From NCBI RefSeq assembly GCF_019665785.1, contig NZ_CP081149.1, positions 682,001 to 746,000 on the forward strand: a DNA stretch of 64,000 bases, given 5' to 3'. The notes below the pieces were generated by a model. The model saw only the letters and a list, made by a program, of their open reading frames with translations, made no database searches and was not told where the DNA came from. The translations under genes were made by a program, and so were the position numbers. Shown in pieces: positions 1 to 64,000 of the stretch (position 1 is its first letter; each line of letters opens with the position of its first letter). Source of the stretch: Deefgea piscis. GTDB taxonomy: Bacteria; Pseudomonadota; Gammaproteobacteria; Burkholderiales; Chitinibacteraceae.

Positions 1-438
1 CGTGGCGGGTGCCACTTGCCCCTTCGGTGGGTTGCGCTGGGCAACCGCTCTCCAATTGGCTGAATCAAAATTCCTGCGGTACATGGGCCTGAGCGATTCT
101 GGGAGCTTGCGTCTTCGGCGAAGGCAGATGCCTTTCTCTCCCGCGAGGAGGGGCGATGCTAACGCTAAAGCGAGGACGAGTCAATTTCAGCGTCGCCAGA
201 ATTGCCGGCAGTTAAATGCGGATTTCATCGTGATGAATAGTGAATTACTGGATTTAAAAATAGGCGTATCAAATGCATTTAGATCATTGTGGCGTTGTCA
301 CATTGCATCCGTATGCTGGCTGTAGTGCGCTTAATTACGCTTGTTGTAGGAATTTCGCTGCGTAATTCGGGTAATTGTTAGTTTGGCTTTAGAAATCGGC
401 TAAGCTAAGTCTCTATGGTGATTTGGCAAAGGTAGATC
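1..438. other. Left-edge stretch without a convincing gene
   Basis: I see no supported gene here. On the minus strand a frame beginning with ATG at 84 stays open for 28 codons to the window edge and could be the start of a gene lying to the left, but the same bases resemble the GGTGGGTT-type interspersed repeats common in proteobacteria. A plus-strand frame at 2-325 has a protein-like length but an arginine-rich, unstructured composition and no ribosome site. The last hundred bases presumably hold the promoter of the gene at 439. Confidence 0.4.
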
Positions 439-945
439 ATGAATAATGTATTGATTGTTTCAGTGATTGGTCCAGATCGTTCGGGTTTGGTTGAGCAATT
501 GGCGGCAACGATTGCAGCTAAAAATGGCAATTGGCTGGAGTCTTCATTTTCTCGTTTGGCTGGCCAGTTTTCTGGAATTGTTAAAGTTGCCGTTACTGGT
601 GCGGGTGAAGAGGTGTTATTGGCTTTGCAGCAAATCGCCGGTTTAGATATTCGTGGTGTATTGGATATTGAGCGAGAAGAAACGGCAATCATTTCGCAAA
701 GCGTGGAATTAAGTTTAATTGGGCATGATCGGGTTGGGATTGTTAAAGATGTGGCGACGATTTTGGCGCGGTTTGCAGTGAATATTGAAAAACTCGAAAC
801 ATGGTTATCGAGTGCTGCGATGTCGGGTGAAATGATGTTTCATGCGCAATTAATCTTATCTGCGCCGTTGGACGTCGATTTAGACCAAGTGCATCGCCAA
901 TTGGAATGTATTGCCGATGATTTAATGGTGGAGTGGACTGACTAA
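439..945 (+). CDS. ACT-domain regulator, GcvR-like (168 aa)
   Basis: Predicted cytoplasmic protein made of two ACT domains, at about residues 4-75 and 90-165. Each begins with the typical small-ligand loop (VIGPDRSGLVEQ, then LIGHDRVGIVKD). This layout and length match the glycine-cleavage repressor GcvR and its uncharacterised relatives, which sense amino acids and act by protein-protein contact. The start is supported by AAAGG six bases upstream. The stop overlaps the ATG of the next gene (TAATG), so the two are probably translated together. No gcv genes are nearby, so a glycine-cleavage role is not shown. Family assignment is firm; function is open. Confidence 0.8.
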   Translation: MNNVLIVSVIGPDRSGLVEQLAATIAAKNGNWLESSFSRLAGQFSGIVKVAVTGAGEEVLLALQQIAGLDIRGVLDIEREETAIISQSVELSLIGHDRVGIVKDVATILARFAVNIEKLETWLSSAAMSGEMMFHAQLILSAPLDVDLDQVHRQLECIADDLMVEWTD

Positions 946-1904
946 TGTCCCGTTTACGTTGCTTTGCGCTGCTGCTATTTTTTATTGCTTCCTCCGTTAT
1001 GGCTTTTCCCTTAGTGATTGTGGTGGAGAGTTATCATCCTGAAAATGATTGGGATAAAGCGTATTTAAATGGTTTACGCAGTAAATTGGATGGCGTTGCA
1101 GAACTGGACTTTATTGCTTTGGATACCAAACGTTTGCCCACTAGCGCGCATTTGGAACAAGCTGATTTGGCTTTTTATGAAATTCAGCAAAAAAAGCCCG
1201 ATTTAGTGATCTTGGGTGATGATGCCGCCTTGGCTCTATTGGGGCCAAGATTGGCTCGAATGAAAATGCCAGTGGTATTTTTAGGCATTAATGCGGATCC
1301 GGCGCAGTATTTTGGCGGTAAATTACCCGAGCATATTACTGGGGTGATAGAGCGGCCGTTGTACCAGCAAAACTTTAATTTGATCCGCGAGTTATTACCG
1401 CATGCCAAGCGCATTTTGGTGTTATTAGATCAAGATCGATCGGCATATTTTTTACAGACGGATATTCAACGTTTAAAACGCAATGATATTGATGTGGTGC
1501 TGGTGAGTAATTATTCGATTTGGCAAAATAAAGTGATGAATGCCAATTTGCAATACGATGCAATCGTAATAGGGACTTATCAAGCCTTAATTGGCGCCGA
1601 TGCCCAGCATGTGAATGCCGATGAAGTGATGGCGTGGACGCGCGCGCACAGTCCGGTGCCCATTTTTGGCTTTTGGGATTTTGCCATTAGTCGGCAGGCG
1701 GCAGCGGGCGGCATGGTGTTATCGGGCTTTGAGCATGGTGCAATGGCAGGCAGCATGGCGCGTTCGATATTAAAAAATCCTCAGCTATCACTGCCGGTAC
1801 GCCAAAGTGACCACGGCCATCTAATATTCAGCCGAACACAGGCGAGCTACTGGAAAATTCAAATTCCCAATAAATTGAGTAAACGAGTGAGTTGGCTGCC
1901 TTAA
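945..1904 (+). CDS. Exported ABC-type substrate-binding protein (319 aa)
   Basis: Begins with a clear signal peptide (charged start, LLLFFIASS core, cleavage near VMA-FP) followed by a two-lobed periplasmic-binding fold of the ABC_sub_bind (PF04392-like) type; the VILGDDAALALLG and MPVVFLGINADP stretches are characteristic of the hinge-flanking lobes. No permease or ATPase gene is adjacent, so it may serve a distant transporter or act as a stand-alone periplasmic sensor, as relatives do when fused to signalling domains. Coupled to the ACT-domain gene by a one-base overlap. The ligand cannot be read from sequence. Confidence 0.7.
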   Translation: MSRLRCFALLLFFIASSVMAFPLVIVVESYHPENDWDKAYLNGLRSKLDGVAELDFIALDTKRLPTSAHLEQADLAFYEIQQKKPDLVILGDDAALALLGPRLARMKMPVVFLGINADPAQYFGGKLPEHITGVIERPLYQQNFNLIRELLPHAKRILVLLDQDRSAYFLQTDIQRLKRNDIDVVLVSNYSIWQNKVMNANLQYDAIVIGTYQALIGADAQHVNADEVMAWTRAHSPVPIFGFWDFAISRQAAAGGMVLSGFEHGAMAGSMARSILKNPQLSLPVRQSDHGHLIFSRTQASYWKIQIPNKLSKRVSWLP

Positions 1905-1923
1905 TTTTAAAACCTTTAAGTAT

Positions 1924-1972
1924 GGGTATGTGAAGATAAGTCTTTTTATTAATGGCTTATCTTAATATACCT
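1924..1972. repeat. 49-bp palindromic element, copy 1
   Basis: Starts GGGTAT and ends ATACCT, exactly 49 bases, with an inner stem AGATAAG/CTTATCT around an AT-rich loop. It sits 19 bases after the stop of the preceding gene, between two convergent genes. Same length, ends and T14-A15 as the other core copies in the window. Confidence 0.75.
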
Positions 1973-1988
1973 ATAGATATAAGAGGTT

Positions 1989-2813
1989 TTAATTGCGTGC
2001 AGCCAGCGCGGCATCTGAGGTGACAGTGGCTCGGAGTTGTAGCGGTTTGACGCCAAATTGCTGGCTAAAACGGCTGCTAAAACGGGATGCCGAGGCATAA
2101 CCACATTGCTGCGCGATATCGCCAATGCTGTGCGAGGTGGTTTGTATCATCCCCAATGCGGTATTTAAGCGAACTTGTTCGAGCAAACGCCGAAATGAAT
2201 TTCCTTCTTGCATCAATTGTCGGCGCAATGTCGACGCGCCTAAATGCAATTGCTGCGCCATCTGCTCAACCGTCCACGGCTTACTGGTATGTAGCAATAA
2301 TAATTGCTGTACGCGCTGGCTAATTGAATCGCCTTTATCGATAAAAATCGCCTGTCCTTGCCCCGCCATGGTCAAAGCCAGCAATAAGCCCACCGCACGA
2401 TGGTGCTGCAATGCCGTCGGTTCGACGTCGCTGGCTTGAAATAACTGATCCCATTGCATGGCGACCCATGGATCAAGCTTGACGCAAAGCTGTGCGGGTT
2501 GCTGCAGTGCCGCCCGCAAAACTTCGGGGTATTGCTGCCGACAGCGTGCAATCAGCTGTGGATCGAGCAATACCACATCACAGGCATAGCCAGAATGATC
2601 GGCTTGATTGCGCAGCGTCACTTCTAGCCCGGCGGGCGCAATCACCAAATCACCCACACGGGCAATGAAATGCTGTTCGCCAATAAAGAGGTGTTTTTCA
2701 CCTTGGCGCACGCGCATCAGCATAGGCTGCAAGCAGCAAATTTGGCGCAAAGACTGCGTTGACTTGGCTTGGATTTGGCTCAATTTGATTTGTTTGGTGT
2801 GTAATGCAGGCAT
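1989..2813 (-). CDS. AraC-family transcriptional regulator (274 aa)
   Basis: The C-terminal 100 residues carry the two helix-turn-helix motifs of AraC/XylS regulators (QMAQQLHLGASTLRRQL and IGDIAQQCGYASASRFSSRF, followed by the FG.KP.QLR signature). The N-terminal 150 residues look like a cupin-type effector domain. It stands alone, convergent with the binding-protein gene, with a YbhB-like gene upstream on the same strand. Effector and targets are unknown. The ribosome site is weak, so the start is less certain than the family. Confidence 0.85.
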   Translation of the reverse strand: MPALHTKQIKLSQIQAKSTQSLRQICCLQPMLMRVRQGEKHLFIGEQHFIARVGDLVIAPAGLEVTLRNQADHSGYACDVVLLDPQLIARCRQQYPEVLRAALQQPAQLCVKLDPWVAMQWDQLFQASDVEPTALQHHRAVGLLLALTMAGQGQAIFIDKGDSISQRVQQLLLLHTSKPWTVEQMAQQLHLGASTLRRQLMQEGNSFRRLLEQVRLNTALGMIQTTSHSIGDIAQQCGYASASRFSSRFSQQFGVKPLQLRATVTSDAALAARN

Positions 2814-2855
2814 TGCCGCTGGCTCTTATGTGCTGGCGGCAGTTTGCCGCGTGGA

Positions 2856-3389
2856 TTATTTGCTGCGCTGATAGGTGGCAGTGAGTTGTGCTTTAGCCAG
2901 TTGATGTTGGTTGAGCATAAAGCCCACTAAGGCACCGCTGGCATTGGCATCGACTGGGAGTTTTTCAGTATCTAAAGCCCAAACGGTATAAATATAGCGA
3001 TGCGCTTTATCGCCAATCGGTGGGCAAGCGCCGCCGTAGCCAGCTTGGCCAAAGTCGGTGCGCGTTTCAAGTGCGCCGGCTGGTACTGCACCGCTGGCAA
3101 TCGATTGCACTTGGGCCGGAATATTCACTACACTCCAATGCCACCAGCCACTACCGGTTGGTGCGTCTGGATCAAACACGGTGATGGCAAAGCTTTTGGT
3201 GCCGGCTGGAGCGTTTTTCCAGCTGAGTTGCGGTGAAATATTGCTGCCACTGCAACCAAAACCATTGAATTCTTGCTTTTTAGTCATTGGCGCATTGGCT
3301 TGGATGTCTTGGCTGGTGAGTTGGAACTCAGCGGCAAAGGCGGTGTGCAGACTAAGGGCCATAAATAAAGCGCTGCTAATGAGTTTCAT
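2856..3389 (-). CDS. YbhB/YbcL family protein, Raf-kinase-inhibitor-like (177 aa)
   Basis: Signal peptide (MKLISSALFMALSLHTAFA, cleavage before AEF) followed by a phosphatidylethanolamine-binding-protein fold. Family marks are SPQLSWKNAPAGTKSFAI, the FDPDAP motif that lines the ligand pocket, GWWHWSVVNIP and GGACPP. The bacterial members are exported proteins of unclear biochemical role. The start is supported by GGAGAG six bases upstream. Confidence 0.88.
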   Translation of the reverse strand: MKLISSALFMALSLHTAFAAEFQLTSQDIQANAPMTKKQEFNGFGCSGSNISPQLSWKNAPAGTKSFAITVFDPDAPTGSGWWHWSVVNIPAQVQSIASGAVPAGALETRTDFGQAGYGGACPPIGDKAHRYIYTVWALDTEKLPVDANASGALVGFMLNQHQLAKAQLTATYQRSK

Positions 3390-3533
3390 GATTGCTCTCC
3401 GTGTTGTTGAAAAGCCATCATACGCAGCATCTTAAAGAGCGATGGTTCAGAAAAGCTCATATTTTATCCTTAAACGCTCTATTTTGTGATTTATTTATTA
3501 TTTTTGAGCGTTTATGCGTTTTGGCTGATGGAT

Positions 3534-4823
3534 TTAAATGCCGAGTTGGTCGCGCAAGGCGTAATACCAAGCGCCCAATGCCGTGAGCGGTACGCGCAAT
3601 AAGCGCCCGCCGGGAAAAGGGTGGTGCGGGAGTTTGGCAAAAGCATCAAATTGGCTGTTATGCCCTTGTATGGCTTGCGCCAATAATCGCCCAGCCAAAT
3701 GCGTATAAGTCACGCCGTGGCCGCTACAGCCTTGTGAGTAATACAGATTGCTGCCCAGTCGCCCCATTTGCGGTAAGCGCGATAGTGTTAATGAGAAATT
3801 CCCAGTCCACGCATAGTCGATTTGAATATGGCTGAGCTGAGGAAAAGTCTGGCGTAAATTCGGCACAATCACTGCCTCAATATGCGCTAAATCGCGTGCG
3901 CCATAGGTAACGCCTCCGCCATAAATTAAGCGGCGATCGGCACTTAAACGATAATAATCGAGCAAAAAATTACAATCTTCGACGCAGTAATTGCTGGGAA
4001 TTAGTTGCTCAGCCAGTGCGCCCAGTGGCTCAGTAGCGACGACTTGGCTGCCACAAGGCATGGTTTTGGCGGAGAGCTCTGGGACTAAATCGCCCAAATA
4101 GGCATTGCAAGCGACAATCACAAACTGGCAACGTACCGAGCCCTGCGCCGTTTGCACCACCGGGCGAGTGCCACGTTGAATCTGCGTGACCGCCGATTGC
4201 TCAAAAATTTGCCCGCCCAAAGATTCAAATGCCGCAGCTTCGCCGAGCGCCAGATTGAGTGGGTGGATATGCCCGGCACTATGGTCAACTAAGCCGCCGA
4301 CATAGCGCTCACTGGCAACGGCTTGGCCAATTGCCGCTTGGTCTAGCATTTCTAGCTGGGTATGGCCGTAGCGCTCCCAGAGTGCCTTTTGTGCAGCCAG
4401 ATGCCCCAGTTGTTTGTTGCTGAGCGCCGCAAACAGTCCGCCATTTTTAAGGTCGCAATCGATTTGATAATGCGCGATTCTTTGGCGAATAATTTGATTG
4501 CCGGTAAACGCCATTGCGCCCAAAGCGTCGGCAGTAGCTTTGCCATATTGCCGTTCAATCACATCCATATCGCGCGAATACGAATTCACAATTTGCCCAC
4601 CATTGCGCCCCGAAGCCCCCCAAGCGATTTGTGCTTGCTCCAAAATAACCACGTTATAACCGGCCTCAGCTAAAAACAGACCGGCAGATAATCCGGTAAA
4701 TCCGGCACCAATAATGCAGATATCGACGTCTAAATCGCGATTGAGCTCCGGCCTTGCTGGTTGTGGGTGGGCGCTGGCGGCGTAATAAGAGGCGGCGTGA
4801 CTGATTTTTTGCATTTTTTTCAT
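3534..4823 (-). CDS. puuB: Gamma-glutamylputrescine oxidase, FAD-dependent (429 aa)
   Basis: FAD-binding oxidoreductase of the DAO family. The dinucleotide-binding motif DICIIGAGFTGLSAGLFLA lies at about residues 34-52, followed by the GASGRNGGQ motif typical of PuuB/OrdL. It would oxidise gamma-glutamylputrescine to gamma-glutamyl-aminobutyraldehyde, releasing ammonia and peroxide. The context supports this: puuA, puuD and puuC homologues follow within 8 kb. A chemoreceptor gene separates it from puuA. No good ribosome site precedes either of the two close ATG codons, so the exact start is uncertain by three codons. Confidence 0.85.
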   Translation of the reverse strand: MKKMQKISHAASYYAASAHPQPARPELNRDLDVDICIIGAGFTGLSAGLFLAEAGYNVVILEQAQIAWGASGRNGGQIVNSYSRDMDVIERQYGKATADALGAMAFTGNQIIRQRIAHYQIDCDLKNGGLFAALSNKQLGHLAAQKALWERYGHTQLEMLDQAAIGQAVASERYVGGLVDHSAGHIHPLNLALGEAAAFESLGGQIFEQSAVTQIQRGTRPVVQTAQGSVRCQFVIVACNAYLGDLVPELSAKTMPCGSQVVATEPLGALAEQLIPSNYCVEDCNFLLDYYRLSADRRLIYGGGVTYGARDLAHIEAVIVPNLRQTFPQLSHIQIDYAWTGNFSLTLSRLPQMGRLGSNLYYSQGCSGHGVTYTHLAGRLLAQAIQGHNSQFDAFAKLPHHPFPGGRLLRVPLTALGAWYYALRDQLGI

Positions 4824-4911
4824 TCAATAAGTTGAGGTGGTGAAAATGACGACATGGCGAGATAGGCAAAGGAATTTGGCTTTTTAACTTTGGATGTTAA
4901 AAACACAGGCT

Positions 4912-6429
4912 TTATTGCGGCTCTCGGACATGAAAAAATCGAATCAATTCTTGTAACTGTACGGCTTGAGTATTCATTTCATCAGCCGTTGCAGCCAGTT
5001 CTTCTGATGCTGCCGCGTTGATTTGCGTTGCGGCGGATAGTTGATCTACCGTAAGGCTAATTTCATTTATGCTCTGGGTTTGCATATTCGTGGCACTACT
5101 GATGGCTTGTATCAGCTCGGCAGTGTCTATCGTTGCGGGTTTGATTTTACTGAGCAATTTACCGGCCTGTGTGGATTGCAGCACACTGCTATCAGTAATA
5201 TCGCTGATTTCTTTGGCGGCGATTTGGCTTCGCTCCGCTAGCTTACGTACCTCAGAGGCGACAACGGCAAAGCCTTTGCCATGATTGCCGGCTCTGGCTG
5301 CTTCAATTGCCGCATTGAGCGCCAATATATTGGTTTGATAGGCGATATCGTCAATGATGTGGATTTTGGTTGCAACTTGCTCCATGGCGAGCGCTGTTTT
5401 TCTGACGGCCTCTTCACCAGTTGTTGCATCGTTTGATGATTGTTGGGCGATGTCCGTGCAGGTGACCGCATTTGTAGCGCAAAGGGTGAGTGAGTGATTA
5501 ATTTCTTTGATTGCCAATCGTGTTTCTTCAACGTTAGTGACTTCGGAAATCGTATTTTGACTTAATGCTTCAGCTGCATCCGCGATTTGCTCGGCTGAAT
5601 TAACCAGCGTGGCAGAATTATTACGAATATTGTGTAAAACGTGATTGAGTTTTTCGGTCATTTGTTGCAAGTGATACAAAATACTCGATTGATCATTCTT
5701 TTTTAAATGAATTGACACTGCCAAATTGCCAGAAGCAATCTCTCGGACAATCACTGAGGCAACTCTTGGCTCACTGCCAAGTAAATTAAATAAAGAATTC
5801 ATAACATATAGTGCAATGATAGTGATCACAATCAGCAAGCCAAAGCTGATGATTAACAGTCCAAGTAATGATTTATTGACCAATGTTTTGGCTTGATCTT
5901 CTAATTGTTGCTGTTGTTGTTTGAGAATCGGTACCAGTTCATCCACAGCTAAACGATGTTGCTTATAGAGTTGATCTAATCGCGTTTTTGCCGCAGCAAT
6001 TTTTACTTGATTTTTGCTTTCTAGAGCTGGAATTAAAACTTGTTCGGCTTCTTTATAAAAGGCATCAGCAGGCTGAAAAATAGATTGAGTTAGGCTATTG
6101 AGTATATTGGGTGGTAGATTACTTTCTTTCCAGTGTGCTTGTCCTCGATAGAATTCATTTTTAATTGTTTTAAATCGATTGATTAGCTCGGTGGATGGAG
6201 GGCTAGTTTCACTTAATTGGTGTGACAGTAAATAGGCCTCAATGATGTATTGTGGTGGCGGCAAAATGTCGGCGATTAAATTGCTGTTGTCGTCAATTTT
6301 ATGGTAAAGATCTCCATTAATCATTACTGTACGCATGGTCTGATAGGACCAAATTGAGAGTAATAATAAACTGGTCAAAACAGCAGCAAGCAATATGTAA
6401 AATTGCTGTTTAAAGGGAAGATTTTTCAT
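4912..6429 (-). CDS. Methyl-accepting chemotaxis protein (505 aa)
   Basis: Membrane chemoreceptor. A transmembrane helix at residues 9-30 is followed by a periplasmic helical sensor domain containing the [11 protein letters not shown] motif seen in one large MCP subfamily, a second membrane helix near residues 180-202, and a long cytoplasmic coiled coil with the conserved hairpin tip ([19 protein letters not shown], then [18 protein letters not shown]). The start at 6429 is chosen over an upstream in-frame codon because AAGGAT precedes it. Its place inside the putrescine locus suggests sensing of putrescine or a related amine; that is inference from position only. Confidence 0.9.
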
Positions 6430-6598
6430 TGGTTTATCCTTGCTCGTTATTCCGTGGATAGCCCTTAAATGGTTTGGGTTTGTAGCACAAACCATTGTAA
6501 AATTAATTTAGTCACTGTATTTTTAATATATTCCATGTCAATTTATATGTACTCTGTGTAATTAGCGTTAATCATCTATTTTTAATAAATTTAAATAT

Positions 6599-7927
6599 TC
6601 AAACATGCAGTAGCAAATGTTTACGCTCCCACGGGCTGATCACTTTGGCGTATTCGATATATTCAGATTGTTTGACGGCGCAATACGCTTTGATGAATTT
6701 TTCACCGAGCACCTCGGCAATCGGCGCGCATTCGGCCAATTGGTTGATCGCACCTTCTAGCTCTCTGGCAAAGGCAAATGGCAGGCTATATGCGTCGCCC
6801 GTGAGCGGCTCGGTCGGTTCGAGTTGTTCGACAATACCCAAATAGGCGCAGGCCAAAGTCGCGGCCAAAGCCAAGTAGGGATTGCAATCGACCCCCGGAA
6901 CGCGGTTTTCAATTCGCCGTGCTGCAGGGGTGGAATACGGAATGCGAATGCCGCAAGTGCGGTTATCAAAACCCCATTGCACATTGATCGGGGCGGCGTA
7001 ATAGCGAGTGAGACGGCGATAGCTATTCACAAACGGCGCAAAGAGCGAAATCACCGCCGGAAAGTATTTTTGCATGCCAGCGATCGATTGATAAAACACC
7101 GTGCTCGGTTGCCCGTCGTCATTGGAGTAAATATTTTTACCGCTGGTTTTATCGACCACACTCATATGAATATGCATGGCCGAGCCGGGCTCGTGCTCCA
7201 TCGGTTTGGCCATAAAGGTGGCATACATTTGATGGCGAATCGCCGCTTCGCGTACGGTGCGTTTAAATAAAAAAATCTGATCAGCGAGTTCTAAGGCGTT
7301 GCCATGCAAGAAATTGATCTCCATTTGGCAAGCGCCGACTTCGTGAATCAAGGTGTCGATTTGCAAACCTTGCGCATCGCAATAGTCATACACGTCTTCA
7401 AATAAATCATCATATTCATTCACCGCATCAATCGAATACGCTTTGCGTCCGGTTTCGGGCCGGCCAGTTCGTCCTAGCGGCGGTTGTAAGGGCAGGTCGG
7501 GGTCGCGATTAATATCGACCAGATAAAACTCCATTTCGGGGGCAACCACTGGCTCCCAGCCGCGATCTTCGTAGAGCTTTAATACCCGCCGCAACACATA
7601 GCGGGGTGATAGCTCAACGGGTGTGCCGTCAAAATGAAAACAATCATGAATCACTTGCGCCACCGGGTCTTTGGCCCAAGGCACTAGGCGAATGGTATTC
7701 GGATCGGGAATCAGCACCATATCGGGATCGGTACTGGGGGTAATGCCGTCGGCGTATTCACCGGTTACGGTTTGCACCAGCACCACTTGCGGCAAGCGCA
7801 TGCCGTCGTCTTCGTTAAACTTCTCGCGCGGAACGATTTTGCCGCGAGCAATCCCAGTAAAGTCTGGGGTCACGCATTCCACTTCGGTGATTCGCCGCTC
7901 GCGCAGCCATTCGCTAATTAAGCTCAT
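6599..7927 (-). CDS. puuA: Gamma-glutamylputrescine synthetase, glutamine-synthetase family (442 aa)
   Basis: Type I glutamine-synthetase-like fold: N-terminal beta-grasp (SEWLRERRITEVECV), then the catalytic barrel with EMEFYLVD, HEVGACQMEINF, PGSAMHIHMS and NRTCGIRIP motifs carrying the metal- and ATP-binding residues. PuuA ligates glutamate to putrescine as the first step of the Puu pathway; the nearby puuB, puuD and puuC homologues support this over ordinary glutamine synthesis. Three consecutive ATGs occur at the start; the last (7927) has GAAGGA six bases upstream and is preferred. Followed by puuD after about 60 bases on the upstream side of the transcript. Confidence 0.88.
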   Translation of the reverse strand: MSLISEWLRERRITEVECVTPDFTGIARGKIVPREKFNEDDGMRLPQVVLVQTVTGEYADGITPSTDPDMVLIPDPNTIRLVPWAKDPVAQVIHDCFHFDGTPVELSPRYVLRRVLKLYEDRGWEPVVAPEMEFYLVDINRDPDLPLQPPLGRTGRPETGRKAYSIDAVNEYDDLFEDVYDYCDAQGLQIDTLIHEVGACQMEINFLHGNALELADQIFLFKRTVREAAIRHQMYATFMAKPMEHEPGSAMHIHMSVVDKTSGKNIYSNDDGQPSTVFYQSIAGMQKYFPAVISLFAPFVNSYRRLTRYYAAPINVQWGFDNRTCGIRIPYSTPAARRIENRVPGVDCNPYLALAATLACAYLGIVEQLEPTEPLTGDAYSLPFAFARELEGAINQLAECAPIAEVLGEKFIKAYCAVKQSEYIEYAKVISPWERKHLLLHV

Positions 7928-7984
7928 CATCATTCCTTCAAACAAAAGTGCTGCGCTTGGGTGGGGGCGGATTATCTTGCCCGT

Positions 7985-8734
7985 TTAAGCGAAATGTTTA
8001 TGTTGGTAATGCGCTTGGCAGGCGGCAGCAAAAGCGTTAAAGATCGCCATCGACAGTGGGTTGTCGGCGTATTGCCATTCCGGATGCCACTGCACCGCCA
8101 GATTAAAACTTGGCGCGTCGGCCAAGCGAAACGCTTCGATTAAACCGTCTGGCGCAATCGCCTCGGCGACTAAACCGTGCCCTAATTGTTTGACACCTTG
8201 TTGATGCAGCGAGTTGACCATCGCCTGTTGCTGTCCATATAGGCGGTGAAGTAAGCCGTTAGGCACCAGCTCGATCGGGTGGGCGAAACCATACATGGTG
8301 TCGATATCCCCTTCGGGTTCGCGGTGATCGAGCATTTGATCTAGCGTTTGAATTTGTTGATGCAGGCTGCCACCGAAAGCGACATTGATTTCTTGCGCCC
8401 CACGGCATAAGCCCAAAATCGGGATGTGGGCCGCAATGGCGGCGCGAATAAAGGGCAGCGTGGTGGCGTCGCGCGCTGCGTCATTAAAATCATCGGCTAA
8501 GGGCGTTCCGCCATAATGCTCGGGTTCAATATTGCTATTGCTACCGGTAAACAGCAGCCCGTCGACCAACGCTAGAATTTGCGCGTGATCACGAGCGCCT
8601 AAGGCGGGAATCAACAGCGGTAGCCCACCGGTTCCGGCAATGGCGGCGAGGTATTTTTCTCCGACTAAATGATAAAAATGGCCACTTTCTAGGCGCCAGC
8701 GGCAGCAAACAATACCAATGATGGGTAGACCCAT
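7985..8734 (-). CDS. puuD: Gamma-glutamyl-GABA hydrolase, class I amidotransferase (249 aa)
   Basis: Peptidase C26-type class I glutamine amidotransferase. The nucleophile elbow PILGLCRGAQEINVAFGG holds the catalytic cysteine and the C-terminal VQWHPEWQ holds the histidine and glutamate of the triad. In the Puu pathway it releases GABA from gamma-glutamyl-GABA. Start supported by AAAGAGA. It lies 16 bases after ald and shortly before puuA, so ald-puuD-puuA are probably one transcript. Confidence 0.88.
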   Translation of the reverse strand: MGLPIIGIVCCRWRLESGHFYHLVGEKYLAAIAGTGGLPLLIPALGARDHAQILALVDGLLFTGSNSNIEPEHYGGTPLADDFNDAARDATTLPFIRAAIAAHIPILGLCRGAQEINVAFGGSLHQQIQTLDQMLDHREPEGDIDTMYGFAHPIELVPNGLLHRLYGQQQAMVNSLHQQGVKQLGHGLVAEAIAPDGLIEAFRLADAPSFNLAVQWHPEWQYADNPLSMAIFNAFAAACQAHYQHKHFA

Positions 8735-8750
8735 AACGATCTCTTTATAT

Positions 8751-9875
8751 TTAAATCAATGTGGCTAACAGTTGTTCGCTCGGGGTGTAATCCAGCTCCA
8801 AATCACGCGCCACCGCAGCATAAGTGAGCTTGCCACGGCAGATATTGAGGCCATTGCGTAAATGCGGATCATCTTGCAAGGCGCGCTGCCAACCTTTATT
8901 AGCCAAAGCCAGCGCAAACGGTAAGGTGGCATTGGTTAGCGCCAAGGTGGCGGTTCGCGCTACGCCGCCGGGCATATTGGCGACGCAATAATGAATTACG
9001 TTATCGACAACATACGTTGGCGACTCATGCGTGGTGGCGTGAGAGGTTTCAAAGCAGCCGCCTTGATCAATCGCCACGTCGACTAACACCGATCCCGGTT
9101 TCATTAGCTTGAGCATTTGCCGCGAGATTAATTTTGGCGCGGCAGCACCAGGGATTAACACTGCACCGATCACTAAATCGGCACTCGCCAGTGCCACTTC
9201 GATCGCGTCGGTGGTCGAAAACAGCGTAGTCAGTTGTGGACCATATTGAGCGTCTAGCTCTTTGAGGCGCGCTAATGACACATCAAATAGCGACACATTG
9301 GCACCTAAACCCAGCGCCATTCTGGCGGCATTGATCCCCACCACGCCACCGCCGAGTACGATTACATTGGCGGGTGCGACGCCGGGTACGCCACTGAGTA
9401 AAATCCCTGAGCCGCCTTGGGTTTTTTCTAGGCAGTGCGCGCCTGCTTGAATCGACATTCGCCCAGCGACTTCAGACATCGGTGCCAATAATGGCAAACC
9501 CCCGCGTGAATCGGTGACGGTTTCATAGGCAATGGCAATGCATTCGCTGGCCAGCAAGCCTTGGGTTTGCTCGGGATCGGCAGCTAAGTGCAGATAAGTA
9601 AACAGGATCTGCCCGGGCCGAAGTAGGGCAATTTCGCTCGCTTGTGGCTCTTTGACTTTGATAATCATCTCGGCGCGTTGATAAATTTCTTGTGCCGAAT
9701 CGACAATCTGCGCGCCTGCGCCGATGTAATGGTGCGCGGTAAAACCCACCGCGTCGCCTGCGTATTGCTGGATTAACACTTGATGGCCGTGTTTGACGAG
9801 TTCTTTCACCCCACTGGGAGTAAGTCCAACCCGATATTCGTGATTTTTAATTTCTTTCGGTATGCCGATCAACAT
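8751..9875 (-). CDS. ald: Alanine dehydrogenase (374 aa)
   Basis: NAD-dependent alanine dehydrogenase of the Ald/PntA family. The N-terminal MLIGIPKEIKNHEYRVGLTP is a hallmark; VIVLGGGVVGINAARMA forms the NAD site and the length matches the usual 370-odd residues. The start at 9875 is preceded by AAGGTG; a longer in-frame start lacks support. Interconverts alanine and pyruvate. Its position at the head of the putrescine genes suggests it recycles alanine made by a GABA:pyruvate transaminase, but no transaminase gene is in the window, so this is inference. Confidence 0.9.
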   Translation of the reverse strand: MLIGIPKEIKNHEYRVGLTPSGVKELVKHGHQVLIQQYAGDAVGFTAHHYIGAGAQIVDSAQEIYQRAEMIIKVKEPQASEIALLRPGQILFTYLHLAADPEQTQGLLASECIAIAYETVTDSRGGLPLLAPMSEVAGRMSIQAGAHCLEKTQGGSGILLSGVPGVAPANVIVLGGGVVGINAARMALGLGANVSLFDVSLARLKELDAQYGPQLTTLFSTTDAIEVALASADLVIGAVLIPGAAAPKLISRQMLKLMKPGSVLVDVAIDQGGCFETSHATTHESPTYVVDNVIHYCVANMPGGVARTATLALTNATLPFALALANKGWQRALQDDPHLRNGLNICRGKLTYAAVARDLELDYTPSEQLLATLI

Positions 9876-10142
9876 CTGATTCACCTTGGCGCGCAATGGC
9901 GATGATTATTTTTAATGAGCTTACTTAGAGTGTAGCTAGGTAATTGCCTTTTCCAAGGTCGGTTTCTAGCTATGGTGTATGCTAAAAGTCAGCTAGCTTT
10001 GGTTTTACCCAGTGGCTGGATGCAATATTTGATTGATACCACTGAAAATAACTCGAGTTCACCCGGCTGCGCTGCTAGATCTAAATCACGCTGGCACTGC
10101 CGCATTGCCGCGTTGATTCAGCCACTTCAAAGAGATTAAATC
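9876..10142. promoter_or_regulatory. Divergent promoter region between ald-puuDA and puuC
   Basis: About 270 bases between divergently oriented genes of one pathway, so promoters for both directions and any shared operator should lie here. I see no gene in it and no strong palindrome that I could assign to a PuuR-type regulator. Confidence 0.5.
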
Positions 10143-11621
10143 ATGGCAAAAACTCAACAAGATTGGTCGGCGCTCGCCGCGCAGTTGCAGTTTGAAGGGC
10201 GTGCATTTATTGATGGCGTGTATTGCCAAACAGCGAGTACTTTTCCTTGTATTAATCCAGCGACGCGGCAGGTTTTGACCGCAGTGAGTCTGTGCTCGGA
10301 CATTGAAGTAAATACGGCGGTGCGTGCGGCACGCGCCGCGTTTAATGATCAGCGTTGGGCGGGCTTAGCGCCTGCCGCGCGCAAAGGTATTTTGCTACGT
10401 TTAGCCGCTTTGATTCGCGAGCACGCCGATGAGTTGGCGCTGCTAGAAACACTCGACACCGGCAAACCGATTTCGGACGCTTTGGCGGTGGATATTGCGG
10501 GTAGCGCGTATTGCATTCAGTGGTTTGCTGAAGCGATTGATAAAGTCGGTGGTGAGGTGGTGCCCGTGGCGGGCAATATGCTGGGTATGGTGACCCGAGA
10601 GCCAGTGGGCGTGGTCGCTGCGGTAGTACCTTGGAATTTTCCACTGTTGATGAGCAGCTGGAAAATCGCTCCCGCCTTGGCCATGGGCAATTCGGTGATT
10701 TTAAAACCATCCGAAAAATCGCCATTAACAGCAATTTATATTGCCGCTTTAGCCAAAACAGCGGGGCTGCCTGATGGTGTGTTGCAAGTGCTACCGGGTG
10801 CTGCTGAAACCGGGCGCTTATTGGCTGAGCATCTCGACGTGGATTGCATTACTTTTACCGGCTCAACGGCGGTGGGCAAAGCGATTATGCAGGCGGCAGC
10901 ACAGAGTAATTTAAAGCGCGTTTGGCTCGAGTTGGGCGGCAAATCGCCGAATATTATTTTGGCCGATTGCACCGATGTGGGCGCTGCCGCCGCGGCTGCA
11001 GCGGGTGGGATTTTTTATAACCAAGGCGAAATGTGCTCCGCTGGCTCGCGAGTTTTGGTGCAAAAGGCGATTTACCCTGAGTTTATGGCTGCCTTGCAAG
11101 CCGCCGCTACGGATTACGCGCCAGCCAATCCACTCGATCCGGCAACCAGAATGGGCGCCATCGTTGATGAGATCCAATACCAAAAAGTGTTGGCTTGGAT
11201 TGATATCGGTAAGCAAGAGGCCGAATGGTTGGGCGGTGGCGAAGCGGTGCCGGCGGCAACGGGCTGGTTTATTACTCCCGCCATTTTTAAAGCCAGCGCA
11301 TCAGCGCGCATAGCGCGCGAAGAAATCTTTGGCCCGGTGTGTACGGTGATCGTGTTTGATACGCCAGATGAAGCGATTGCCATTGCCAATGATAGTGAAT
11401 ATGGTTTGGCTGCTGCGGTGTGGACACGCGACTTAAATACCGCGCACTGTATGGCCAAGCAACTACGCGCCGGTACCGTATGGATTAATTGCTACGACGA
11501 AGGCGGGGATATGAATCTGCCTTTTGGTGGCTATAAGCAATCGGGCAATGGCCGCGATAAATCGCTACACGCATTAGAAAAATACACCGAGTTGAAGTCG
11601 ACTTTGATTAAATTGTCTTAA
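10143..11621 (+). CDS. puuC: Gamma-glutamyl-aminobutyraldehyde dehydrogenase (492 aa)
   Basis: Full-length NAD(P)-dependent aldehyde dehydrogenase. VVPWNFPL, the general-base motif LELGGKSPNI and the nucleophile region YNQGEMCSAGSRV are all intact, and the C-terminal PFGGYKQSGNGRDKS is typical of PuuC and its relatives. Oxidises gamma-glutamyl-aminobutyraldehyde to gamma-glutamyl-GABA, the substrate of PuuD. Start supported by AAAGAGA. Transcribed away from ald. Closely related aldehyde dehydrogenases act on other amino-aldehydes, so the substrate rests on the neighbourhood. Confidence 0.88.
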   Translation: MAKTQQDWSALAAQLQFEGRAFIDGVYCQTASTFPCINPATRQVLTAVSLCSDIEVNTAVRAARAAFNDQRWAGLAPAARKGILLRLAALIREHADELALLETLDTGKPISDALAVDIAGSAYCIQWFAEAIDKVGGEVVPVAGNMLGMVTREPVGVVAAVVPWNFPLLMSSWKIAPALAMGNSVILKPSEKSPLTAIYIAALAKTAGLPDGVLQVLPGAAETGRLLAEHLDVDCITFTGSTAVGKAIMQAAAQSNLKRVWLELGGKSPNIILADCTDVGAAAAAAAGGIFYNQGEMCSAGSRVLVQKAIYPEFMAALQAAATDYAPANPLDPATRMGAIVDEIQYQKVLAWIDIGKQEAEWLGGGEAVPAATGWFITPAIFKASASARIAREEIFGPVCTVIVFDTPDEAIAIANDSEYGLAAAVWTRDLNTAHCMAKQLRAGTVWINCYDEGGDMNLPFGGYKQSGNGRDKSLHALEKYTELKSTLIKLS

Positions 11622-11680
11622 AACAAAGATTTTGGCAATTGAGCCACTGTATTGCGTAGCTTTGTATATAAAATAATAAT

Positions 11681-11738
11681 GGGTATTTAACGCTAGAGCT
11701 TATTTTAAAAAGCCTGGCGTTAAATACCCTTTTGTTTT
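11681..11738 (+). repeat. 49-bp palindromic element, copy 2, followed by a T-rich run
   Basis: The 49-base element spans 11681-11729 (GGGTAT...ATACCC) with a strong stem GGGTATTTAACGC/GCGTTAAATACCC. Here a TTTTGTTTTG tract follows, so this copy could act as the Rho-independent terminator of puuC, which ends 59 bases upstream. Confidence 0.8.
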
Positions 11739-11838
11739 GTGTGTGGCTGCTGGCGTTGATTGCTGCTGCTTTTCAAATTGCAGCTTTTTTTAGTATAAAA
11801 TCGTTGCCGATGAATCCCCATCGAGCGCACACCTCATT

Positions 11839-12483
11839 ATGACTCAATCATCGGCCTTGTTTTCATCGGCGCTCGCCTTATTGCGGCAAACTCAGCATGG
11901 TGTATTGGCGACGCAATCGCTGGTGCTGCCCGGCTATCCACATGCTTCATGGCTACCGTTTGTATTGGATGAGGCTGGACGTATTGTGCTAGTAATAAGC
12001 CGTTTGGCTGAGCATACGCAAAATGTTTTATTGGATGAAAAAGTCAGCTTTTTAGTTCATGAGCCAAGCGCCACATTATCGGGTGCTCGGTTGACGATTT
12101 TGGGTGATTTACAGCCAGTGCCGGATGATCCATTGCTGGTGGCGCGCTTGGCGCGGCAAAATCCGCAATTAGCCAGCTATTTGGCGATGGCAGATTTTTC
12201 GGTGTGGCGTTTATGGCCGCGCCGAGCGCGCTATATCGCCGGATTTGGCAAAATGGGCTGGATCGAAGGGGATGAGTGGGAGACTGCAGCACAGCTGAGT
12301 TTGGCCGATGAAGCCGCACTCATTCAGAATACCCAGCTACCCGAGGGTTGTGAATTGATTGGTGTTGATTGGGCTGGCTGTGATGTGCGCCGTAATGGAC
12401 AACTAGAACGGCATATTTTGCATTGCGATCGTTTCGATCTGGCTGCGCTACGCGTGGCAATTGATTCTGTGATTCGGGCATGA
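11839..12483 (+). CDS. HugZ-like pyridoxamine-5'-phosphate-oxidase-fold protein (214 aa)
   Basis: N-terminal split-barrel flavin/heme-binding domain (residues about 8-140, with GVLATQS and GYPHASWLPFVLDEAG) followed by a small DUF2470-like C-terminal domain ending near residue 214. This architecture is that of the HugZ/HutZ heme-utilisation family, some of which degrade heme. Key heme ligands cannot be confirmed by eye, so heme oxygenase activity is inference. It ends 28 bases before rstA and may be co-transcribed with it. A TATAAA-like -10 precedes it near 11790. Confidence 0.75.
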   Translation: MTQSSALFSSALALLRQTQHGVLATQSLVLPGYPHASWLPFVLDEAGRIVLVISRLAEHTQNVLLDEKVSFLVHEPSATLSGARLTILGDLQPVPDDPLLVARLARQNPQLASYLAMADFSVWRLWPRRARYIAGFGKMGWIEGDEWETAAQLSLADEAALIQNTQLPEGCELIGVDWAGCDVRRNGQLERHILHCDRFDLAALRVAIDSVIRA

Positions 12484-12511
12484 CTGCCCAAGGTAAGACA
12501 AAGGATAAACA

Positions 12512-13231
12512 ATGAGTACCCGAGTATTATTTGTTGAAGACGACGCTGAATTGGCCGAATTGATTGGCGGTTTTTTGCGCTCGTTTGAGTTTACCGTCGA
12601 AGTACTCGGCGATGGTTTAGGGGTGAATGACAATGTGAAAGCCAATCCCCCTGATTTGATTTTGCTCGATATTATGTTGCCCGGCAAAGATGGTTTGACC
12701 ATTTGCCGCGAACTGCGTGAATTTTATACTGGGCCGATTGTGCTGCTCACCTCGCTCAATAGCGATATGAATCAGATTTTGGGCTTTGAAATCGGCGCGA
12801 CCGATTACGTGGTCAAAACCACGCCGCCTTCAGTGCTATTAGCGCGGATTCGTTCCCATTTACGCCACGCCGGTAGTGGCAGTTTGTTGGCGGCGGTGCC
12901 AGTGCAAGATCAATCACGGCTTAACTTTGGTCGTTTACAAATTGATGCGCGCAATCGCAGCGCGGTGTATCGCGGCGAGCAAATGGGTTTGTCGAGCAGT
13001 GATTTTGATTTGCTGTGGGAATTGGCCAGCCACGCCGGCGAGATTTTAAGCCGTGATCATTTGCTGAAAAAACTGCGCGGTATTGAATACGATGGCCTTG
13101 ATCGCAGTATGGATGTGGCGATTTCGCGCTTACGTAAAAAACTCGACGATGATCCGATTGACCCCCGCAAAATCAAAACCATCCGAAACAAAGGGTATTT
13201 GTTTGCGAGTGATATCTGGCAAGACGAGTAA
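12512..13231 (+). CDS. rstA: OmpR/PhoB-family response regulator, RstA-like (239 aa)
   Basis: Receiver domain at residues 1-120 with acidic pocket (FVEDDAEL), phospho-acceptor Asp near residue 53 in LILLDIMLPGKDG, the LLTSLN switch and the YVVKTTPP lysine; then a winged-helix DNA-binding domain (residues 135-235) ending in IRNKGYLFA. The KTTPP variant and the partner kinase point to the RstA subgroup. Start supported by AAGGA. The stop lies inside a 49-bp GGGTAT...ATACCC palindrome. In E. coli RstA is part of the PhoQ/acid response; see the repeat protein downstream of the kinase. Confidence 0.85.
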   Translation: MSTRVLFVEDDAELAELIGGFLRSFEFTVEVLGDGLGVNDNVKANPPDLILLDIMLPGKDGLTICRELREFYTGPIVLLTSLNSDMNQILGFEIGATDYVVKTTPPSVLLARIRSHLRHAGSGSLLAAVPVQDQSRLNFGRLQIDARNRSAVYRGEQMGLSSSDFDLLWELASHAGEILSRDHLLKKLRGIEYDGLDRSMDVAISRLRKKLDDDPIDPRKIKTIRNKGYLFASDIWQDE

Positions 13232-13241
13232 TCATATACCC
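13193..13241. repeat. 49-bp palindromic element, copy overlapping the rstA stop
   Basis: Exact GGGTAT...ATACCC ends at 49-base spacing. The left half is conserved RstA coding sequence (KGYLFA), so that half may match by chance; the inner stem is poor. A second short inverted repeat, TACCCTC/GAGGGTA at 13237-13267, follows. Confidence 0.4.
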
Positions 13242-13279
13242 TCATGTTTATTCTAAATACGAGGGTAAAAAAACGATTT

Positions 13280-13397
13280 ACCACAGAGGCACAGAGACAC
13301 AGAGAAAACCATTAGATTGGGTGCTGTAGCGAAACCAAAACTGATTTTGTTCAAAGATGTCTTTTGTTTTTCCTCTGCGTCTCTGTGCCTCTGTGGT
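13280..13397. repeat. CAGAG-type interspersed palindrome
   Basis: Arms of about 29 bases (left built on ACAGAGGCACAGAGACACAG, right its near-complement CTCTGCGTCTCTGTGCCTCT) enclose about 60 bases. Related copies occur at 48615-48746 and 48842-48912. Repeats of this kind are scattered through many betaproteobacterial genomes. It separates rstA from rstB. Confidence 0.75.
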
Positions 13398-13443
13398 GAG
13401 GTTGTTCTAGCCATATTCTAATATTTCGCCCCTCGGATTTTTC

Positions 13444-14739
13444 ATGCGCCAAGTTTTTTTGCGATTTTATTTGACCGTTGTCGTGTGTTTTTTAGCCACG
13501 TCTTTACTCATTGGCGGCATTTATAAGCAGCTCATCGAGCGCACTAATCAGCGTTACCTCACTGATATTTTTAAATCGACGGTGTCGATTATTGAAGAAG
13601 AACTCGGTGATTTGCCGCCGTCTTTATGGCATGACGAAGCATCGCGTTTGCGCGGTAAATTGCCGGTGCCGGTGCAAATTGAAAAGCTCGGCGAATATAG
13701 CTTAAGCGCAGAGAATCAAAAGTCTTTAGAAAAGGGCGATATTATTTTATTGCTCGATAAAGGGCTTTATATTCATCGGATTCACAAAACCGATCAAATG
13801 GTGGTGTTGGGGCCGATTCCATTTTTGACCGATTTGGATAATATTTCTTGGCTCGATTTCTTGGCCTTATTGATGATGGGGGCGGCGCTGGGCTTGCCAA
13901 CTTGGCTTTGGTTGCGGCCATTTTGGCGTGATTTATTGCAAATCATTCAACAAAGTCGCCGCGTAGGGCAGGGGGATTTTGCTGCCCGAGTCAAACTCGA
14001 TGAAAGTTCGGCCTTGGCTTCTTTGGGGGTGACCTTTAATAGTATGGCGCAAGACGTTGAGCAGCTAACGACTTCGCGGCGGGCCATGATTGATGCGGTC
14101 TCGCATGATTTGCGCACGCCCTTAGCGCGGATGCGTTATCGCTTAGAGGCCATCAAATCTGGCGCCGACAGCGGCCCGCAAGTGGCCGCATTAGAGCGCG
14201 ATTTAGGGCAGATTGATGCCTTGATCGAAGAATGGCTAACGATGTCGAGCTTGGATAGCCCGCAAATGCAGATGAATATCCAGCCGCAGGCAATGTTGCC
14301 TTGGTTGGGTAAAATCGCCGCAGAGTTAAGCTTGAGCGGCAAAGCGCCACAGATCATCAATCAGACTGATTCAATTGATCCGTATCTAGAGATGGATAGT
14401 TATTACTTTGGCCGTGCGGTGAGTAATGTTTTAAGTAATGCCCGCCGTTATGGTGGCGATACCATTGTGATGACGCTCAAATGGCATGACGGCATGGCGC
14501 AATTACTGATTGATGATAATGGCGAGGGCATTCCAGAGGAACAACGCAGTCGTTTATTGCAACCCTTTACGCGAATGGAAGGCAGCCGTAATAAAGCCAC
14601 CGGTGGTTTTGGTTTGGGTTTAGCGATTGTAGCGATGATTTTGCGCGGTCATGGTGGGCAGGTGAGTATTGAGAGTGCGCCAGCAGGGGGCGCGCGGATT
14701 ATTTTGGCGTGGCCAACGGCTTTACGACTCGACTTGTAA
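13444..14739 (+). CDS. rstB: Sensor histidine kinase, RstB-like (431 aa)
   Basis: Membrane sensor kinase: transmembrane helix at residues 7-28, periplasmic domain of about 105 residues, second helix at about 137-158, HAMP linker (RVGQGDFAARV), dimerisation domain with phospho-acceptor His near residue 221 in DAVSHDLRTPLARMRYRLE, and an ATPase domain with N-box (NVLSNARRYGG), DDNGEGIP and GFGLGLAI. The PFWRDL stretch after the second helix is typical of RstB. It lies 212 bases after rstA, separated by a repeat. Cognate partner of the upstream regulator. Confidence 0.87.
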   Translation: MRQVFLRFYLTVVVCFLATSLLIGGIYKQLIERTNQRYLTDIFKSTVSIIEEELGDLPPSLWHDEASRLRGKLPVPVQIEKLGEYSLSAENQKSLEKGDIILLLDKGLYIHRIHKTDQMVVLGPIPFLTDLDNISWLDFLALLMMGAALGLPTWLWLRPFWRDLLQIIQQSRRVGQGDFAARVKLDESSALASLGVTFNSMAQDVEQLTTSRRAMIDAVSHDLRTPLARMRYRLEAIKSGADSGPQVAALERDLGQIDALIEEWLTMSSLDSPQMQMNIQPQAMLPWLGKIAAELSLSGKAPQIINQTDSIDPYLEMDSYYFGRAVSNVLSNARRYGGDTIVMTLKWHDGMAQLLIDDNGEGIPEEQRSRLLQPFTRMEGSRNKATGGFGLGLAIVAMILRGHGGQVSIESAPAGGARIILAWPTALRLDL

Positions 14740-14758
14740 GCAATGTAATTTAACTACG

Positions 14759-14772
14759 TACTTTCAGTTACA
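14759..14772 (+). promoter_or_regulatory. Candidate RstA box
   Basis: TACTTTCAGTTACA matches the E. coli RstA consensus as I recall it (TACATNTNGTTACA) at 10 of 12 defined positions. It lies 106 bases upstream of the repeat-protein start and just after rstB. Single-site match by eye; not statistically tested. Confidence 0.5.
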
Positions 14773-14878
14773 AGACGCAACCAAGGTCCACTTCTCTCTT
14801 TAGTACGCCCAACGCATAATCCGTTCCGTCAAAGCTGCGATACACATCCAGCTAACCCAATTTTAAGAGATGATCAAA

Positions 14879-15613
14879 ATGAACAAATTCCTCGCTATCG
14901 TTGCAGCTGCTGTTTTGTCTTCTACTGTTGCTATCGCTGCTGCGCCAGCTTCTTCTGCTTCTGCAGTAAAAGAAGTGAAAGTTGAGAAACACGCTAAGAA
15001 AGCTTCTACTGCACAAAAAGCATCGACTGTACAAAAAGCACAAGCTAAAAAAGCTTCTGGCGCTTCTGTAGCTTCTGCTGCTCAAAAAGCACAAGCTAAA
15101 AAAGCTTCTGGCGCTTCTGTAGCTTCTGCTGCTCAAAAAGCTCAAGCTAAAAAAGCTTCTGGCGCTTCTGTAGCTTCTGCTGCACAAAAAGCCCAAGCTA
15201 AAAAAGCTTCTGGCGCTTCTGTAGCTTCTGCTGCACAAAAAGCTCAAGCTAAAAAAGCTTCTGGCGCTTCTGTAGCTTCTGCTGCACAAAAAGCACAAGC
15301 TAAAAAAGCTTCTGGCGCTTCTGTAGCTTCTGCTGCACAAAAAGCACAAGCTAAAAAAGCTTCTGGCGCTTCTGTAGCTTCTGCTGCACAAAAAGCACAA
15401 GCTAAAAAAGCTTCTGGTGCTTCTGTAGCTTCTGCTGCTCAAAAAGCTCAATCTAAAAAAGCGTCTGCCGTAGCTTCTAAAGCTTCTGCTGCTCAAAAAG
15501 CACAATCTAAAAAAGCCTCTGCTGTAGCTTCTAAAGCTTCTGCTGCTCAAAAAGCACAATCTAAAAAAGCTTCTGCTGTAGCTTCTAAAGCTTCAACTGT
15601 TGCAGCTAAATAA
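14879..15613 (+). CDS. Exported Lys/Ala/Ser/Gln repeat protein, acid-shock (Asr)-like (244 aa)
   Basis: Signal peptide of about 22 residues (MNKFLAIVAAAVLSSTVAIA) followed by a low-complexity, strongly basic mature part: eight 17-residue repeats KKASGASVASAAQKAQ(A/S), then two and a partial 18-residue repeats KKASAVASKASAAQKAQS. The QKAQAKK core closely resembles the repeats of E. coli Asr, a periplasmic acid-shock protein whose gene is activated by RstA. The start at 14879 is preferred because AAGAGA lies eight bases upstream, whereas the first in-frame ATG directly abuts it. A terminator follows. Other possibilities are a histone-H1-like or PHA-granule protein, but those lack a signal peptide. 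Confidence 0.75.
   Translation: MNKFLAIVAAAVLSSTVAIAAAPASSASAVKEVKVEKHAKKASTAQKASTVQKAQAKKASGASVASAAQKAQAKKASGASVASAAQKAQAKKASGASVASAAQKAQAKKASGASVASAAQKAQAKKASGASVASAAQKAQAKKASGASVASAAQKAQAKKASGASVASAAQKAQAKKASGASVASAAQKAQSKKASAVASKASAAQKAQSKKASAVASKASAAQKAQSKKASAVASKASTVAAK
15047..15613 (+). repeat. In-frame tandem repeats of 51 and 54 bp
   Basis: Eight 51-bp units (15047-15454) are almost identical at DNA level, differing mainly at the third base of one or two Gln/Ala codons; two 54-bp units and a final variant follow. Near-identity including silent positions indicates recent expansion or homogenisation, so copy number probably varies between strains. Confidence 0.95.
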
Positions 15614-15637
15614 TTAGCCGCATCGTTGTAAACAAAG

Positions 15638-15660
15638 GGGACGCGCTAGCGTCCCTTTTT
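15638..15660 (+). terminator. Rho-independent terminator
   Basis: Perfect stem GGGACGC/GCGTCCC with a GCTA loop followed by TTTTT, 25 bases after the repeat-protein stop. Confidence 0.9.
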
Positions 15661-15680
15661 GCATTGTGGATTGGACTGAT

Positions 15681-16574
15681 ATGATCATTGAAGAAAAAAT
15701 CGCCGTTGCATTGGGCTTAACAGTGACTGCCTGCACGCTGATCGGTGCCGTGGCGCTGGCGTTCAATCCTCCGCGATTGAATCCCGCCAAACCGATAGCG
15801 AGTGTGCCGGTTGCCGAATTTGTGCGTGCTGCGAGTATGCCAGACAAACAAAATCCCGAACTCTCTCGGCAGCAGCAGATTTTATTTTTTGGCACGGATG
15901 ACCGCTTGGTGATTCCAGCGCCGTATCCAGCGCCGTTTGCTGCGATTGGCCAGCTCACCACCAAAAATGATTACAACTGCACTGCCACCTTGGTGGCTTC
16001 TGATTTAGCGGTGACTGCGGCGCACTGCTTTATGATGGAAGCGCGTAAACCCGATGCTGGTTTATGGTTTAAAGCTGGTTTTCATCAGGGCGAATATCAA
16101 GCCAAATACCAAGTACTCGATCAAGTGTTTCACCCGGCGTTTAAACGCGGATTGCAATACAAAGGCAATGATGTGTATATCTTGCCGCAAGCGGCTGAAC
16201 ACGATATTGCCTGGTTAAAAGTAAAGCTGGTTGAAGGCGTGGCACCCACGCCAATGCCTTTGTTTAAAGGCGAACGAGCGGCTTTAGAGCAGGCGTTTAA
16301 AACGGCGAATATGCAGCTCAATCAAGGCGGTTTTGCTGAAGATCACGATCAATTACTCACTGCGCATCTGGCTTGCAGCCTAACTCAATTTCGTCAAAAC
16401 AATACCTTGTTTCATCGTTGCGACACCTTATCGGGTGATTCTGGATCGCCGATTTGGTTAACGACCGACCAAGGTCCACTCTTGATCGGTGTACAAAGCT
16501 CGGCCCCCGATTGGTTTAATCGCCAAAAAGCGGACAATGTCGGCGTGAGCGTCTTGCAATTGCCTGCGCTATAA
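15681..16574 (+). CDS. Membrane-anchored trypsin-like serine protease, S1 family (297 aa)
   Basis: A hydrophobic segment at residues 7-28 without an obvious cleavage site suggests a membrane anchor or uncleaved signal. The catalytic domain follows with all three triad motifs: TAAHC (His), HDIAWLKV (Asp) and GDSGSP (Ser); the cysteines near CTATL and in TAAHC could form the usual disulfide. ATG 15681 is chosen over a GTG at 15666. It directly follows the Asr-like gene; Asr is known to be processed, but any link is inference. Active site intact, so likely a working periplasmic protease. Confidence 0.8.
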   Translation: MIIEEKIAVALGLTVTACTLIGAVALAFNPPRLNPAKPIASVPVAEFVRAASMPDKQNPELSRQQQILFFGTDDRLVIPAPYPAPFAAIGQLTTKNDYNCTATLVASDLAVTAAHCFMMEARKPDAGLWFKAGFHQGEYQAKYQVLDQVFHPAFKRGLQYKGNDVYILPQAAEHDIAWLKVKLVEGVAPTPMPLFKGERAALEQAFKTANMQLNQGGFAEDHDQLLTAHLACSLTQFRQNNTLFHRCDTLSGDSGSPIWLTTDQGPLLIGVQSSAPDWFNRQKADNVGVSVLQLPAL

Positions 16575-16619
16575 GCACGTGCGGTTATTAAAGACTGCAG
16601 GCGGGTTGAAATAGATTGC

Positions 16620-16668
16620 AGGTATATAGCGGTAAGCTTTGTTAAATATATTTAACGGCCGTATACCC
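16620..16668. repeat. 49-bp palindromic element, copy 3
   Basis: AGGTAT...ATACCC at 49 bases, 45 bases after the protease stop. Contains a perfect inner palindrome GTTAAATATATTTAAC (16641-16656). Confidence 0.75.
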
Positions 16669-16825
16669 ATTGCTGAATACATGGCTTGGTTCGACCGCCT
16701 CAGCCAGCTGGCTACAAACCACTCGTATTGCTCGCATTGACCGCAATTGCCGCACTTGCCAGCGAGTATGTGTGAGATTAGGGCCTTTCCGCTACAATTG
16801 AAGCAAATCTTTAATGGAGTCATCG

Positions 16826-18082
16826 ATGGATATCCAACAATATATGCAAGACGTTGGCCGTGCTGCGCGTGCAGCCAGCCGCTTAATGGCCAAAGCCAAT
16901 ACTGGCGCCAAAAATGCCGCACTGAATGCGATTGCTGATGCCATCGAGCGTGATGCAGCGCTTTTACTCGCCGCCAACCAACAAGATATGGATCAAGCGC
17001 GTGCCGATGGTTTGGATGCGGCAATGCTTGATCGCTTGCAACTCACGCCAAAAACCATCGCCACAATGGCGCAAGGCTTGCGTGAAATGGTGGCTTTGCC
17101 CGATCCGATCGGCAATATGGGTGATTTTAAATATCGTCCGAGCGGGATTCAGGTCGGCAAAATGCGCGTGCCACTGGGTGTAATCGGCATTATTTATGAA
17201 GCTCGCCCGAACGTGACTGCGGATGCGGCGGGGCTGTGTATCAAATCGGGCAACGCAACGATTTTACGCGGTGGTCGTGAAGCATTTAACTGTAATCAAG
17301 CGATTGCGGCTTGCGTTAAAGAAGGTTTATCTGCTGCAGGTTTGCCAGCGAGCGCGGTGCAAATTATCGAAACGCCAGATCGCGCTGCGGTTGGCGAACT
17401 GATTACGATGATTGAATTTGTCGACGTGATTATCCCACGCGGCGGTAAAGGCTTGATTGAGCGCATTAGCCGTGATGCCCGCGTGCCGGTGATTAAGCAT
17501 TTGGACGGTATTTGCCATGTGTATATCGACAATGAAGCCGATCCAGTAAAAGCCGTTCGTATCGCTGACAATGCCAAAACGCACCGTTATGCACCGTGCA
17601 ATACCATGGAAACGCTGCTGGTTAATGAAGCCATTGCCGCGACGATTTTGCCGCAAATTGCCGCTATTTATCGCGAAAAAGGCGTAGAAATGCGCGGTTG
17701 CTTAGCCACACAAGCGATTTTGCCAGATGCTTTGGCAGCGACAGAAGCCGATTGGCGTACCGAATATTTAGCGCCGATTATTGCTATTCGGATTGTTGAC
17801 GATCTGGATCAGGCGATGGATCACATCAATACCTATGGCAGCCATCATACCGATGCCATCGTGACCGAGAATTACACTAAATCACGACAATTTTTGCGTG
17901 AAGTGGATTCGGCTTCGGTGATGATTAACGCATCAACGCGCTTTGCCGATGGTTTTGAATATGGTTTGGGCGCTGAAATCGGCATCTCAACCGACAAAAT
18001 CCACGCGCGTGGTCCGGTGGGTTTAGAAGGGCTGACTAGCGAAAAATGGATTGTGTTTGGTGATGGCGAGATTCGAGTTTAA
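16826..18082 (+). CDS. proA: Gamma-glutamyl phosphate reductase (418 aa)
   Basis: NADPH-dependent reduction of glutamate-5-phosphate to the semialdehyde, second step of proline synthesis. Typical ProA marks are [20 protein letters not shown], the nucleotide-binding GNATILRGG and the catalytic cysteine near residue 258 in [12 protein letters not shown]. Full family length. The start is set at 16826 by GGAG six bases upstream rather than the ATG four codons earlier. Followed closely by a micro-ORF, nadD and rsfS, a common betaproteobacterial arrangement of proA-nadD-rsfS. Confidence 0.96.
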
Positions 18083-18085
18083 TTG

Positions 18086-18172
18086 ATGAGCGTGCCCGCT
18101 GAGTTACTCGCGTTGCGCGAGCAAATCGACGCGCTCGAGCAGCAATTGTTGATGCTGCATCCGCAGTGCTGA
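18086..18172 (+). CDS. Possible 28-residue micro-protein between proA and nadD
   Basis: ATG three bases after the proA stop opens a 28-codon frame ending just before nadD. The predicted peptide (LLALREQIDALEQQLLMLH core) is an amphipathic helix that recalls the first helix of chorismate mutase. It fills the gap between two co-directional genes. No strong ribosome site is visible, so expression is uncertain; it could be a leader peptide or chance. Confidence 0.35.
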   Translation: MSVPAELLALREQIDALEQQLLMLHPQC

Positions 18173-18184
18173 TTGAGTTTAAGC

Positions 18185-18820
18185 ATGCAAAAAATCGGCA
18201 TTTTTGGCGGTACGTTTGATCCCATTCATTATGGGCATTTGGCTTTGGCGCGCTGTATGCGCGATCAATTGCAGCTCAATGAAGTACGCTTAATCCCCAC
18301 CGGTTTACCGCCGCATCGTCCGATATCGCCAGTATCTCCCGCACAGCGTTTAGCATGGGTGCGGGCGGCGACTGCGGGCGAGGCGGGTTTACTGGTTGAT
18401 GATCGAGAAGTTCGCCGAACGGGTTACTGTTACACTTTTGATACCTTGCGCGAAATTCAAGCAGAGAATCCGCAAGCTTTGCTGGTTTGGTTGATCGGGG
18501 CCGACTCTTGGCAGCATTTACCAACGTGGCATGCTTGGCGTGAATTATTGGATTTGGGGCATTTACTGATCGCAGCGCGGCCAGAGTTTGATATTGACGT
18601 GGAAAATTCACGCTTAAGCCCTGATTTAGCAGAAGAATTTGCCAGTCGGCACGTAATAGCCAACACCAATACACTGTCTCGGGGTAAAATCAGTTTATTA
18701 TCCAGCCCGCTTATGCCTATCTCGTCGACGCAAGTGCGTGATTTATTATCACGTGGGGAAGATGTTTCAGCGCTCACCCCCGTGTTCGACCTGTTAGATC
18801 AAAGTGGGCTTTATCGTTAA
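18185..18820 (+). CDS. nadD: Nicotinate-nucleotide adenylyltransferase (211 aa)
   Basis: Adenylates nicotinate mononucleotide in NAD synthesis. The nucleotidyltransferase motif GGTFDPIHYGHL is at the N-terminus and the C-terminal SSTQVRDLL motif binds ATP; WLIGADSW is also typical. ATG 18185 is chosen; a TTG four codons upstream is the alternative and would abut the stop of the preceding micro-ORF. Part of the proA-nadD-rsfS run. Confidence 0.95.
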   Translation: MQKIGIFGGTFDPIHYGHLALARCMRDQLQLNEVRLIPTGLPPHRPISPVSPAQRLAWVRAATAGEAGLLVDDREVRRTGYCYTFDTLREIQAENPQALLVWLIGADSWQHLPTWHAWRELLDLGHLLIAARPEFDIDVENSRLSPDLAEEFASRHVIANTNTLSRGKISLLSSPLMPISSTQVRDLLSRGEDVSALTPVFDLLDQSGLYR

Positions 18821-18902
18821 ATTATAATGCTGCGCCGTAAGTAGCTGATTTGGTTAAAAATCAGCTTCGGCGGTGGCGATGAAGCTTTTACAAGGAAATA
18901 CA

Positions 18903-19274
18903 ATGACAGAATACGTCGACGCAATGCGTGATATCGCCGTTTTGGCGCTTGAAGATATTAAAGGTAAAGAAATCCAAGTTTTGGATACCACCACACTGAC
19001 TGATTTATTCGATTGCATGATCGTTGCTACCGGTGAATCAAACCGTCAAGTTCGCGCTTTGGCTAATAATGTGGCCGTTGAATTGAAAGCCAAAGGCTAT
19101 GAAATCCTCAGCACCGAAGGTGAAGAGACTGGCGATTGGGTATTGGTTGATGCCGGTAGCTTGATTGTTCACGTGATGTTGCCTGCAGTGCGTGATTATT
19201 ATGACCTTGAGCAATTGTGGGGTGGTCAAAAACCAACCTTTAACCCAATGGGTAAAGCTTGGTCAGCAGTTTAA
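18903..19274 (+). CDS. rsfS: Ribosomal silencing factor RsfS (123 aa)
   Basis: Binds L14 of the large ribosomal subunit and blocks subunit joining in stationary phase. DIKGKEIQVLDT, DCMIVATGESNRQVRALA and DWVLVDAGSLIVHVM are the conserved family segments. The start at 18903 has AAGGA six bases upstream; an in-frame ATG ten codons earlier lacks this. A strong terminator follows. The usual downstream gene rlmH is absent here, replaced by cysDN. Confidence 0.95.
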   Translation: MTEYVDAMRDIAVLALEDIKGKEIQVLDTTTLTDLFDCMIVATGESNRQVRALANNVAVELKAKGYEILSTEGEETGDWVLVDAGSLIVHVMLPAVRDYYDLEQLWGGQKPTFNPMGKAWSAV

Positions 19275-19283
19275 TTACTGCAC

Positions 19284-19321
19284 AAGGTGAGTTTCAGCTT
19301 TGCTGGACTCGCCTTTTTTTT
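19284..19321 (+). terminator. Rho-independent terminator of rsfS
   Basis: GGTGAGTTTCAGC/GCTGGACTCGCC stem followed by eight T. The remaining 230 bases up to cysD hold no gene that I can see; short GC-rich inverted segments (for example around 19341-19432) could be repeat remnants. Confidence 0.88.
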
Positions 19322-19548
19322 CGCTTGCGTAGTTCAGACGCAGGCCGACTCTGCGCAAAAGTTTGATCAGAAAGTGTCGCCGCCTCAGGCCGTACATTCA
19401 GTACGACTTGGTTAACGGCACTGCGCAAAATTAAGTTATGTCATTGATGCTGACCCGGCATTATATCTATATAAGCAAATGATCTTTTTTATTCGCTTAA
19501 TATTCCGTACAGTTCATCCATTCCCAGATCATCTTGATTGTAGGCGCT

Positions 19549-20475
19549 ATGAATACTTTGTCTGAAGCAAGGCTGACGCACTTAAAGCAGCTTGAAGCCG
19601 AATCGATCCACATCATTCGTGAAGTGGCCGCTGAATTTGAAAACCCCGTCATGCTGTATTCCATTGGCAAAGATTCTGCCGTGATGCTGCATTTAGCCAA
19701 AAAAGCCTTTGCGCCGGGCAAACCACCGTTTCCTTTGATGCACGTTGATACCACTTGGAAATTCCAAGAAATGTACAAGCTGCGTCAAAAGCAGATTGCA
19801 GACGGCTGGAATTTGATTACCCACGTGAATCAAGAAGGTGTTGCGGCTGGGATTAATCCGTTTACTGCGGGTTCAGCCAAGCATACTGATGTGATGAAAA
19901 CGCAAGGCTTGAAGCAAGCTTTGAATCAATACGGTTTTGATGCGGCTTTTGGTGGTGCACGCCGTGACGAAGAAAAATCACGAGCCAAAGAGCGCGTGTA
20001 TTCTTTCCGCGATAAAAACCATCGTTGGGATCCTAAAAATCAGCGTCCAGAGCTGTGGAATATCTACAACTCGAAAGTCGACAAAGGTGAATCGATTCGC
20101 GTATTCCCGATTTCGAATTGGACTGAGCTCGATATCTGGCAATACATCTTCATGGAAAACATCGAGATCGTGCCGTTGTATTTGTCGGAAGAGCGCGAAG
20201 TGGTTGAATACAATGGCTCGCTAATCATGATTGACGACGAGCGCATTTTGCAATATCTAACGCCAGAGCAAAAAGCGACAATCAGCAAGAAATGGGTGCG
20301 TTTCCGTACCTTGGGCTGTTATCCATTGACCGGTGCTGTGGAATCTACAGCAACGACTTTGCCTGAAGTGATTCAGGAAATGTTGTTGGCGACGACCTCC
20401 GAGCGCCAAGGCCGCGCCATTGACCATGACTCATCAGGCTCGATGGAAAAGAAAAAAATGGAAGGCTATTTCTAA
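19549..20475 (+). CDS. cysD: Sulfate adenylyltransferase subunit 2 (308 aa)
   Basis: Catalytic ATP-pyrophosphatase subunit that makes adenosine phosphosulfate with CysN. The PP-loop [14 protein letters not shown] is at about residues 40-53, and the [16 protein letters not shown] segment and the C-terminal [18 protein letters not shown] are family hallmarks. ATG 19549 is preferred over one five codons upstream because an AGG lies just ahead of it. Separated from cysN by an 88-base gap filled with a palindromic repeat. Confidence 0.96.
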
Positions 20476-20479
20476 AATC

Positions 20480-20555
20480 GGGGAATAGGGAATAGGGAGT
20501 CGGGAGTCGAGCTTAGCTCCTCCGATTCCCCAATCCCCAATCCCCACTCCCGGGG
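20480..20555. repeat. GGGART-type palindrome between cysD and cysN
   Basis: A left arm of repeated GGGAAT/GGGAGT units is complementary to a right arm of ATTCCC/ACTCCC units around AGCTTAGCT. A related copy is at 53575-53664. It resembles the ATTCCC-type small repeats known from Neisseriales. Being inside a two-gene unit it would fold in the mRNA ahead of cysN. Confidence 0.75.
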
Positions 20556-20563
20556 TTTTACAC

Positions 20564-21997
20564 ATGTCAAATCAATCAGAACTGATCGCCAGCGATATCT
20601 TGGCGTATTTGAAGCAACACGAAAACAAAGACATGCTGCGTTTTATTACTTGCGGCAATGTGGATGACGGTAAATCGACTTTGATCGGTCGCTTGCTGCA
20701 CGACTCAAAACTGATTTTTGAAGATCACCTCGCGGCGATTCAAAAAGACAGCCAAAAATTTAACACCACCGACCAAGAAATCGACTTAGCGCTGCTGGTT
20801 GATGGCTTGCAAGCCGAGCGCGAGCAGGGCATTACGATTGACGTCGCTTACCGTTATTTCAGTACTGAAAAACGCAAATTCATCATCGCCGATTGCCCAG
20901 GTCACGAGCAATACACGCGCAATATGGCAACCGGTGCTTCAACGTCTGATCTGGCGATTATCTTGATCGACGCGCGTTACGGCGTGCAAACGCAAACGCG
21001 TCGCCACAGCTTTATTGTGTCCTTGCTGGGTATCAAGCAAGTCATCGTTGCTGTGAACAAGATGGACTTGGTTGAGTTCTCGGAAGCGCGTTACAACGAA
21101 ATCCGCACGCAATATTTGGATTTTGCTAAAGATTTGGCGATTGAAGACATTGAATTCGTGCCATTGTCGGCGCTGCGCGGCGATAACGTCGTGAATGAGT
21201 CAGAGAAGACCCCTTGGTACGAAGGCCAAACTTTGATGGGCTTGCTCGAAAGCGTGCAAATCAATAAACACGCCAAGCTCGATGCCTTCCGGTTGCCAGT
21301 GCAATACGTGAATCGCCCGAATCTGGATTTTCGTGGTTTCTGCGGCACCATTGCCGCAGGGCATGTGTTGCCGGGTGACGAAATCATTGCGCTGCCATCA
21401 GGCAAAAAATCGAAAGTTAAGGCGATTGTGACGTATGAGGGCGAGCAGCCAGCCGCATATTCAGGCCAAGCGATCACATTGACGCTGGAAGACGAAATCG
21501 ATATTTCTCGCGGCGATATGATTGTTCGCGCGCAAGATGCGCAGCCGCATGTCGGTAGTGCGTTTGATGCGCATTTGGTGTGGATGAACGAAACACCGTT
21601 GGTGGTTGGCAAGGAGTATATGGTCAAGCTTGGCGGTAAACAATGCTTTGGGCGTGTTACCTCCATCCAGTATCGTATCGATGTAAATAGCCTTGATCAT
21701 CTAAACGTGCAAGAACTGAAACTCAATGAGATTGGTTTGGTGCGTATCGATTTGACCGCGCCGATTGCGTTTGATACCTACCGCGAATGCCGTGGTACGG
21801 GCAATTTGATCATCATCGACCGTTTAAGCAACGCCACTTCTGCTGCCGGCATGATCCACGCGCCAGCAACGGCCGCCGTGGGTAGCGAAGTTGATGAGTT
21901 AACACGCTTGCGTGCCTTTGAAGCGGATTTGAATGTGCTGGTTCGCAAACACTTCCCGCATTGGGGTGCAAAAGACATCTTGGACTTGCTCAAGTAA
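20564..21997 (+). CDS. cysN: Sulfate adenylyltransferase subunit 1, GTPase (477 aa)
   Basis: EF-Tu-like GTPase that drives APS formation by CysD. P-loop [14 protein letters not shown] near residue 30, G3 motif [12 protein letters not shown], and NKMD as the guanine-specificity motif, followed by two beta-barrel domains. It ends without a fused APS-kinase (CysC) domain, so that activity must come from elsewhere or the pathway uses APS reductase. No strong ribosome site because the palindrome ends just upstream. Confidence 0.96.
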
Positions 21998-22019
21998 GCG
22001 CATTGAAGCAGCAAAACTA

Positions 22020-22045
22020 AACCCGCGATGTTGCGGGTTTTTTTA
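22020..22045 (+). terminator. Rho-independent terminator of cysN
   Basis: AACCCGC/GCGGGTT stem with a six-base loop followed by a run of T, 22 bases after the stop. Confidence 0.92.
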
Positions 22046-22165
22046 TGGGCGCTGATTTAAAGCGCTGGTGTGTTGATGATGATTTAATTGCGAGCGAAAG
22101 CTTACCGAATTTTGATTCTGCATCTAAACTAAGGCAATGAGTTTACCCGCTGACGCGCCGATACT

Positions 22166-22220
22166 AGGGTCTGTTGACATTTGGTTGCCAGCAGCGGAAA
22201 ACCAAACGTCAACAGACCCT
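22166..22220. repeat. 21-bp inverted repeat (AGGGTCTGTTGAC type)
   Basis: AGGGTCTGTTGACATTTGGTT is repeated as its reverse complement with one mismatch at 22200-22220, around a 13-base loop. It ends 13 bases before the next start codon. The ends look like insertion-sequence termini, so this may be a minimal MITE; as RNA it would form a very stable hairpin. Confidence 0.8.
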
Positions 22221-22233
22221 GGGAACACTAAAG

Positions 22234-22836
22234 ATGTCGCTGGCCATTGATTTTTACTTTGATTTTTCTTCGCCATACGGTTATATCGCTTCACAATTAA
22301 TCGATCCCCTCGCTGAAAAATACGGCCGCTCTAGTCATTGGCATGCGATTGTCTTAAATGATAATTTTCAATCGCTTGAGCGAATGAAAATGGCCGGTAA
22401 TATGATGCGAACCGATTATATTAAGCGCGATGCCCAGCGTTTGGCGGCTTATTATGGCATTGCTTATCACACCCCTTCTTTGGTCGGAGTGAATACCGAG
22501 CAAGCGGCACGGCTGTTTCACACCATTCATGATCGTGATCCGCAGCAAGGTACGGCTTTTGCCAGCTTGGTGCTCAAGGCTTATTTTGTCGAAAACAAAA
22601 ACATTGCCATCTTAGAAGAGCTGCAAGCACTGGCAAGCCAAGTGGATATCTCAGCAGAAGAATTCCACGAAGCCTGCAGTAATCCAAGTAGCCGTGCTCG
22701 GGTGAAGGCAGAAGTCGATATGGCGGAGGCGCGCGGCGTCTTTGGCTCGCCATTTTTTATGGTGGGGGGCGAGCGCTTTTGGGGTAATGATCGTTTGCCG
22801 CAACTCGAGCGCTGGCTGGCCACAGGTCCATACTAA
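22234..22836 (+). CDS. 2-hydroxychromene-2-carboxylate isomerase-like protein (200 aa)
   Basis: DsbA-fold, GST-kappa/HCCA isomerase family. The N-terminal FYFDFSSPYGYIASQ motif carries the serine that replaces the CxxC of DsbA, and the C-terminal VFGSPFFMVGGERFWGNDRL is diagnostic. Family members isomerise glutathione-dependent aromatic-ring cleavage products. No aromatic-degradation genes lie nearby, so the substrate is unknown. The start at 22234 is chosen from the fold and a GGGA nine bases upstream; upstream in-frame residues would be encoded by the inverted repeat. Confidence 0.85.
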   Translation: MSLAIDFYFDFSSPYGYIASQLIDPLAEKYGRSSHWHAIVLNDNFQSLERMKMAGNMMRTDYIKRDAQRLAAYYGIAYHTPSLVGVNTEQAARLFHTIHDRDPQQGTAFASLVLKAYFVENKNIAILEELQALASQVDISAEEFHEACSNPSSRARVKAEVDMAEARGVFGSPFFMVGGERFWGNDRLPQLERWLATGPY

Positions 22837-22863
22837 CGAGGTTTTGCGAATGCGGACCGGCGC

Positions 22864-23202
22864 TTAGTCGCGCGTTAATACTTCTAATAATTCAATTTCA
22901 AAATACAAATCAGAATTGGGTTTGATATGTTCGCCAATTTGGCGCTCGCCATAGGCCAAATGCGCTGGAACGAATAACTTGCGTTTGCCACCGACTTGCA
23001 TTCCCATCAGCCCTTGATCCCAGCCTTTAATCACGCGACCAGTGCCAATGACGCATTGAAAGGGTCGACCTTTCAGGTGTGAAGAATCAAACACCGTGCC
23101 GTCAAGCAAAGTGCCGGTGTAATGGGTGGTAATCAACGCACCTTTGACGGCGGTTTTGCCATCGCCGACGATGAGGTCTTCGATAATGAGTTCTGTGGTC
23201 AT
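22864..23202 (-). CDS. FKBP-type peptidyl-prolyl cis-trans isomerase (112 aa)
   Basis: Single FKBP domain of minimal length without signal peptide, so probably cytoplasmic. HYTGTLLDGTVFDSS, VIKGWDQGLMGMQVGGKRKL, AYGE and the FEIELL end line the active site of the family. Catalyses proline isomerisation during folding. Convergent with the preceding gene and 29 bases downstream of the LysE-type exporter gene, with which it is probably co-transcribed. Confidence 0.93.
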   Translation of the reverse strand: MTTELIIEDLIVGDGKTAVKGALITTHYTGTLLDGTVFDSSHLKGRPFQCVIGTGRVIKGWDQGLMGMQVGGKRKLFVPAHLAYGERQIGEHIKPNSDLYFEIELLEVLTRD

Positions 23203-23231
23203 AGTCTTTGAATCATAAAGTGGATAAAAAA

Positions 23232-23846
23232 TTAACGTTTGGCAAAGGCTAAAGCACCACCTACGGCAAAAAAAGCCAACGCACAGCTGCGATTAAACGC
23301 TTTAATTCTTTGACCGCTGGCCAACCAGCGCGCCAGCGACATCCCACCCAAGGCATAAATCAGTTGCCAACTGAGCTCAATCACAAAAAAGCTACTGAGT
23401 AAAATCAGCCATTGTGGGCCTTGCGGCAAATTGGGGTTAATAAACTGCGGCAAAAAAGCACCGGCAAATAAAATGGCTTTAGGATTGGATAAAGCGATAG
23501 TGAGTCCGGTTCGAAAGCGGGCGCGGGCAGTATCGGCGTTGGCGTTTGGCAGCGACAGTTGGCTACCTGCATTCCAGCATTGATAGCCTAAATACAGTAA
23601 ATACAAGGCACCGACGATTTTTAAAGCGGTGAATAGCAGCGCTGAAGCCGCTAAAATCGTGCTGACGCCCATCGCCGATGCACTCAGTAGCAAGGCCAAA
23701 CCGACAATGGTGCCTGCCATCGTCGCCGTTGTTGCCCGCCAGCCGTAGCGGGCACCATGGCTAATCATTAACAACATATTTGGCCCCGGCGTCGCCGAGA
23801 TAAAACAAGTGGTAGCAATAAAAGCCAACCATATCTGCAAAGACAT
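23232..23846 (-). CDS. LysE/RhtB-family amino-acid exporter (204 aa)
   Basis: Small inner-membrane protein with about six transmembrane helices. The TPGPNMLLMISHG signature near residue 20 and SNPKAILFAGAFLPQFI are diagnostic of RhtB/LysE exporters. The substrate (homoserine, threonine, leucine or similar) cannot be inferred. The start at 23846 has AAGGAAA upstream; a longer frame adds 19 non-membrane residues without support. Confidence 0.9.
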   Translation of the reverse strand: MSLQIWLAFIATTCFISATPGPNMLLMISHGARYGWRATTATMAGTIVGLALLLSASAMGVSTILAASALLFTALKIVGALYLLYLGYQCWNAGSQLSLPNANADTARARFRTGLTIALSNPKAILFAGAFLPQFINPNLPQGPQWLILLSSFFVIELSWQLIYALGGMSLARWLASGQRIKAFNRSCALAFFAVGGALAFAKR

Positions 23847-23922
23847 TTGTATTTCCTTTTGGACTGTTGGCCATCGCTTGTTTACAGCAACACCAGATGG
23901 CAAGCTAATGCCGACAGACTAT

Positions 23923-23971
23923 AGGTATTGCTCAGTATCTTTTTGTGAATAACGGCTGTAGTCAGATACCC
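23923..23971. repeat. 49-bp palindromic element, copy 4
   Basis: AGGTAT...ATACCC at 49 bases, 16 bases beyond the stop of the minus-strand gene at 23988. Short inner stem CAG/CTG. Confidence 0.7.
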
Positions 23972-23987
23972 ATCTAGGAGTTGGTAG

Positions 23988-25193
23988 TTAGCTGCGGCCT
24001 TTCCAAGTGGTGTTGCAGTTGTTTTGCAGATATTTAAATGCCCGCTCCATATAGAGATCTGGAAACTCAGGGTCTTTATTGGCAAGAGCCGTGTCTGCGT
24101 CTTCTTTTAAATCGTTCAACCAAAAATCGGTCAGTTCTTCGCGTAATTCAACTGGCACATTGTGCTCGATAAATTCAATCACAGCGGCGTCGTTGAGGCC
24201 ATGCTCGCGCAGCGCTTGCACCATAGCGGTGGCTTCGCGCTTGAGCATGGCTGATTTGACTGGCTGGCCAGTGGCGACCAATAAAAACAGCGTAGCAATC
24301 ACACTATTGTCGTCGTTATGGCTAATGCGCTGCCAATTTTTGGCAATGGCTTCATCGTATTCGCTAATCGCATCAATGCCGCCTTTCAAATAATAATGGG
24401 CAAGATTAAAACTATTATTGCGAATTTTTGGCCATTCTTGGGCGATAAATCGCGCCATCTCTTTTTGGGCGATTTGCTCGATTTTTGTCGGCGCATCGCT
24501 AAAAAATAATGCGAATCGCTCAGGGTTTTCGCTGACTTTTTTCGGTTTAAGCGCTTTAATCAACGCATCAAACTCACTGCGTTTGGGCAGTTTTATCGCG
24601 GCTTTAGGCGCTAAAATCAACAGCATCGCGGTGTTGATCAGTTGCTCAGCATCGCAAATTTCTTCGCTGGCTAATTGCAGTTTTTTGGCTAGCCAAAAGC
24701 CTAAATCCAGTAGGTTTTGAGTCGCTTGCCCACGCGCCAATTCAGCCTTGTAGTCAGGCCACGAAATCTGCGATTCTCCGCTCATTTCATTTAAAAATGA
24801 TTGCTGCTCGTCGCTAGACGCTGGGCCATGCTGCAGTAGCAAGGTTTCTTTGGGCATGGCGTGCAGGCGGCGCAGCATATCGGCGCCTTGTTTCGAGTGC
24901 GATAGCAGCGAGTTATTTTGCAAAGACTGCGCGCCAATTTGCACATCACCTTGAGCATGGTCTTCAAGGTAAATGCTGATCAAATTGGTGATGCGGATAA
25001 TAGCTAGCTCTAGATCAGGGCGCAGGTAGGCCGTGCCAAAATAATTGGCAATCTGCACCATGCCCTTGGCTAAATCAGCTTGAATCGTCGTCTGCCGTTC
25101 AGCACTGATAATGCCGTGCTGAACGCCATACACAAAGGCTTTATCAAAAAAGCGGCGCGAGTCAAACGCGGTGATGGTCGTGCTTATTGTCAT
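23988..25193 (-). CDS. Unrecognised helical protein, last gene of the J-domain operon (401 aa)
   Basis: I do not recognise the family. The protein is predicted soluble, acidic, rich in alpha-helix and Leu/Ala/Glu, with no signal peptide or membrane helix. Repeated helix-turn-helix-like blocks suggest a solenoid or scaffold. Its ATG follows the previous stop by a single base (TAATATG), implying translational coupling. It is the fourth gene after the J-domain protein. A longer frame of 433 residues exists, but the extra 32 residues overlap the previous gene. A weak resemblance to DUF6178-type proteins was considered and not relied on. Confidence 0.7.
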   Translation of the reverse strand: MTISTTITAFDSRRFFDKAFVYGVQHGIISAERQTTIQADLAKGMVQIANYFGTAYLRPDLELAIIRITNLISIYLEDHAQGDVQIGAQSLQNNSLLSHSKQGADMLRRLHAMPKETLLLQHGPASSDEQQSFLNEMSGESQISWPDYKAELARGQATQNLLDLGFWLAKKLQLASEEICDAEQLINTAMLLILAPKAAIKLPKRSEFDALIKALKPKKVSENPERFALFFSDAPTKIEQIAQKEMARFIAQEWPKIRNNSFNLAHYYLKGGIDAISEYDEAIAKNWQRISHNDDNSVIATLFLLVATGQPVKSAMLKREATAMVQALREHGLNDAAVIEFIEHNVPVELREELTDFWLNDLKEDADTALANKDPEFPDLYMERAFKYLQNNCNTTWKGRS

Positions 25194-25194
25194 A

Positions 25195-25962
25195 TTAAAT
25201 TGCCGATTCCTCAGCATCATCCGTTTTGCTAATCGCCTGCATGAGGCTTTCGAGTGCGCTATCACTAATGGGTTTGCTGCGGCGCTCATTGTGCATCGCT
25301 CGCATCAACACACGGCCTTGTAATTCGCCGATGAGTAATTCAAATTCATCAGGAAGCTCGTGAAACAGTAGCCAAATGGTTTCTTTCCAGTCGTTATCGG
25401 CCACTTCTGAGCGGGTATAGCTCCAATTGGTTTTATCCAAAATATGTTCCAGCGAATGAAACACATTAAAGAATTCGCGAATTTCATCACTGGTGCTATC
25501 GCCATCATCCGATAAAAATGGCAGTGGTGTGGTGGTATTGCTGGCGTGCATCACAAAGTTGAGCACGTCTTCTAAACGGCCATAAAAATAATCCGCCATC
25601 GTTTCAACGCCACCGGCTTCTTTAAAAATCGGCTCAAGATATTCGCTGGTTAAATCGGGATTTTTATAGATCACCGCATTAATCATGCCGCGCATTTTGT
25701 CTTTATTGCGCTCGCCATATTGCTTATCGAGAACAACTGCACGGGCAAATTGCTCGGGCGTGACCATCATGCTCAGTAACGATTCTTTTGATGAGTCATA
25801 TTCGCGCATAATGGCCAGCAAATCTTTGGGCGCAACATCGCCTAGAATTTGCATCAGCGCTGTATCGCCGTGTTGATCGGCAATATCGGACAGCACTTTT
25901 TCGGCGCCTAAAATATCGCCGACCAAAATAAGTTGTGAGGCATTGATAATTGCTGGATGCAT
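25195..25962 (-). CDS. Unrecognised protein, third gene of the J-domain operon (255 aa)
   Basis: No family recognised. Soluble, acidic (many Asp/Glu), with an N-terminal helical repeat region (AEKVLSDIADQHGDTALMQI, then KDLLAIMREYDSSKESLLSM) and an acidic linker (DDGDSTSDE near residue 155). The start at 25962 has AAAAGGA six bases upstream and is chosen over an ATG 12 codons earlier. A perfect 8-bp hairpin lies between it and the preceding gene. Probably a partner of the adjacent gene products. Confidence 0.7.
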   Translation of the reverse strand: MHPAIINASQLILVGDILGAEKVLSDIADQHGDTALMQILGDVAPKDLLAIMREYDSSKESLLSMMVTPEQFARAVVLDKQYGERNKDKMRGMINAVIYKNPDLTSEYLEPIFKEAGGVETMADYFYGRLEDVLNFVMHASNTTTPLPFLSDDGDSTSDEIREFFNVFHSLEHILDKTNWSYTRSEVADNDWKETIWLLFHELPDEFELLIGELQGRVLMRAMHNERRSKPISDSALESLMQAISKTDDAEESAI

Positions 25963-26011
25963 GATCAGTCCTTTTGCAGCGTTGAATTTCGGTAGCAAGA
26001 GTCAATGGTCA

Positions 26012-26033
26012 ACCGACGCGTATCGGCGTCGGT
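26012..26033. repeat. Intercistronic hairpin
   Basis: ACCGACGC/GCGTCGGT, a perfect 8-bp stem with a six-base loop, inside the J-domain operon. No T-run, so more likely an mRNA processing or stability element than a terminator. Confidence 0.6.
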
Positions 26034-26049
26034 GCCATAGGGGTGTCGC

Positions 26050-26613
26050 TTATTTACTCTCTGATTCGTGCGATTCAAAACCTTGTTCTGATAACCAAGA
26101 TGCGCCTGACGCATCTAAATCACCCATCTGCCCGCCATCGTCGTCTGAATTGTAAACATCATGATCGTCGTCAATTGATTCTGACTCGGCATGGCTCTCG
26201 GGCGCGCTGCTGTAGTGGCCGCCTTTGATTCGCAAATATTCCAGCGCAGCGGCGATAACTAAAAATTGCTCACCACCATCGGCAGCAACAGCTGCTGCAG
26301 TGTATTGCTGAGCCCAATCGGCAATATTGAGGTTGTCTTGCAATTGATCCCAAGAGATAAAATCATCCCCATCGGGCTCGCTGGCGATCAGTGCTTTCAT
26401 CATTGCCGGCGAAGTAAAGCTAAATGCATTGTAGAAAACCACCGCCACCATTTCAGGGCTGAATTCAATCATCGGCAATAGATGAGCAAATTGTTGGCGT
26501 TTTTCATTCAGGCGTTTTTTTAGCGCCGGACGACCTTCTGAATCGGTCATTAAGTCATCAAGTTCCGCGTCGTAAACGGGCATTAATTCGGCAAAAAAGG
26601 GCGATATATTCAC
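26050..26613 (-). CDS. Unrecognised protein, second gene of the J-domain operon (187 aa)
   Basis: No family recognised. N-terminal 130 residues look helical; the last 50 residues are strikingly acidic and low in complexity ([18 protein letters not shown]), suggesting a disordered tail. It starts with GTG overlapping the stop of the J-domain gene (GTGA), so translation of the two is almost certainly coupled. That coupling argues that it works with the J-domain protein, perhaps as client or adaptor. Confidence 0.7.
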
Positions 26614-26894
26614 TGAAACAAACCTTGTAGATATTTGGCAGTAATCTCTTGAGCAACAGCCAAAGGATCATCAATTAAGCTGCGCTGACGATAATCATCG
26701 TAAGCTTTACGTTTTTCGCTATCGGAAAGCACTTCATAGGCGACTTGGATTTCTCTAAATCGCGCAGCGGCATCAGGGGCCGGATTTCTATCGGGGTGAA
26801 ATTTAGTCGCATTTCTGCGGTAGGCCGATTTAATCTGCTCGATGCTGGCATTGGGCTGAACGCCAAGCCGAGCATAGTGATCATGTAAAGACAT
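26610..26894 (-). CDS. J-domain (DnaJ-like) co-chaperone (94 aa)
   Basis: A stand-alone J domain at residues 4-70: [20 protein letters not shown], the invariant HPD (FHPDRNP) that stimulates Hsp70 ATPase, and [16 protein letters not shown], then a short helical tail. It lacks the G/F, zinc-finger and substrate-binding regions of full DnaJ, so it is a class III-type adaptor bringing a specific client to DnaK. GAGGA lies six bases upstream of the ATG. First gene of a four-gene operon preceded by a structured RNA. Clients are presumably encoded by the three genes behind it (inference). Confidence 0.9.
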
Positions 26895-26939
26895 CCAGTA
26901 TCCTCATTGTGAAGAGGGTGATCTTGTGAACTAGCAAAC

Positions 26940-27065
26940 AAAAAGCCCACTTCTTGCGAAGCGGACTTTTAGCTTGATGACTGGGAGAGCTAAACGAGTG
27001 AGATAAGCTAGCTCGTTTAGGTGCTATTGAGTGAAACCCAGCTCAAAATATAGCAACAAGTGGGC
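26940..27065 (-). ncRNA. Structured leader or small RNA ahead of the J-domain operon
   Basis: A minus-strand transcript of about 125 nt is predicted from an extended -10 promoter to a terminator. Elements in order: 5' GCCCACUU; a stem CUGGG/CCCAG enclosing CUAAACGAG/CUCGUUUAG; then a terminator stem AAAAGUCCGCUUC/GAAGUGGGCUUUU closed by a GCAA tetraloop and followed by U residues. The 5' GCCCACUU is complementary to AAGUGGGC of the terminator, so two exclusive folds are possible. It may be a free sRNA or an attenuator/riboswitch for the operon, whose start codon lies 46 bases further on. I do not recognise it as a known class. Confidence 0.5.
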
Positions 27066-27068
27066 GCA

Positions 27069-27077
27069 ATTATAGCA
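27069..27077 (-). promoter_or_regulatory. Extended -10 promoter (TGCTATAAT)
   Basis: A consensus TATAAT with the TGn extension, read on the minus strand; no good -35 is visible at 16-18 bases, as expected for extended -10 promoters. Positioned to start the RNA at about 27062-27065. Confidence 0.6.
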
Positions 27078-27147
27078 GATTTTAACTCACCCCATCGCCA
27101 TGAAATCAATGCCTGTTGGATTGTCGGTAACTAGCAGTATATTTGGC

Positions 27148-28518
27148 CTATTTAGCTTGTAATGCATGTAGAGGCAAAGAACGGGGTGCCGTTGTTTTAT
27201 AGGTAACGAGCTCGCCTTGATGAATAAGCCGTACACAAGCAAATGAAATAATCCCAATGATCGCGGTTGCAATGGCGACATACCAAGGCTGACCATCATT
27301 GGCCATTAGCAGTAGGATCGCGGTGACGGGAGTCATGCCACCGGCAATGGCTGACACTTGATACGCCACAGATAGACCGGTATAGCGAACGCGAACATCA
27401 AAAATTTGTGAAAACATCGTAGCTTGTACGGCGAAAATCAAAGTCGGTCCAAGGTTGTAGCCCAAGATCATCGCAATAAAAACGAGTGTGGTATTTTGCG
27501 TGCCAAGCAACAAGTAAAACGGAATCGCAAATAACACACAAAATGCGGAGCCAAATAGGTAAATTGATTTTTGTCCATAACGATCAGAAAGCCAGCCCGC
27601 AATAGGGCAAGTTATGATCCCAACCGCTGCAGCACAAAGTAGCGCCATCAATGGCAGTTGTCGATCCATATTGAGCGATTGCGTCATATACACAATGGCA
27701 AATGCATACACGATATTAAACATTACGGTTTCAATCAATCTTGCACCCATGGCCAATAGTAGATTGCGTTTTTGTGTCCGTAACAGTGTGATGAGTGGGA
27801 AACGATGACTGACATTAGCGCAAGGAGTGGTTGGCGCAGGCTGTGCAGCATGCACAAAATCACTGGTTTCTTTTACATTAAATCGGATATACATGCCGAC
27901 GAGTAATAACAAGGCAGAAAGCAAGAAGGGGATACGCCATCCCCATGTGATGAATTGTTCATTACTTAAAGTTGCATTGCATAGAGCAAAGACAGCGGTA
28001 GCTAACACTAAGCCCGCCGATGCGGCTGCCTGGGGTAAAGAACCGATAAAGCCGCGGCGATTTTTTGGCGCCGATTCAATAGCCATTAACGCCGCGCCGG
28101 CATATTCGCCACCTAGGCCAAATCCTTGGATTAATCTGAGCACGGTTAATAAAATAGGTGCCCAGATACCCACTTGAGCATAGGTTGGCAAACAACCAAT
28201 GAGTACGGTCGAAATACCAACAATCAAAATGGTCCACAGTAATGTGGCTTTTCTGCCTAAGCGATCACCAAAATGACCAAAGACAATTCCGCCAATTGGA
28301 CGAGCCCAAAAACCAACTGCAAATGAAGCAAAAGCACCGAGCATACCGATCATTGGATCGGCATCAGGAAAGAATAATTGTCCAAAGAGTAGGCCAGAGG
28401 CCATGCCATAAATAAAAAAGTCATACCATTCCAACAAAGCACCGGCAAAACTTCCAGAAACTACTTTGCGAATCTCTTTGTTTTGAGAGGTCGTTTTATC
28501 ATTCATTGTCATGACCAT
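27148..28518 (-). CDS. MFS transporter of the metabolite:H+ symporter type (456 aa)
   Basis: Twelve-helix major-facilitator protein. The N-terminal GALLEWYDFFIYGMASGL and FGHFGDRLGRKATLL mark the MHS subfamily (KgtP, ShiA, ProP relatives), which import organic acids with protons. It is the last gene of the sugar-catabolism operon, after the TSUP gene, so uptake of a sugar acid is a reasonable guess. Three ATGs within five codons make the exact start uncertain. No clear terminator follows. Confidence 0.87.
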   Translation of the reverse strand: MVMTMNDKTTSQNKEIRKVVSGSFAGALLEWYDFFIYGMASGLLFGQLFFPDADPMIGMLGAFASFAVGFWARPIGGIVFGHFGDRLGRKATLLWTILIVGISTVLIGCLPTYAQVGIWAPILLTVLRLIQGFGLGGEYAGAALMAIESAPKNRRGFIGSLPQAAASAGLVLATAVFALCNATLSNEQFITWGWRIPFLLSALLLLVGMYIRFNVKETSDFVHAAQPAPTTPCANVSHRFPLITLLRTQKRNLLLAMGARLIETVMFNIVYAFAIVYMTQSLNMDRQLPLMALLCAAAVGIITCPIAGWLSDRYGQKSIYLFGSAFCVLFAIPFYLLLGTQNTTLVFIAMILGYNLGPTLIFAVQATMFSQIFDVRVRYTGLSVAYQVSAIAGGMTPVTAILLLMANDGQPWYVAIATAIIGIISFACVRLIHQGELVTYKTTAPRSLPLHALQAK

Positions 28519-28556
28519 TGCTCACTTTCAATCAATAAATTGTTACTGAAGTTGAG

Positions 28557-28606
28557 AAGGCAGATGTGAGGTGTTGATTCAATCTTGGTACGCTCAAATC
28601 TGCCTT
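28557..28606. repeat. Intercistronic inverted repeat in the sugar operon
   Basis: AAGGCAGAT (28557-28565) pairs with ATCTGCCTT (28598-28606) across 32 bases, between the TSUP and MFS genes. No T-run. May tune expression of the last gene. Confidence 0.5.
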
Positions 28607-28628
28607 GATACGCTTGGATTTTTCTTAT

Positions 28629-29501
28629 TTAAGCCGTTTGCTCAGCACGGATTGCAGCGATTTGTTTGCCAAAGATCAACTGTAATAAACCCAATAAAGC
28701 AAAGACAGGACCGAGTACCGCATAAGCAGGCCAACCTGTGGCGCCTTTAATGAGCATGCCGCCTGAAGCAATTAGCAAGATAAAGACTAATTTGCGAAAT
28801 AGAGCCACCGGTAAACGTTTGTGCACCCATTGACCAACTAGCGAACCTAAAATCATCGTTGGAATCGCAAACAGTACCAGTTTTACAGTCGAAACCGTCA
28901 TGATGCCGCTGCTGGTTAGGCCAACGATGATCGATATATTGCTAGCGGTAAAAAAGGCATTAAGTGTGCCGCGAAAGGCTGCAGGACCTAAATTACGCAA
29001 CATGCCGTAAATCACCACCGGTGGTCCATTGGTTGAGAAGGCGGCGCCCAATGCACCAGCAATCGTACCCATTGGCGCGGCAATCCAACGTTTGTCATAC
29101 ACGGGCAAGCGAGGGATAAACAGGCTGTAGAACGAGTAAATCAAGAGGAACGTTCCCAAACCGATTTTCATCGTTGCATCAGGTAGATTTGAGAGTGCAT
29201 AAAGGCCAAACGGAATCCCGAGCAGGGAAAACCCAATCAGTACTGCTGCAGATTTCCAATCGGTTTCTTTTCGTGAGAGCCAAGTGGCGTATAAGGCTGT
29301 CGCCGTACCGACAATCACCGACATTGGCGCTGCCATTTTGACTGGAATCAGCATTGAAACCAGCGGCATGGTGGTGAGTCCACCACCAAAACCAGCGCAA
29401 ATGCCGACAAAAGTGTACATAAACATCAAAAGCACCACCGAAATGATGGTTGCCGGTGACAGTTGCTCCCCATCAGGGGTATTTAGAGTAAAAAAGTCCA
29501 T
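28629..29501 (-). CDS. TSUP/TauE-SafE family membrane transporter (290 aa)
   Basis: Seven to eight transmembrane helices with the glycine-rich repeat typical of TauE/SafE proteins (FVGICAGFGGGLTTMPLVS and the internal GTIAGALGAAFSTNGPPVVIYG). The family exports or imports sulfite, sulfonates and organic anions. The start at 29501 has AGGGAG upstream; an earlier start would overlap the preceding gene. Its place in a sugar-acid operon suggests organic-anion transport; the substrate is unknown. Confidence 0.88.
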   Translation of the reverse strand: MDFFTLNTPDGEQLSPATIISVVLLMFMYTFVGICAGFGGGLTTMPLVSMLIPVKMAAPMSVIVGTATALYATWLSRKETDWKSAAVLIGFSLLGIPFGLYALSNLPDATMKIGLGTFLLIYSFYSLFIPRLPVYDKRWIAAPMGTIAGALGAAFSTNGPPVVIYGMLRNLGPAAFRGTLNAFFTASNISIIVGLTSSGIMTVSTVKLVLFAIPTMILGSLVGQWVHKRLPVALFRKLVFILLIASGGMLIKGATGWPAYAVLGPVFALLGLLQLIFGKQIAAIRAEQTA

Positions 29502-29514
29502 GCTGATTAGCTCC

Positions 29515-30282
29515 CTAGTTGAGTGACAAACCAGCATCAACGACGAAGTCTTGGCCAGTACATCCACAGGACTCATCGGAACCTAAAAAGAGTGCTAGGC
29601 GTGCGCAGTGTGTGCCATCGAGGCGGAATTTTAACGCCTGTAATTCAACAAACTGATTGACCGCTGCTGGGTCCATTTTGGCCCACATGGCATCTTGTTT
29701 TGCTGTACGAATCGCACCAGGAACTAAACTATTAACGCGAATATTTCGTGCCCCTAGCTCTTGCGCCAAGGTACGAGTGAAACCATGAATGGCCGCTTTG
29801 GACAAGGAATACAACACACGGCCAGGACGACCACGCATCCAGTTAATGGAGCCCATATTGATAATCGAACCACCACCTTTTTTGGCCATGCCATCAATGA
29901 CGGATTGAATGGCAAAAATTTGGTGGCGTAAATTAACGTTGATTCGATTTTCAAAATACGCTTCAGTAATGCTTTCGATATTGTGGTGATCATCACTACC
30001 GGCGTTGTTGATCAAAATATCGATGGTGCCGAGCTTAGCTTCGATTTGTTTGAAGCTATCTTGGAACGCCGCCAGATTGCTGACGTCACAGAATAAAAAC
30101 ATACAGCCTAATTCTTGCGCTAATTGTTCACCGGCGTCGGTATTGAAATCGAGAAAAGCAACTTTAGCGCCTTGATTGACATAAGCACGAACCAGCTCTT
30201 CACCGATTCCTGATGCGCCACCAGTAATAACGGTAACTTTATCTTTCAAAGAGGCATAGACAACGTGTTCTTGATAATTCAT
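29515..30282 (-). CDS. Short-chain dehydrogenase, probable aldose 1-dehydrogenase (255 aa)
   Basis: Classical SDR: NAD(P)-binding ITGGASGIGEELVRAY, NNAG, the catalytic Ser in GSINW, the YSLSK motif (Tyr/Lys pair) and a C-terminal GQDFVVDAGLS. Close in layout to sugar dehydrogenases that oxidise L-arabinose, L-fucose or D-galactose to the lactone. Grouped with a lactonase, dehydratase and aldolase, it fits the first oxidation step. Start supported by AAGGAG. The sugar cannot be assigned from sequence. Confidence 0.85.
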   Translation of the reverse strand: MNYQEHVVYASLKDKVTVITGGASGIGEELVRAYVNQGAKVAFLDFNTDAGEQLAQELGCMFLFCDVSNLAAFQDSFKQIEAKLGTIDILINNAGSDDHHNIESITEAYFENRINVNLRHQIFAIQSVIDGMAKKGGGSIINMGSINWMRGRPGRVLYSLSKAAIHGFTRTLAQELGARNIRVNSLVPGAIRTAKQDAMWAKMDPAAVNQFVELQALKFRLDGTHCARLALFLGSDESCGCTGQDFVVDAGLSLN

Positions 30283-30314
30283 GACTTACTCCTTAAGGAA
30301 AATAAAAAATCACT

Positions 30315-31187
30315 TCAGTTCGCTTGGCTATTCGATTGCACAATTTTGTAAGTTGCACAGAAATCTTCACCGCCCAGTCCTGTGGCTAAACCTTGTTGAT
30401 AAACTTGGTTGACTAGCTCAACACCGGGAAGGCGGAGGTTTTTTTCTTGCATCATGCCCAGCATGATGTTGACGTCTTTTGCCATGTTTTGTAGCGAGAA
30501 TGCCGCGTTGTAATTCTCTTCAGTGAGGCTTTTAATTTTGCTACTGAGATAAAAATTACCGCCGCCGCCAAATGAAATAGCTTCATTAAATTGTGGTTTG
30601 GCAATGCCATAGGCTTGGGCAGATGCCAACATTTCGTTCACACTGTTTTGAATGCCGGCAACTAAAACGTTGTGCAACATTTTCATGACCAAACCTGAGC
30701 CATTGTCACCAAGGTGGATTTGATTGCAGCCCATCATGGCCAGCACGGAACGAACTTGTTCATGCGCAGCGCTGTCACCTCCGACATAAATGCCGAGTTC
30801 AGCATTGATCGCGGCAGGTACAGACTTCACAACAGGCGCATCGAGCATGCTGGCGCCAGTGGCTTGAACTTGTTTGGCTAAGCGCTGAGAGACGGCTGGA
30901 TCAATCGTTGACATATCGATGGTGATTTGCCCTTGATGCAAATGTGGCAATAATTCGAGGTAGACCGCCTCTACATGCTCAGACTTTGGCACCATGGTGA
31001 TAATGACATCGGCGTCTTGGGCGATTTGTGCGATTGAATACGCAGCTGTTGCGCCGCAAGCGACCAGTTTGGCAACGGCCTCGGTACTGATGTCATACAC
31101 CAGTACGTCGCCATTAAATTTGTCGATAATGTTTTTTGACATTGCCGAACCCATCAGACCAAGACCGATAAAACCGATTGTTTTCAT
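30315..31187 (-). CDS. 3-hydroxyisobutyrate-dehydrogenase-family oxidoreductase (290 aa)
   Basis: Beta-hydroxyacid dehydrogenase: N-terminal GFIGLGLMGSAMSKN Rossmann motif, the substrate-binding DAPVVKSVPAAINAELGIYVGG region (with a Val-Lys in place of the usual VSGG), the catalytic-lysine region VMKMLHNVL, and an all-helical C-terminal domain. GarR-type tartronate-semialdehyde reductases belong here and often accompany HpaI-type aldolases, as in this operon. Reduction of the aldehyde released by the aldolase is the likely role (inference). Confidence 0.83.
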   Translation of the reverse strand: MKTIGFIGLGLMGSAMSKNIIDKFNGDVLVYDISTEAVAKLVACGATAAYSIAQIAQDADVIITMVPKSEHVEAVYLELLPHLHQGQITIDMSTIDPAVSQRLAKQVQATGASMLDAPVVKSVPAAINAELGIYVGGDSAAHEQVRSVLAMMGCNQIHLGDNGSGLVMKMLHNVLVAGIQNSVNEMLASAQAYGIAKPQFNEAISFGGGGNFYLSSKIKSLTEENYNAAFSLQNMAKDVNIMLGMMQEKNLRLPGVELVNQVYQQGLATGLGGEDFCATYKIVQSNSQAN

Positions 31188-31189
31188 GA

Positions 31190-32065
31190 TTAATTCTCTT
31201 TAAAAGTAGGTTTAACTAAGCCTGCAACGTCAGTTCGCAGGTAAAACAAAGCGCCAGAAAGCGGACGTTCTGCTCGTTCTTCTTCACTCATGTTTTCGCG
31301 AGTGGTGGTGATAAACAGCGTTTTCATATCCTCCCCGCCAAAACACGGCATCGTTGGGCAGCGAACAGGGAGTGGGTATTCTTCTAGGACGTCTCCAGTC
31401 GGCGACAGGCGTGCAATGCGGTGCCCATCAAATAGCGCTGTCCAGTAGCAGCCTTCACTATCCATCGCTGCGCCATCGGGACGCCCTTGGCCGGTGGGGA
31501 ATATTTTTAGCGTTTCTCTGAGACCCAATTGGCCACTTTGAGGCGTTCTAGGGGTGCGATATAAACGGTGGTTGGGGGTATCGGTGGTATACATCCATTG
31601 CCCATCGGGGCTAAATGCCAAACCGTTAGCACCCAAGATGTCGCATTGCATGACTTGTGTTTTTAAATCCGCATCCACTTGACACAGGAAGGCGCCGTTG
31701 TAGTCGCGCGGCGACCAATACGTTCCGGCATAAAAACGACCTTCTGGATCAACACCGCCATCATTGAATCGTGCTAGCGCTGGGTTGTTTGGGTTATCAC
31801 AAACCTTTTTCTCGATCAGACCATCAGCATTGGCCAGATAAATACCGCTGCGCATGGCTAAAATAAAGCCGCCTTGTTCACGTAAAGCAAAACAGCCGAC
31901 TTCTTCTGGCATGGCTAAAACACGATGTGTTTTCGATTCAATCTGCAAACAATGCAGTTCTTTTTGCAAAATATCGGTCCAGTAGAGACTCGCCGTTTTG
32001 CTGCACCAGACGGGGCTCTCAGGAAGCTCACCGATATAGTCAAATAACACTTCAACTTTATTCAT
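31190..32065 (-). CDS. SMP-30/gluconolactonase-family lactonase (291 aa)
   Basis: Six-bladed beta-propeller with the metal ligands of the family: LPESPVW near the N-terminus (Glu), ARFNDGGVDPEGRFYAGT (Asn/Asp) and LAFSPDGQWMYTTDTPNHRL (Asp). Hydrolyses the sugar lactone made by the dehydrogenase to the aldonate. ATG 32065 is preferred, with AAGGAT eight bases upstream; it overlaps the end of the epimerase gene by eight bases, showing tight operon packing. Confidence 0.9.
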   Translation of the reverse strand: MNKVEVLFDYIGELPESPVWCSKTASLYWTDILQKELHCLQIESKTHRVLAMPEEVGCFALREQGGFILAMRSGIYLANADGLIEKKVCDNPNNPALARFNDGGVDPEGRFYAGTYWSPRDYNGAFLCQVDADLKTQVMQCDILGANGLAFSPDGQWMYTTDTPNHRLYRTPRTPQSGQLGLRETLKIFPTGQGRPDGAAMDSEGCYWTALFDGHRIARLSPTGDVLEEYPLPVRCPTMPCFGGEDMKTLFITTTRENMSEEERAERPLSGALFYLRTDVAGLVKPTFKEN

Positions 32066-32942
32066 CACCAATAATCCTTATGGTCATTGAAATCGAGTGC
32101 GTTTCACCGCTCGCCAAGTCATACATCGCTGCGCCATGATCTTGATTGATGGCATTGTTGCTATGGCTGACGGGTTCAAAAGCGAGGAAGTTTTTCTCTC
32201 TTGAAGGCACAAAAACGATGGCATTACCGGCATCAGGTGATGTGATTTCGACGTGTAGTTTTTGTGCTGGCCAGTTAATTTGCGCTGAGCCATCCCAGCC
32301 GAGAAAACAGTTGTCGATTGAATTGGGCTCAACCGGACGTGCTTGTCTGAAATCCCACTGGGGCGGAATCGCTGTGCGTGCCGCGGGCAACATATTGCTG
32401 TCGTTGATTAAGACGCTCTGCGCACAAAATTGCAGTTGGGCTTGATCGGCGTTGGCAAAGTACGGGTGAAATCCGAGCCCAACAGGCACAGCATGTGCGG
32501 CATCATTGAGATAACTCAATTGAATGTGCAGGCTGTTTTCTGTCAGTGAAAACACTTGTTTTGCACGATATGGCCAAGGCCAATGGGCGGTTTGATCACC
32601 TGGCGCGTCGTGGTTTAGCTGCAAAACGATTTGCTGCGTTGACGTTTCAGCAACGTGCCAAACCGATTGCCAGCCATTGCCATGAATTGAGTGCGGATGA
32701 TCACCAAAGTTTTTTGCCAGCGTGTAGTGCTGATCAGCAAATGTAAATTGCCCGTTCTCAATCCGATTTGAATAGGGTATGAGAGGGAAAGATCCGCATT
32801 GATTGGCTTGCGAGGCAATACCTAGCGGCATTGACCGCAAGATATCAACGCCTTTGTATTTCAAAGCGGCAATTGCGCCACCCAATTGGGGGACTAATAT
32901 CAACTGCAAATCACCGCATTGTTTACTTATTAGCGTCAGCAT
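32058..32942 (-). CDS. Aldose 1-epimerase (294 aa)
   Basis: Galactose-mutarotase fold. NRIENGQFTF and the DDHPHSIHGNGW-like HGNGW segment carry a catalytic His; VGLGFHPYFA carries the second His, and the C-terminal half ends in FVPSREKNFLAFEPVSH. Equilibrates the anomers of a free sugar for the 1-dehydrogenase. ATG shares its A with the TGA of the upstream aldolase gene. The presence of a mutarotase shows that the operon starts from a free aldose rather than only from a sugar acid. Confidence 0.88.
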   Translation of the reverse strand: MLTLISKQCGDLQLILVPQLGGAIAALKYKGVDILRSMPLGIASQANQCGSFPLIPYSNRIENGQFTFADQHYTLAKNFGDHPHSIHGNGWQSVWHVAETSTQQIVLQLNHDAPGDQTAHWPWPYRAKQVFSLTENSLHIQLSYLNDAAHAVPVGLGFHPYFANADQAQLQFCAQSVLINDSNMLPAARTAIPPQWDFRQARPVEPNSIDNCFLGWDGSAQINWPAQKLHVEITSPDAGNAIVFVPSREKNFLAFEPVSHSNNAINQDHGAAMYDLASGETHSISMTIRIIGDE

Positions 32943-33730
32943 CAGTACACCTCACCGCCGCTGACTGTGATGCTTTCGCCACGAATTGCTGCGAGCTGCT
33001 CTTTGGCTCTAGCCATCAACATGCTCATATCAGAACCGAGCGCGACAAAACTAAATCCCCACTGCTGATATTTATTCACCAAATCAGGATTGCCACCCAC
33101 AATTCCGCAAGGTATGCCTAGCGCTTGGCATTGCGCTAAACCTTGTTTGATTTTGGCTTGTACGTCTGGGTGTGATGGATTGCCAATGTGGCCCATCGCC
33201 GCAGATAAATCGCCTGGGCCGATAAATAATCCAGAAACACCTTCGATGGCGGCAATCGCTTCGATTTGATCAATGGCTTCCGGCGTTTCTAGCTGCAAAA
33301 TTAAACACAAGTCTTCTCGTGCGGCTCGAACAAAATCAGTTTGATGTCCGTATTGACTTGCACGATGAACCGCAGCAAAACCACGCTTACCCAGAGGAGG
33401 GTAGTAGGCGGCTTCAACGGCTTTTTGCGCTTGCTCTGCGTTTTCAATAAATGGCACCATGACACTCATTGCGCCACCGTCGAGCGCACGCTTAATCAGT
33501 ACGGTGTCATTCCAAGCAAGGCGATACAAGGGTGTAACCTGCCCCACAGAGCGAATCGCTCGATCAATCCGAATCGCATCTAGCGTGTCGACTGCAACAT
33601 GCTCTTGGTCGAGCACTAAAAAATCAAAACCAACGCCAGCCATGGCTTCGGCAACGGTTTCGCTGCCCGTCATCATCCATGTACCCAATTGCGTTTTTCC
33701 GCTTTGAATGGCGGTTTTAAAGTGATTCAT
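32942..33730 (-). CDS. HpcH/HpaI-family aldolase (262 aa)
   Basis: Class II metal-dependent aldolase barrel. GTWMMTGSETVAEAMAG, DFLVLDQEH (general base region), LQLETPEAI with the metal-binding Glu, and GLFIGPGDLSAAMG with the metal-binding Asp are intact. Such enzymes (GarL, YfaU, KDG/KDP aldolases) split 2-keto-3-deoxy sugar acids into pyruvate and an aldehyde. The start at 33730 has AAGGA; the gene lies ten bases after the dehydratase. Consistent with the fourth step of the pathway. Confidence 0.9.
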   Translation of the reverse strand: MNHFKTAIQSGKTQLGTWMMTGSETVAEAMAGVGFDFLVLDQEHVAVDTLDAIRIDRAIRSVGQVTPLYRLAWNDTVLIKRALDGGAMSVMVPFIENAEQAQKAVEAAYYPPLGKRGFAAVHRASQYGHQTDFVRAAREDLCLILQLETPEAIDQIEAIAAIEGVSGLFIGPGDLSAAMGHIGNPSHPDVQAKIKQGLAQCQALGIPCGIVGGNPDLVNKYQQWGFSFVALGSDMSMLMARAKEQLAAIRGESITVSGGEVY

Positions 33731-33740
33731 TGTGATGTCC

Positions 33741-35492
33741 TTAACAGATTGCTGGTTCAGGCACGTCGCTGCCTGCTTGGAGAAAATCAAAATCGCAGCC
33801 TTCATCCGCTTGAGTTACGTGCTGTTGATACAAGGCGGAAAATGAACGCTGATAAACGCGATGGCTAGGTTGCAGTGCGGCTCGGCGTGTAGCGAGCTCC
33901 TCGTCAGACACCAACATATTGAGTGTGCCTGCGGCGATATCGAGCTCGATCATGTCGCCGGTTTTGACTAGCGCTAGCGGGCCGCCGACTGCCGCTTCTG
34001 GAGCAACATGCAAGACACAGGCGCCGTAATGGGTTCCTGACATTCGGGCGTCAGAAATTCGGACCATGTCGGTCACACCTTCTTTGAGCAGCTTTTTCGG
34101 GATCGGCAAATTGCCCCATTCCGGCATGCCCGGTGCGCCTACAGGGCCGGCATTGCGCAGAACAATGACTGAATCTTTATGAATATCGAGCGCAGGATCA
34201 TCGATCTGTTCTGATAGCGCTTGGGCCGAATCAAACACCACCGCAGGACCACAATGTCGATGTAGTTCAGGTTTGGCTGCAGACGACTTCATGACAGCGC
34301 CATTCGGGCATAAATTGCCGCGCAGAACGGCTAAAGCGCAACCTTGCTCAAGTGCAATAACTGGGTTATCCATGCCACGAATCACATTGTCATCGTAGCA
34401 ATCGGCATGTTTAATCCAGTCAGCAACCGGTTGATTGGTGACACCAACACTGTGTGTGTGAAGGAAAGGCTCAACTTTTTTGAGTAGCGCCATCAAGCCG
34501 CCGGCAAAGAAAAACTCGTCCATCAGTTGATCGCCAGATGGGAATAAATTGGCGAGGACTGGCACTTGGTGGGCGATTTGGGCCATGTCATCCAGCGTAA
34601 TTTTGATGTTGGCGCGATTGGCCATTGCGATTAAATGGATGGCGGCATTGGTTGATCCGCCGAGCGCCATATACGCCACAATGCCATTGAGGAAGTTTTC
34701 GCGTTGTAGCCATTTTGACGGTTTGTGGTCATACCAAACCATGTCGACAATGGTTTTACCGCATTGCGCAGCCATTTGCGTATGGCGCGAATCTGCTGCA
34801 GGGATCGAGCTGGCACCCGGTAAAGTAAAGCCAATGGCGTCGGCGATTGAAGTCATGGTCGACGCCGTTCCCATCGTATTGCAAGTACCAATTGAGCGCG
34901 TCATTGCGCCTTCTAGTTCAACCCAATCATGCTGTTTAATGGTGCCAACACGGACTAAATCCCAATATTTCTTAGTATGAGTGCCCGCACCGGTGACTTG
35001 ACCGCGCCATTTGCCTGTTGACATTGGGCCCGCAGGACAAAAAATCATTGGGATGTCCATGCTCAATGCGCCCATCAATAGCGCAGGAGTCGACTTGTCA
35101 CACCCGCCTAAAAGCACCGCGCCATCGATGGGGTGTTGGCGAAGTAATTCTTCCGCTTCCATCGCTAAAAAATTGCGGTAAAGCATGGTCGTTGGTTTCA
35201 CCATCACCTCACCAACAGATAGCGCTGGTAGCTCAACTGGATAACCACCAGCAGCCCATACCGCCCGCTTTACAGCTTCTGCTCGATCACGTAAATGAAT
35301 ATGGCAGGCACTCATTTCGCTCCAAGTATTGATGATGCCAATAACGGGTTTACCCATGAATTCTTCACGGTTTAAGCCCATTTGCTGAGTGCGTTGGCGA
35401 TGGGCAAATGCCCGAATGGTGTCGGGGGCATACCAGCGCTGACTTCGTAGCGCTGTTACATCAAGCCGCTGTAGGTTTTCTTTGTTAAACAT
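33741..35492 (-). CDS. IlvD/Edd-family sugar-acid dehydratase (583 aa)
   Basis: Fe-S dehydratase that converts an aldonate into the 2-keto-3-deoxy acid. The three cysteines that bind the cluster in pentonate dehydratases are visible: SACHIH, GGCDKSTPA and GTCNTMGTASTM. Length (about 580) and the YAPDTIRAFAHRQRTQQMG start fit the L-arabinonate/D-xylonate/L-fuconate subgroup rather than IlvD. First gene of the operon, read away from the LacI-type regulator; two palindromic operators lie in its promoter region. The exact sugar acid is not determined. Confidence 0.9.
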   Translation of the reverse strand: MFNKENLQRLDVTALRSQRWYAPDTIRAFAHRQRTQQMGLNREEFMGKPVIGIINTWSEMSACHIHLRDRAEAVKRAVWAAGGYPVELPALSVGEVMVKPTTMLYRNFLAMEAEELLRQHPIDGAVLLGGCDKSTPALLMGALSMDIPMIFCPAGPMSTGKWRGQVTGAGTHTKKYWDLVRVGTIKQHDWVELEGAMTRSIGTCNTMGTASTMTSIADAIGFTLPGASSIPAADSRHTQMAAQCGKTIVDMVWYDHKPSKWLQRENFLNGIVAYMALGGSTNAAIHLIAMANRANIKITLDDMAQIAHQVPVLANLFPSGDQLMDEFFFAGGLMALLKKVEPFLHTHSVGVTNQPVADWIKHADCYDDNVIRGMDNPVIALEQGCALAVLRGNLCPNGAVMKSSAAKPELHRHCGPAVVFDSAQALSEQIDDPALDIHKDSVIVLRNAGPVGAPGMPEWGNLPIPKKLLKEGVTDMVRISDARMSGTHYGACVLHVAPEAAVGGPLALVKTGDMIELDIAAGTLNMLVSDEELATRRAALQPSHRVYQRSFSALYQQHVTQADEGCDFDFLQAGSDVPEPAIC

Positions 35493-35540
35493 GGATTCCA
35501 ACCTGTGGTTTCAAATGTGTAGTTGATGGCAATCACTCTA

Positions 35541-35560
35541 CAATCGTAGCGCTACGATTG
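35541..35560. promoter_or_regulatory. LacI-type operator 1 (perfect 20-bp palindrome)
   Basis: CAATCGTAGCGCTACGATTG is a perfect palindrome with the central CG typical of LacI/GalR-family operators. It lies 49 bases upstream of the dehydratase start, in the divergent promoter region. Confidence 0.8.
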
Positions 35561-35641
35561 AAACAGTATTTTTCACACTACATTTTTGTGCACAGTGGAT
35601 TTTAGTGGTGTATATGAAGGGATTTTATTGCGATGACGAGT

Positions 35642-35657
35642 ATTGCAGCGCTGCAAT
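35642..35657. promoter_or_regulatory. LacI-type operator 2 (perfect 16-bp palindrome)
   Basis: ATTGCAGCGCTGCAAT shares the AGCGCT core with operator 1; the centres are 99 bases apart, which would allow DNA looping by a tetrameric or paired repressor. Confidence 0.75.
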
Positions 35658-35757
35658 TTTTTGCTAAAATGAATCAATGTTACATTTAGGTAAATGATTT
35701 TTAATTTTTTGCTGACGTATGTTTTGTGGGTGTTTGATTTTTTGAGTCATTTTATTG

Positions 35758-35784
35758 AAAGGAGGTGAATTCCTAAGAATGTGA
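35758..35784 (+). promoter_or_regulatory. Strong Shine-Dalgarno followed by a start-stop codon pair
   Basis: AAAGGAGGTGA, almost a perfect anti-16S match, is followed ten bases later by ATG TGA (35779-35784) instead of a gene. A second tiny frame, ATG ACT CAC TAG, begins at 35797. Both are in frame with and upstream of the lacI-type gene. Possibly a ribosome-loading or leader-control element; the first spacing is slightly long. Confidence 0.4.
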
Positions 35785-35820
35785 TTTGTATCTTTAATGA
35801 CTCACTAGGAAATGTTGCTT

Positions 35821-36849
35821 ATGCGTTCTCGTTTTAAACCCGCAGTAAAGCTCGATGATGTGGCAGCACATTCCGGCGTTTCGCCATCAACCGTATCTTT
35901 GTATATGCGACATCCAGATAAGGTTTCGGCGAAATCAGCAGAGAAAATTAGCCGAGCAATTGAAGAATTGGGCTATGTGCGAAATAAAATTGCCAGCCAA
36001 TTTACTGGCGGCGCTCGGTTGTCGATGGCGGTTATTGTGCCGTCGGTGGCGAATATTATTTTTGGTGAGGCGGTTCAGTTAATTGAAAAAATTGTGAGTG
36101 AAGAAGGTTTTCAGTTATTGATTGCATCGCATAACCACAGTCTTGAAAAAGAAGAAGCCCAAGTTCGGTCATTTTTGGAGTGGTCGCCCGCAGCGATTGC
36201 TTTGGCTGGTCCAGAGCATACGGATGCGACCATTAAGATGCTGCAGCAAAGTGGCGTACCTGTCGTACAGATGTGGCAGGTTGAGGGGCAACGATTCTCG
36301 GCTCAGGTGGGGGTTGATCATTTCTCGATTGGTTATCATGCCACGCGTTATTTGTATGAAACAGGCTGTCAGAAAGTGGCGTTTTTTACGACGCGATTTG
36401 AAGAGGATGTACGAGCAGGCAAGCGCTACACCGGCTATCTAAAGGCCGTCGCCGAGCAAGATCAGTTGCCGATTGTGGTTAATGTTCCGCAGTCGGACAA
36501 TATCTATACGGCAACACGTCCTTTGCTGTTGAAGACCATGATTAAAGAGCGTGGGCTTGATGGCATTGTTGCGTCCAATGATGGAATTGGTGCTGCGCTA
36601 TTAATTGAAGCGGCAGATAAAGGAATCGCAGTACCAGATAAGCTCAGTGTGCTCGGTTTTGGTGATTTTCCGATCAGCGCGCATCTGGCGCCTGCCAGTT
36701 TAAGTACGATTAATATTCACGCGCCTTGCATCGCAGAAACCACAGGAAAAATGATGCTGAGAATGAATCGCGATATTGATTATCAAGGAGATATTGTCGA
36801 TGTTGGTTATGAAATTATTCCTCGTGGTAGTACACGGCTGGTGATTTAG
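35821..36849 (+). CDS. LacI/GalR-family transcriptional regulator (342 aa)
   Basis: N-terminal helix-turn-helix and hinge (LDDVAAHSGVSPSTVSLYMR, then SAEKISRAIEELGYVRN) followed by a periplasmic-binding-like effector domain with AVIVPSVANIIFGEAV, DGIVASNDGIGAALL and LSVLGFGDFP. GntR-like subgroup, which generally senses sugar acids or their intermediates. Divergent from the sugar operon, so almost surely its repressor, acting at the two palindromes. AGGA is ten bases from ATG 35821 and one base from an ATG three codons earlier, so the start is uncertain by three codons. Confidence 0.9.
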   Translation: MRSRFKPAVKLDDVAAHSGVSPSTVSLYMRHPDKVSAKSAEKISRAIEELGYVRNKIASQFTGGARLSMAVIVPSVANIIFGEAVQLIEKIVSEEGFQLLIASHNHSLEKEEAQVRSFLEWSPAAIALAGPEHTDATIKMLQQSGVPVVQMWQVEGQRFSAQVGVDHFSIGYHATRYLYETGCQKVAFFTTRFEEDVRAGKRYTGYLKAVAEQDQLPIVVNVPQSDNIYTATRPLLLKTMIKERGLDGIVASNDGIGAALLIEAADKGIAVPDKLSVLGFGDFPISAHLAPASLSTINIHAPCIAETTGKMMLRMNRDIDYQGDIVDVGYEIIPRGSTRLVI

Positions 36850-36870
36850 TTTTTTCTGTATTGGCGCATC

Positions 36871-37647
36871 TTAAGGCTGCCAATCTTGGTAGGGTTTATG
36901 GACTTTGGCGTAGGCTTTTTCAAGCTCACCGCTGTCGCGGGCGGCTTTGATGGCTTTGCTGATGGCGTCATTGACGAAATCACCACGCTCATTGCAAGAA
37001 AAGAACAAGACATCGGGGTAGTCATCAAAGTGCGCACGGTGAATTTGTTTTAGTTTTAATTTTTTGATCAGATAGTCACTTTCTTCTTGTGCCCACAGCA
37101 CGCCAGCAATTCGGCCAGCATTGAGTTTTTTGAGTGATTGCTCAAGATTGATGACGCTGCGAGTTGGAAAGCCCCAGTCAGCAGGGGGGGCTTCAATTAG
37201 CGTGTTGGTGTCTTGGTTGGCTTGAATTACTTGTTGTTTGGTGACAATTTGGTTTTTGTTGGTGTACAGCACGAAGGTGACTTTACCGAGCATCTCTTTG
37301 GAATACTGATAAGGCGCAGCATTTTTTGCGCCATCTTTGATCTTCATCGTTGGAAAGCGAAAATCGGCATTTTTGTTATTGATGTCGAGGTAGACTCGTT
37401 TGACAGGTTCAAGGCTAAATTTGATTGTGCCGGCGGGATAAAATTGATTGATGACGGCGATGAGCTCAGGAAATGGTCCTGTTTTACTATTTTCTAAAAT
37501 TCCCGGTAATTCAATCGCGACACCGTGAAAGTTGGGTGCATTAATTGGAAAGGTGTAGTTGGTCGTCTTGATGCCATTGCAGTCATCAGCGTGGCTTGTT
37601 GTGAGGTGAGTCATGCCAAGTAGCAATACCAGTAATATTTTGCGCAT
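36871..37647 (-). CDS. Periplasmic solute-binding protein, SBP_bac_3-like (258 aa)
   Basis: Signal peptide (MRKILLVLLLGMTHLTTSHA) followed by a two-lobe binding domain resembling amino-acid-binding proteins; the C-terminal SGELEKAYAKVHKPYQDW matches the usual end of this family. Cysteines in DDCNGIK and SCNERGD could form a disulfide. No permease or ATPase adjacent. Many such orphan proteins occur in betaproteobacteria, with unknown ligand. GGAG precedes the start. Confidence 0.75.
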   Translation of the reverse strand: MRKILLVLLLGMTHLTTSHADDCNGIKTTNYTFPINAPNFHGVAIELPGILENSKTGPFPELIAVINQFYPAGTIKFSLEPVKRVYLDINNKNADFRFPTMKIKDGAKNAAPYQYSKEMLGKVTFVLYTNKNQIVTKQQVIQANQDTNTLIEAPPADWGFPTRSVINLEQSLKKLNAGRIAGVLWAQEESDYLIKKLKLKQIHRAHFDDYPDVLFFSCNERGDFVNDAISKAIKAARDSGELEKAYAKVHKPYQDWQP

Positions 37648-37880
37648 GTTGACCGGCTCCCAAACAAATCTTCGTGTTTAAGCATACAAAATTAGCAATG
37701 AAATAGACAGTTTTTGCTGGGGTTTCCATGGGGGGAGTTTCTTTACTGGTGTGCTGTAATTGATTGATGATATAAAAAAACTAACGAGTCGATGTAAATA
37801 TTTCATTTTAACTATCGATACATTGTGGCTAGAATAGCTCCTGTCAATTACACACAACGTTGTTCACAAGGAGCTACACC

Positions 37881-38444
37881 ATGGCCATTATCAATACTGT
37901 TATCAAACCTTTCAAAGCAACTGCTTACCACGAAGGCAAATTTGTTCCGGTTAGCGATGAAACGCTAAAAGGTAAGTGGTCGGTTGTTTTCTTTTACCCA
38001 GCTGACTTTACTTTTGTTTGCCCAACTGAGTTAGGCGACTTGGCTGATGTATACCCAGAATTCCAAAAAATGGGTGTTGAAGTGTACTCAGTATCCACTG
38101 ATACCCATTTCACCCACAAAGCTTGGCACGATGCATCTGACACCATCAAAAAAATCAACTACCCAATGATTGGTGATCCAACAGGTACGATTACTCGTAA
38201 CTTTGATGTGATGATCGAAGAAGAAGGCTTGGCATTGCGCGGTACTTTCGTGATCAACCCAGAAGGCGAGATCAAAGTTGCTGAAATTCATGACTTGGGT
38301 ATCGGCCGTGATGCCAAAGAATTGCTACGCAAAGTACAAGCAGCGCAATACGTTGCGAGCCATCCAGGTGAAGTTTGCCCAGCTAAATGGACACCAGGCG
38401 AAGACACTTTGAAGCCGTCTTTGGATTTAGTTGGCAAGATCTAA
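37881..38444 (+). CDS. ahpC: Alkyl hydroperoxide reductase subunit C, peroxiredoxin (187 aa)
   Basis: Typical 2-Cys peroxiredoxin reducing hydrogen peroxide and organic peroxides. Peroxidatic Cys near residue 47 in [12 protein letters not shown], resolving Cys near residue 166 in GEVCPAKW. Start at 37881 with AAGGAGC upstream. Followed by its reductase ahpF after 133 bases containing two hairpins. The promoter region 37780-37870 has several ATAG/CTAT fragments as in OxyR sites, but no convincing full site. Confidence 0.97.
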
Positions 38445-38505
38445 GTCCTGCGCTGTAAACCCTCTGCTTTAGCGATCTAAATATTTAGATCAGTCTGTTA
38501 ATCCG

Positions 38506-38553
38506 TGCCGCCAGCGGCGGCATGGATTTCAGTGATCAAGCTTCGCTTGATCA
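38506..38553. repeat. Two hairpins between ahpC and ahpF
   Basis: TGCCGCC/GGCGGCA at 38506-38522 and TGATCAAGC/GCTTGATCA at 38533-38553, both perfect with three-base loops and no T-run. They probably protect ahpC mRNA or dampen ahpF expression, giving the excess of AhpC over AhpF that the enzyme pair needs. Confidence 0.65.
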
Positions 38554-38577
38554 GTGAAATTCAACCGGAGAATCCCC

Positions 38578-40125
38578 ATGCTCGATGCTCAAATTAGCGC
38601 CCAATTGCAGGGCTATCTCGAAAAACTACAATATCCGATCGAATTGATTGCTTCGTTGGACCAAAGTGCCGCCGCCAATGAAATGGGCACTTTATTGCAA
38701 GAAATCGCCGCTTTAAATTCTAAAGTTACTGTTCGTTTGGATGGCATTGCCGCCTTGCGCCCATCGTTTGCCATTGCTCGCCTTGGCGATGCGCCACGGG
38801 TGCATTTTGCCGGTATTCCCTTGGGTCATGAATTTACTTCTTTGGTCTTGGCTTTATTGCAAGTCGGTGGGCATCCGCCACGAGTGGATGATGCCACGAT
38901 TGCATCGATTAAATCATTGCCAGGCCCATTGAACTTTGTATCGTTTATTTCTTTGTCTTGCCACAACTGCCCTGATGTGGTGCAAGCCTTGAATTTATTG
39001 GCGGTGCTCAATCCAGCGATTACCCACACCATGGTCGATGGTGCTTTGTATCAAGATTATGTTGCTGAGCAGCGCGTAATGGCAGTACCAACCGTGTTGC
39101 TTAATGATCAGCCTTTTGGCCAAGGTCGGATGACGATTGAAGAAGTTGTGGCCAAGCTCGATACCCGCAGCGGTGAGCGTGCAGCACAAGACATCAATGC
39201 CAAAGCAGCGTTTGATGTGTTGGTGGTCGGTGGCGGCCCAGCCGGTGCTTCTGCTGCGGTATATGCCGCTCGTAAAGGAATTCGTACTGGCGTTGTCGCC
39301 GAGCGTTTTGGCGGTCAAGTGCTCGATACCATGGGCATTGAGAATTTTATTTCGGTTAAAGCCACCGAAGGCCCGAAATTGGCCAGCGCCTTAGAAAACC
39401 ATGTTCGTGAATACGATGTGGATATTATGAATTTGCAACGCGCAAGCAAATTAACCCCAGGCGATTTGATTGAAATTGAATTGGCTAACGGCGCTAAATT
39501 GCAAAGTCGCAGTGTGATTTTGTCGACGGGTGCGCGCTGGCGTGAAATGAATGTGCCGGGTGAGCAAGAATACCGTGGTCGTGGCGTAGCATACTGCCCG
39601 CATTGCGATGGTCCTTTATTTAAAGGCAAACGTGTGGCGGTGATTGGTGGCGGCAATTCCGGCGTCGAAGCGGCGATTGATTTGGCGGGGATTGTGAGTC
39701 ATGTGACCTTGCTTGAGTTTGGCGAACAAATGCGCGCTGATGCGGTATTGCAAAACAAATTGCGCAGCCTGCCGAATGTAACGATTTTGACGCAAGCGCA
39801 AACCACCGCAGTGATTGGCAATGGTGAAAAAGTAACTGCGCTTAATTACACCGATCGTGCTTCTGGAGAAGCGCGCAGCATTGAGCTAGAAGGCATCTTT
39901 GTGCAGATTGGCTTGTTGCCCAATACCGATTGGTTAAAAGGCGTGGTGGATTTAAGCCCGAGCGGCGAAATCATCGTCGATGCTCGTGGCCAGACTTCGG
40001 TACCGGGCGTATTTGCCGCCGGTGACGTGACCACCGTGCCGTTTAAGCAAATCATTATCGCCATGGGCGAAGGTGCCAAAGCCTCGTTATCAGCTTTTGA
40101 TCACCTGATTCGCAGCGGGCATTAA
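38578..40125 (+). CDS. ahpF: Alkyl hydroperoxide reductase subunit F (515 aa)
   Basis: FAD- and NADH-dependent disulfide reductase for AhpC. N-terminal tandem thioredoxin-like domain with a redox CxxC (SCHNCPD near residue 128), FAD-binding [19 protein letters not shown] near residue 215, a second CxxC (YCPHCDGP near residue 340) and the NAD motif [17 protein letters not shown]. Start with CGGAGA upstream. Full length and complete redox centres. Confidence 0.97.
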
Positions 40126-40145
40126 GCACAAGATTGAAATGACGT

Positions 40146-40175
40146 AAAAAACGAGGCCAAGCGCCTCGTTTTTTT
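40146..40175 (+). terminator. Rho-independent terminator of ahpF
   Basis: AAAAAACGAGGC/GCCTCGTTTTTT stem with T-run, 20 bases after the stop; symmetrical enough to work both ways. Confidence 0.92.
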
Positions 40176-40258
40176 ATGGGGTAAATTAAAACCAGCCGCC
40201 TCAAGTTTTTTGCTGCCTTATCTTGCTTGTAGTGCCATGTTGTTATGGGATTTTATTT

Positions 40259-40307
40259 AGGTATGTGACTGCAGGCTTTTATTTGTTTGGAGTGGCAGGC
40301 AATACTA
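40259..40307. repeat. 49-bp palindromic element, divergent copy
   Basis: AGGTAT...ATACTA at 49 bases with a CTGC/GCAG inner stem; 133 bases after ahpF, beyond its terminator. Right end degenerate. Confidence 0.5.
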
Positions 40308-40332
40308 TGATGTTCAGTGTCGAGTAGATAAC

Positions 40333-40363
40333 AAAAAACCCCGTAATCCTAAGATTGACGGGG
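40333..40363 (-). terminator. Rho-independent terminator of tRNA-Met
   Basis: Read on the minus strand: CCCCGT/ACGGGG stem followed by TTTTTT, about 37 bases beyond the tRNA 3' end. Confidence 0.88.
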
Positions 40364-40399
40364 CATTTGAATTCTCTGTGCTAGCCAGAGAATGGTAAC

Positions 40400-40476
40400 T
40401 GGTGGCTATGGCGGGACTCGAACCTGCGACCCCAGCATTATGAGTGCTGTGCTCTAACCAACTGAGCTACATAGCC
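40400..40476 (-). tRNA. tRNA-Met (CAT), elongator type
   Basis: 77 nt including encoded CCA. The acceptor GGCTATG pairs with CATAGCC, the D arm is AGCTCAGTTGGTTAGAGC, the anticodon loop is CTCATAA and the T arm is GCAGGTTCGAGTCCCGC. It closely matches E. coli elongator tRNA-Met; the initiator-type unpaired first base is not present. Confidence 0.96.
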
Positions 40477-40556
40477 AAGAGAGGGCGCTATTATCACCGA
40501 TGAATTTAGTCTTGGCAAGCCCTTTTTTAAAAATAATCAGATAAAACGCAAAATAT

Positions 40557-41870
40557 TTATAAAACCATCACCGCAACCCAACCAAACGCCATCAATGGCA
40601 GGTTGAAATGCAAGAAAGTCGGTACCGAAGTATCCCAAATATGGTTGTGCTGACCATCGACATTCAAACCAGCAGTTGGGCCCAGTGTTGAATCAGACGC
40701 TGGCGAGCCAGCATCTCCCAATGCACCCGCTGTGCCCACCAAGCAAACAATCGCTGCTGGGCTAAACCCGAGTTGCATCGCCAGCGGCACATAGATGGTG
40801 GCTAAGATAGGTACTGTTGAAAATGAAGAACCGATGCCCAATGTCACCACCAATCCGACCAGCAACATCAAAAACGCTGCCAGTGCTTTGCTATTGCCGA
40901 TTAGATCGGCCGATTGCGTGACCAAACTGGCCACATCGCCGGTGGCTTTGAGTACTTCGGCCATGCCAGAAGCAGCAATCATAATCAGGCCAATGCCGGC
41001 CATCATTTTCATGCCTTCGCTAAAGACACTATCAGCTTGTCGCCAAGGCACTGCGCCACCGAGCACACAAACGGTAAAGCCCGCTAGCGCGCCGAGCAAC
41101 ATCGAGTCAACGCACAGCTGCACGATAAAGGTCGTTACCATCGCCAGCACCGCCACGCCCAATGAGCGAGGCGTGTAGCGACTGTCTTCGCGCTCAACCG
41201 CTTTGAGCACGTTCATATCGTACTGGCGCGGTTTACGGTAAGTGACAAATACCGCGGTGAGTAAACCAAACAGCATCCCCAGTGCGGGCAGCGCCATCGC
41301 GTGCATCACATTCACGTGGGTGACATCTAAGCCTGATTTGGTAATGCTGCCCAATAAAATTTGGGTTAAGAAAATCTCGCCAAAACCAACAGGGAACAAC
41401 ATATACGGCGTAATCAAACCAAAAGTCATCACGCACGCCAATAAACGGCGGTCGACTTTAAATGTCGCCAGCGTAAATAGTAGCGGCGGAATCACCAAAG
41501 GAATAAACGCGATATGAATCGGTAAAATATTTTGCGATGAAATCGCCAGCGCCAAAACGGCCAACACAATGCCCCATTTAACTCGCTGGGTATTGCTGCT
41601 TTTGGCACTTAATTTGGCCAAGCCATCGGCCATCGCGTGCGGTAAACCGGATTCGGCCAGCGCCAAGGCAAAAGCACCGAGCAGCGCGTAAGACAGCGCA
41701 ATCCCTGCGCCACCACCGAGGCCGCCATTGAATGCGGCGATGGTTTTACTTAATTCTAATCCCCCGACCAATCCACCCACCACGGCACTAATGAGGATAC
41801 TGACCACCACATGAATGCGGCTCAATGAGAGCGCGAGCATCAGTGTTACTGCAATTAAAACGGCATTCAT
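40557..41870 (-). CDS. Na+/H+ antiporter-family membrane carrier (437 aa)
   Basis: About eleven to twelve transmembrane helices of the NhaC/YuiF-like ion-transporter superfamily. Recognisable segments include SSQNILPIHIAFIPLVIPPL, LGIGSSFSTVPILATIYVPL and GDAGSPASDSTLGPTAGLN, whose Asp/Ser residues line the transport site in relatives. YuiF-type members have been linked to amino-acid uptake as well, so substrate is open. Divergent from lysP. The ribosome site is weak. Confidence 0.8.
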   Translation of the reverse strand: MNAVLIAVTLMLALSLSRIHVVVSILISAVVGGLVGGLELSKTIAAFNGGLGGGAGIALSYALLGAFALALAESGLPHAMADGLAKLSAKSSNTQRVKWGIVLAVLALAISSQNILPIHIAFIPLVIPPLLFTLATFKVDRRLLACVMTFGLITPYMLFPVGFGEIFLTQILLGSITKSGLDVTHVNVMHAMALPALGMLFGLLTAVFVTYRKPRQYDMNVLKAVEREDSRYTPRSLGVAVLAMVTTFIVQLCVDSMLLGALAGFTVCVLGGAVPWRQADSVFSEGMKMMAGIGLIMIAASGMAEVLKATGDVASLVTQSADLIGNSKALAAFLMLLVGLVVTLGIGSSFSTVPILATIYVPLAMQLGFSPAAIVCLVGTAGALGDAGSPASDSTLGPTAGLNVDGQHNHIWDTSVPTFLHFNLPLMAFGWVAVMVL

Positions 41871-42071
41871 AAGTAAAAAGCTTGGTCAAAAAGATGCCAC
41901 TTTACCTGTAGTAGGGGGGAGTTGTTTAGAGAAAAATCATTAATTGATGTTTCGCTTGATTGCGTATATGGGATTTTATGGGTATTAGGAATCGATCTGA
42001 GCTGATACCATCTTGTCCCCTTGGGGGTGAAGATTGGTTTTGCTCCCCGTTTTATGTTCAAAGGATTTAGC

Positions 42072-43535
42072 ATGATCGCAGAGGAAGTCCAGACGGCACC
42101 CCACCTCAAACGCAATTTGCGTGTTCGTCATCTTTCCATGATTGCCATTGGTGGCTCGATTGGGACCGGTTTATTTGTGGCTTCGGGCGCGACGGTGGCC
42201 CAAGCGGGCGCTGGTGGCGCTTTGGCTGCTTATGCCGTAATCGGTTTGATGGTGTATTTCTTAATGACCAGCTTGGCCGAAATGGCCGCTTATATGCCGG
42301 TTTCAGGCTCATTCTCGACTTATGGGGCTAAATTTGTTGAGCCTGGTTTTGGCTTTGCCCTCGGGTGGAACTACTGGTACAACTGGGCGGTGACCATTGC
42401 CGTTGAATTGGCTGCGGCCAGCATGGTGATGAAGTTCTGGTTTCCAGACAGCTCAGGCCTGATGTGGAGCGCCTTGTTCCTCGCGATGATGTTTTCGCTC
42501 AACTACCTCTCGGTGAAAGGCTTTGGCGAAGCGGAATTTTGGTTCTCGCTGATTAAAGTCGTAACCGTGGTGATTTTTATTGTCACCGGTGTATTGATGA
42601 TTTTTGGCATCTTAAATGGCACGCACAGCGTTGGTTTTGAAAACTTCACCATGGGCGACGGTCCTTTTGTTGGTGGTTTCCCCGCGATGCTCGGGGTGGC
42701 GATGATTGCCGGGTTCTCATTCCAAGGCACTGAATTAGTCGGTATTGCCGCAGGCGAATCAGAAAACCCGCAAAAAAACATCCCGCGTGCGATCAAGCAA
42801 GTGTTTTGGCGTATCTTGCTGTTTTATGTATTGGCGATTTTCGTTATCGGTATGTTGATTCCCTATACTGACCCGAATTTGCTTAAAAGCGATTTAGCCA
42901 ATGTCGGTGTTAGTCCGTTTACCTTGGTGTTTCAAAACGCCGGCATTGCCTTTGCTGCGAGCGTGATGAACGCTGTGATTTTAACGGCGATTTTATCGGC
43001 CGGTAACTCAGGCATGTATGCCTCAAGCCGGATGCTGTATTCATTGGCTTCGGAAGGCAAAGCGCCAAAAATGTTCGCTAAATTGTCAAGCAACGGCGTG
43101 CCACGCAATGCTTTGTACGCCACTTGTTTGGTGGCAATGTTGTGCTTTTTTGCCTCGATTTTTGGTGAAAAAACCGTGTATTTATGGCTCTTGAGCACCT
43201 CAGGGATGACCGGTTTTATTGCTTGGCTTGGGATTGCGATTTGCCATTATCGCTTCCGTAAAGCGTATATCTTGCAAGGCCGCGACATTAATGATTTGCC
43301 GTATCGTTCGAAGTTTTATCCCTTTGGACCGATGTTTGCCTTTGCCTTGTGTATGGTGATTATGCTCGGCCAAAACTACCAAGCCTTTATGGCCGGTACC
43401 ATTGATTGGGGTAGCGTGGTTGCCACTTATATCGGGATTCCGTTGTTTTTGTTGATTTGGTTTAGCTATCGCTACAAAAACAAAACCAAATTTATCACGT
43501 ACGAAAAAATGGATTTAGACAGCCAGCGCGATTAA
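42072..43535 (+). CDS. lysP: Amino-acid permease, lysine-specific LysP-like (487 aa)
   Basis: Twelve-helix APC-superfamily permease. The IGGSIGTGLFVASG motif in helix 1, the EMAAYMPVSGSFSTYGAKFV segment, and GFSFQGTELVGIAAGESENP are characteristic of the AAT family. Length and layout fit LysP best (E. coli about 489 residues). Start at 42072 with AAGGA. Preceded by a 200-base divergent region with no recognisable lysine riboswitch. Other basic or neutral amino acids remain possible. Confidence 0.82.
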   Translation: MIAEEVQTAPHLKRNLRVRHLSMIAIGGSIGTGLFVASGATVAQAGAGGALAAYAVIGLMVYFLMTSLAEMAAYMPVSGSFSTYGAKFVEPGFGFALGWNYWYNWAVTIAVELAAASMVMKFWFPDSSGLMWSALFLAMMFSLNYLSVKGFGEAEFWFSLIKVVTVVIFIVTGVLMIFGILNGTHSVGFENFTMGDGPFVGGFPAMLGVAMIAGFSFQGTELVGIAAGESENPQKNIPRAIKQVFWRILLFYVLAIFVIGMLIPYTDPNLLKSDLANVGVSPFTLVFQNAGIAFAASVMNAVILTAILSAGNSGMYASSRMLYSLASEGKAPKMFAKLSSNGVPRNALYATCLVAMLCFFASIFGEKTVYLWLLSTSGMTGFIAWLGIAICHYRFRKAYILQGRDINDLPYRSKFYPFGPMFAFALCMVIMLGQNYQAFMAGTIDWGSVVATYIGIPLFLLIWFSYRYKNKTKFITYEKMDLDSQRD

Positions 43536-43551
43536 TCTCGCCAGCAAATGC

Positions 43552-43584
43552 AAAAATAGCCCCGCAGCGTCGGGGCTATTTTTT
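43552..43584 (+). terminator. Rho-independent terminator of lysP
   Basis: AAAATAGCCCCG/CGGGGCTATTTT stem followed by T residues, 16 bases after the stop. Confidence 0.93.
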
Positions 43585-43619
43585 GTCGAAAAAATCAAAG
43601 TGCAATATATGAATTATAT

Positions 43620-43668
43620 GGGTATTGCCTGCTATAGCTTGTAGATAATGACCTGCAATCAAATACAT
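43620..43668. repeat. 49-bp palindromic element, divergent copy
   Basis: GGGTAT...ATACAT at 49 bases, 84 bases after lysP, with imperfect inner pairing (TTGC/GCAA). Right end degenerate. Confidence 0.55.
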
Positions 43669-43677
43669 TGCTTTGCT

Positions 43678-43751
43678 AGGGTGGAATAAGCTCCGCGCAT
43701 TCCACCGGATCGTTGTGGACTAGGTGGAATGCACTTCGTTTATTCCACCCT
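43678..43751. repeat. GGTGGAATAAG-type palindrome
   Basis: An outer inverted repeat AGGGTGGAATAA/TTATTCCACCCT encloses GCATTCCACC/GGTGGAATGC. Repeats of this look are widespread in proteobacteria. It directly precedes the IS110 element; TTCCACCCTT recurs at 43808-43817. Confidence 0.8.
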
Positions 43752-43752
43752 T

Positions 43753-44983
43753 GTATCTTTCTCTCCGTGGTGGTTAGCTACTACCACACGAGGCGAAGTG
43801 AGTTTGGTTCCACCCTTAAGGCATTGACCTTGTTTTGTAGATTAAACCCTTCGCCTCACTTCTTTCGCCAAATCAGACACTGAACGGTAGCCAAGGGCTT
43901 TGACCCTGTATGCACAAGGCAAGTGGGCGAATTAGGCATTTTTACAGGAAGAATCTTCATGTTTTATCTCGGTATTGATGTTGCTAAAGCTAAACTCGAT
44001 TGTTACTTGTTAACTCAACTTGACCCACTCAAAGGCAAGGCCAAGGTCGTACCCAATACCGCCAAAGGCCTTGCTGATTTGCTGGCTTGGCTGACTAAAA
44101 ATCACATTCCGCATGACCAGCTGCACGTCTCAATGGAGGCCACTGGCGTGTATCACGAACTGGCCGCCACACTACTGCATGATGCAGGCGTTTGCGTCTC
44201 GATTGCCAATCCCGCACAAGTGAAGCATTTCGGCCAAGGCCTCGCGGTGCGTACCAAAACCGATGGCGTTGATAGCCAAGTTCTGGCGCGTTATTGCGCA
44301 ATGATTAAGCCTGCTGCGTGGCTGCCACCTCCGCCTGAAGCCCGCATTCTAAAAGGACTTCTGGCTCGCCGCGAAGCGATTTTGCAAGACTTACTCCGCG
44401 AAAAAAATCGGCAAGAAAAAGCCGAATCTACGGTGACGACCGAGCTGATTCATCAATCGATTAACGACAGTATTGTCTTTCTAAATGCTCAGCTCAAAAA
44501 GCTACAAAGCCAAATCGACGACCATATCGACCGTCATCCTGGCCTGAAAAACGACCTCAATTTACTGCAAACCATCCCAGCAATCGGCCCACAAAGTGGC
44601 ACGCAATTATTGGCGGTGATGCATACGCATCAATTCAATACGGCCGAACAATTGTCGGCCTATTTGGGCTTGGTGCCCGTCGAGCGGCAATCGGGGTCAT
44701 CGATTCTTGGGCGCGCCAAACTGTCTAAAGCTGGTCCTGCAAAGGTTCGTGCCGTGCTCTACATGGCTGCCATCGTCGCCACCAAATACAACCCCCACGT
44801 CAAAGCCTTATTTGAGCGTTTGCTTGCCCGAGGCAAGAGCAAAATGTCGGCGCTCGGTGCTTGCATGCGCAAATTAGTTCACCTGTGCTTCGGCGTACTG
44901 AAAACCCAGAAAAAGTATCAAGCTGAGTACCAAAATGCTTGACCGGCAAGACAGTATCTACGAATTGAGGTGTGGTTCATTCA
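43753..44983 (+). mobile_element. IS110-family insertion sequence (boundaries approximate)
   Basis: One intact DEDD transposase gene flanked upstream by up to about 200 non-coding bases and downstream by at most about 40. IS110 elements lack terminal inverted repeats, so I cannot fix the ends; the left end could be as far right as 43818. In IS110-group elements the non-coding left end encodes the bridge RNA that specifies target and donor; the stretch 43780-43945 has matching complementary segments (GGCGAA/TTCGCC twice, GTGAG/CTCAC, AGGG/CCCT). Confidence 0.75.
43959..44942 (+). CDS. IS110-family transposase (327 aa)
   Basis: N-terminal RuvC-like DEDD domain: Asp in YLGIDVAKAKLD, Glu in MEATGVYHEL, and two Asp in KTDGVDSQVLARY. 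A coiled middle region is followed by the Transposase_20 domain (LLQTIPAIGPQSGTQLLAVM, then QSGSSILGRAKLSKAG), which carries the catalytic serine. Length and motifs are complete, so it is probably functional. Start with AGGAAGA upstream. Confidence 0.95.
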   Translation: MFYLGIDVAKAKLDCYLLTQLDPLKGKAKVVPNTAKGLADLLAWLTKNHIPHDQLHVSMEATGVYHELAATLLHDAGVCVSIANPAQVKHFGQGLAVRTKTDGVDSQVLARYCAMIKPAAWLPPPPEARILKGLLARREAILQDLLREKNRQEKAESTVTTELIHQSINDSIVFLNAQLKKLQSQIDDHIDRHPGLKNDLNLLQTIPAIGPQSGTQLLAVMHTHQFNTAEQLSAYLGLVPVERQSGSSILGRAKLSKAGPAKVRAVLYMAAIVATKYNPHVKALFERLLARGKSKMSALGACMRKLVHLCFGVLKTQKKYQAEYQNA

Positions 44984-45211
44984 TTAGCTGGGTGGGATAT
45001 GTTTGAGAATTTCTTTAACTTCCTGAAAAATGGCACTGACATTGTCCGGCATCTTGCCTATTTGTTTGATCGCGGCTTCATCGGCGGCAATTGCGGTTAA
45101 TATTTCGGTTAAAAATCCTTTATGTTCCGAGTCAAGTCTTGAAATAATGCCAATCAGCAAATATTTCAAAGCGCCTAATTTTGCATTGATCGATAACTCA
45201 ATATTGTCCAC
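44984..45211 (-). CDS. Small hypothetical protein next to the IS element (75 aa)
   Basis: Not recognised. A GTG start with AAGGA seven bases upstream opens a 75-residue frame predicted to be two or three amphipathic helices (LGALKYLLIGIISRL, then AAIKQIGKMP). It ends just beyond the IS110 right boundary, so the insertion lies immediately behind it and may have removed a downstream gene or 3' end. Confidence 0.55.
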   Translation of the reverse strand: MDNIELSINAKLGALKYLLIGIISRLDSEHKGFLTEILTAIAADEAAIKQIGKMPDNVSAIFQEVKEILKHIPPS

Positions 45212-45231
45212 TACTTATTCCTTCCAATTGG

Positions 45232-45280
45232 CCGTATTTGATTACAGCTTTTGATCTAAAAGTTTTTGCTAGCGATACCC
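45232..45280. repeat. Marginal copy of the 49-bp element
   Basis: CCGTAT...ATACCC at 49 bases, 65 bases beyond the 3' end of the acyltransferase gene. The left end differs at two bases; could be chance. Confidence 0.3.
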
Positions 45281-45345
45281 AACAACTACCCCTCACATCG
45301 TCAAGCTACCACCTCATCCACACCCTGCGCACAGGCTTGCTGCGG

Positions 45346-46104
45346 TTAGGTGCTCATCTCTTGCAAGCTTTCATGTTTGGCGCGGATCATGGCTTCGACT
45401 TCTTTGTTGAGGCTGCGTCTATCTCGTCCTTCGGGGGTGAGTGGCGCTAGAAAATGGATTTCGATACACAGTTGCTGCGCGCCGGTGATTTGCCACAGCG
45501 AGTCGGCGATGCTCATGTCGTCGATATACGCCGCGTCGCTGACGTATTGACCGGCGGCATTGGTGTAGCGCAGGTAAATCGGTTGGATGGTGGCGTTGGT
45601 TTCAAAAGCACTTTGGATGAGCGAGGCTTTAAAGGGGCGAATTGCTTGGCCGTCGCTGGTGGTGCCTTCGGGGAAAAAAGCGATGCATTCTTGATTATTG
45701 AGTGCGCAGCTGATGCTGGCGTTAACGCGTTGGGTATCGCGCGTTTTGCTACGATCAATAAACACCGTACCAGCGCCTTGGCATAGCATGCCGATGACCG
45801 GCCAAGTTTGCACGTCGGCGCGGGCGACAAAGCGGGCGACGGTGACGCTATTGATGGCAAAAATATCAAACCATGAAATGTGATTGGCGAGCAGTAGATG
45901 ATTGGCAGGGTGTAGCGGAGTGGCTTGGCCAAAGACTTTGATGGTGAAGCCCAGTTTTTGCGCCAATTGTTGCGACCAAACTTGAGTTGTATTCAGTCGC
46001 GCTGCGTGATTGAGCCGAGGAAACTGAAAGCGCACCAGCAACATGCCGTAAATCACATGCCGCACAAATTGCTGCAATCGATGGATTCTCAACCATGTTT
46101 TCAT
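45346..46104 (-). CDS. 1-acyl-sn-glycerol-3-phosphate acyltransferase-like protein (252 aa)
   Basis: PlsC-family acyltransferase making phosphatidate or an ornithine-lipid relative. The catalytic NHISWFD (HX4D) is near residue 75 and the phosphate-binding FPEGTTS near residue 145. An N-terminal hydrophobic stretch (YGMLLVRFQF) probably anchors it in the inner membrane. The gene downstream of a methyltransferase gene on the same strand, with a 200-base gap holding a hairpin. Confidence 0.88.
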   Translation of the reverse strand: MKTWLRIHRLQQFVRHVIYGMLLVRFQFPRLNHAARLNTTQVWSQQLAQKLGFTIKVFGQATPLHPANHLLLANHISWFDIFAINSVTVARFVARADVQTWPVIGMLCQGAGTVFIDRSKTRDTQRVNASISCALNNQECIAFFPEGTTSDGQAIRPFKASLIQSAFETNATIQPIYLRYTNAAGQYVSDAAYIDDMSIADSLWQITGAQQLCIEIHFLAPLTPEGRDRRSLNKEVEAMIRAKHESLQEMST

Positions 46105-46274
46105 CCCGACTTACCCTTGTTCAATTGGCGTGACCCCTTGCGATTATTACTTACGCGGGCATCAAAATACACCAACTGCGTGGCATTGCGCATCGTGGCT
46201 AGATTTAAAGCGGATTTATCTGTTTTTGTGTGTGATTTTAGCTGCGGTTTATGGCTAGCAAGCGCCGCAAGCTG

Positions 46275-46296
46275 CGCCCCACGCGGCGGTGGGGCG
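46275..46296. repeat. GC-rich hairpin
   Basis: CGCCCCAC/GTGGGGCG, a perfect 8-bp stem, nine bases after the methyltransferase stop on the minus strand. No T-run follows, so termination would need Rho. The rest of 46105-46304 shows nothing further. Confidence 0.5.
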
Positions 46297-46304
46297 GGAT
46301 GGAT

Positions 46305-47471
46305 TTACAGCTCGCCAGAGCGATCTCGACCGCGTAAACCGGGGGCGGTATCGCCAGTAAGGCCTTTAGAAAAAGCGATGACTTTAAAAATCTCGCCCAT
46401 TTCGGCGTGTGTAGTGAGTTTTTGAATCGCTGCGACGCTTTTCATATAGTCGATGCTGGTGGTGGGTAGTTGCTGGGCAAAGTCGAGAATGCCTGCGTCG
46501 AGCAAATAGCTGGCTTGAGTGGTATACCCCTCTAAGCTAAGTCCACTAGCTTCTGCAGCGGTATACATTGCAGTAAAATCAACGTGGCAGGTAATGTCAG
46601 TGAGTCCAGGATAAAAGAATGGATCGTGAACGGTGTGGTGGCGATAATGGCCAATCAGCGTACCCATGCTGCGTTCAGGGTGGTAATACTCGCGCTGCGG
46701 GAACCCATAATCAATCAGTAAGATCATACCGCGCTGCAAGCTTTGCCCGAGTGCGGTGATAAAGCCTTGCGCTTCAAGGTGAATTTCGCTGGTGTAGTTC
46801 GGAATCGTTGGCAAAGGCTCGCAAGCTGCGGCCAATTGCGCAGATTGAATCGGCCGATTTTGCATGGCAAAACCTTGCTCGCTGAGGATAACGCCGCGTT
46901 GTTGCCATTGCCCATCGGCCAGTTGCACCAGCTCGCATGGCATGGCGTCGAGCACTTCATTACCGAGCATCACGCCGACAAAATGATCGGGCAGCGCATC
47001 GAGCCACTGCACGCGATCGATTAAATGTGGTACTAAAGTAAGCAAAGTTTGACGCTGACGCTCGCGTAATTGGCCAGAAAGCTCCAAGATGGCATAGTGT
47101 ACGGGTAAGGCGTTGCGGCGCTCGAGTTCTTGCAAAATTTGCGCCGCCAGTTGGCCGGTGCCAGCGCCGACTTCCAAAACACTGGCGGACTCTTGACCGA
47201 TTTCATCGAGAACATGCGCCAACGTGGCAGCCACCGTCGCACCAAAAAAAGGCGATATTTCTGGCGCGGTGACAAAGTCGCCAGCGCCGCCAAATTTGGT
47301 TGCGCCGCCGCTGTAATAACCTAGCGCTGGGGTGTACATCGCCAAGCGCATAAAGTCGGCAAAAGAAATCCAGCCGCCGTGGGCGTTAATCGATTCGGCA
47401 ATATGCTGACACAAGGCTTGGCTGGCTTCGAGCGCATCGCTCGATGGCAAGGGTAATTGCAATTGATTCAT
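46305..47471 (-). CDS. SAM-dependent methyltransferase, MidA/NDUFAF7 family (388 aa)
   Basis: PF02636-type methyltransferase: FADFMRLAMYTPALGYYSGG, DFVTAPEISPFFGA, SAM-binding LEVGAGTGQLA and LGNEVLDAMPCELV. The mitochondrial relative methylates an arginine of a complex I subunit; bacterial targets are mostly unknown. ATG 47471 gives the usual family length; upstream in-frame codons would add about 43 residues of poor quality. The gene is divergent from the flavoprotein gene at 47623. Confidence 0.9.
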   Translation of the reverse strand: MNQLQLPLPSSDALEASQALCQHIAESINAHGGWISFADFMRLAMYTPALGYYSGGATKFGGAGDFVTAPEISPFFGATVAATLAHVLDEIGQESASVLEVGAGTGQLAAQILQELERRNALPVHYAILELSGQLRERQRQTLLTLVPHLIDRVQWLDALPDHFVGVMLGNEVLDAMPCELVQLADGQWQQRGVILSEQGFAMQNRPIQSAQLAAACEPLPTIPNYTSEIHLEAQGFITALGQSLQRGMILLIDYGFPQREYYHPERSMGTLIGHYRHHTVHDPFFYPGLTDITCHVDFTAMYTAAEASGLSLEGYTTQASYLLDAGILDFAQQLPTTSIDYMKSVAAIQKLTTHAEMGEIFKVIAFSKGLTGDTAPGLRGRDRSGEL

Positions 47472-47622
47472 GGCGAAGTCGATCAAATAGAAAGGTGTCG
47501 CCGATTTTAGCATTGTTGCTGCATGGCGTACCGAGGCAATCGTTGGCGCTAAATAGCGGCAGTTTTGGCATGAATGGCCATCAAATAACGGCATAAGCAC
47601 ATGGGGAAGAATTTAAACCGTG

Positions 47623-48528
47623 ATGACTGATCACTGCGTAGATGTATTGATTATTGGCGGCGGCGTTGGCGGGCTAACGCTAGCGCAATGGCTCACAGGG
47701 CTTGGGCGTAGCTGGCGCATTGTTGAGCGCGAAGCGTATTTGGGCGGCCCTTTGGCGCACAGCCAATATGTTTTGAAGTGGATTCCGGGCTGGCCTGCGG
47801 TGTCGGGGCGCGATTATATGGCCGCCATTTTGGCGGGCATTGATACGACGCACTGTGAGCTCAGTTGCGAATTAACGCAGATTGAGATCGATGGCATTGA
47901 GCAAGCTTGGCGCTGTCAGCTCAGTAATGGGCGCACGATGCTGGCCAAAAAACTGGTGTTTGCCTGTGGCGCAGCACCGGTCTCGCCGTTTGCTGCGGCT
48001 GAGCGGGTGATTGTTGGGCCGGGATTGCAAAAAATTGCCCATCTACAAACCGGAGATCGGGTGTTGGTTTTGGGTGGTGGCGATAATGCCGCTGAACACG
48101 CGCTGATTTTGCAAGAGATGGGCTGCTCGGTGGTGATGTTGGTACGCAGTCAATTACGTGCATCGGCGGTGTTGGCGCAGCAATTACAAGCCGCGCAGAT
48201 TGATTTTCGGGTGCATGGCGATGAACTGCCTTTGAATGTCAGTGTGAGCGGGATTGAGTTATTCGGCGAGTTTTACGATTATGCCGCAGTATATTATGGC
48301 TATCAGCCATCGAAGGCGATCACGGACTTTCCGGTATTGTATGGGCTAGATCAGCAAATCAGCCGCGATGTGTTTATTCTGGGCGACATGACTGGGCCAG
48401 CTTATCCCAATATTTTACTCACCCAAGGGCAAGCGGCGGTGGTGGCCAAGCAAATCGATCACGTGCTGTCGGGCGACGGAATGCGCACTAGACACTGCAC
48501 TGATTTAGCGCTTGGCGAGTGGTCTTGA
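47623..48528 (+). CDS. Thioredoxin-reductase-like FAD/NAD(P) oxidoreductase without CxxC (301 aa)
   Basis: FAD-binding VLIIGGGVGGLTLAQWL at the N-terminus, NAD(P)-binding VLVLGGGDNAAEHALIL near residue 148 and the C-terminal DVFILGDMTG typical of the family. The CxxC disulfide centre of thioredoxin reductase is absent, as in ferredoxin-NADP reductases of the TrxR type and in related oxidases. Redox partner unknown. GGGGAAGA precedes ATG 47623. Confidence 0.82.
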   Translation: MTDHCVDVLIIGGGVGGLTLAQWLTGLGRSWRIVEREAYLGGPLAHSQYVLKWIPGWPAVSGRDYMAAILAGIDTTHCELSCELTQIEIDGIEQAWRCQLSNGRTMLAKKLVFACGAAPVSPFAAAERVIVGPGLQKIAHLQTGDRVLVLGGGDNAAEHALILQEMGCSVVMLVRSQLRASAVLAQQLQAAQIDFRVHGDELPLNVSVSGIELFGEFYDYAAVYYGYQPSKAITDFPVLYGLDQQISRDVFILGDMTGPAYPNILLTQGQAAVVAKQIDHVLSGDGMRTRHCTDLALGEWS

Positions 48529-48541
48529 GTTGTTTATTAGT

Positions 48542-48590
48542 GGGTATATTTATGTAGAGTCTGAATCATAAAGCCTACATGAATATACCC
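48542..48590. repeat. 49-bp palindromic element, copy 5
   Basis: GGGTAT...ATACCC at 49 bases with inner stem ATGTAG/CTACAT, 13 bases after the flavoprotein stop. A further ATATACCC at 48769-48776 may be the right end of a truncated copy. Confidence 0.78.
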
Positions 48591-48614
48591 AGTTGAATTG
48601 ACGTAAAAATTTTT

Positions 48615-48746
48615 GACGCAGAGACGCAGAGACGCAGAGACGCAGAGACGCAGAGAAAAGCAAAAACGGTTATTTCAGACTACCCCGGTTTAAAAATCCC
48701 TAGAGTTGATTCGTTTTTTCTTGGTATCTCTGTGTTAATTTTTGAT
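48615..48746. repeat. CAGAG-type palindrome with an expanded left arm
   Basis: The left arm is five exact tandem copies of GACGCAGA (48615-48654) followed by GAAAAG; the right arm is a shortened TATCTCTGTGTTAATTTTT. Same family as 13280-13397. Confidence 0.7.
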
Positions 48747-48779
48747 TTTTAAAGCTGAATTGCTATGTATATACCCTAG

Positions 48780-48816
48780 TGCCGTTCACTGAAGCCAAGT
48801 GAGCGGCATTTTTTTC
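48780..48816. terminator. Terminator-like hairpin
   Basis: TGCCGTTCACT/AGTGAGCGGCA stem with a seven-base loop followed by eight T, more than 250 bases after the last plus-strand gene and sandwiched between two repeats. Confidence 0.7.
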
Positions 48817-48841
48817 CTCGATTTCATTGCAGTGGTCGCTT

Positions 48842-48912
48842 TTGACGCAAAGGTACAGAGAAAATCAATCGAAAAACCCTGATTTTCCTCCGCGCCTCTG
48901 CGTCAGGTTTTC
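48842..48912. repeat. CAGAG-type palindrome, short copy
   Basis: TTGACGCAAAGGTACAGAGAAAA pairs imperfectly with TTTTCCTCCGCGCCTCTGCG and the TCAGG that follows. Third copy of the family. No gene is visible between 48529 and 49014. Confidence 0.6.
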
Positions 48913-49014
48913 AGGGTTTGTCGTTAAGTGAACTGTATTTTTTGATTGGCCCTTGGTTAAAGCGTGCCAGATGGTGTTTGCTGGCAAAGACAATACCAGC
49001 TTTGCCAGCAGAGT

Positions 49015-49338
49015 TCACGCATCCAGCTCAGTGGCAACAACACTGTCCGAGTCGCAGCCTATCCCAGCAGCAATTGAGCGCTGCGCCCAGTGGCTGATGC
49101 GCCGATTGAGCCAAGGCCAATTGACCGGCAAATAGCCCGCGGGTTCGAGCAACATACCGCACCAATAGCGATGTTGCACTTCATCCCAAACCAAAGCGGC
49201 GCACCGCCCGCGCCGTTTTCGGCTGATTAACATCCCCACCGGACAAGGCTCCGCCGCGCAACACACCCCGCAACCATTACACGCCGCACCTATAGCGGGT
49301 TTGGCGGGGGCGAGTGGGTGGAGGTGGATGATTTGCAT
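49015..49338 (-). CDS. Cysteine-rich, YkgJ-like putative metal-cluster protein (107 aa)
   Basis: CNGCGVCCAAEPCPVGM near residues 20-36 gives five cysteines, with two further ones in GRCAALVW and YWCGMLL, a pattern seen in small Fe-S or zinc proteins of the YkgJ/ferredoxin-like type conserved in betaproteobacteria. No other domain. Function unknown. The gene stands between repeats and the Ig-domain lipoprotein gene on the same strand. Confidence 0.72.
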   Translation of the reverse strand: MQIIHLHPLAPAKPAIGAACNGCGVCCAAEPCPVGMLISRKRRGRCAALVWDEVQHRYWCGMLLEPAGYLPVNWPWLNRRISHWAQRSIAAGIGCDSDSVVATELDA

Positions 49339-49447
49339 GGCGTTGGTCGAAGTTAAGTAGTATTGGAAAATACCAGTCGCGAATGGTTTGCTGCGAATAA
49401 AAAGCCGCTGAAAAACAGCGGCTTTAGTGGTGGGTGACTGCGATTAG

Positions 49448-51514
49448 TTATGGCGTTATGGTGTAGTTATACGGGAAGGTGGTGATTTTTGCTGCCTGCC
49501 CGCCGCCTGCAGGTGTGGTGACAGTGACAGTTAAAATACCGCTATTTTGCGTGGCAGGACAAGTTGTAGCAAATTGAAGCTTAAATCCAAAATTGGTTTG
49601 ACCTAAAACGACGGCATTAGTCGCAATTGCAGATGAGCCAATGGTATGGCTATTACCAGAAAGCACAGAACCTTGCCCATTGGTACTTGCAATCGCGATC
49701 GTCGTACCTGCTGGCAAGATATTGCCTTTTTCATCAGGGATATAGATTGTGTAATCTTTGTTCGTTCCACAGGTGCCAGTAACTGGCGCCGCAGGACTGA
49801 GCACAGGTGTTTTTGGATTGTCACTGGAGAAAATAAATGTAGATTGTTGGAAAATATGCAGTGTTTTTTTGCTTGAACATTTCACATAACTTGGTGCACA
49901 TAAACTCGCATTGAGTAGTCCATCCGCCGCATCGTATGCATTGTTGCCGTTGAAGTCGACTAATTGATCTACGCCTAAATCGAAATTACCATTTTCGTTT
50001 TTATCTAAGAAAGCCTCGCCAATATCCGTCGTTTTGCTATTGTCATCGATTAGCTCACTGTCTTGATCGGCAATTAAATTGTTATTGCGATCGACAAAAC
50101 TTTCTTCACCAGTTGCATAAGCCAGAACGTGAACTCGGCCATTGTTTGGGCGTGGGCTCTGGGAGGTTAAGGTGATTTGGCAGCTACTATCCACCGTAGT
50201 GCAACTACCTTGGGTGTTCGTGCCAATACGCCCGCCATCGGTAATAAAGTTAATCGCGGTGCCATCGGGTACTGGGTTATTAAAGTGGTCGGCAAGGCGC
50301 ATAGTGATTTTGGCTTCAGTACCATCATAATTCCAGCCATTGATATTGTATTTATCAGCGGATAATGAAATTGAGTCTTGATCAGGGAAGCCTGAACTGA
50401 TCGCTAATTTTCCAGACGTACTACTTAAAGCGCCAGCTGTGGCTGTCACGCGGATTGAAGTCGGTTGATTGCCAGAAATCACTGTTGCATTTGCAACGCC
50501 GTTGCTATCGGTGGTTACGGTGACCTTACCTGATACGGCATTGAGTAAAGTAACGCCGCCAGCCGATGTGTCCAAGGCAAAAGTGACCGCTTGACCAGGA
50601 ATCGGAGCACCAGTGGCATCAATCACTTTGAATTGCACTTGGGCAGTATCAGGGCGCGTTGCGCTGGCATAACCCTTGAGGGTGATTACGCCATCGGCAG
50701 GGGTAATCGCATTAAATGAGAGTGATGCTGCGGTCGGCGGCGCAATGGCGACTTTTACGTTTTGGCTTTGTCCGTTAGATAGTGTTGCAGTAATCGTATC
50801 GGTGTTGGCGCAGCCTTTGTCAGTAAATGAAGCAATCGCTTTACCGCTGGTATTGGTGAGGGCTGTTGCGTCGATTGTTGCTTTGCCTGCTTGCGCGCAT
50901 TGCGAAGAGAAATTAACGGTTTGTCCGGAAATTGGCTTGCCATTGGCGCTGACCTGCACTTCTAAGCTGGTATTGGCATTGGCGCTGATACTGGCTAAGC
51001 CAGCTTGCATGCTATCAATTTTTAATGTGGAAGAGCCAATTTGATAGGCCATCGAATTGGTGATGGTTTGATCGGTACCACTAGCGTCTTTGTATTTGGC
51101 GCTAGCAATCAATTCGCCTACTTTGCCACTGGCGCTGATATTGGCCACACTGAGTGTGGTCGTCATTTGACCGGCAGAGTTGGTTAAACCTGCGTTCGGG
51201 CTTAGCAAACCTAATGTCGTATCGGTTGTGAAATTCACTACCGCGCCAGCAATCGGACTGTTCTTGGCGTCGACGACCAGTGCCGTCACTTGAATGGTTT
51301 CGCCAAGGGCAAGGGTAGCTTGTGTTGGCGTCAGGACGATCTTAGCAACCGCAGGAATGGGCGTCGGCGTTGCGCCACCACCCCCTCCGCCATTACTGCC
51401 TCCCGAAATCAGATCGGCACCGCCGGGGCCGCCGCCGCCGCAGGCGGTGAGTGTGCTGGCGATTGCGCCGACAATGGCAAGATGAATAAGGGCTTTGCGA
51501 GGGGTTGAGTGCAT
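49448..51514 (-). CDS. Large Ig-like-domain surface lipoprotein (688 aa)
   Basis: Lipoprotein signal with lipobox LTAC (Cys at residue 25), then a Gly-rich flexible linker and repeated bacterial Ig-like (Big_1/invasin) domains, e.g. ALGETIQVTALVVDAKNSPI and SANGKPISGQTVNFSSQCAQ. Near residues 475-530 lies a block of Asp/Asn loops (DRNNNLIADQD, DKNENGNFDLG, DFNGNNAYDAADG) resembling calcium-binding dockerin or EF-hand loops. Four or more cysteines could form disulfides. Probably an outer-membrane adhesin or structural protein; its partner is unknown. Single gene. Confidence 0.82.
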   Translation of the reverse strand: MHSTPRKALIHLAIVGAIASTLTACGGGGPGGADLISGGSNGGGGGGATPTPIPAVAKIVLTPTQATLALGETIQVTALVVDAKNSPIAGAVVNFTTDTTLGLLSPNAGLTNSAGQMTTTLSVANISASGKVGELIASAKYKDASGTDQTITNSMAYQIGSSTLKIDSMQAGLASISANANTSLEVQVSANGKPISGQTVNFSSQCAQAGKATIDATALTNTSGKAIASFTDKGCANTDTITATLSNGQSQNVKVAIAPPTAASLSFNAITPADGVITLKGYASATRPDTAQVQFKVIDATGAPIPGQAVTFALDTSAGGVTLLNAVSGKVTVTTDSNGVANATVISGNQPTSIRVTATAGALSSTSGKLAISSGFPDQDSISLSADKYNINGWNYDGTEAKITMRLADHFNNPVPDGTAINFITDGGRIGTNTQGSCTTVDSSCQITLTSQSPRPNNGRVHVLAYATGEESFVDRNNNLIADQDSELIDDNSKTTDIGEAFLDKNENGNFDLGVDQLVDFNGNNAYDAADGLLNASLCAPSYVKCSSKKTLHIFQQSTFIFSSDNPKTPVLSPAAPVTGTCGTNKDYTIYIPDEKGNILPAGTTIAIASTNGQGSVLSGNSHTIGSSAIATNAVVLGQTNFGFKLQFATTCPATQNSGILTVTVTTPAGGGQAAKITTFPYNYTITP

Positions 51515-51829
51515 TTTGTCTTGCCTTTTACGATATATTTACAAACAAACCAGTATTTTCTTTCTGCTGATTTTTTATTTTATGTATTTTAAGCAAGTTA
51601 TGCTGTTTGAATGTTGCTTTTCGCTTACTTTTTCTAAAAGTGACACCTATTTGTCATGCGGGTTTGGCGGCCTATTGCGGTATGAGATTGCGGTGAAAAA
51701 TCAAACACTCAGCAGCGTGTTGCTGTGAGCGAATGGCTTTGTGCGTACGAGTAGGGGTTTTTCAGGTAAAATCACTGCCAATTCAATTACCTATAGCGGG
51801 GCGTCCTTTGGGCGTCCCGTATTTATTCT
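51515..51829. other. Divergent intergenic region before ttcA
   Basis: AT-rich at the lipoprotein side, with no gene visible. A hairpin-forming GGGGCGTCC/GGGCGTCCC segment at about 51798-51818 lies just before ttcA and could be part of its 5' untranslated region. Confidence 0.45.
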
Positions 51830-52780
51830 ATGAACGCAATGACCGAACCAGCGCAAGAGAAGCCGCAACTGACAGAGGCGGAACAAAAGCAGAAATATAA
51901 TTTCAATAAATTGGTGAAACGCTTGCGCCATAACGTGGGCGACGCGATTAACGATTTTAATATGATCGAAGATGGTGATCGGGTGATGGTGTGTTTGTCG
52001 GGAGGGAAAGACAGCTACACCATGCTGGATATTTTGCTGAGTTTGCAAAAATCAGCGCCGATTAATTTTTCGATTGTTGCGGTGAATTTGGACCAAAAAC
52101 AACCGGGTTTCCCAGAGCATATTTTGCCGACGTATCTGGCCGAAATTGGCGTTGAGCACCGAATTATCGAAGAAGATACCTATTCGATTGTGACGCGAGT
52201 GATCGAAGAGGGAAAAACCACCTGTGGTTTGTGTAGCCGTTTGCGCCGTGGCATTTTGTACCGCGTGGCCGATGAATTGGGGGCGACCAAGATTGCGCTA
52301 GGTCATCATCGGGATGACATTTTAGAAACGCTGTTTTTGAATATGTTTTACGGCGGCAAGCTCAAAGGTATGCCGCCAAAATTGGTGTCGGATGATGGCA
52401 AACATATGGTGATTCGCCCATTGGCGTATTGCCGTGAAAAAGACATTGAAAAATACAGCGCAGCGCGTGAATTTCCGATTATTCCGTGTAATTTATGCGG
52501 CTCGCAGCCTAATTTACAGCGGCAAGTGATTGGCGATATGTTGCGTGATTGGGATAAACGTTTCCCGGGACGTTTGGAAACGATGTTTACCGCGATGTGT
52601 AATGTGGTGCCCTCGCATTTAGCCGATCCTAAGCGTTACGATTTTGTAAATGCCAAGGCCGATGGCACGCCACGCGCCGATGGCGATAAGGCGTTTGATC
52701 GGGAAACATTTAGCGATCCGAGCCGGATTTCGATTTTGTCGAGTAAACCTGCAGCGAGCGCGTGTGGAGATGAGTCATGA
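51830..52780 (+). CDS. ttcA: tRNA 2-thiocytidine(32) synthetase (316 aa)
   Basis: ATP-dependent thiolase for cytidine 32 of tRNA. PP-loop [10 protein letters not shown] near residue 60 and the two cysteine motifs [10 protein letters not shown] and [10 protein letters not shown] that bind the Fe-S cluster are complete. [19 protein letters not shown] is also typical. A second in-frame ATG three codons later is an alternative start. The stop overlaps the next start by four bases. Confidence 0.95.
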
Positions 52781-53568
52781 TGTTATCGCGCACTCGGCGT
52801 CGCCCAAGAAATTTTGACGATGAGCTGATGATTGATGTCTCTGAGGAGGGCGGCGTTCGCAAACTGCATTTTGGTAGCGATGACACGCAGAGCGCGATGA
52901 AGATCAATGCGCCCAATGAGTTGCTACTGGCGTATTCACGCTGTGTGTTTGCTAGCTTATTGTTTTTAGATCCCCCGAAAAAAATGCTGTTGATTGGCTT
53001 GGGCGGCGGCTCGATTGCGAAATGGGTGCATGAGTATTTGCCGACGACACATTTGACGTGCGTTGAGTTATTTCAGCAAGTCGTGAATGTGGCGCGCTCG
53101 ATGTTTTTTTTGCCGCCAGATGATGAGCGCTTGGAGGTGATTACCGGCGATGGCGCTGCGCATGTTTACAATATGGCGGACGAATCGGTTGATATGATTA
53201 TGATGGATGCGTATTCAGCGACCGGCATTGCTGCGCCATTGGCGAGTACTGATTTTTTTACCGCGTGCAAAAATAAGCTGACCGATGATGGCGTTTTGGC
53301 GGTGAATTTATGGAGTATTGATCGCCGATTCGAGCAGTATTGTGAGCAATTGGCGGGTGTATTTGATGGCCGTTTGATTTGCTTGCCAGCAAGACAAAAA
53401 GGCAACGTCATCGCTTTTGCTTTTATGCGCGGACAAAACAATCCGCAATGGGAGCGATTAGCTGATAAAGCCAAAAAACTCGAAGCTGAGTATGGTCTTG
53501 AATTTAATGAATTTGTTAGTGATTTGGCGCGAATGAATCCACATAACGATCGACGTTTGTTTATTTGA
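52777..53568 (+). CDS. Spermidine-synthase-like protein (263 aa)
   Basis: Rossmann-fold aminopropyltransferase/methyltransferase-like domain. [20 protein letters not shown] forms the nucleoside-binding loop, [14 protein letters not shown] and [13 protein letters not shown] follow, and [14 protein letters not shown] lies where SpeE has its catalytic Asp (SpeE: D-S-T-D-P). The substitution in that motif and the poorly conserved N-terminus mean that true spermidine synthesis is doubtful; many such paralogs are uncharacterised. Translationally coupled to ttcA (overlap of four bases). Confidence 0.78.
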
Positions 53569-53574
53569 TGAAGG

Positions 53575-53664
53575 CGGGGAGTTGGGAGTGAGGGAGTAGG
53601 GAGTAAAAGCAGAAAAGAAAGGTTTTTTTCATTCCCGATTCCCTACTCTCCACTCCCCGCACGA
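53575..53664. repeat. GGGART-type palindrome
   Basis: A left arm GCGGGGAGTTGGGAGT.. and a right arm ..ACTCTCCACTCCCCGC enclose an A/T-rich loop. Second copy of the family at 20480-20555, here between the spermidine-synthase-like gene and rppH. Confidence 0.75.
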
Positions 53665-53736
53665 ATAAAGGTTTTCAAGTGCTCGCGAATGTGAAAAAAT
53701 CAGGGTAATCAACGAAATCTTAAATAGGTCGTACTT

Positions 53737-54231
53737 ATGCTCGATCGTGATGGCTATCGGCCAAACGTCGGCATCATTATCATTAATCAACAGAACCAAG
53801 TGTTTTGGGGGAAACGCGTGCGAGAGCATTCGTGGCAGTTTCCGCAAGGCGGCATTAAGCAGGGGGAAACTCCTGAGCAGGCGATGTTTCGAGAGCTGGC
53901 CGAAGAAGTTGGTCTGCTGCCGGAACATGTAGAAATTGTGGGCCGCACGCGGGACTGGATGAAATATGATGTGCCGACCAATTGGGTGCGCCGTGAATGG
54001 CGCGGTACTTATAGAGGACAAAAACAAATTTGGTTTATGCTCAGGCTAGTCGGGAAGGATTCTGACGTTTGCTTGCGTAAAACCACGCATCCCGAGTTTG
54101 ATGCATGGCGCTGGAATGAATATTGGTCACCGCTTGAGGCGGTGATTGATTTCAAACGTGGCGTATATGAAGCAGCTTTGGGTGAGTTAGCGCGATTGAT
54201 TGGTCAACATCCGCCTTCAGTCGTCAACTAA
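53737..54231 (+). CDS. rppH: RNA pyrophosphohydrolase (164 aa)
   Basis: Nudix hydrolase that removes pyrophosphate from mRNA 5' ends and starts decay. The Nudix box [21 protein letters not shown] is intact near residue 38. [20 protein letters not shown] and [18 protein letters not shown] are typical of RppH. A terminator lies just behind it, so it is transcriptionally separate from pilS. Confidence 0.96.
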
Positions 54232-54243
54232 AACAGCATTAGA

Positions 54244-54271
54244 ACGGGCGGCTTGGGTCGCCCGTTTTTTT
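54244..54271 (+). terminator. Rho-independent terminator of rppH
   Basis: ACGGGCG/CGCCCGT stem, eight-base loop, seven T; ends 11 bases before the pilS start. Confidence 0.92.
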
Positions 54272-54282
54272 ATTTGGATCTT

Positions 54283-55869
54283 ATGCCCGATTTCAATCGC
54301 TCATCGAGTGAGCATCTATGGCAATCGCTATCCCTATTTAATATTTTCCGGCTATTAATCGTGATTGGCTTGATGGTGGGGGCGTTTTTACTCACCGGTG
54401 AGAGCTTGCTTGAGCGCGATCATTTTTGGGTGGTGATTTGGATTTTAGGGTGTTACACCCTGTGCGGGATTATTTTTGCCTTTGGCATCGCCAAAAAATG
54501 GCCGCGTTTTGACGTGCAATTGTCGATTCATGTGTTGATTGATGTGATTTTTATTGTGGCGTTGATGCATCTCGGTGGCGGAATTAAAAGCGGATTTGGG
54601 ATTTTATTATTGCCGTATTTAGCTGGCGCCGGTTTGATTGCGCGTGGGCGGATGACGATCTTTCATGCGGCGATTGCCAGCATTGCTTTATTGGCTGAAA
54701 TGCTGTGGAGCGCGATACACGGTGATTTAGAATCAACAATACCGATGTCGACGGTATTTCTCTGTATCGCTTCATTTGCGGTGGCTTGGCTGGCATACCG
54801 GCTCTCTCGGTATGCTGAAGAAAACCGAGAGCTAGCTGAACAACGTAGTGTCGATATTGCGAATTTAGGTCAGCTCAATACTCGGATTTTACAAGACGTA
54901 TCTGACGGTGTTTTGGTAGTGGATAGTTGCAATTTAATTCAGCAATTTAATGAGCAAGCCGTTCGAGTCACCGGCGTTCGGACTGATTTAGGTAGCCCAT
55001 TGGCGGCGGATTTTCCTGAATTGGCAGCGCCTTTACACCGCTGGCGCGAGTTTCCAGAGCTGGGCAGTAGTGAATTAGTGCAAACAGCAGGTGGGCGTAA
55101 TACGCTGCGGGCGCGGTTTGTGTCTTTAACGCATGATTCGAGCGGGAATGTGCTGATTTATCTCGAAGATATGGCGCGCTTACGTCGTGAGTCACAGCAA
55201 TTAAAACTCGCCGCGCTCGGGCGTTTAACGGCCAATCTGGCGCATGAGATTCGCAATCCTTTAGGTGCAATTAGCCATGCGGCTGAGCTGATGCGTGAAG
55301 AGGCGAATGATGACCCCTTATTACAAAAATTGACGCGAATTATTAATGACAACAGCCTGCGCCTTGAGCGCATGGTGAAAGACGTTTTAGAGCTCAATCG
55401 TCGTGATCGAGTTGAGCGTATTGATATTCACTTGGCCGATTGGCTGGCCAATTTTGTGGAAGAATTTCGGCAACAAGAGAAAATACCGGTGCAGCTCACC
55501 ATCATTTGCCCACCGGAGGCGACGGTGCGGTTTGATGTGGGGCATTTGCATCAAGTGCTGTGGAATTTATCGCGTAATGGTTGGCGCTATTGCTTAAAGC
55601 AAGATCATAGCCTGCGTTTTACGGTGAGTGTATTTCGCTCTGGCTGGATGCTCAGTGTGATTAACGATGGACCTAGGGTGCCGAGCGACGCGCAGAGCCA
55701 GCTGTTTGAGCCTTTTTTTACTACTGAAAGTAAAGGCACGGGTTTGGGTTTATATATTGCGCGGGAAATTTGCGCAGCCAATGCCGCTTTACTAGAGTAC
55801 CAATCCCCGCCAGAGAGCGGTGCTTGTTTTCGAATTTTATTTGGATATACCGATGGCGAAAAAATCTAA
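54283..55869 (+). CDS. pilS: Sensor histidine kinase PilS (528 aa)
   Basis: Six N-terminal transmembrane helices (residues about 20-185), a PAS-like segment (DVSDGVLVVDSCNLIQQFNE), dimerisation domain with phospho-acceptor His near residue 319 in LAHEIRNPLGAISHAAELM, and an ATPase domain (NDGPRVP, FEPFFTTESKGTGLGLYI). In PilS-PilR it senses pilin levels in the membrane and controls pilA through sigma-54. The start is 54283 because the frame upstream runs through the rppH terminator. Overlaps pilR by 17 bases. Confidence 0.9.
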   Translation: MPDFNRSSSEHLWQSLSLFNIFRLLIVIGLMVGAFLLTGESLLERDHFWVVIWILGCYTLCGIIFAFGIAKKWPRFDVQLSIHVLIDVIFIVALMHLGGGIKSGFGILLLPYLAGAGLIARGRMTIFHAAIASIALLAEMLWSAIHGDLESTIPMSTVFLCIASFAVAWLAYRLSRYAEENRELAEQRSVDIANLGQLNTRILQDVSDGVLVVDSCNLIQQFNEQAVRVTGVRTDLGSPLAADFPELAAPLHRWREFPELGSSELVQTAGGRNTLRARFVSLTHDSSGNVLIYLEDMARLRRESQQLKLAALGRLTANLAHEIRNPLGAISHAAELMREEANDDPLLQKLTRIINDNSLRLERMVKDVLELNRRDRVERIDIHLADWLANFVEEFRQQEKIPVQLTIICPPEATVRFDVGHLHQVLWNLSRNGWRYCLKQDHSLRFTVSVFRSGWMLSVINDGPRVPSDAQSQLFEPFFTTESKGTGLGLYIAREICAANAALLEYQSPPESGACFRILFGYTDGEKI

Positions 55870-57220
55870 AGTATTACCCCGAGTTTTGGTGGTGGATGAT
55901 GAGCCTGATTTGGCCGAATTACTCGAATTAACTTTGCTCAAAATGGGGCTGGCGGTTGAAACTGCCAATGGGGTGATTGCCGCCAAAGCTTTGATTGATA
56001 GCCAGCATTTTGATTTGTGTTTGACCGATATGCGCATGCCCGATGGTGAAGGCTTGGATCTGGTTCGGTATATCCAAAGTAAAGGCTTAGATTTACCGAT
56101 TGCGGTGATTACGGCATATGGTAATACCGAGAATGCCGTTGCGGCTCTGAAAGCGGGCGCGTTTGATTATTTGGCCAAGCCGGTGGCGCTAGAGCAATTG
56201 CGGGCTTTAGTCAAATCGGCACTGAAAATTGAAGCTACGCTAGCGGTAAAAGCCGCGCGACGAGATCGTCCGCTGCTGGGCGATTCGCCAGCTTTGCAAC
56301 ACGCTTTGGTGTTAATTGAAAAACTAGCGCGCAATCAAGCGCCAGTGTACGTCACCGGAGAGTCGGGCTCGGGTAAAGAGCGGGCGGCGCGAACGATTCA
56401 TAGTTGTTCTAGTCGGGTGGATCAGCCATTTATTGCGGTGAACTGCGGTGCGATTCCGGAAAACTTAATGGAAAGTGAGTTTTTTGGCTACCGCAAAGGC
56501 GCATTTACCGGCGCGATGGAAGACCGCGATGGCTTTTTTCAGGCGGCACATGGCGGTACGCTATTTTTGGATGAAGTCGCCGATTTGCCCTTGCTGATGC
56601 AAGTTAAATTGCTGCGCGCCATTCAAGAGCGCAAAGTACGCAAAGTGGGCGGCGTGCAAGAAGAAGACGTTGATGTACGGATTATTTCGGCAACGCATCA
56701 AAATCTATCGCGCTGCGTTGAGGCTGGGCGTTTTCGGCAAGATTTGTATTATCGACTGAATGTGATCGAGCTGAAAATGCCGGCACTGCGCGAAATGGGC
56801 AACGATGTCTTATTAATCGCTCAGTTTTTAGTTGAAGACATCGCTGCGCGCCATGGCATGCCAGTGTTGGCTTTTACTGCGGCAGCCAAAGAGGCGCTAT
56901 GCCGTTATGATTTTCCCGGTAATGTGCGTGAATTAGAAAATCTACTTGAGCGCGCAATGGCTTTGGCCGATGGCCAGCAGATTGATATCGATGATCTGCA
57001 ATTGCAACACGCTTCTTGCGATAAAGCAGAGGCCGTTGCGGCGAATTTAGGCGACACCTATCCATTGCAAGACTATTTGGATCGGGTAGAAAAAGCCGCC
57101 ATTATCGCTGCTTTGGATAAAACCGGCTTTAATCGAACGCAGGCAGCGAAATTACTCGGCGTGACCTTTCGAAGTTTGCGCTATCGCTTAGAAAGATTGG
57201 GGATTACGCAAGATGAGTGA
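55853..57220 (+). CDS. pilR: Sigma-54-dependent response regulator PilR (455 aa)
   Basis: Receiver domain (VLVVDDEPDLAELLEL; phospho-Asp near residue 57 in CLTDMRMPDG), AAA+ domain with Walker A GESGSGKERAARTI and the sigma-54 contact motif GAFTGA near residue 217, and a Fis-type helix-turn-helix (NRTQAAKLLGVTFRSLRYRL) at the end. Activates pilin genes, none of which is in the window. Overlaps both pilS and ampD, so all three are co-translated. Confidence 0.93.
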   Translation: MAKKSKVLPRVLVVDDEPDLAELLELTLLKMGLAVETANGVIAAKALIDSQHFDLCLTDMRMPDGEGLDLVRYIQSKGLDLPIAVITAYGNTENAVAALKAGAFDYLAKPVALEQLRALVKSALKIEATLAVKAARRDRPLLGDSPALQHALVLIEKLARNQAPVYVTGESGSGKERAARTIHSCSSRVDQPFIAVNCGAIPENLMESEFFGYRKGAFTGAMEDRDGFFQAAHGGTLFLDEVADLPLLMQVKLLRAIQERKVRKVGGVQEEDVDVRIISATHQNLSRCVEAGRFRQDLYYRLNVIELKMPALREMGNDVLLIAQFLVEDIAARHGMPVLAFTAAAKEALCRYDFPGNVRELENLLERAMALADGQQIDIDDLQLQHASCDKAEAVAANLGDTYPLQDYLDRVEKAAIIAALDKTGFNRTQAAKLLGVTFRSLRYRLERLGITQDE

Positions 57221-57860
57221 ATCGCTGGGGCGGTTTGAATCAGCAACAATCAAATTGAGTGAGCCAATGTTGCAATTTGAAATTGATGAATTGGGCTGGT
57301 GCCATGCGGCCAAGCGGATACCGAGTCCCAATTGTGATGCGCGCCCAGTCGGGCAAGCGCCCGATATGCTGGTGATCCACAATATTCATTTGCCACCGCA
57401 ACCGGCAGGAACGCTTGAGTTTACTGGTCCGGACATTGAGCGGCTATTTACCAATACGCTGGATGTGGCTGATCACGCTTGTTATGCAGAGTTGGCGCAA
57501 CTGCGGGTGTCGGCGCATTTTTTGATTCGCCGCAGCGGTGAAATCCTGCAATTTGTACCGTGCGAGCTGCGCGCTTGGCATGCGGGTGTATCACGTTGGC
57601 AAGAACGTGAGCGCTGTAATGATTTTTCGATTGGTATTGAATTGGAAGGCTCGGACTTTGTGCCTTTTATGCCAGCGCAATATGCAGCGTTGAATTCACT
57701 GGCTGCGGCATTGCAGCGCCGCTACCCGCTGGCTTTTTTATTGGGGCATAGCGAGATTGCGCCGGAAAGAAAAACCGATCCAGGCCCTTATTTTGATTGG
57801 AATTTACTGGCGGAGCCGATTTTGGAATTACGCCAAACTGGCAACATCAGCCAACTCTAA
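57213..57860 (+). CDS. ampD: 1,6-anhydro-N-acetylmuramyl-L-alanine amidase (215 aa)
   Basis: Cytoplasmic zinc amidase in peptidoglycan recycling. Zinc ligands are in VIHNIH, GHSEIAPERKTDPGPYFDW (His and Asp), with the catalytic Glu in IGIELEGSDF. The first ATG overlaps pilR by eight bases; an alternative start at 57267 with GAGTGAG upstream gives 197 residues, nearer the usual length. Co-transcribed with pilSR. Confidence 0.92.
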   Translation: MSESLGRFESATIKLSEPMLQFEIDELGWCHAAKRIPSPNCDARPVGQAPDMLVIHNIHLPPQPAGTLEFTGPDIERLFTNTLDVADHACYAELAQLRVSAHFLIRRSGEILQFVPCELRAWHAGVSRWQERERCNDFSIGIELEGSDFVPFMPAQYAALNSLAAALQRRYPLAFLLGHSEIAPERKTDPGPYFDWNLLAEPILELRQTGNISQL

Positions 57861-57962
57861 TGTTTATGCTGCGTTGCCGCAACGATTGTCGTTTATTCAT
57901 GCCCCTGCTGCGTATCACAGGACTATAATCCGCAACCTCTACTTGGTTTGATAGAAATACAC

Positions 57963-59855
57963 ATGTCGACTTCTCAAGCGCAGGATCCAAAAAAGCTAGC
58001 CGGACTAATCGTTGGTGCGATTGGTGTGGTCTATGGCGATATTGGTACTAGCCCGCTGTACACTCTGAAAGAATGCTTTAACGGCCATGTGGCTCTTGAT
58101 TTAAATCCAGCGAATATTTTAGGGGTTTTATCGCTGATTTTTTGGAGCCTGATGATCGTCGTTTCGACCAAATACATCATGTTTATTATGCGTGCGGATA
58201 ATCGAGGCGAAGGTGGTATTTTGGCTTTGATGGCCTTGGCGGCGCGTAATGCCACACCGGGTTCTCGCAAGGCCATGTGGATTACCATTATTGGTCTATT
58301 TGGCGCCGCTTTGTTTTATGGCGATTCGATTATTACCCCGGCGATTTCTGTGCTTTCGGCATTAGAAGGGATTAGCATTGTTTCGCACACCTTTGATCCT
58401 TATATTATTCCGATTGCCATTGTGGTGATGGTGGTGCTGTTTGGGATTCAAGCACGCGGTACGGCCAGTATGGGCAAGTTATTTGGCCCAATTACCATAG
58501 CTTGGTTTTTGGCATTGGCGGGCTTAGGCATTGCCCAAATTATTCAAGCGCCTGAAGTGTTAAAAGCGCTTAACCCCTTGTATGCGATTGAATTTTTTAT
58601 CTCTAGTCCAAAAATTGCGTTTATTTTGCTTGGTGCAGTGGTGTTGGCTTTGACCGGGGCTGAGGCTTTATATGCCGATATGGGCCACTTTGGTCGTCCG
58701 GCGATTCGCTATGCGTGGTTTGGTTTGGTATTGCCCGCCTTGATGCTCAATTATTTAGGGCAGGGCGCGCTATTGTTGACCACCCCCGAAGCGATTAAAA
58801 ATCCATTTTATATGATGGCGCCGGCGTGGATGGTGATGCCGCTGGTGGTATTGGCCACTTGTGCGTCGATTATTGCTTCGCAAGCGGTGATTTCTGGGGC
58901 GTATTCGGTCACTAGCCAAGCGATTCAGCTCGGCTTTGTACCAAGAATGGATATTCAGCATACGTCTGAGCGTGAAATTGGTCAGATTTATATGCCGGGG
59001 ATTAATTGGTTCTTGTTAGCCTCGGTGATTTTATTGGTGATTGGTTTTAAAACATCGAGTAATTTGGCCGCCGCGTATGGTTTTGCCGTGACGTGCACCA
59101 TGGTGATGACCACTTTACTGGCGTTTATGGTCTTGGGTCGTGGTTTGGCTGGTTGGAAAAAATATGGCTTATACGCGATGTTAAGCCTATTTTTAGTCGT
59201 CGATTTGGCCTTGTTTGCCTCAAACTCGCTCAAAATCCATGAGGGCGGCTGGTTCCCATTGGTGATTGGTTTGGTGGCCTTTATCTTGATGACGACTTGG
59301 AAGCGGGGTCGTAAGATGTTGTCGGCTAAATTGCTTGAAGGTGAAATGCCATTAAGCGGCTTTGTTGAAAGCCTTGAAGCGCACCCACCGCAGCGTGTCG
59401 AAGGGATTTCAATCTTTATGACCGCCAATACTGACACGGTGCCGCATGCTTTATTGCATAATTTAAAACACAATAAAGTGCTGCACGAGCAAGTGGTGTT
59501 CTTGACGGTGCAAACCAACGATATTCCTTATGTACCACTTAAAGAGCGAGTCACAGTGCGGCGATTGGGGGAAAGTTTTTACCAAATTGTGGCAACGTTT
59601 GGCTTTAAAGAAGAGCCCAATATTCCTGCAGTATTGTTGCAAGTAACACAGCTGCAGCCAGAATTGGTGTTTGATGAAATGAATACCTCGTTCTTCTTGT
59701 CGCGTGAAACGATTGTTGAAGCGAAATATCCATCAATGAGCTGGTGGCGTCGCCGCTTGTTTAGTTTGATGAGTCGCAATGCAACGCGGGTTACCAACTT
59801 CTTTAAAATCCCACCTAACCGTGTGGTTGAAATGGGGATGCAGGTAGAGCTATAG
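57963..59855 (+). CDS. kup: Kup-type potassium uptake protein (630 aa)
   Basis: K+/H+ symporter with twelve membrane helices and a cytoplasmic C-terminal domain. GVVYGDIGTSPLYTLKECF is the family signature; FYGDSIITPAISVLSA and YADMGHFGRPAIRY also match. Start at 57963 gives the usual length. A TATAAT-like box (57924-57929) lies 34 bases upstream, suggesting its own promoter after ampD. The stop codon overlaps the first bases of a 49-bp palindrome. Confidence 0.95.
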   Translation: MSTSQAQDPKKLAGLIVGAIGVVYGDIGTSPLYTLKECFNGHVALDLNPANILGVLSLIFWSLMIVVSTKYIMFIMRADNRGEGGILALMALAARNATPGSRKAMWITIIGLFGAALFYGDSIITPAISVLSALEGISIVSHTFDPYIIPIAIVVMVVLFGIQARGTASMGKLFGPITIAWFLALAGLGIAQIIQAPEVLKALNPLYAIEFFISSPKIAFILLGAVVLALTGAEALYADMGHFGRPAIRYAWFGLVLPALMLNYLGQGALLLTTPEAIKNPFYMMAPAWMVMPLVVLATCASIIASQAVISGAYSVTSQAIQLGFVPRMDIQHTSEREIGQIYMPGINWFLLASVILLVIGFKTSSNLAAAYGFAVTCTMVMTTLLAFMVLGRGLAGWKKYGLYAMLSLFLVVDLALFASNSLKIHEGGWFPLVIGLVAFILMTTWKRGRKMLSAKLLEGEMPLSGFVESLEAHPPQRVEGISIFMTANTDTVPHALLHNLKHNKVLHEQVVFLTVQTNDIPYVPLKERVTVRRLGESFYQIVATFGFKEEPNIPAVLLQVTQLQPELVFDEMNTSFFLSRETIVEAKYPSMSWWRRRLFSLMSRNATRVTNFFKIPPNRVVEMGMQVEL

Positions 59856-59902
59856 GTATATGACTCTAAGCATTATTAGTTAAGGGTTAGCGCCCTATAC
59901 AT
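59854..59902. repeat. 49-bp palindromic element, divergent copy
   Basis: AGGTAT...ATACAT at 49 bases with inner stem CTAA/TTAG. It begins inside the kup stop codon and is followed at once by a terminator. Confidence 0.55.
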
Positions 59903-59903
59903 C

Positions 59904-59930
59904 AACGCAGCCTCTGGGCTGCGTTTTTTT
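59904..59930. terminator. Terminator between convergent kup and HAD genes
   Basis: AACGCAG/CTGCGTT stem with T-run on the plus strand; the HAD gene stop overlaps its end. Confidence 0.88.
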
Positions 59931-60549
59931 ATAGCTGTTTCAGTTGGGTAATACAGCGATCGGCTGCAGGGTGATTTTTATTACCATGGCGCAACCAAAT
60001 CGTTTGCATCCCTAATTTTTTGGCGGTGATCAGATTGTCGATACTGTCTTCAACCATGATGCAGTCGCTGGCTTTGAGTTTAAATTGGCGTAGCATTTGG
60101 TAATAAGCCTTGGGTATAGGCTTGGGGGTAAGATTGAGCGTATCGATGGCTGCTATACCTATGAAATATCGCTCAATATCGAGCGCCGCGAGCATGGCTC
60201 TGGCGTAGGCAATGGGGCCATTGGTAAATACAATCTTGTTGCCATTGAGTCTGGCCAGTGTGGATTTAAGCTGCGGCATCGGATGCACTTCACTCAGTAG
60301 CTGAGGTAAAGGATGGCAAGCCGCTAAAAAATGATGTGGGTTTAGATGCGTATGATGGCGAATCAAGCCCAATAAAGTCGCGCCATAGCGCCGCCAATAA
60401 TCTTGGCGTAGCTGATTGGCGGCCGATTGCTGCAGTTGCAATTCATTTTGTAGCCAAGCCGTCATTGCCGAATCGATCACCGGAAATGCATGCTGGTTGG
60501 CATGATGCAGCGTATTGTCGAGATCAAAAATCCAAGTAGGTTGGGGCAT
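59929..60549 (-). CDS. HAD-family pyrimidine 5'-nucleotidase-like hydrolase (206 aa)
   Basis: HAD phosphatase: nucleophile motif WIFDLDNTLHHA at the N-terminus, motif II IVFTNGP, and a conserved lysine plus EDSIDNL acid motif near residue 165. SDT1/YjjG-type proteins of this length dephosphorylate pyrimidine nucleotides; PGP-like roles are also possible. Convergent with kup. Confidence 0.85.
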   Translation of the reverse strand: MPQPTWIFDLDNTLHHANQHAFPVIDSAMTAWLQNELQLQQSAANQLRQDYWRRYGATLLGLIRHHTHLNPHHFLAACHPLPQLLSEVHPMPQLKSTLARLNGNKIVFTNGPIAYARAMLAALDIERYFIGIAAIDTLNLTPKPIPKAYYQMLRQFKLKASDCIMVEDSIDNLITAKKLGMQTIWLRHGNKNHPAADRCITQLKQL

Positions 60550-60612
60550 AGCAAAGAAAATGGCCGATGAGATCGGCCATTGTGTCGAGTTTACTCAAGA
60601 TAAACAATGTGT

Positions 60613-61044
60613 TTAGCTGTAAATATATTGCTCAAGTTGCTCGATCGCGAATTCTTGCTCGGCCATTTTTTCATGCACCAAATCACCAATCGACAACACG
60701 CCCAGTACCGTGTCGCCGTCGAGTACCGGTAAGTGACGGATGCGTTTTTCGGTCATGAGCCCCATACATTCATTGGTCGTGGCATTGGGCGGCACGCAAA
60801 GTAATTTATGCGTCATGATTTCTGAAACCGGTGTGTTGGATGAGGTTTTCCCCATTAAAACGACTTTGCGCGCGTAATCACGCTCGGAGAAAATCCCAAC
60901 GAGTTTGTCGTTTTCCATCACTAAAATGGCACCGATATTGGCATCGGCCATCATTTGTAAGGCTTGATAGACTGTTGCGTTTGGAGAGACTGCGACGGTA
61001 TCGTGTTTGTTTTTGGCGGCGAGCATTTGACGAGCGGTGGTCAT
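60613..61044 (-). CDS. Tandem CBS-domain protein (143 aa)
   Basis: Two CBS domains (residues about 10-70 and 78-138: VSPNATVYQALQMMADANIG, VPPNATTNECMGLMTEKRIR) with GIFSERDYARKV in between, so a single Bateman module that binds adenosyl ligands. Stand-alone proteins of this type occur widely in betaproteobacteria and are poorly defined. AAGGGA precedes the start. Confidence 0.92.
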   Translation of the reverse strand: MTTARQMLAAKNKHDTVAVSPNATVYQALQMMADANIGAILVMENDKLVGIFSERDYARKVVLMGKTSSNTPVSEIMTHKLLCVPPNATTNECMGLMTEKRIRHLPVLDGDTVLGVLSIGDLVHEKMAEQEFAIEQLEQYIYS

Positions 61045-61105
61045 TGTTAGTTTTCCCTTGGCTAAGCAGTGTTTTTACTGTAGCTGACAGGGTTTAACAT
61101 GCAAG

Positions 61106-61134
61106 AAAAAAGGGCGACTAAAGTCGCCCTTTTT
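61106..61134. terminator. Bidirectional terminator behind argB
   Basis: AAAAAAGGGCGACT/AGTCGCCCTTTTT, symmetric with A- and T-runs, in the gap after argB (minus strand) and before the CBS gene. Confidence 0.9.
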
Positions 61135-61151
61135 ATCAACTTGATGCCGCC

Positions 61152-62081
<930 letters not shown>

Positions 62082-62166
62082 TCAGAAATCTGGGGGTGGA
62101 TTGTGTTGCAAAATAAATACCAGATGAATCGCTTTGAATGATTGACGCTGAAATCGCGAGTGTAGA

Positions 62167-62190
62167 TAATAAATGAACGTTCATTTATTA
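62167..62190. promoter_or_regulatory. TetR-type operator (perfect 24-bp palindrome)
   Basis: Core AAATGAACGTTCATTT extended by TAAT/ATTA on each side, a perfect 24-bp palindrome ending ten bases before the tetR-type start. Form and place are typical of an autoregulatory site for an efflux repressor. Confidence 0.85.
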
Positions 62191-62200
62191 GCGAAATGTC

Positions 62201-62845
62201 ATGTGCCCCATAAAGTGTTGGTCGCGGCGTAAAGAAGCCCGACCACAAGAAATCCTTGAGGCGGCTTTGTCCTTGTTTGTCGAAAAAGGCTATGCCGCTA
62301 CCAAGATCGAAGACATTGCCCGTGCCGCAGGGGTGACCCGTGGTACGCCTTATTTGTACTTTGCCAATAAAGAAGAAATTTTTAAATCGGTGATTCGTTC
62401 TTTGCTGTTGCCGCAGCTGGCAATTGGCGCAACGCTATTACAAGACTGGCAAGGTAGTGCCCGTGACTTGCTGCAAGAGTTATTTCATTTGTGGTGGCGT
62501 AATGTGGGCGCAACATCGCTATCGGCACTGCCTAAGTTGATGATTGCAGAAGGGGGCAACTTCCCAGAAGTGATGCAACTTTACAATGAAGAAGTGACTG
62601 CACCGGGGCAAGCGATGTTGCGGCAGGTGCTGACTTTAGGCGTGGCGCGTGGTGAGTTTGTCATTAACGATATCGACTATGCCGCGCATATTTTATCTAG
62701 CCCGATGGTGATGGCGATGGTGTTGCAAAACACTCCTTTATATTGCTTACCCGCTGATTTTTCTGCCCAACGTTACGTGCAATGCACGGTGGATTTATTT
62801 TTAACCGGCCTTTTGGCCCGTCCTATGGATGCCTCTCATGCTTAA
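62201..62845 (+). CDS. TetR/AcrR-family repressor of an RND pump (214 aa)
   Basis: N-terminal helix-turn-helix (RPQEILEAALSLFVEKGYAA, then IARAAGVTRGTPYLYFANKE) and a helical effector domain of the AcrR type with a C-terminal half rich in Leu/Met. It leads an operon with a membrane-fusion lipoprotein and an RND permease, so it probably represses the pump and releases DNA on binding its substrates. The stop overlaps the next gene by eight bases. Confidence 0.92.
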   Translation: MCPIKCWSRRKEARPQEILEAALSLFVEKGYAATKIEDIARAAGVTRGTPYLYFANKEEIFKSVIRSLLLPQLAIGATLLQDWQGSARDLLQELFHLWWRNVGATSLSALPKLMIAEGGNFPEVMQLYNEEVTAPGQAMLRQVLTLGVARGEFVINDIDYAAHILSSPMVMAMVLQNTPLYCLPADFSAQRYVQCTVDLFLTGLLARPMDASHA

Positions 62846-63923
62846 TAAATGGTCAGTGACACTACTTGCCGCGATGGTCGTTTTAGCCGGTTGCAAATCA
62901 GAACAAAAACCGGTCGAAGAAATTCGCCCGGTGCGCACCATGGTGGTGGGTGGAGCCTTACCTGCTGCAGCTGAGGTGTATAGCGGCGAGGTGAAAGCGC
63001 AGCATGAAGTGCCGTTGGGATTTCGCATTCCCGGCAAAATTATTTCGCGCTCAGTGAGTGTGGGCGATATGGTGAAAAAAGGTCAGGTGTTAGCGCAACT
63101 GGATGCCGGCGATGTGGCGTTGAACGCCACGGCTGCGCGCGCGGCTTTATCTTCTGCGCAGGCGCAGTTAGCACAAGCCAAACTCGATTATCAGCGCTCA
63201 CAAGATTTACACGCACAGAACTTTGTTAGCCAAGCCGAGGTAGATAAACGGCAAACGGCGCTGATTTCAGCGCAAAAACTCACTGAGCAAGCCAAGGCGC
63301 AAGTGGATTTGGCGAATAATCAGGCGAGTTACACTCAACTCACTGCCGATGGCGATGGCGTGATTACGCAAACCTTGGCTGAACCGGGCGCAGTGGTTTC
63401 TGCGGGACAATCGGTACTGATGTTGGCCAAAGCTGGGCAGTATGAGGCAGTGATTGATGTGCCAGAAAATCGCGTTCAAGCGTGGCAGCCAGGGCAAAAA
63501 GTGGCCGTGCAACTGTGGGCCGATGCCAATCGAGAGTTGGTTGGCACGGTGAGCGAAGTCGCCCCTGCGGCCGATAGTAAAACCCGAACGTTTCGCGTGA
63601 AGGTCGCGCTACCGGAAAAAAATTCAGCTGCACTGGGTATGACGATACAGGTAAGTCAGGTATTCGCTTCTAAAGAGATACCTAATGAAATATCTGTACC
63701 GATGTCGGCAATCTTTGGCAAAGAGCAAATGATGCGAGTGTGGTTAGTGGATGCTAAAAACACCGTGCATAGCCAAGCCATTACCGTGCTGGGTCATCAA
63801 GGCCAGCAAGTTAGAATTCAAGGGATTCCTGCTAAATCGGTGGTGGTGACTGCTGGTGTGCATTTATTGCGTGAAGGGCAAAAAATCAAAATCTTGCCAG
63901 CAGCGCAAGGAGCACAGCAATGA
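62838..63923 (+). CDS. RND efflux periplasmic adaptor (membrane fusion) lipoprotein (361 aa)
   Basis: Lipobox VLAGC near residue 17, then a biotinyl-lipoyl-like half (GFRIPGKIISRSVSVGDMVKKGQVLAQLD), an alpha-hairpin (residues about 90-145, QAQLAQAKLDYQRSQDLHAQ), the second lipoyl half (TADGDGVITQTLAEPGAVVS) and a beta-barrel domain. Links the inner-membrane pump to an outer-membrane channel. Start is 62838 or three codons earlier. Stop overlaps the permease start (ATGA). Confidence 0.92.
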   Translation: MLNKWSVTLLAAMVVLAGCKSEQKPVEEIRPVRTMVVGGALPAAAEVYSGEVKAQHEVPLGFRIPGKIISRSVSVGDMVKKGQVLAQLDAGDVALNATAARAALSSAQAQLAQAKLDYQRSQDLHAQNFVSQAEVDKRQTALISAQKLTEQAKAQVDLANNQASYTQLTADGDGVITQTLAEPGAVVSAGQSVLMLAKAGQYEAVIDVPENRVQAWQPGQKVAVQLWADANRELVGTVSEVAPAADSKTRTFRVKVALPEKNSAALGMTIQVSQVFASKEIPNEISVPMSAIFGKEQMMRVWLVDAKNTVHSQAITVLGHQGQQVRIQGIPAKSVVVTAGVHLLREGQKIKILPAAQGAQQ

Positions 63924-64000
63924 ACGAACAACGGCAGTCGTTTAATTTATCCGCTTGGGCGCTCACGCATCAGTCTTTAGTACTGTATCTGATGGTGATC
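63920..64000 (+). CDS. RND efflux permease, N-terminal fragment cut by the window
   Basis: 27 codons to the window edge. FNLSAWALTHQSLVLYLMVI is the cytoplasmic lead and the start of the first membrane helix of an AcrB-type permease. Start overlaps the adaptor stop. Confidence 0.88.
   Translation, partial: MNEQRQSFNLSAWALTHQSLVLYLMVI

Follow-up and report, generated by a model that had tools for sequence, protein, structure and literature searches.

A 47-bp split palindrome with two-fold symmetry, whose necessary core is GTAT-N37-ATAC, marks the chromosome of Deefgea piscis and is restricted to one lineage of the Neisseriales. Our leading though tentative interpretation is that these 47-bp units are DNA recognition sites, most likely acting as a self-DNA (uptake-like) signal. 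We see roughly even chances that the split mark, optionally joined by a third half-site 8-9 bp outside it, represents a new class in the Chitinibacteraceae that is read by a putative oligomeric protein and has spread over several hundred positions via point mutation under selection or drive. To our knowledge few sequences accumulate and persist by hundreds across bacterial chromosomes, and those that do have exposed natural transformation, RecBCD control and chromosome segregation. As three genera have the sites and other genera of the family do not, both the reading protein and the reason for hundreds of sites become testable.

Definition and anatomy of the site

In the window, the whole 64-kb stretch of D. 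piscis DNA that was analysed, the strict site GGTAT-N37-ATACC occurs 11 times against 0.07 expected at a gap of 37, with the same pair of words found once each at the other gaps listed, and the relaxed core GTAT-N37-ATAC occurs 18 times against 0.62 expected. Over the complete chromosome (3,575 kb) there are 382 strict sites, a low density of about one per 9 kb and yet far above the 3 obtained with the reversed pattern as a control; the initial annotation of this DNA had called for a comparison of the count with shuffled sequence. A sample of 41 D. piscis stretches (864 kb) contained 97 strict pairs at gap 37, with five each at the runner-up gaps of 38 and 50 and a median of one per gap. The sequence was as described at every position given by that annotation, and the fixed-length family it had reported is real and larger than first described.

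The ends had been given as RGGTAT...ATACCY. Their fixed spacing stands, however only GTAT and ATAC are needed and the outer G/C is partly dispensable, with replacement of the outer G by A, T or C giving 29, 29 and 15 pairs respectively where 1.0-1.5 were expected. The twelve one-mismatch forms within GTAT add up to 33 where 17.6 were expected, compared with 97 intact sites. ATACAT serves as the alternative end in Deefgea (T in 73% of 42). Weaker preferences are mirrored between the halves (T at 11, A at 14, C at 17, A/T at 19 and T at 20) and are common to all three genera together with an AT-rich centre. The half-site consensus consists of G-GTAT, five bases, a weak TGNAG and a weak CWTT, with the AT-rich centre between the halves, and the GTAT cores lie 41 bp apart or about four helical turns.

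Distribution across genomes

Strict-site counts were 259-453 in Deefgea (7/7 genomes), 376-542 in a second genus (g6, 6/6) and 276 and 298 in a third (g11, 2/2), giving a range of 259-542 for all 15 sampled genomes of the three genera. The other 66 relatives, comprising 28 genomes of the family and 38 of other families, have 0-8. In a wider sample of 399 genomes of the order, members of the three genera are the only ones to stand out, and in one of 397 from the phylum D. piscis alone does, the next count being 12 with a control of 11. Of the named contigs compared, those of D. salmonis and relatives are closest to the window, followed by Chitinibacter. Judging from sequence g6 is probably Chitinibacter, and two named Chitinibacter loci of 21 kb each (L087 and L088) contain five and two strict sites; g11 may be Chitinilyticum.

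A scan for spaced inverted words ranked GTAT-N37-ATAC first in each of the three genera (48, 50 and 61% GC), the D. piscis sample being one of 84 kb only which contained other repeats. It was not found in five further genera of the family, sampled at 80 kb each, whose signals were different and weaker; the strongest of them was a gapless palindrome, GCTC-GAGC, found 25 times against 3.25 expected in the site-free genus g9.

Sites in the window

The site at 1925..1971 lies in a convergent gap and is kept in D. salmonis, the sole relative aligned there. Another follows an aldehyde dehydrogenase gene (11682..11728), forms a strong hairpin and is kept in 2/2 relatives, and a third (13194..13240) straddles the stop codon of rstA with its core kept in 3/3 Deefgea; both ends and the exact gap of this site are also found in Chitinibacter tainanensis (L087:9869) though the coding end differs. 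The site upstream of proA (16621..16667) is kept in D. salmonis at 73% flank identity, that at 23924..23970, 17 bp from the 3' end of ORF 23988-25289 (- strand), is exact in the same species, and that at 48543..48589, following the gene at 47620-48528 (+ strand), forms a hairpin and is kept in 2/2 relatives. Relaxed sites are present at 40260..40306 (right end ATACT), at 41963..42009 upstream of the gene at 42021-43535 (+ strand; left end CGTAT), at 43621..43667 (right end ATACA), at 45233..45279 (left end CGTAT) and at the stop of a K+ transporter gene (59855..59901, right end ATACA, kept in 3/4 relatives).

The initial annotation had placed every copy at or shortly after a gene's 3' end, which does not hold, as six window sites lie in genes. 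These are found in genes for an AraC-family regulator (2528..2574 within 1989-2813, - strand; a site absent from that annotation and kept in 2/2 relatives), an aldose 1-epimerase (32776..32822), a Methyltransf_28 protein (46521..46567, relaxed with right end ATACA, kept in 3/3), a histidine-kinase-like protein (54753..54799, kept in 4/4), a HAD hydrolase (60113..60159, kept in 4/4 at flank identities of 75-94%) and an RND periplasmic adaptor (63636..63682, kept in 3/4).

Other repeats are present in the window. An IS110-family transposase gene occupies 43923-44961 and its 3' part (44501-44961) recurs in at least 5 further D. piscis places at 95-100% identity. Near the 48543 site there is a perfect 8-bp tandem repeat, GACGCAGA x 5.2, at 48615-48656 (region 48602-48672) and an interspersed repeat of about 165 bp (48777-48940) which has many copies in D. 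piscis and in genomes G001 and G005 and some in G002.

Genomic location

The 97 strict sites in the 864-kb sample divide into 52 intergenic, 10 partial and 35 wholly genic ones, where random placement would yield 11.7%, 6.1% and 82.2%, these shares being approximate as the genes were called with a crude caller (coding fraction 0.85); an earlier and sparser gene set gave 59, 9 and 29. Frequency is thus lower inside genes than outside and yet far above chance, with 35 genic sites against about 0.8 expected (0.94 per gap multiplied by the 82% genic share). Of the 52 intergenic sites 51 were scored for gap orientation. They avoid divergent gaps (4 sites vs 12.3 expected, p 0.005), while 13 lie in convergent gaps where 8.3 were expected (p 0.09) and 34 in tandem gaps compared with 30.4, with 20 of those 34 nearer to the upstream 3' end, barely above half.

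The relaxed core was present in 39 of 40 stretches round the D. piscis chromosome. Judged by eye from counts per 20 kb in these 40 stretches there is no ori/ter trend and the palindromic core has no polarity, on which grounds a terminus or strand bias of the matS/KOPS type was rejected. Regular spacing found no significant support, as coefficients of variation did not differ significantly from random for the first 79 D. piscis sites (CV 0.92, p 0.29) or for the first 49 sites each of genomes G036 and G011 (0.84 and 0.95; p 0.14 and 0.47). Close neighbours are nevertheless scarce among the first 79 D. piscis sites (2 within 1 kb, 8.1 expected), and the variance/mean of the counts per 20 kb (0.73 and 0.70; p 0.11 and 0.08) points to slight under-dispersion.

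The sole stretch free of GTAT-N37-ATAC (L057, positions 1,350,001-1,370,000) carries genes of a Tn7-like transposon. Site counts are unrelated to codon-typical coverage over the 40 stretches (rho 0.10, p 0.54) and this island is therefore a single example. Its genes encode TnsA-like, TniQ/TnsD and TniB proteins and the C-terminus of a Mu-type transposase, with an adjoining gene resembling Wadjet JetD (25.4 bits, cut-off 22).

Conservation and origin of sites

In order to compare the sites with relatives we used 26 loci of 10 relatives, of which eight (all but G004 and G005) gave plus-strand alignments longer than 400 bp and seven covered any site. The GTAT/ATAC halves of sites were intact in 59/62 comparisons as against 405/666 for other GTAT/ATAC words of the window (Fisher p 3e-9), although such comparisons are few, share ancestry and are not independent. 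Where flanks were less than 80% identical the figures were 18/20 for site halves and 52/151 for control words (Fisher p 2e-6). Whole sites were kept in 28 of 31 comparisons. Of the three losses, that of 23924 in D. salmonis is an alignment-gap artefact, L083:20528 being an exact site. In the locus-wise comparison that includes the relaxed window sites, overlapping loci of one genome are counted repeatedly.

Two intragenic gains were examined for insertion as opposed to substitution. One is the Chitinibacter site L087:14809, which is counted as a single gain with its orthologue L088:15312, and the other is L086:20307 of D. rivuli; both sit in open frames of 214-223 codons. As site-free homologous genes align without gaps across these sites, intragenic sites can arise by substitution rather than insertion; the wider alignments of L087:14809 and L088:15312 to the window do have gaps, which fall outside the site. 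In the few loci aligned no clean insertion or excision of 47-49 bp was found among the alignments listed.

A third half-site

In g6 and g11 genomes a third half-site is present as ATAC 8 or 9 bases outside GTAT, on 24/116 and 47/210 sides in two Chitinibacter-type genomes and on 14/52 sides in a g11 genome. It tends to replace a missing outer G in these two genera. In the first Chitinibacter-type genome it accompanies 17/45 sides with a non-G outer base and 7/71 with G (p 7e-4), in the second 26/55 and 21/155 (p 1e-6) and in the g11 genome 13/17 and 1/35 (p 5e-8). It never occurs on both sides of the same site, few such cases being expected anyway. In Deefgea it is found on 7/378 sides with no link to the outer base (p 0.42). 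Such swapping of weak and auxiliary half-sites would be expected from cooperative protein binding.

Over 160 kb of the g11 genome G016 (L151-L158) the arrangement ATAC-N8-GTAT occurs 14 times against 0.55 expected, often as ATACA-N6-TGTAT (7 vs 0.03), an operator-like dyad that is partly formed by the third half-site.

Hairpin, terminator and mobile-repeat interpretations

The initial annotation had suggested a transcribed hairpin or a small mobile or REP-like unit, with inner stems that differ in sequence and still pair. The stems do pair well in the copies at 1924, 11681 and 48542 and poorly in those at 13193, 16620 and 23923. Covariation of the inner stem is a property of intergenic copies, which show 6.79 interior Watson-Crick pairs of 15 compared with 5.74 +- 0.21 in a half-swapping control (73 sites), an excess that extends to positions 9-39 and 10-38 where base preference is small; it is absent in genic copies, where pairing is near chance (4.67 vs 4.46 +- 0.20 of 15, 79 relaxed-set sites). 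The inner palindromy is thus a secondary property of unconstrained DNA and does not define the site; template-switch correction and hairpin function are its possible sources.

A role at gene ends, as transcribed hairpins or as terminators for both directions, would accord with the intergenic pairing excess, with strong hairpins such as 11681 and with the depletion of divergent gaps and the 13 sites in convergent ones. We consider this improbable, given that over a third of strict sites (35/97) are wholly genic and far above chance there with no excess pairing, and that pairing near 3' ends is only marginally stronger (7.36 vs 6.15, p 0.07). A simple intrinsic terminator with a GC-rich stem and T-run was rejected, in agreement with the initial annotation, as none of the 35 terminator-like matches in 1500-17500 falls on any of the five sites there and 35/97 strict sites are genic. 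A described Rfam RNA family was rejected too, in line with the annotation's remark that it knew of no such family, as a covariance-model scan of the window at the gathering threshold gave no match at the sites and returned only a tRNA and a glycine riboswitch. The riboswitch (RF00504) lies at 67-153 on the - strand with one aptamer match of 45.7 bits.

A small mobile palindrome of REP or MITE type, spread by insertion and then partly eroded, would explain copy numbers in the hundreds, the palindromic consensus and the intergenic preference. This was already disfavoured and we judge it very unlikely, as the core is fixed while interiors diverge, site-free homologues align gaplessly over the site and the few loci aligned hold no clean insertion or excision; a MITE or inserted repeat was rejected on the gapless alignment of the two intragenic gains. 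The Y1 transposase (PF01797) has no match in 5 of the 15 site-bearing genomes (G002, G003, G011, G016 and G038), which carry 259-469 sites, and does match in the 10 others. The REP/RAYT candidate was rejected on this absence and on the 35/97 fully genic sites. REP elements with RAYT are likewise intergenic palindromes at high copy number, whereas the 47-bp site is independent of the Y1 transposase, common in genes, gained by substitution and of fixed length with a variable interior.

A proposed protein-binding site and its possible role

The exact gap of 37, the half-site pattern shared by three genera, conservation, gain by substitution and the link of the third half-site to the outer base all count for a protein site. 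The fixed spacing and symmetry, together with compensation and conservation, would be explained by a protein that reads duplex DNA, and we infer that a two-fold symmetric, sequence-specific assembly would bind the double-stranded 47-bp site with both GTAT cores facing the same side of the helix four turns apart. Intergenic copies would be free to become fuller palindromes and may act secondarily as hairpins.

The role of such a site would most likely resemble that of the DNA uptake sequences known from Neisseriaceae (DUS) and Pasteurellaceae (USS). If DNA carrying the site were preferentially taken up and recombined, this would be a drive able to build hundreds of sites in one lineage, and a self-DNA signal is preferred because this drive explains both that accumulation and the preference for non-coding DNA. 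Restriction to one lineage, intergenic preference, avoidance of divergent gaps, lack of an ori/ter trend by eye, lack of an abundant DUS-like 8- or 10-mer in samples of eight genera, the ComP_DUS-type pilins encoded throughout the family and the site-free 20-kb Tn7-like island were counted for this role. DUS/USS have many genome-wide copies, are lineage-restricted with lineage variants and favour non-coding DNA while also lying within genes, and some intergenic copies can form stem-loops (PMC3630211, PMC1939737). The 47-bp site resembles them in being over-represented genome-wide in one lineage, at high copy number, with a preference for non-coding DNA, presence in genes, variants between lineages and some intergenic copies able to fold into hairpins. 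It differs in being a symmetric split site, less dense and with few mismatched forms, where the core of DUS/USS is contiguous and known uptake sequences are non-palindromic (PMC1939737). We therefore do not file it as a DUS, as the contiguous non-palindromic core word is missing, though it may work like one.

Against an uptake signal stand the palindrome, the low density, a halo of mismatched forms that is small for a mutation-drive balance and the lack of a discriminating pilin, as ComP_DUS-type pilins (PF16732) are found in 43/43 genomes of the family, equally in genera with and without sites. We know of no competence experiment in these genera. A possible alternative, and one nearly as likely as the uptake signal, is that the site binds a nucleoid-associated or chromosome-organising protein peculiar to this lineage, which as a dimer or tetramer would bridge the half-sites, bend the AT-rich centre and form nodes round the chromosome. 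Two-fold symmetry, third half-site compensation in two genera, a sharply defined core for which mismatched forms are few, the long persistence of individual sites and the presence of relaxed-core sites in all but one of the stretches round the chromosome are consistent with such an organiser. Counting against it, no cognate protein was found, one lineage would have had to acquire hundreds of sites through substitution with no obvious drive, spacing is not significantly non-random, no ori/ter pattern is apparent, and genera elsewhere in the family lack the sites. Familiar examples of short DNA motifs maintained across a chromosome are matS, KOPS and Chi, and the 47-bp site is a mark of this kind; it differs from these in having no polarity, no apparent ori/ter pattern and a far longer fixed gap. 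If the self-DNA signal that we prefer is the correct reading, it would be a split, palindromic uptake signal in Neisseriales outside Neisseriaceae.

A literature search gave no description of the GTAT-N37-ATAC site among the publications listed. With 37 variable bases interrupting its core, the site would escape surveys based on word counts. In our own survey, which admitted words with 30 or more copies that occurred in half the stretches, the g6 sample had no 8-mer or 10-mer above three times expectation. The smaller samples taken from other genera had several words that reached three to five times expectation, though none was as abundant as a DUS, and in the D. piscis sample only CAGCACCAGC exceeded three times expectation (35 vs 8.3).
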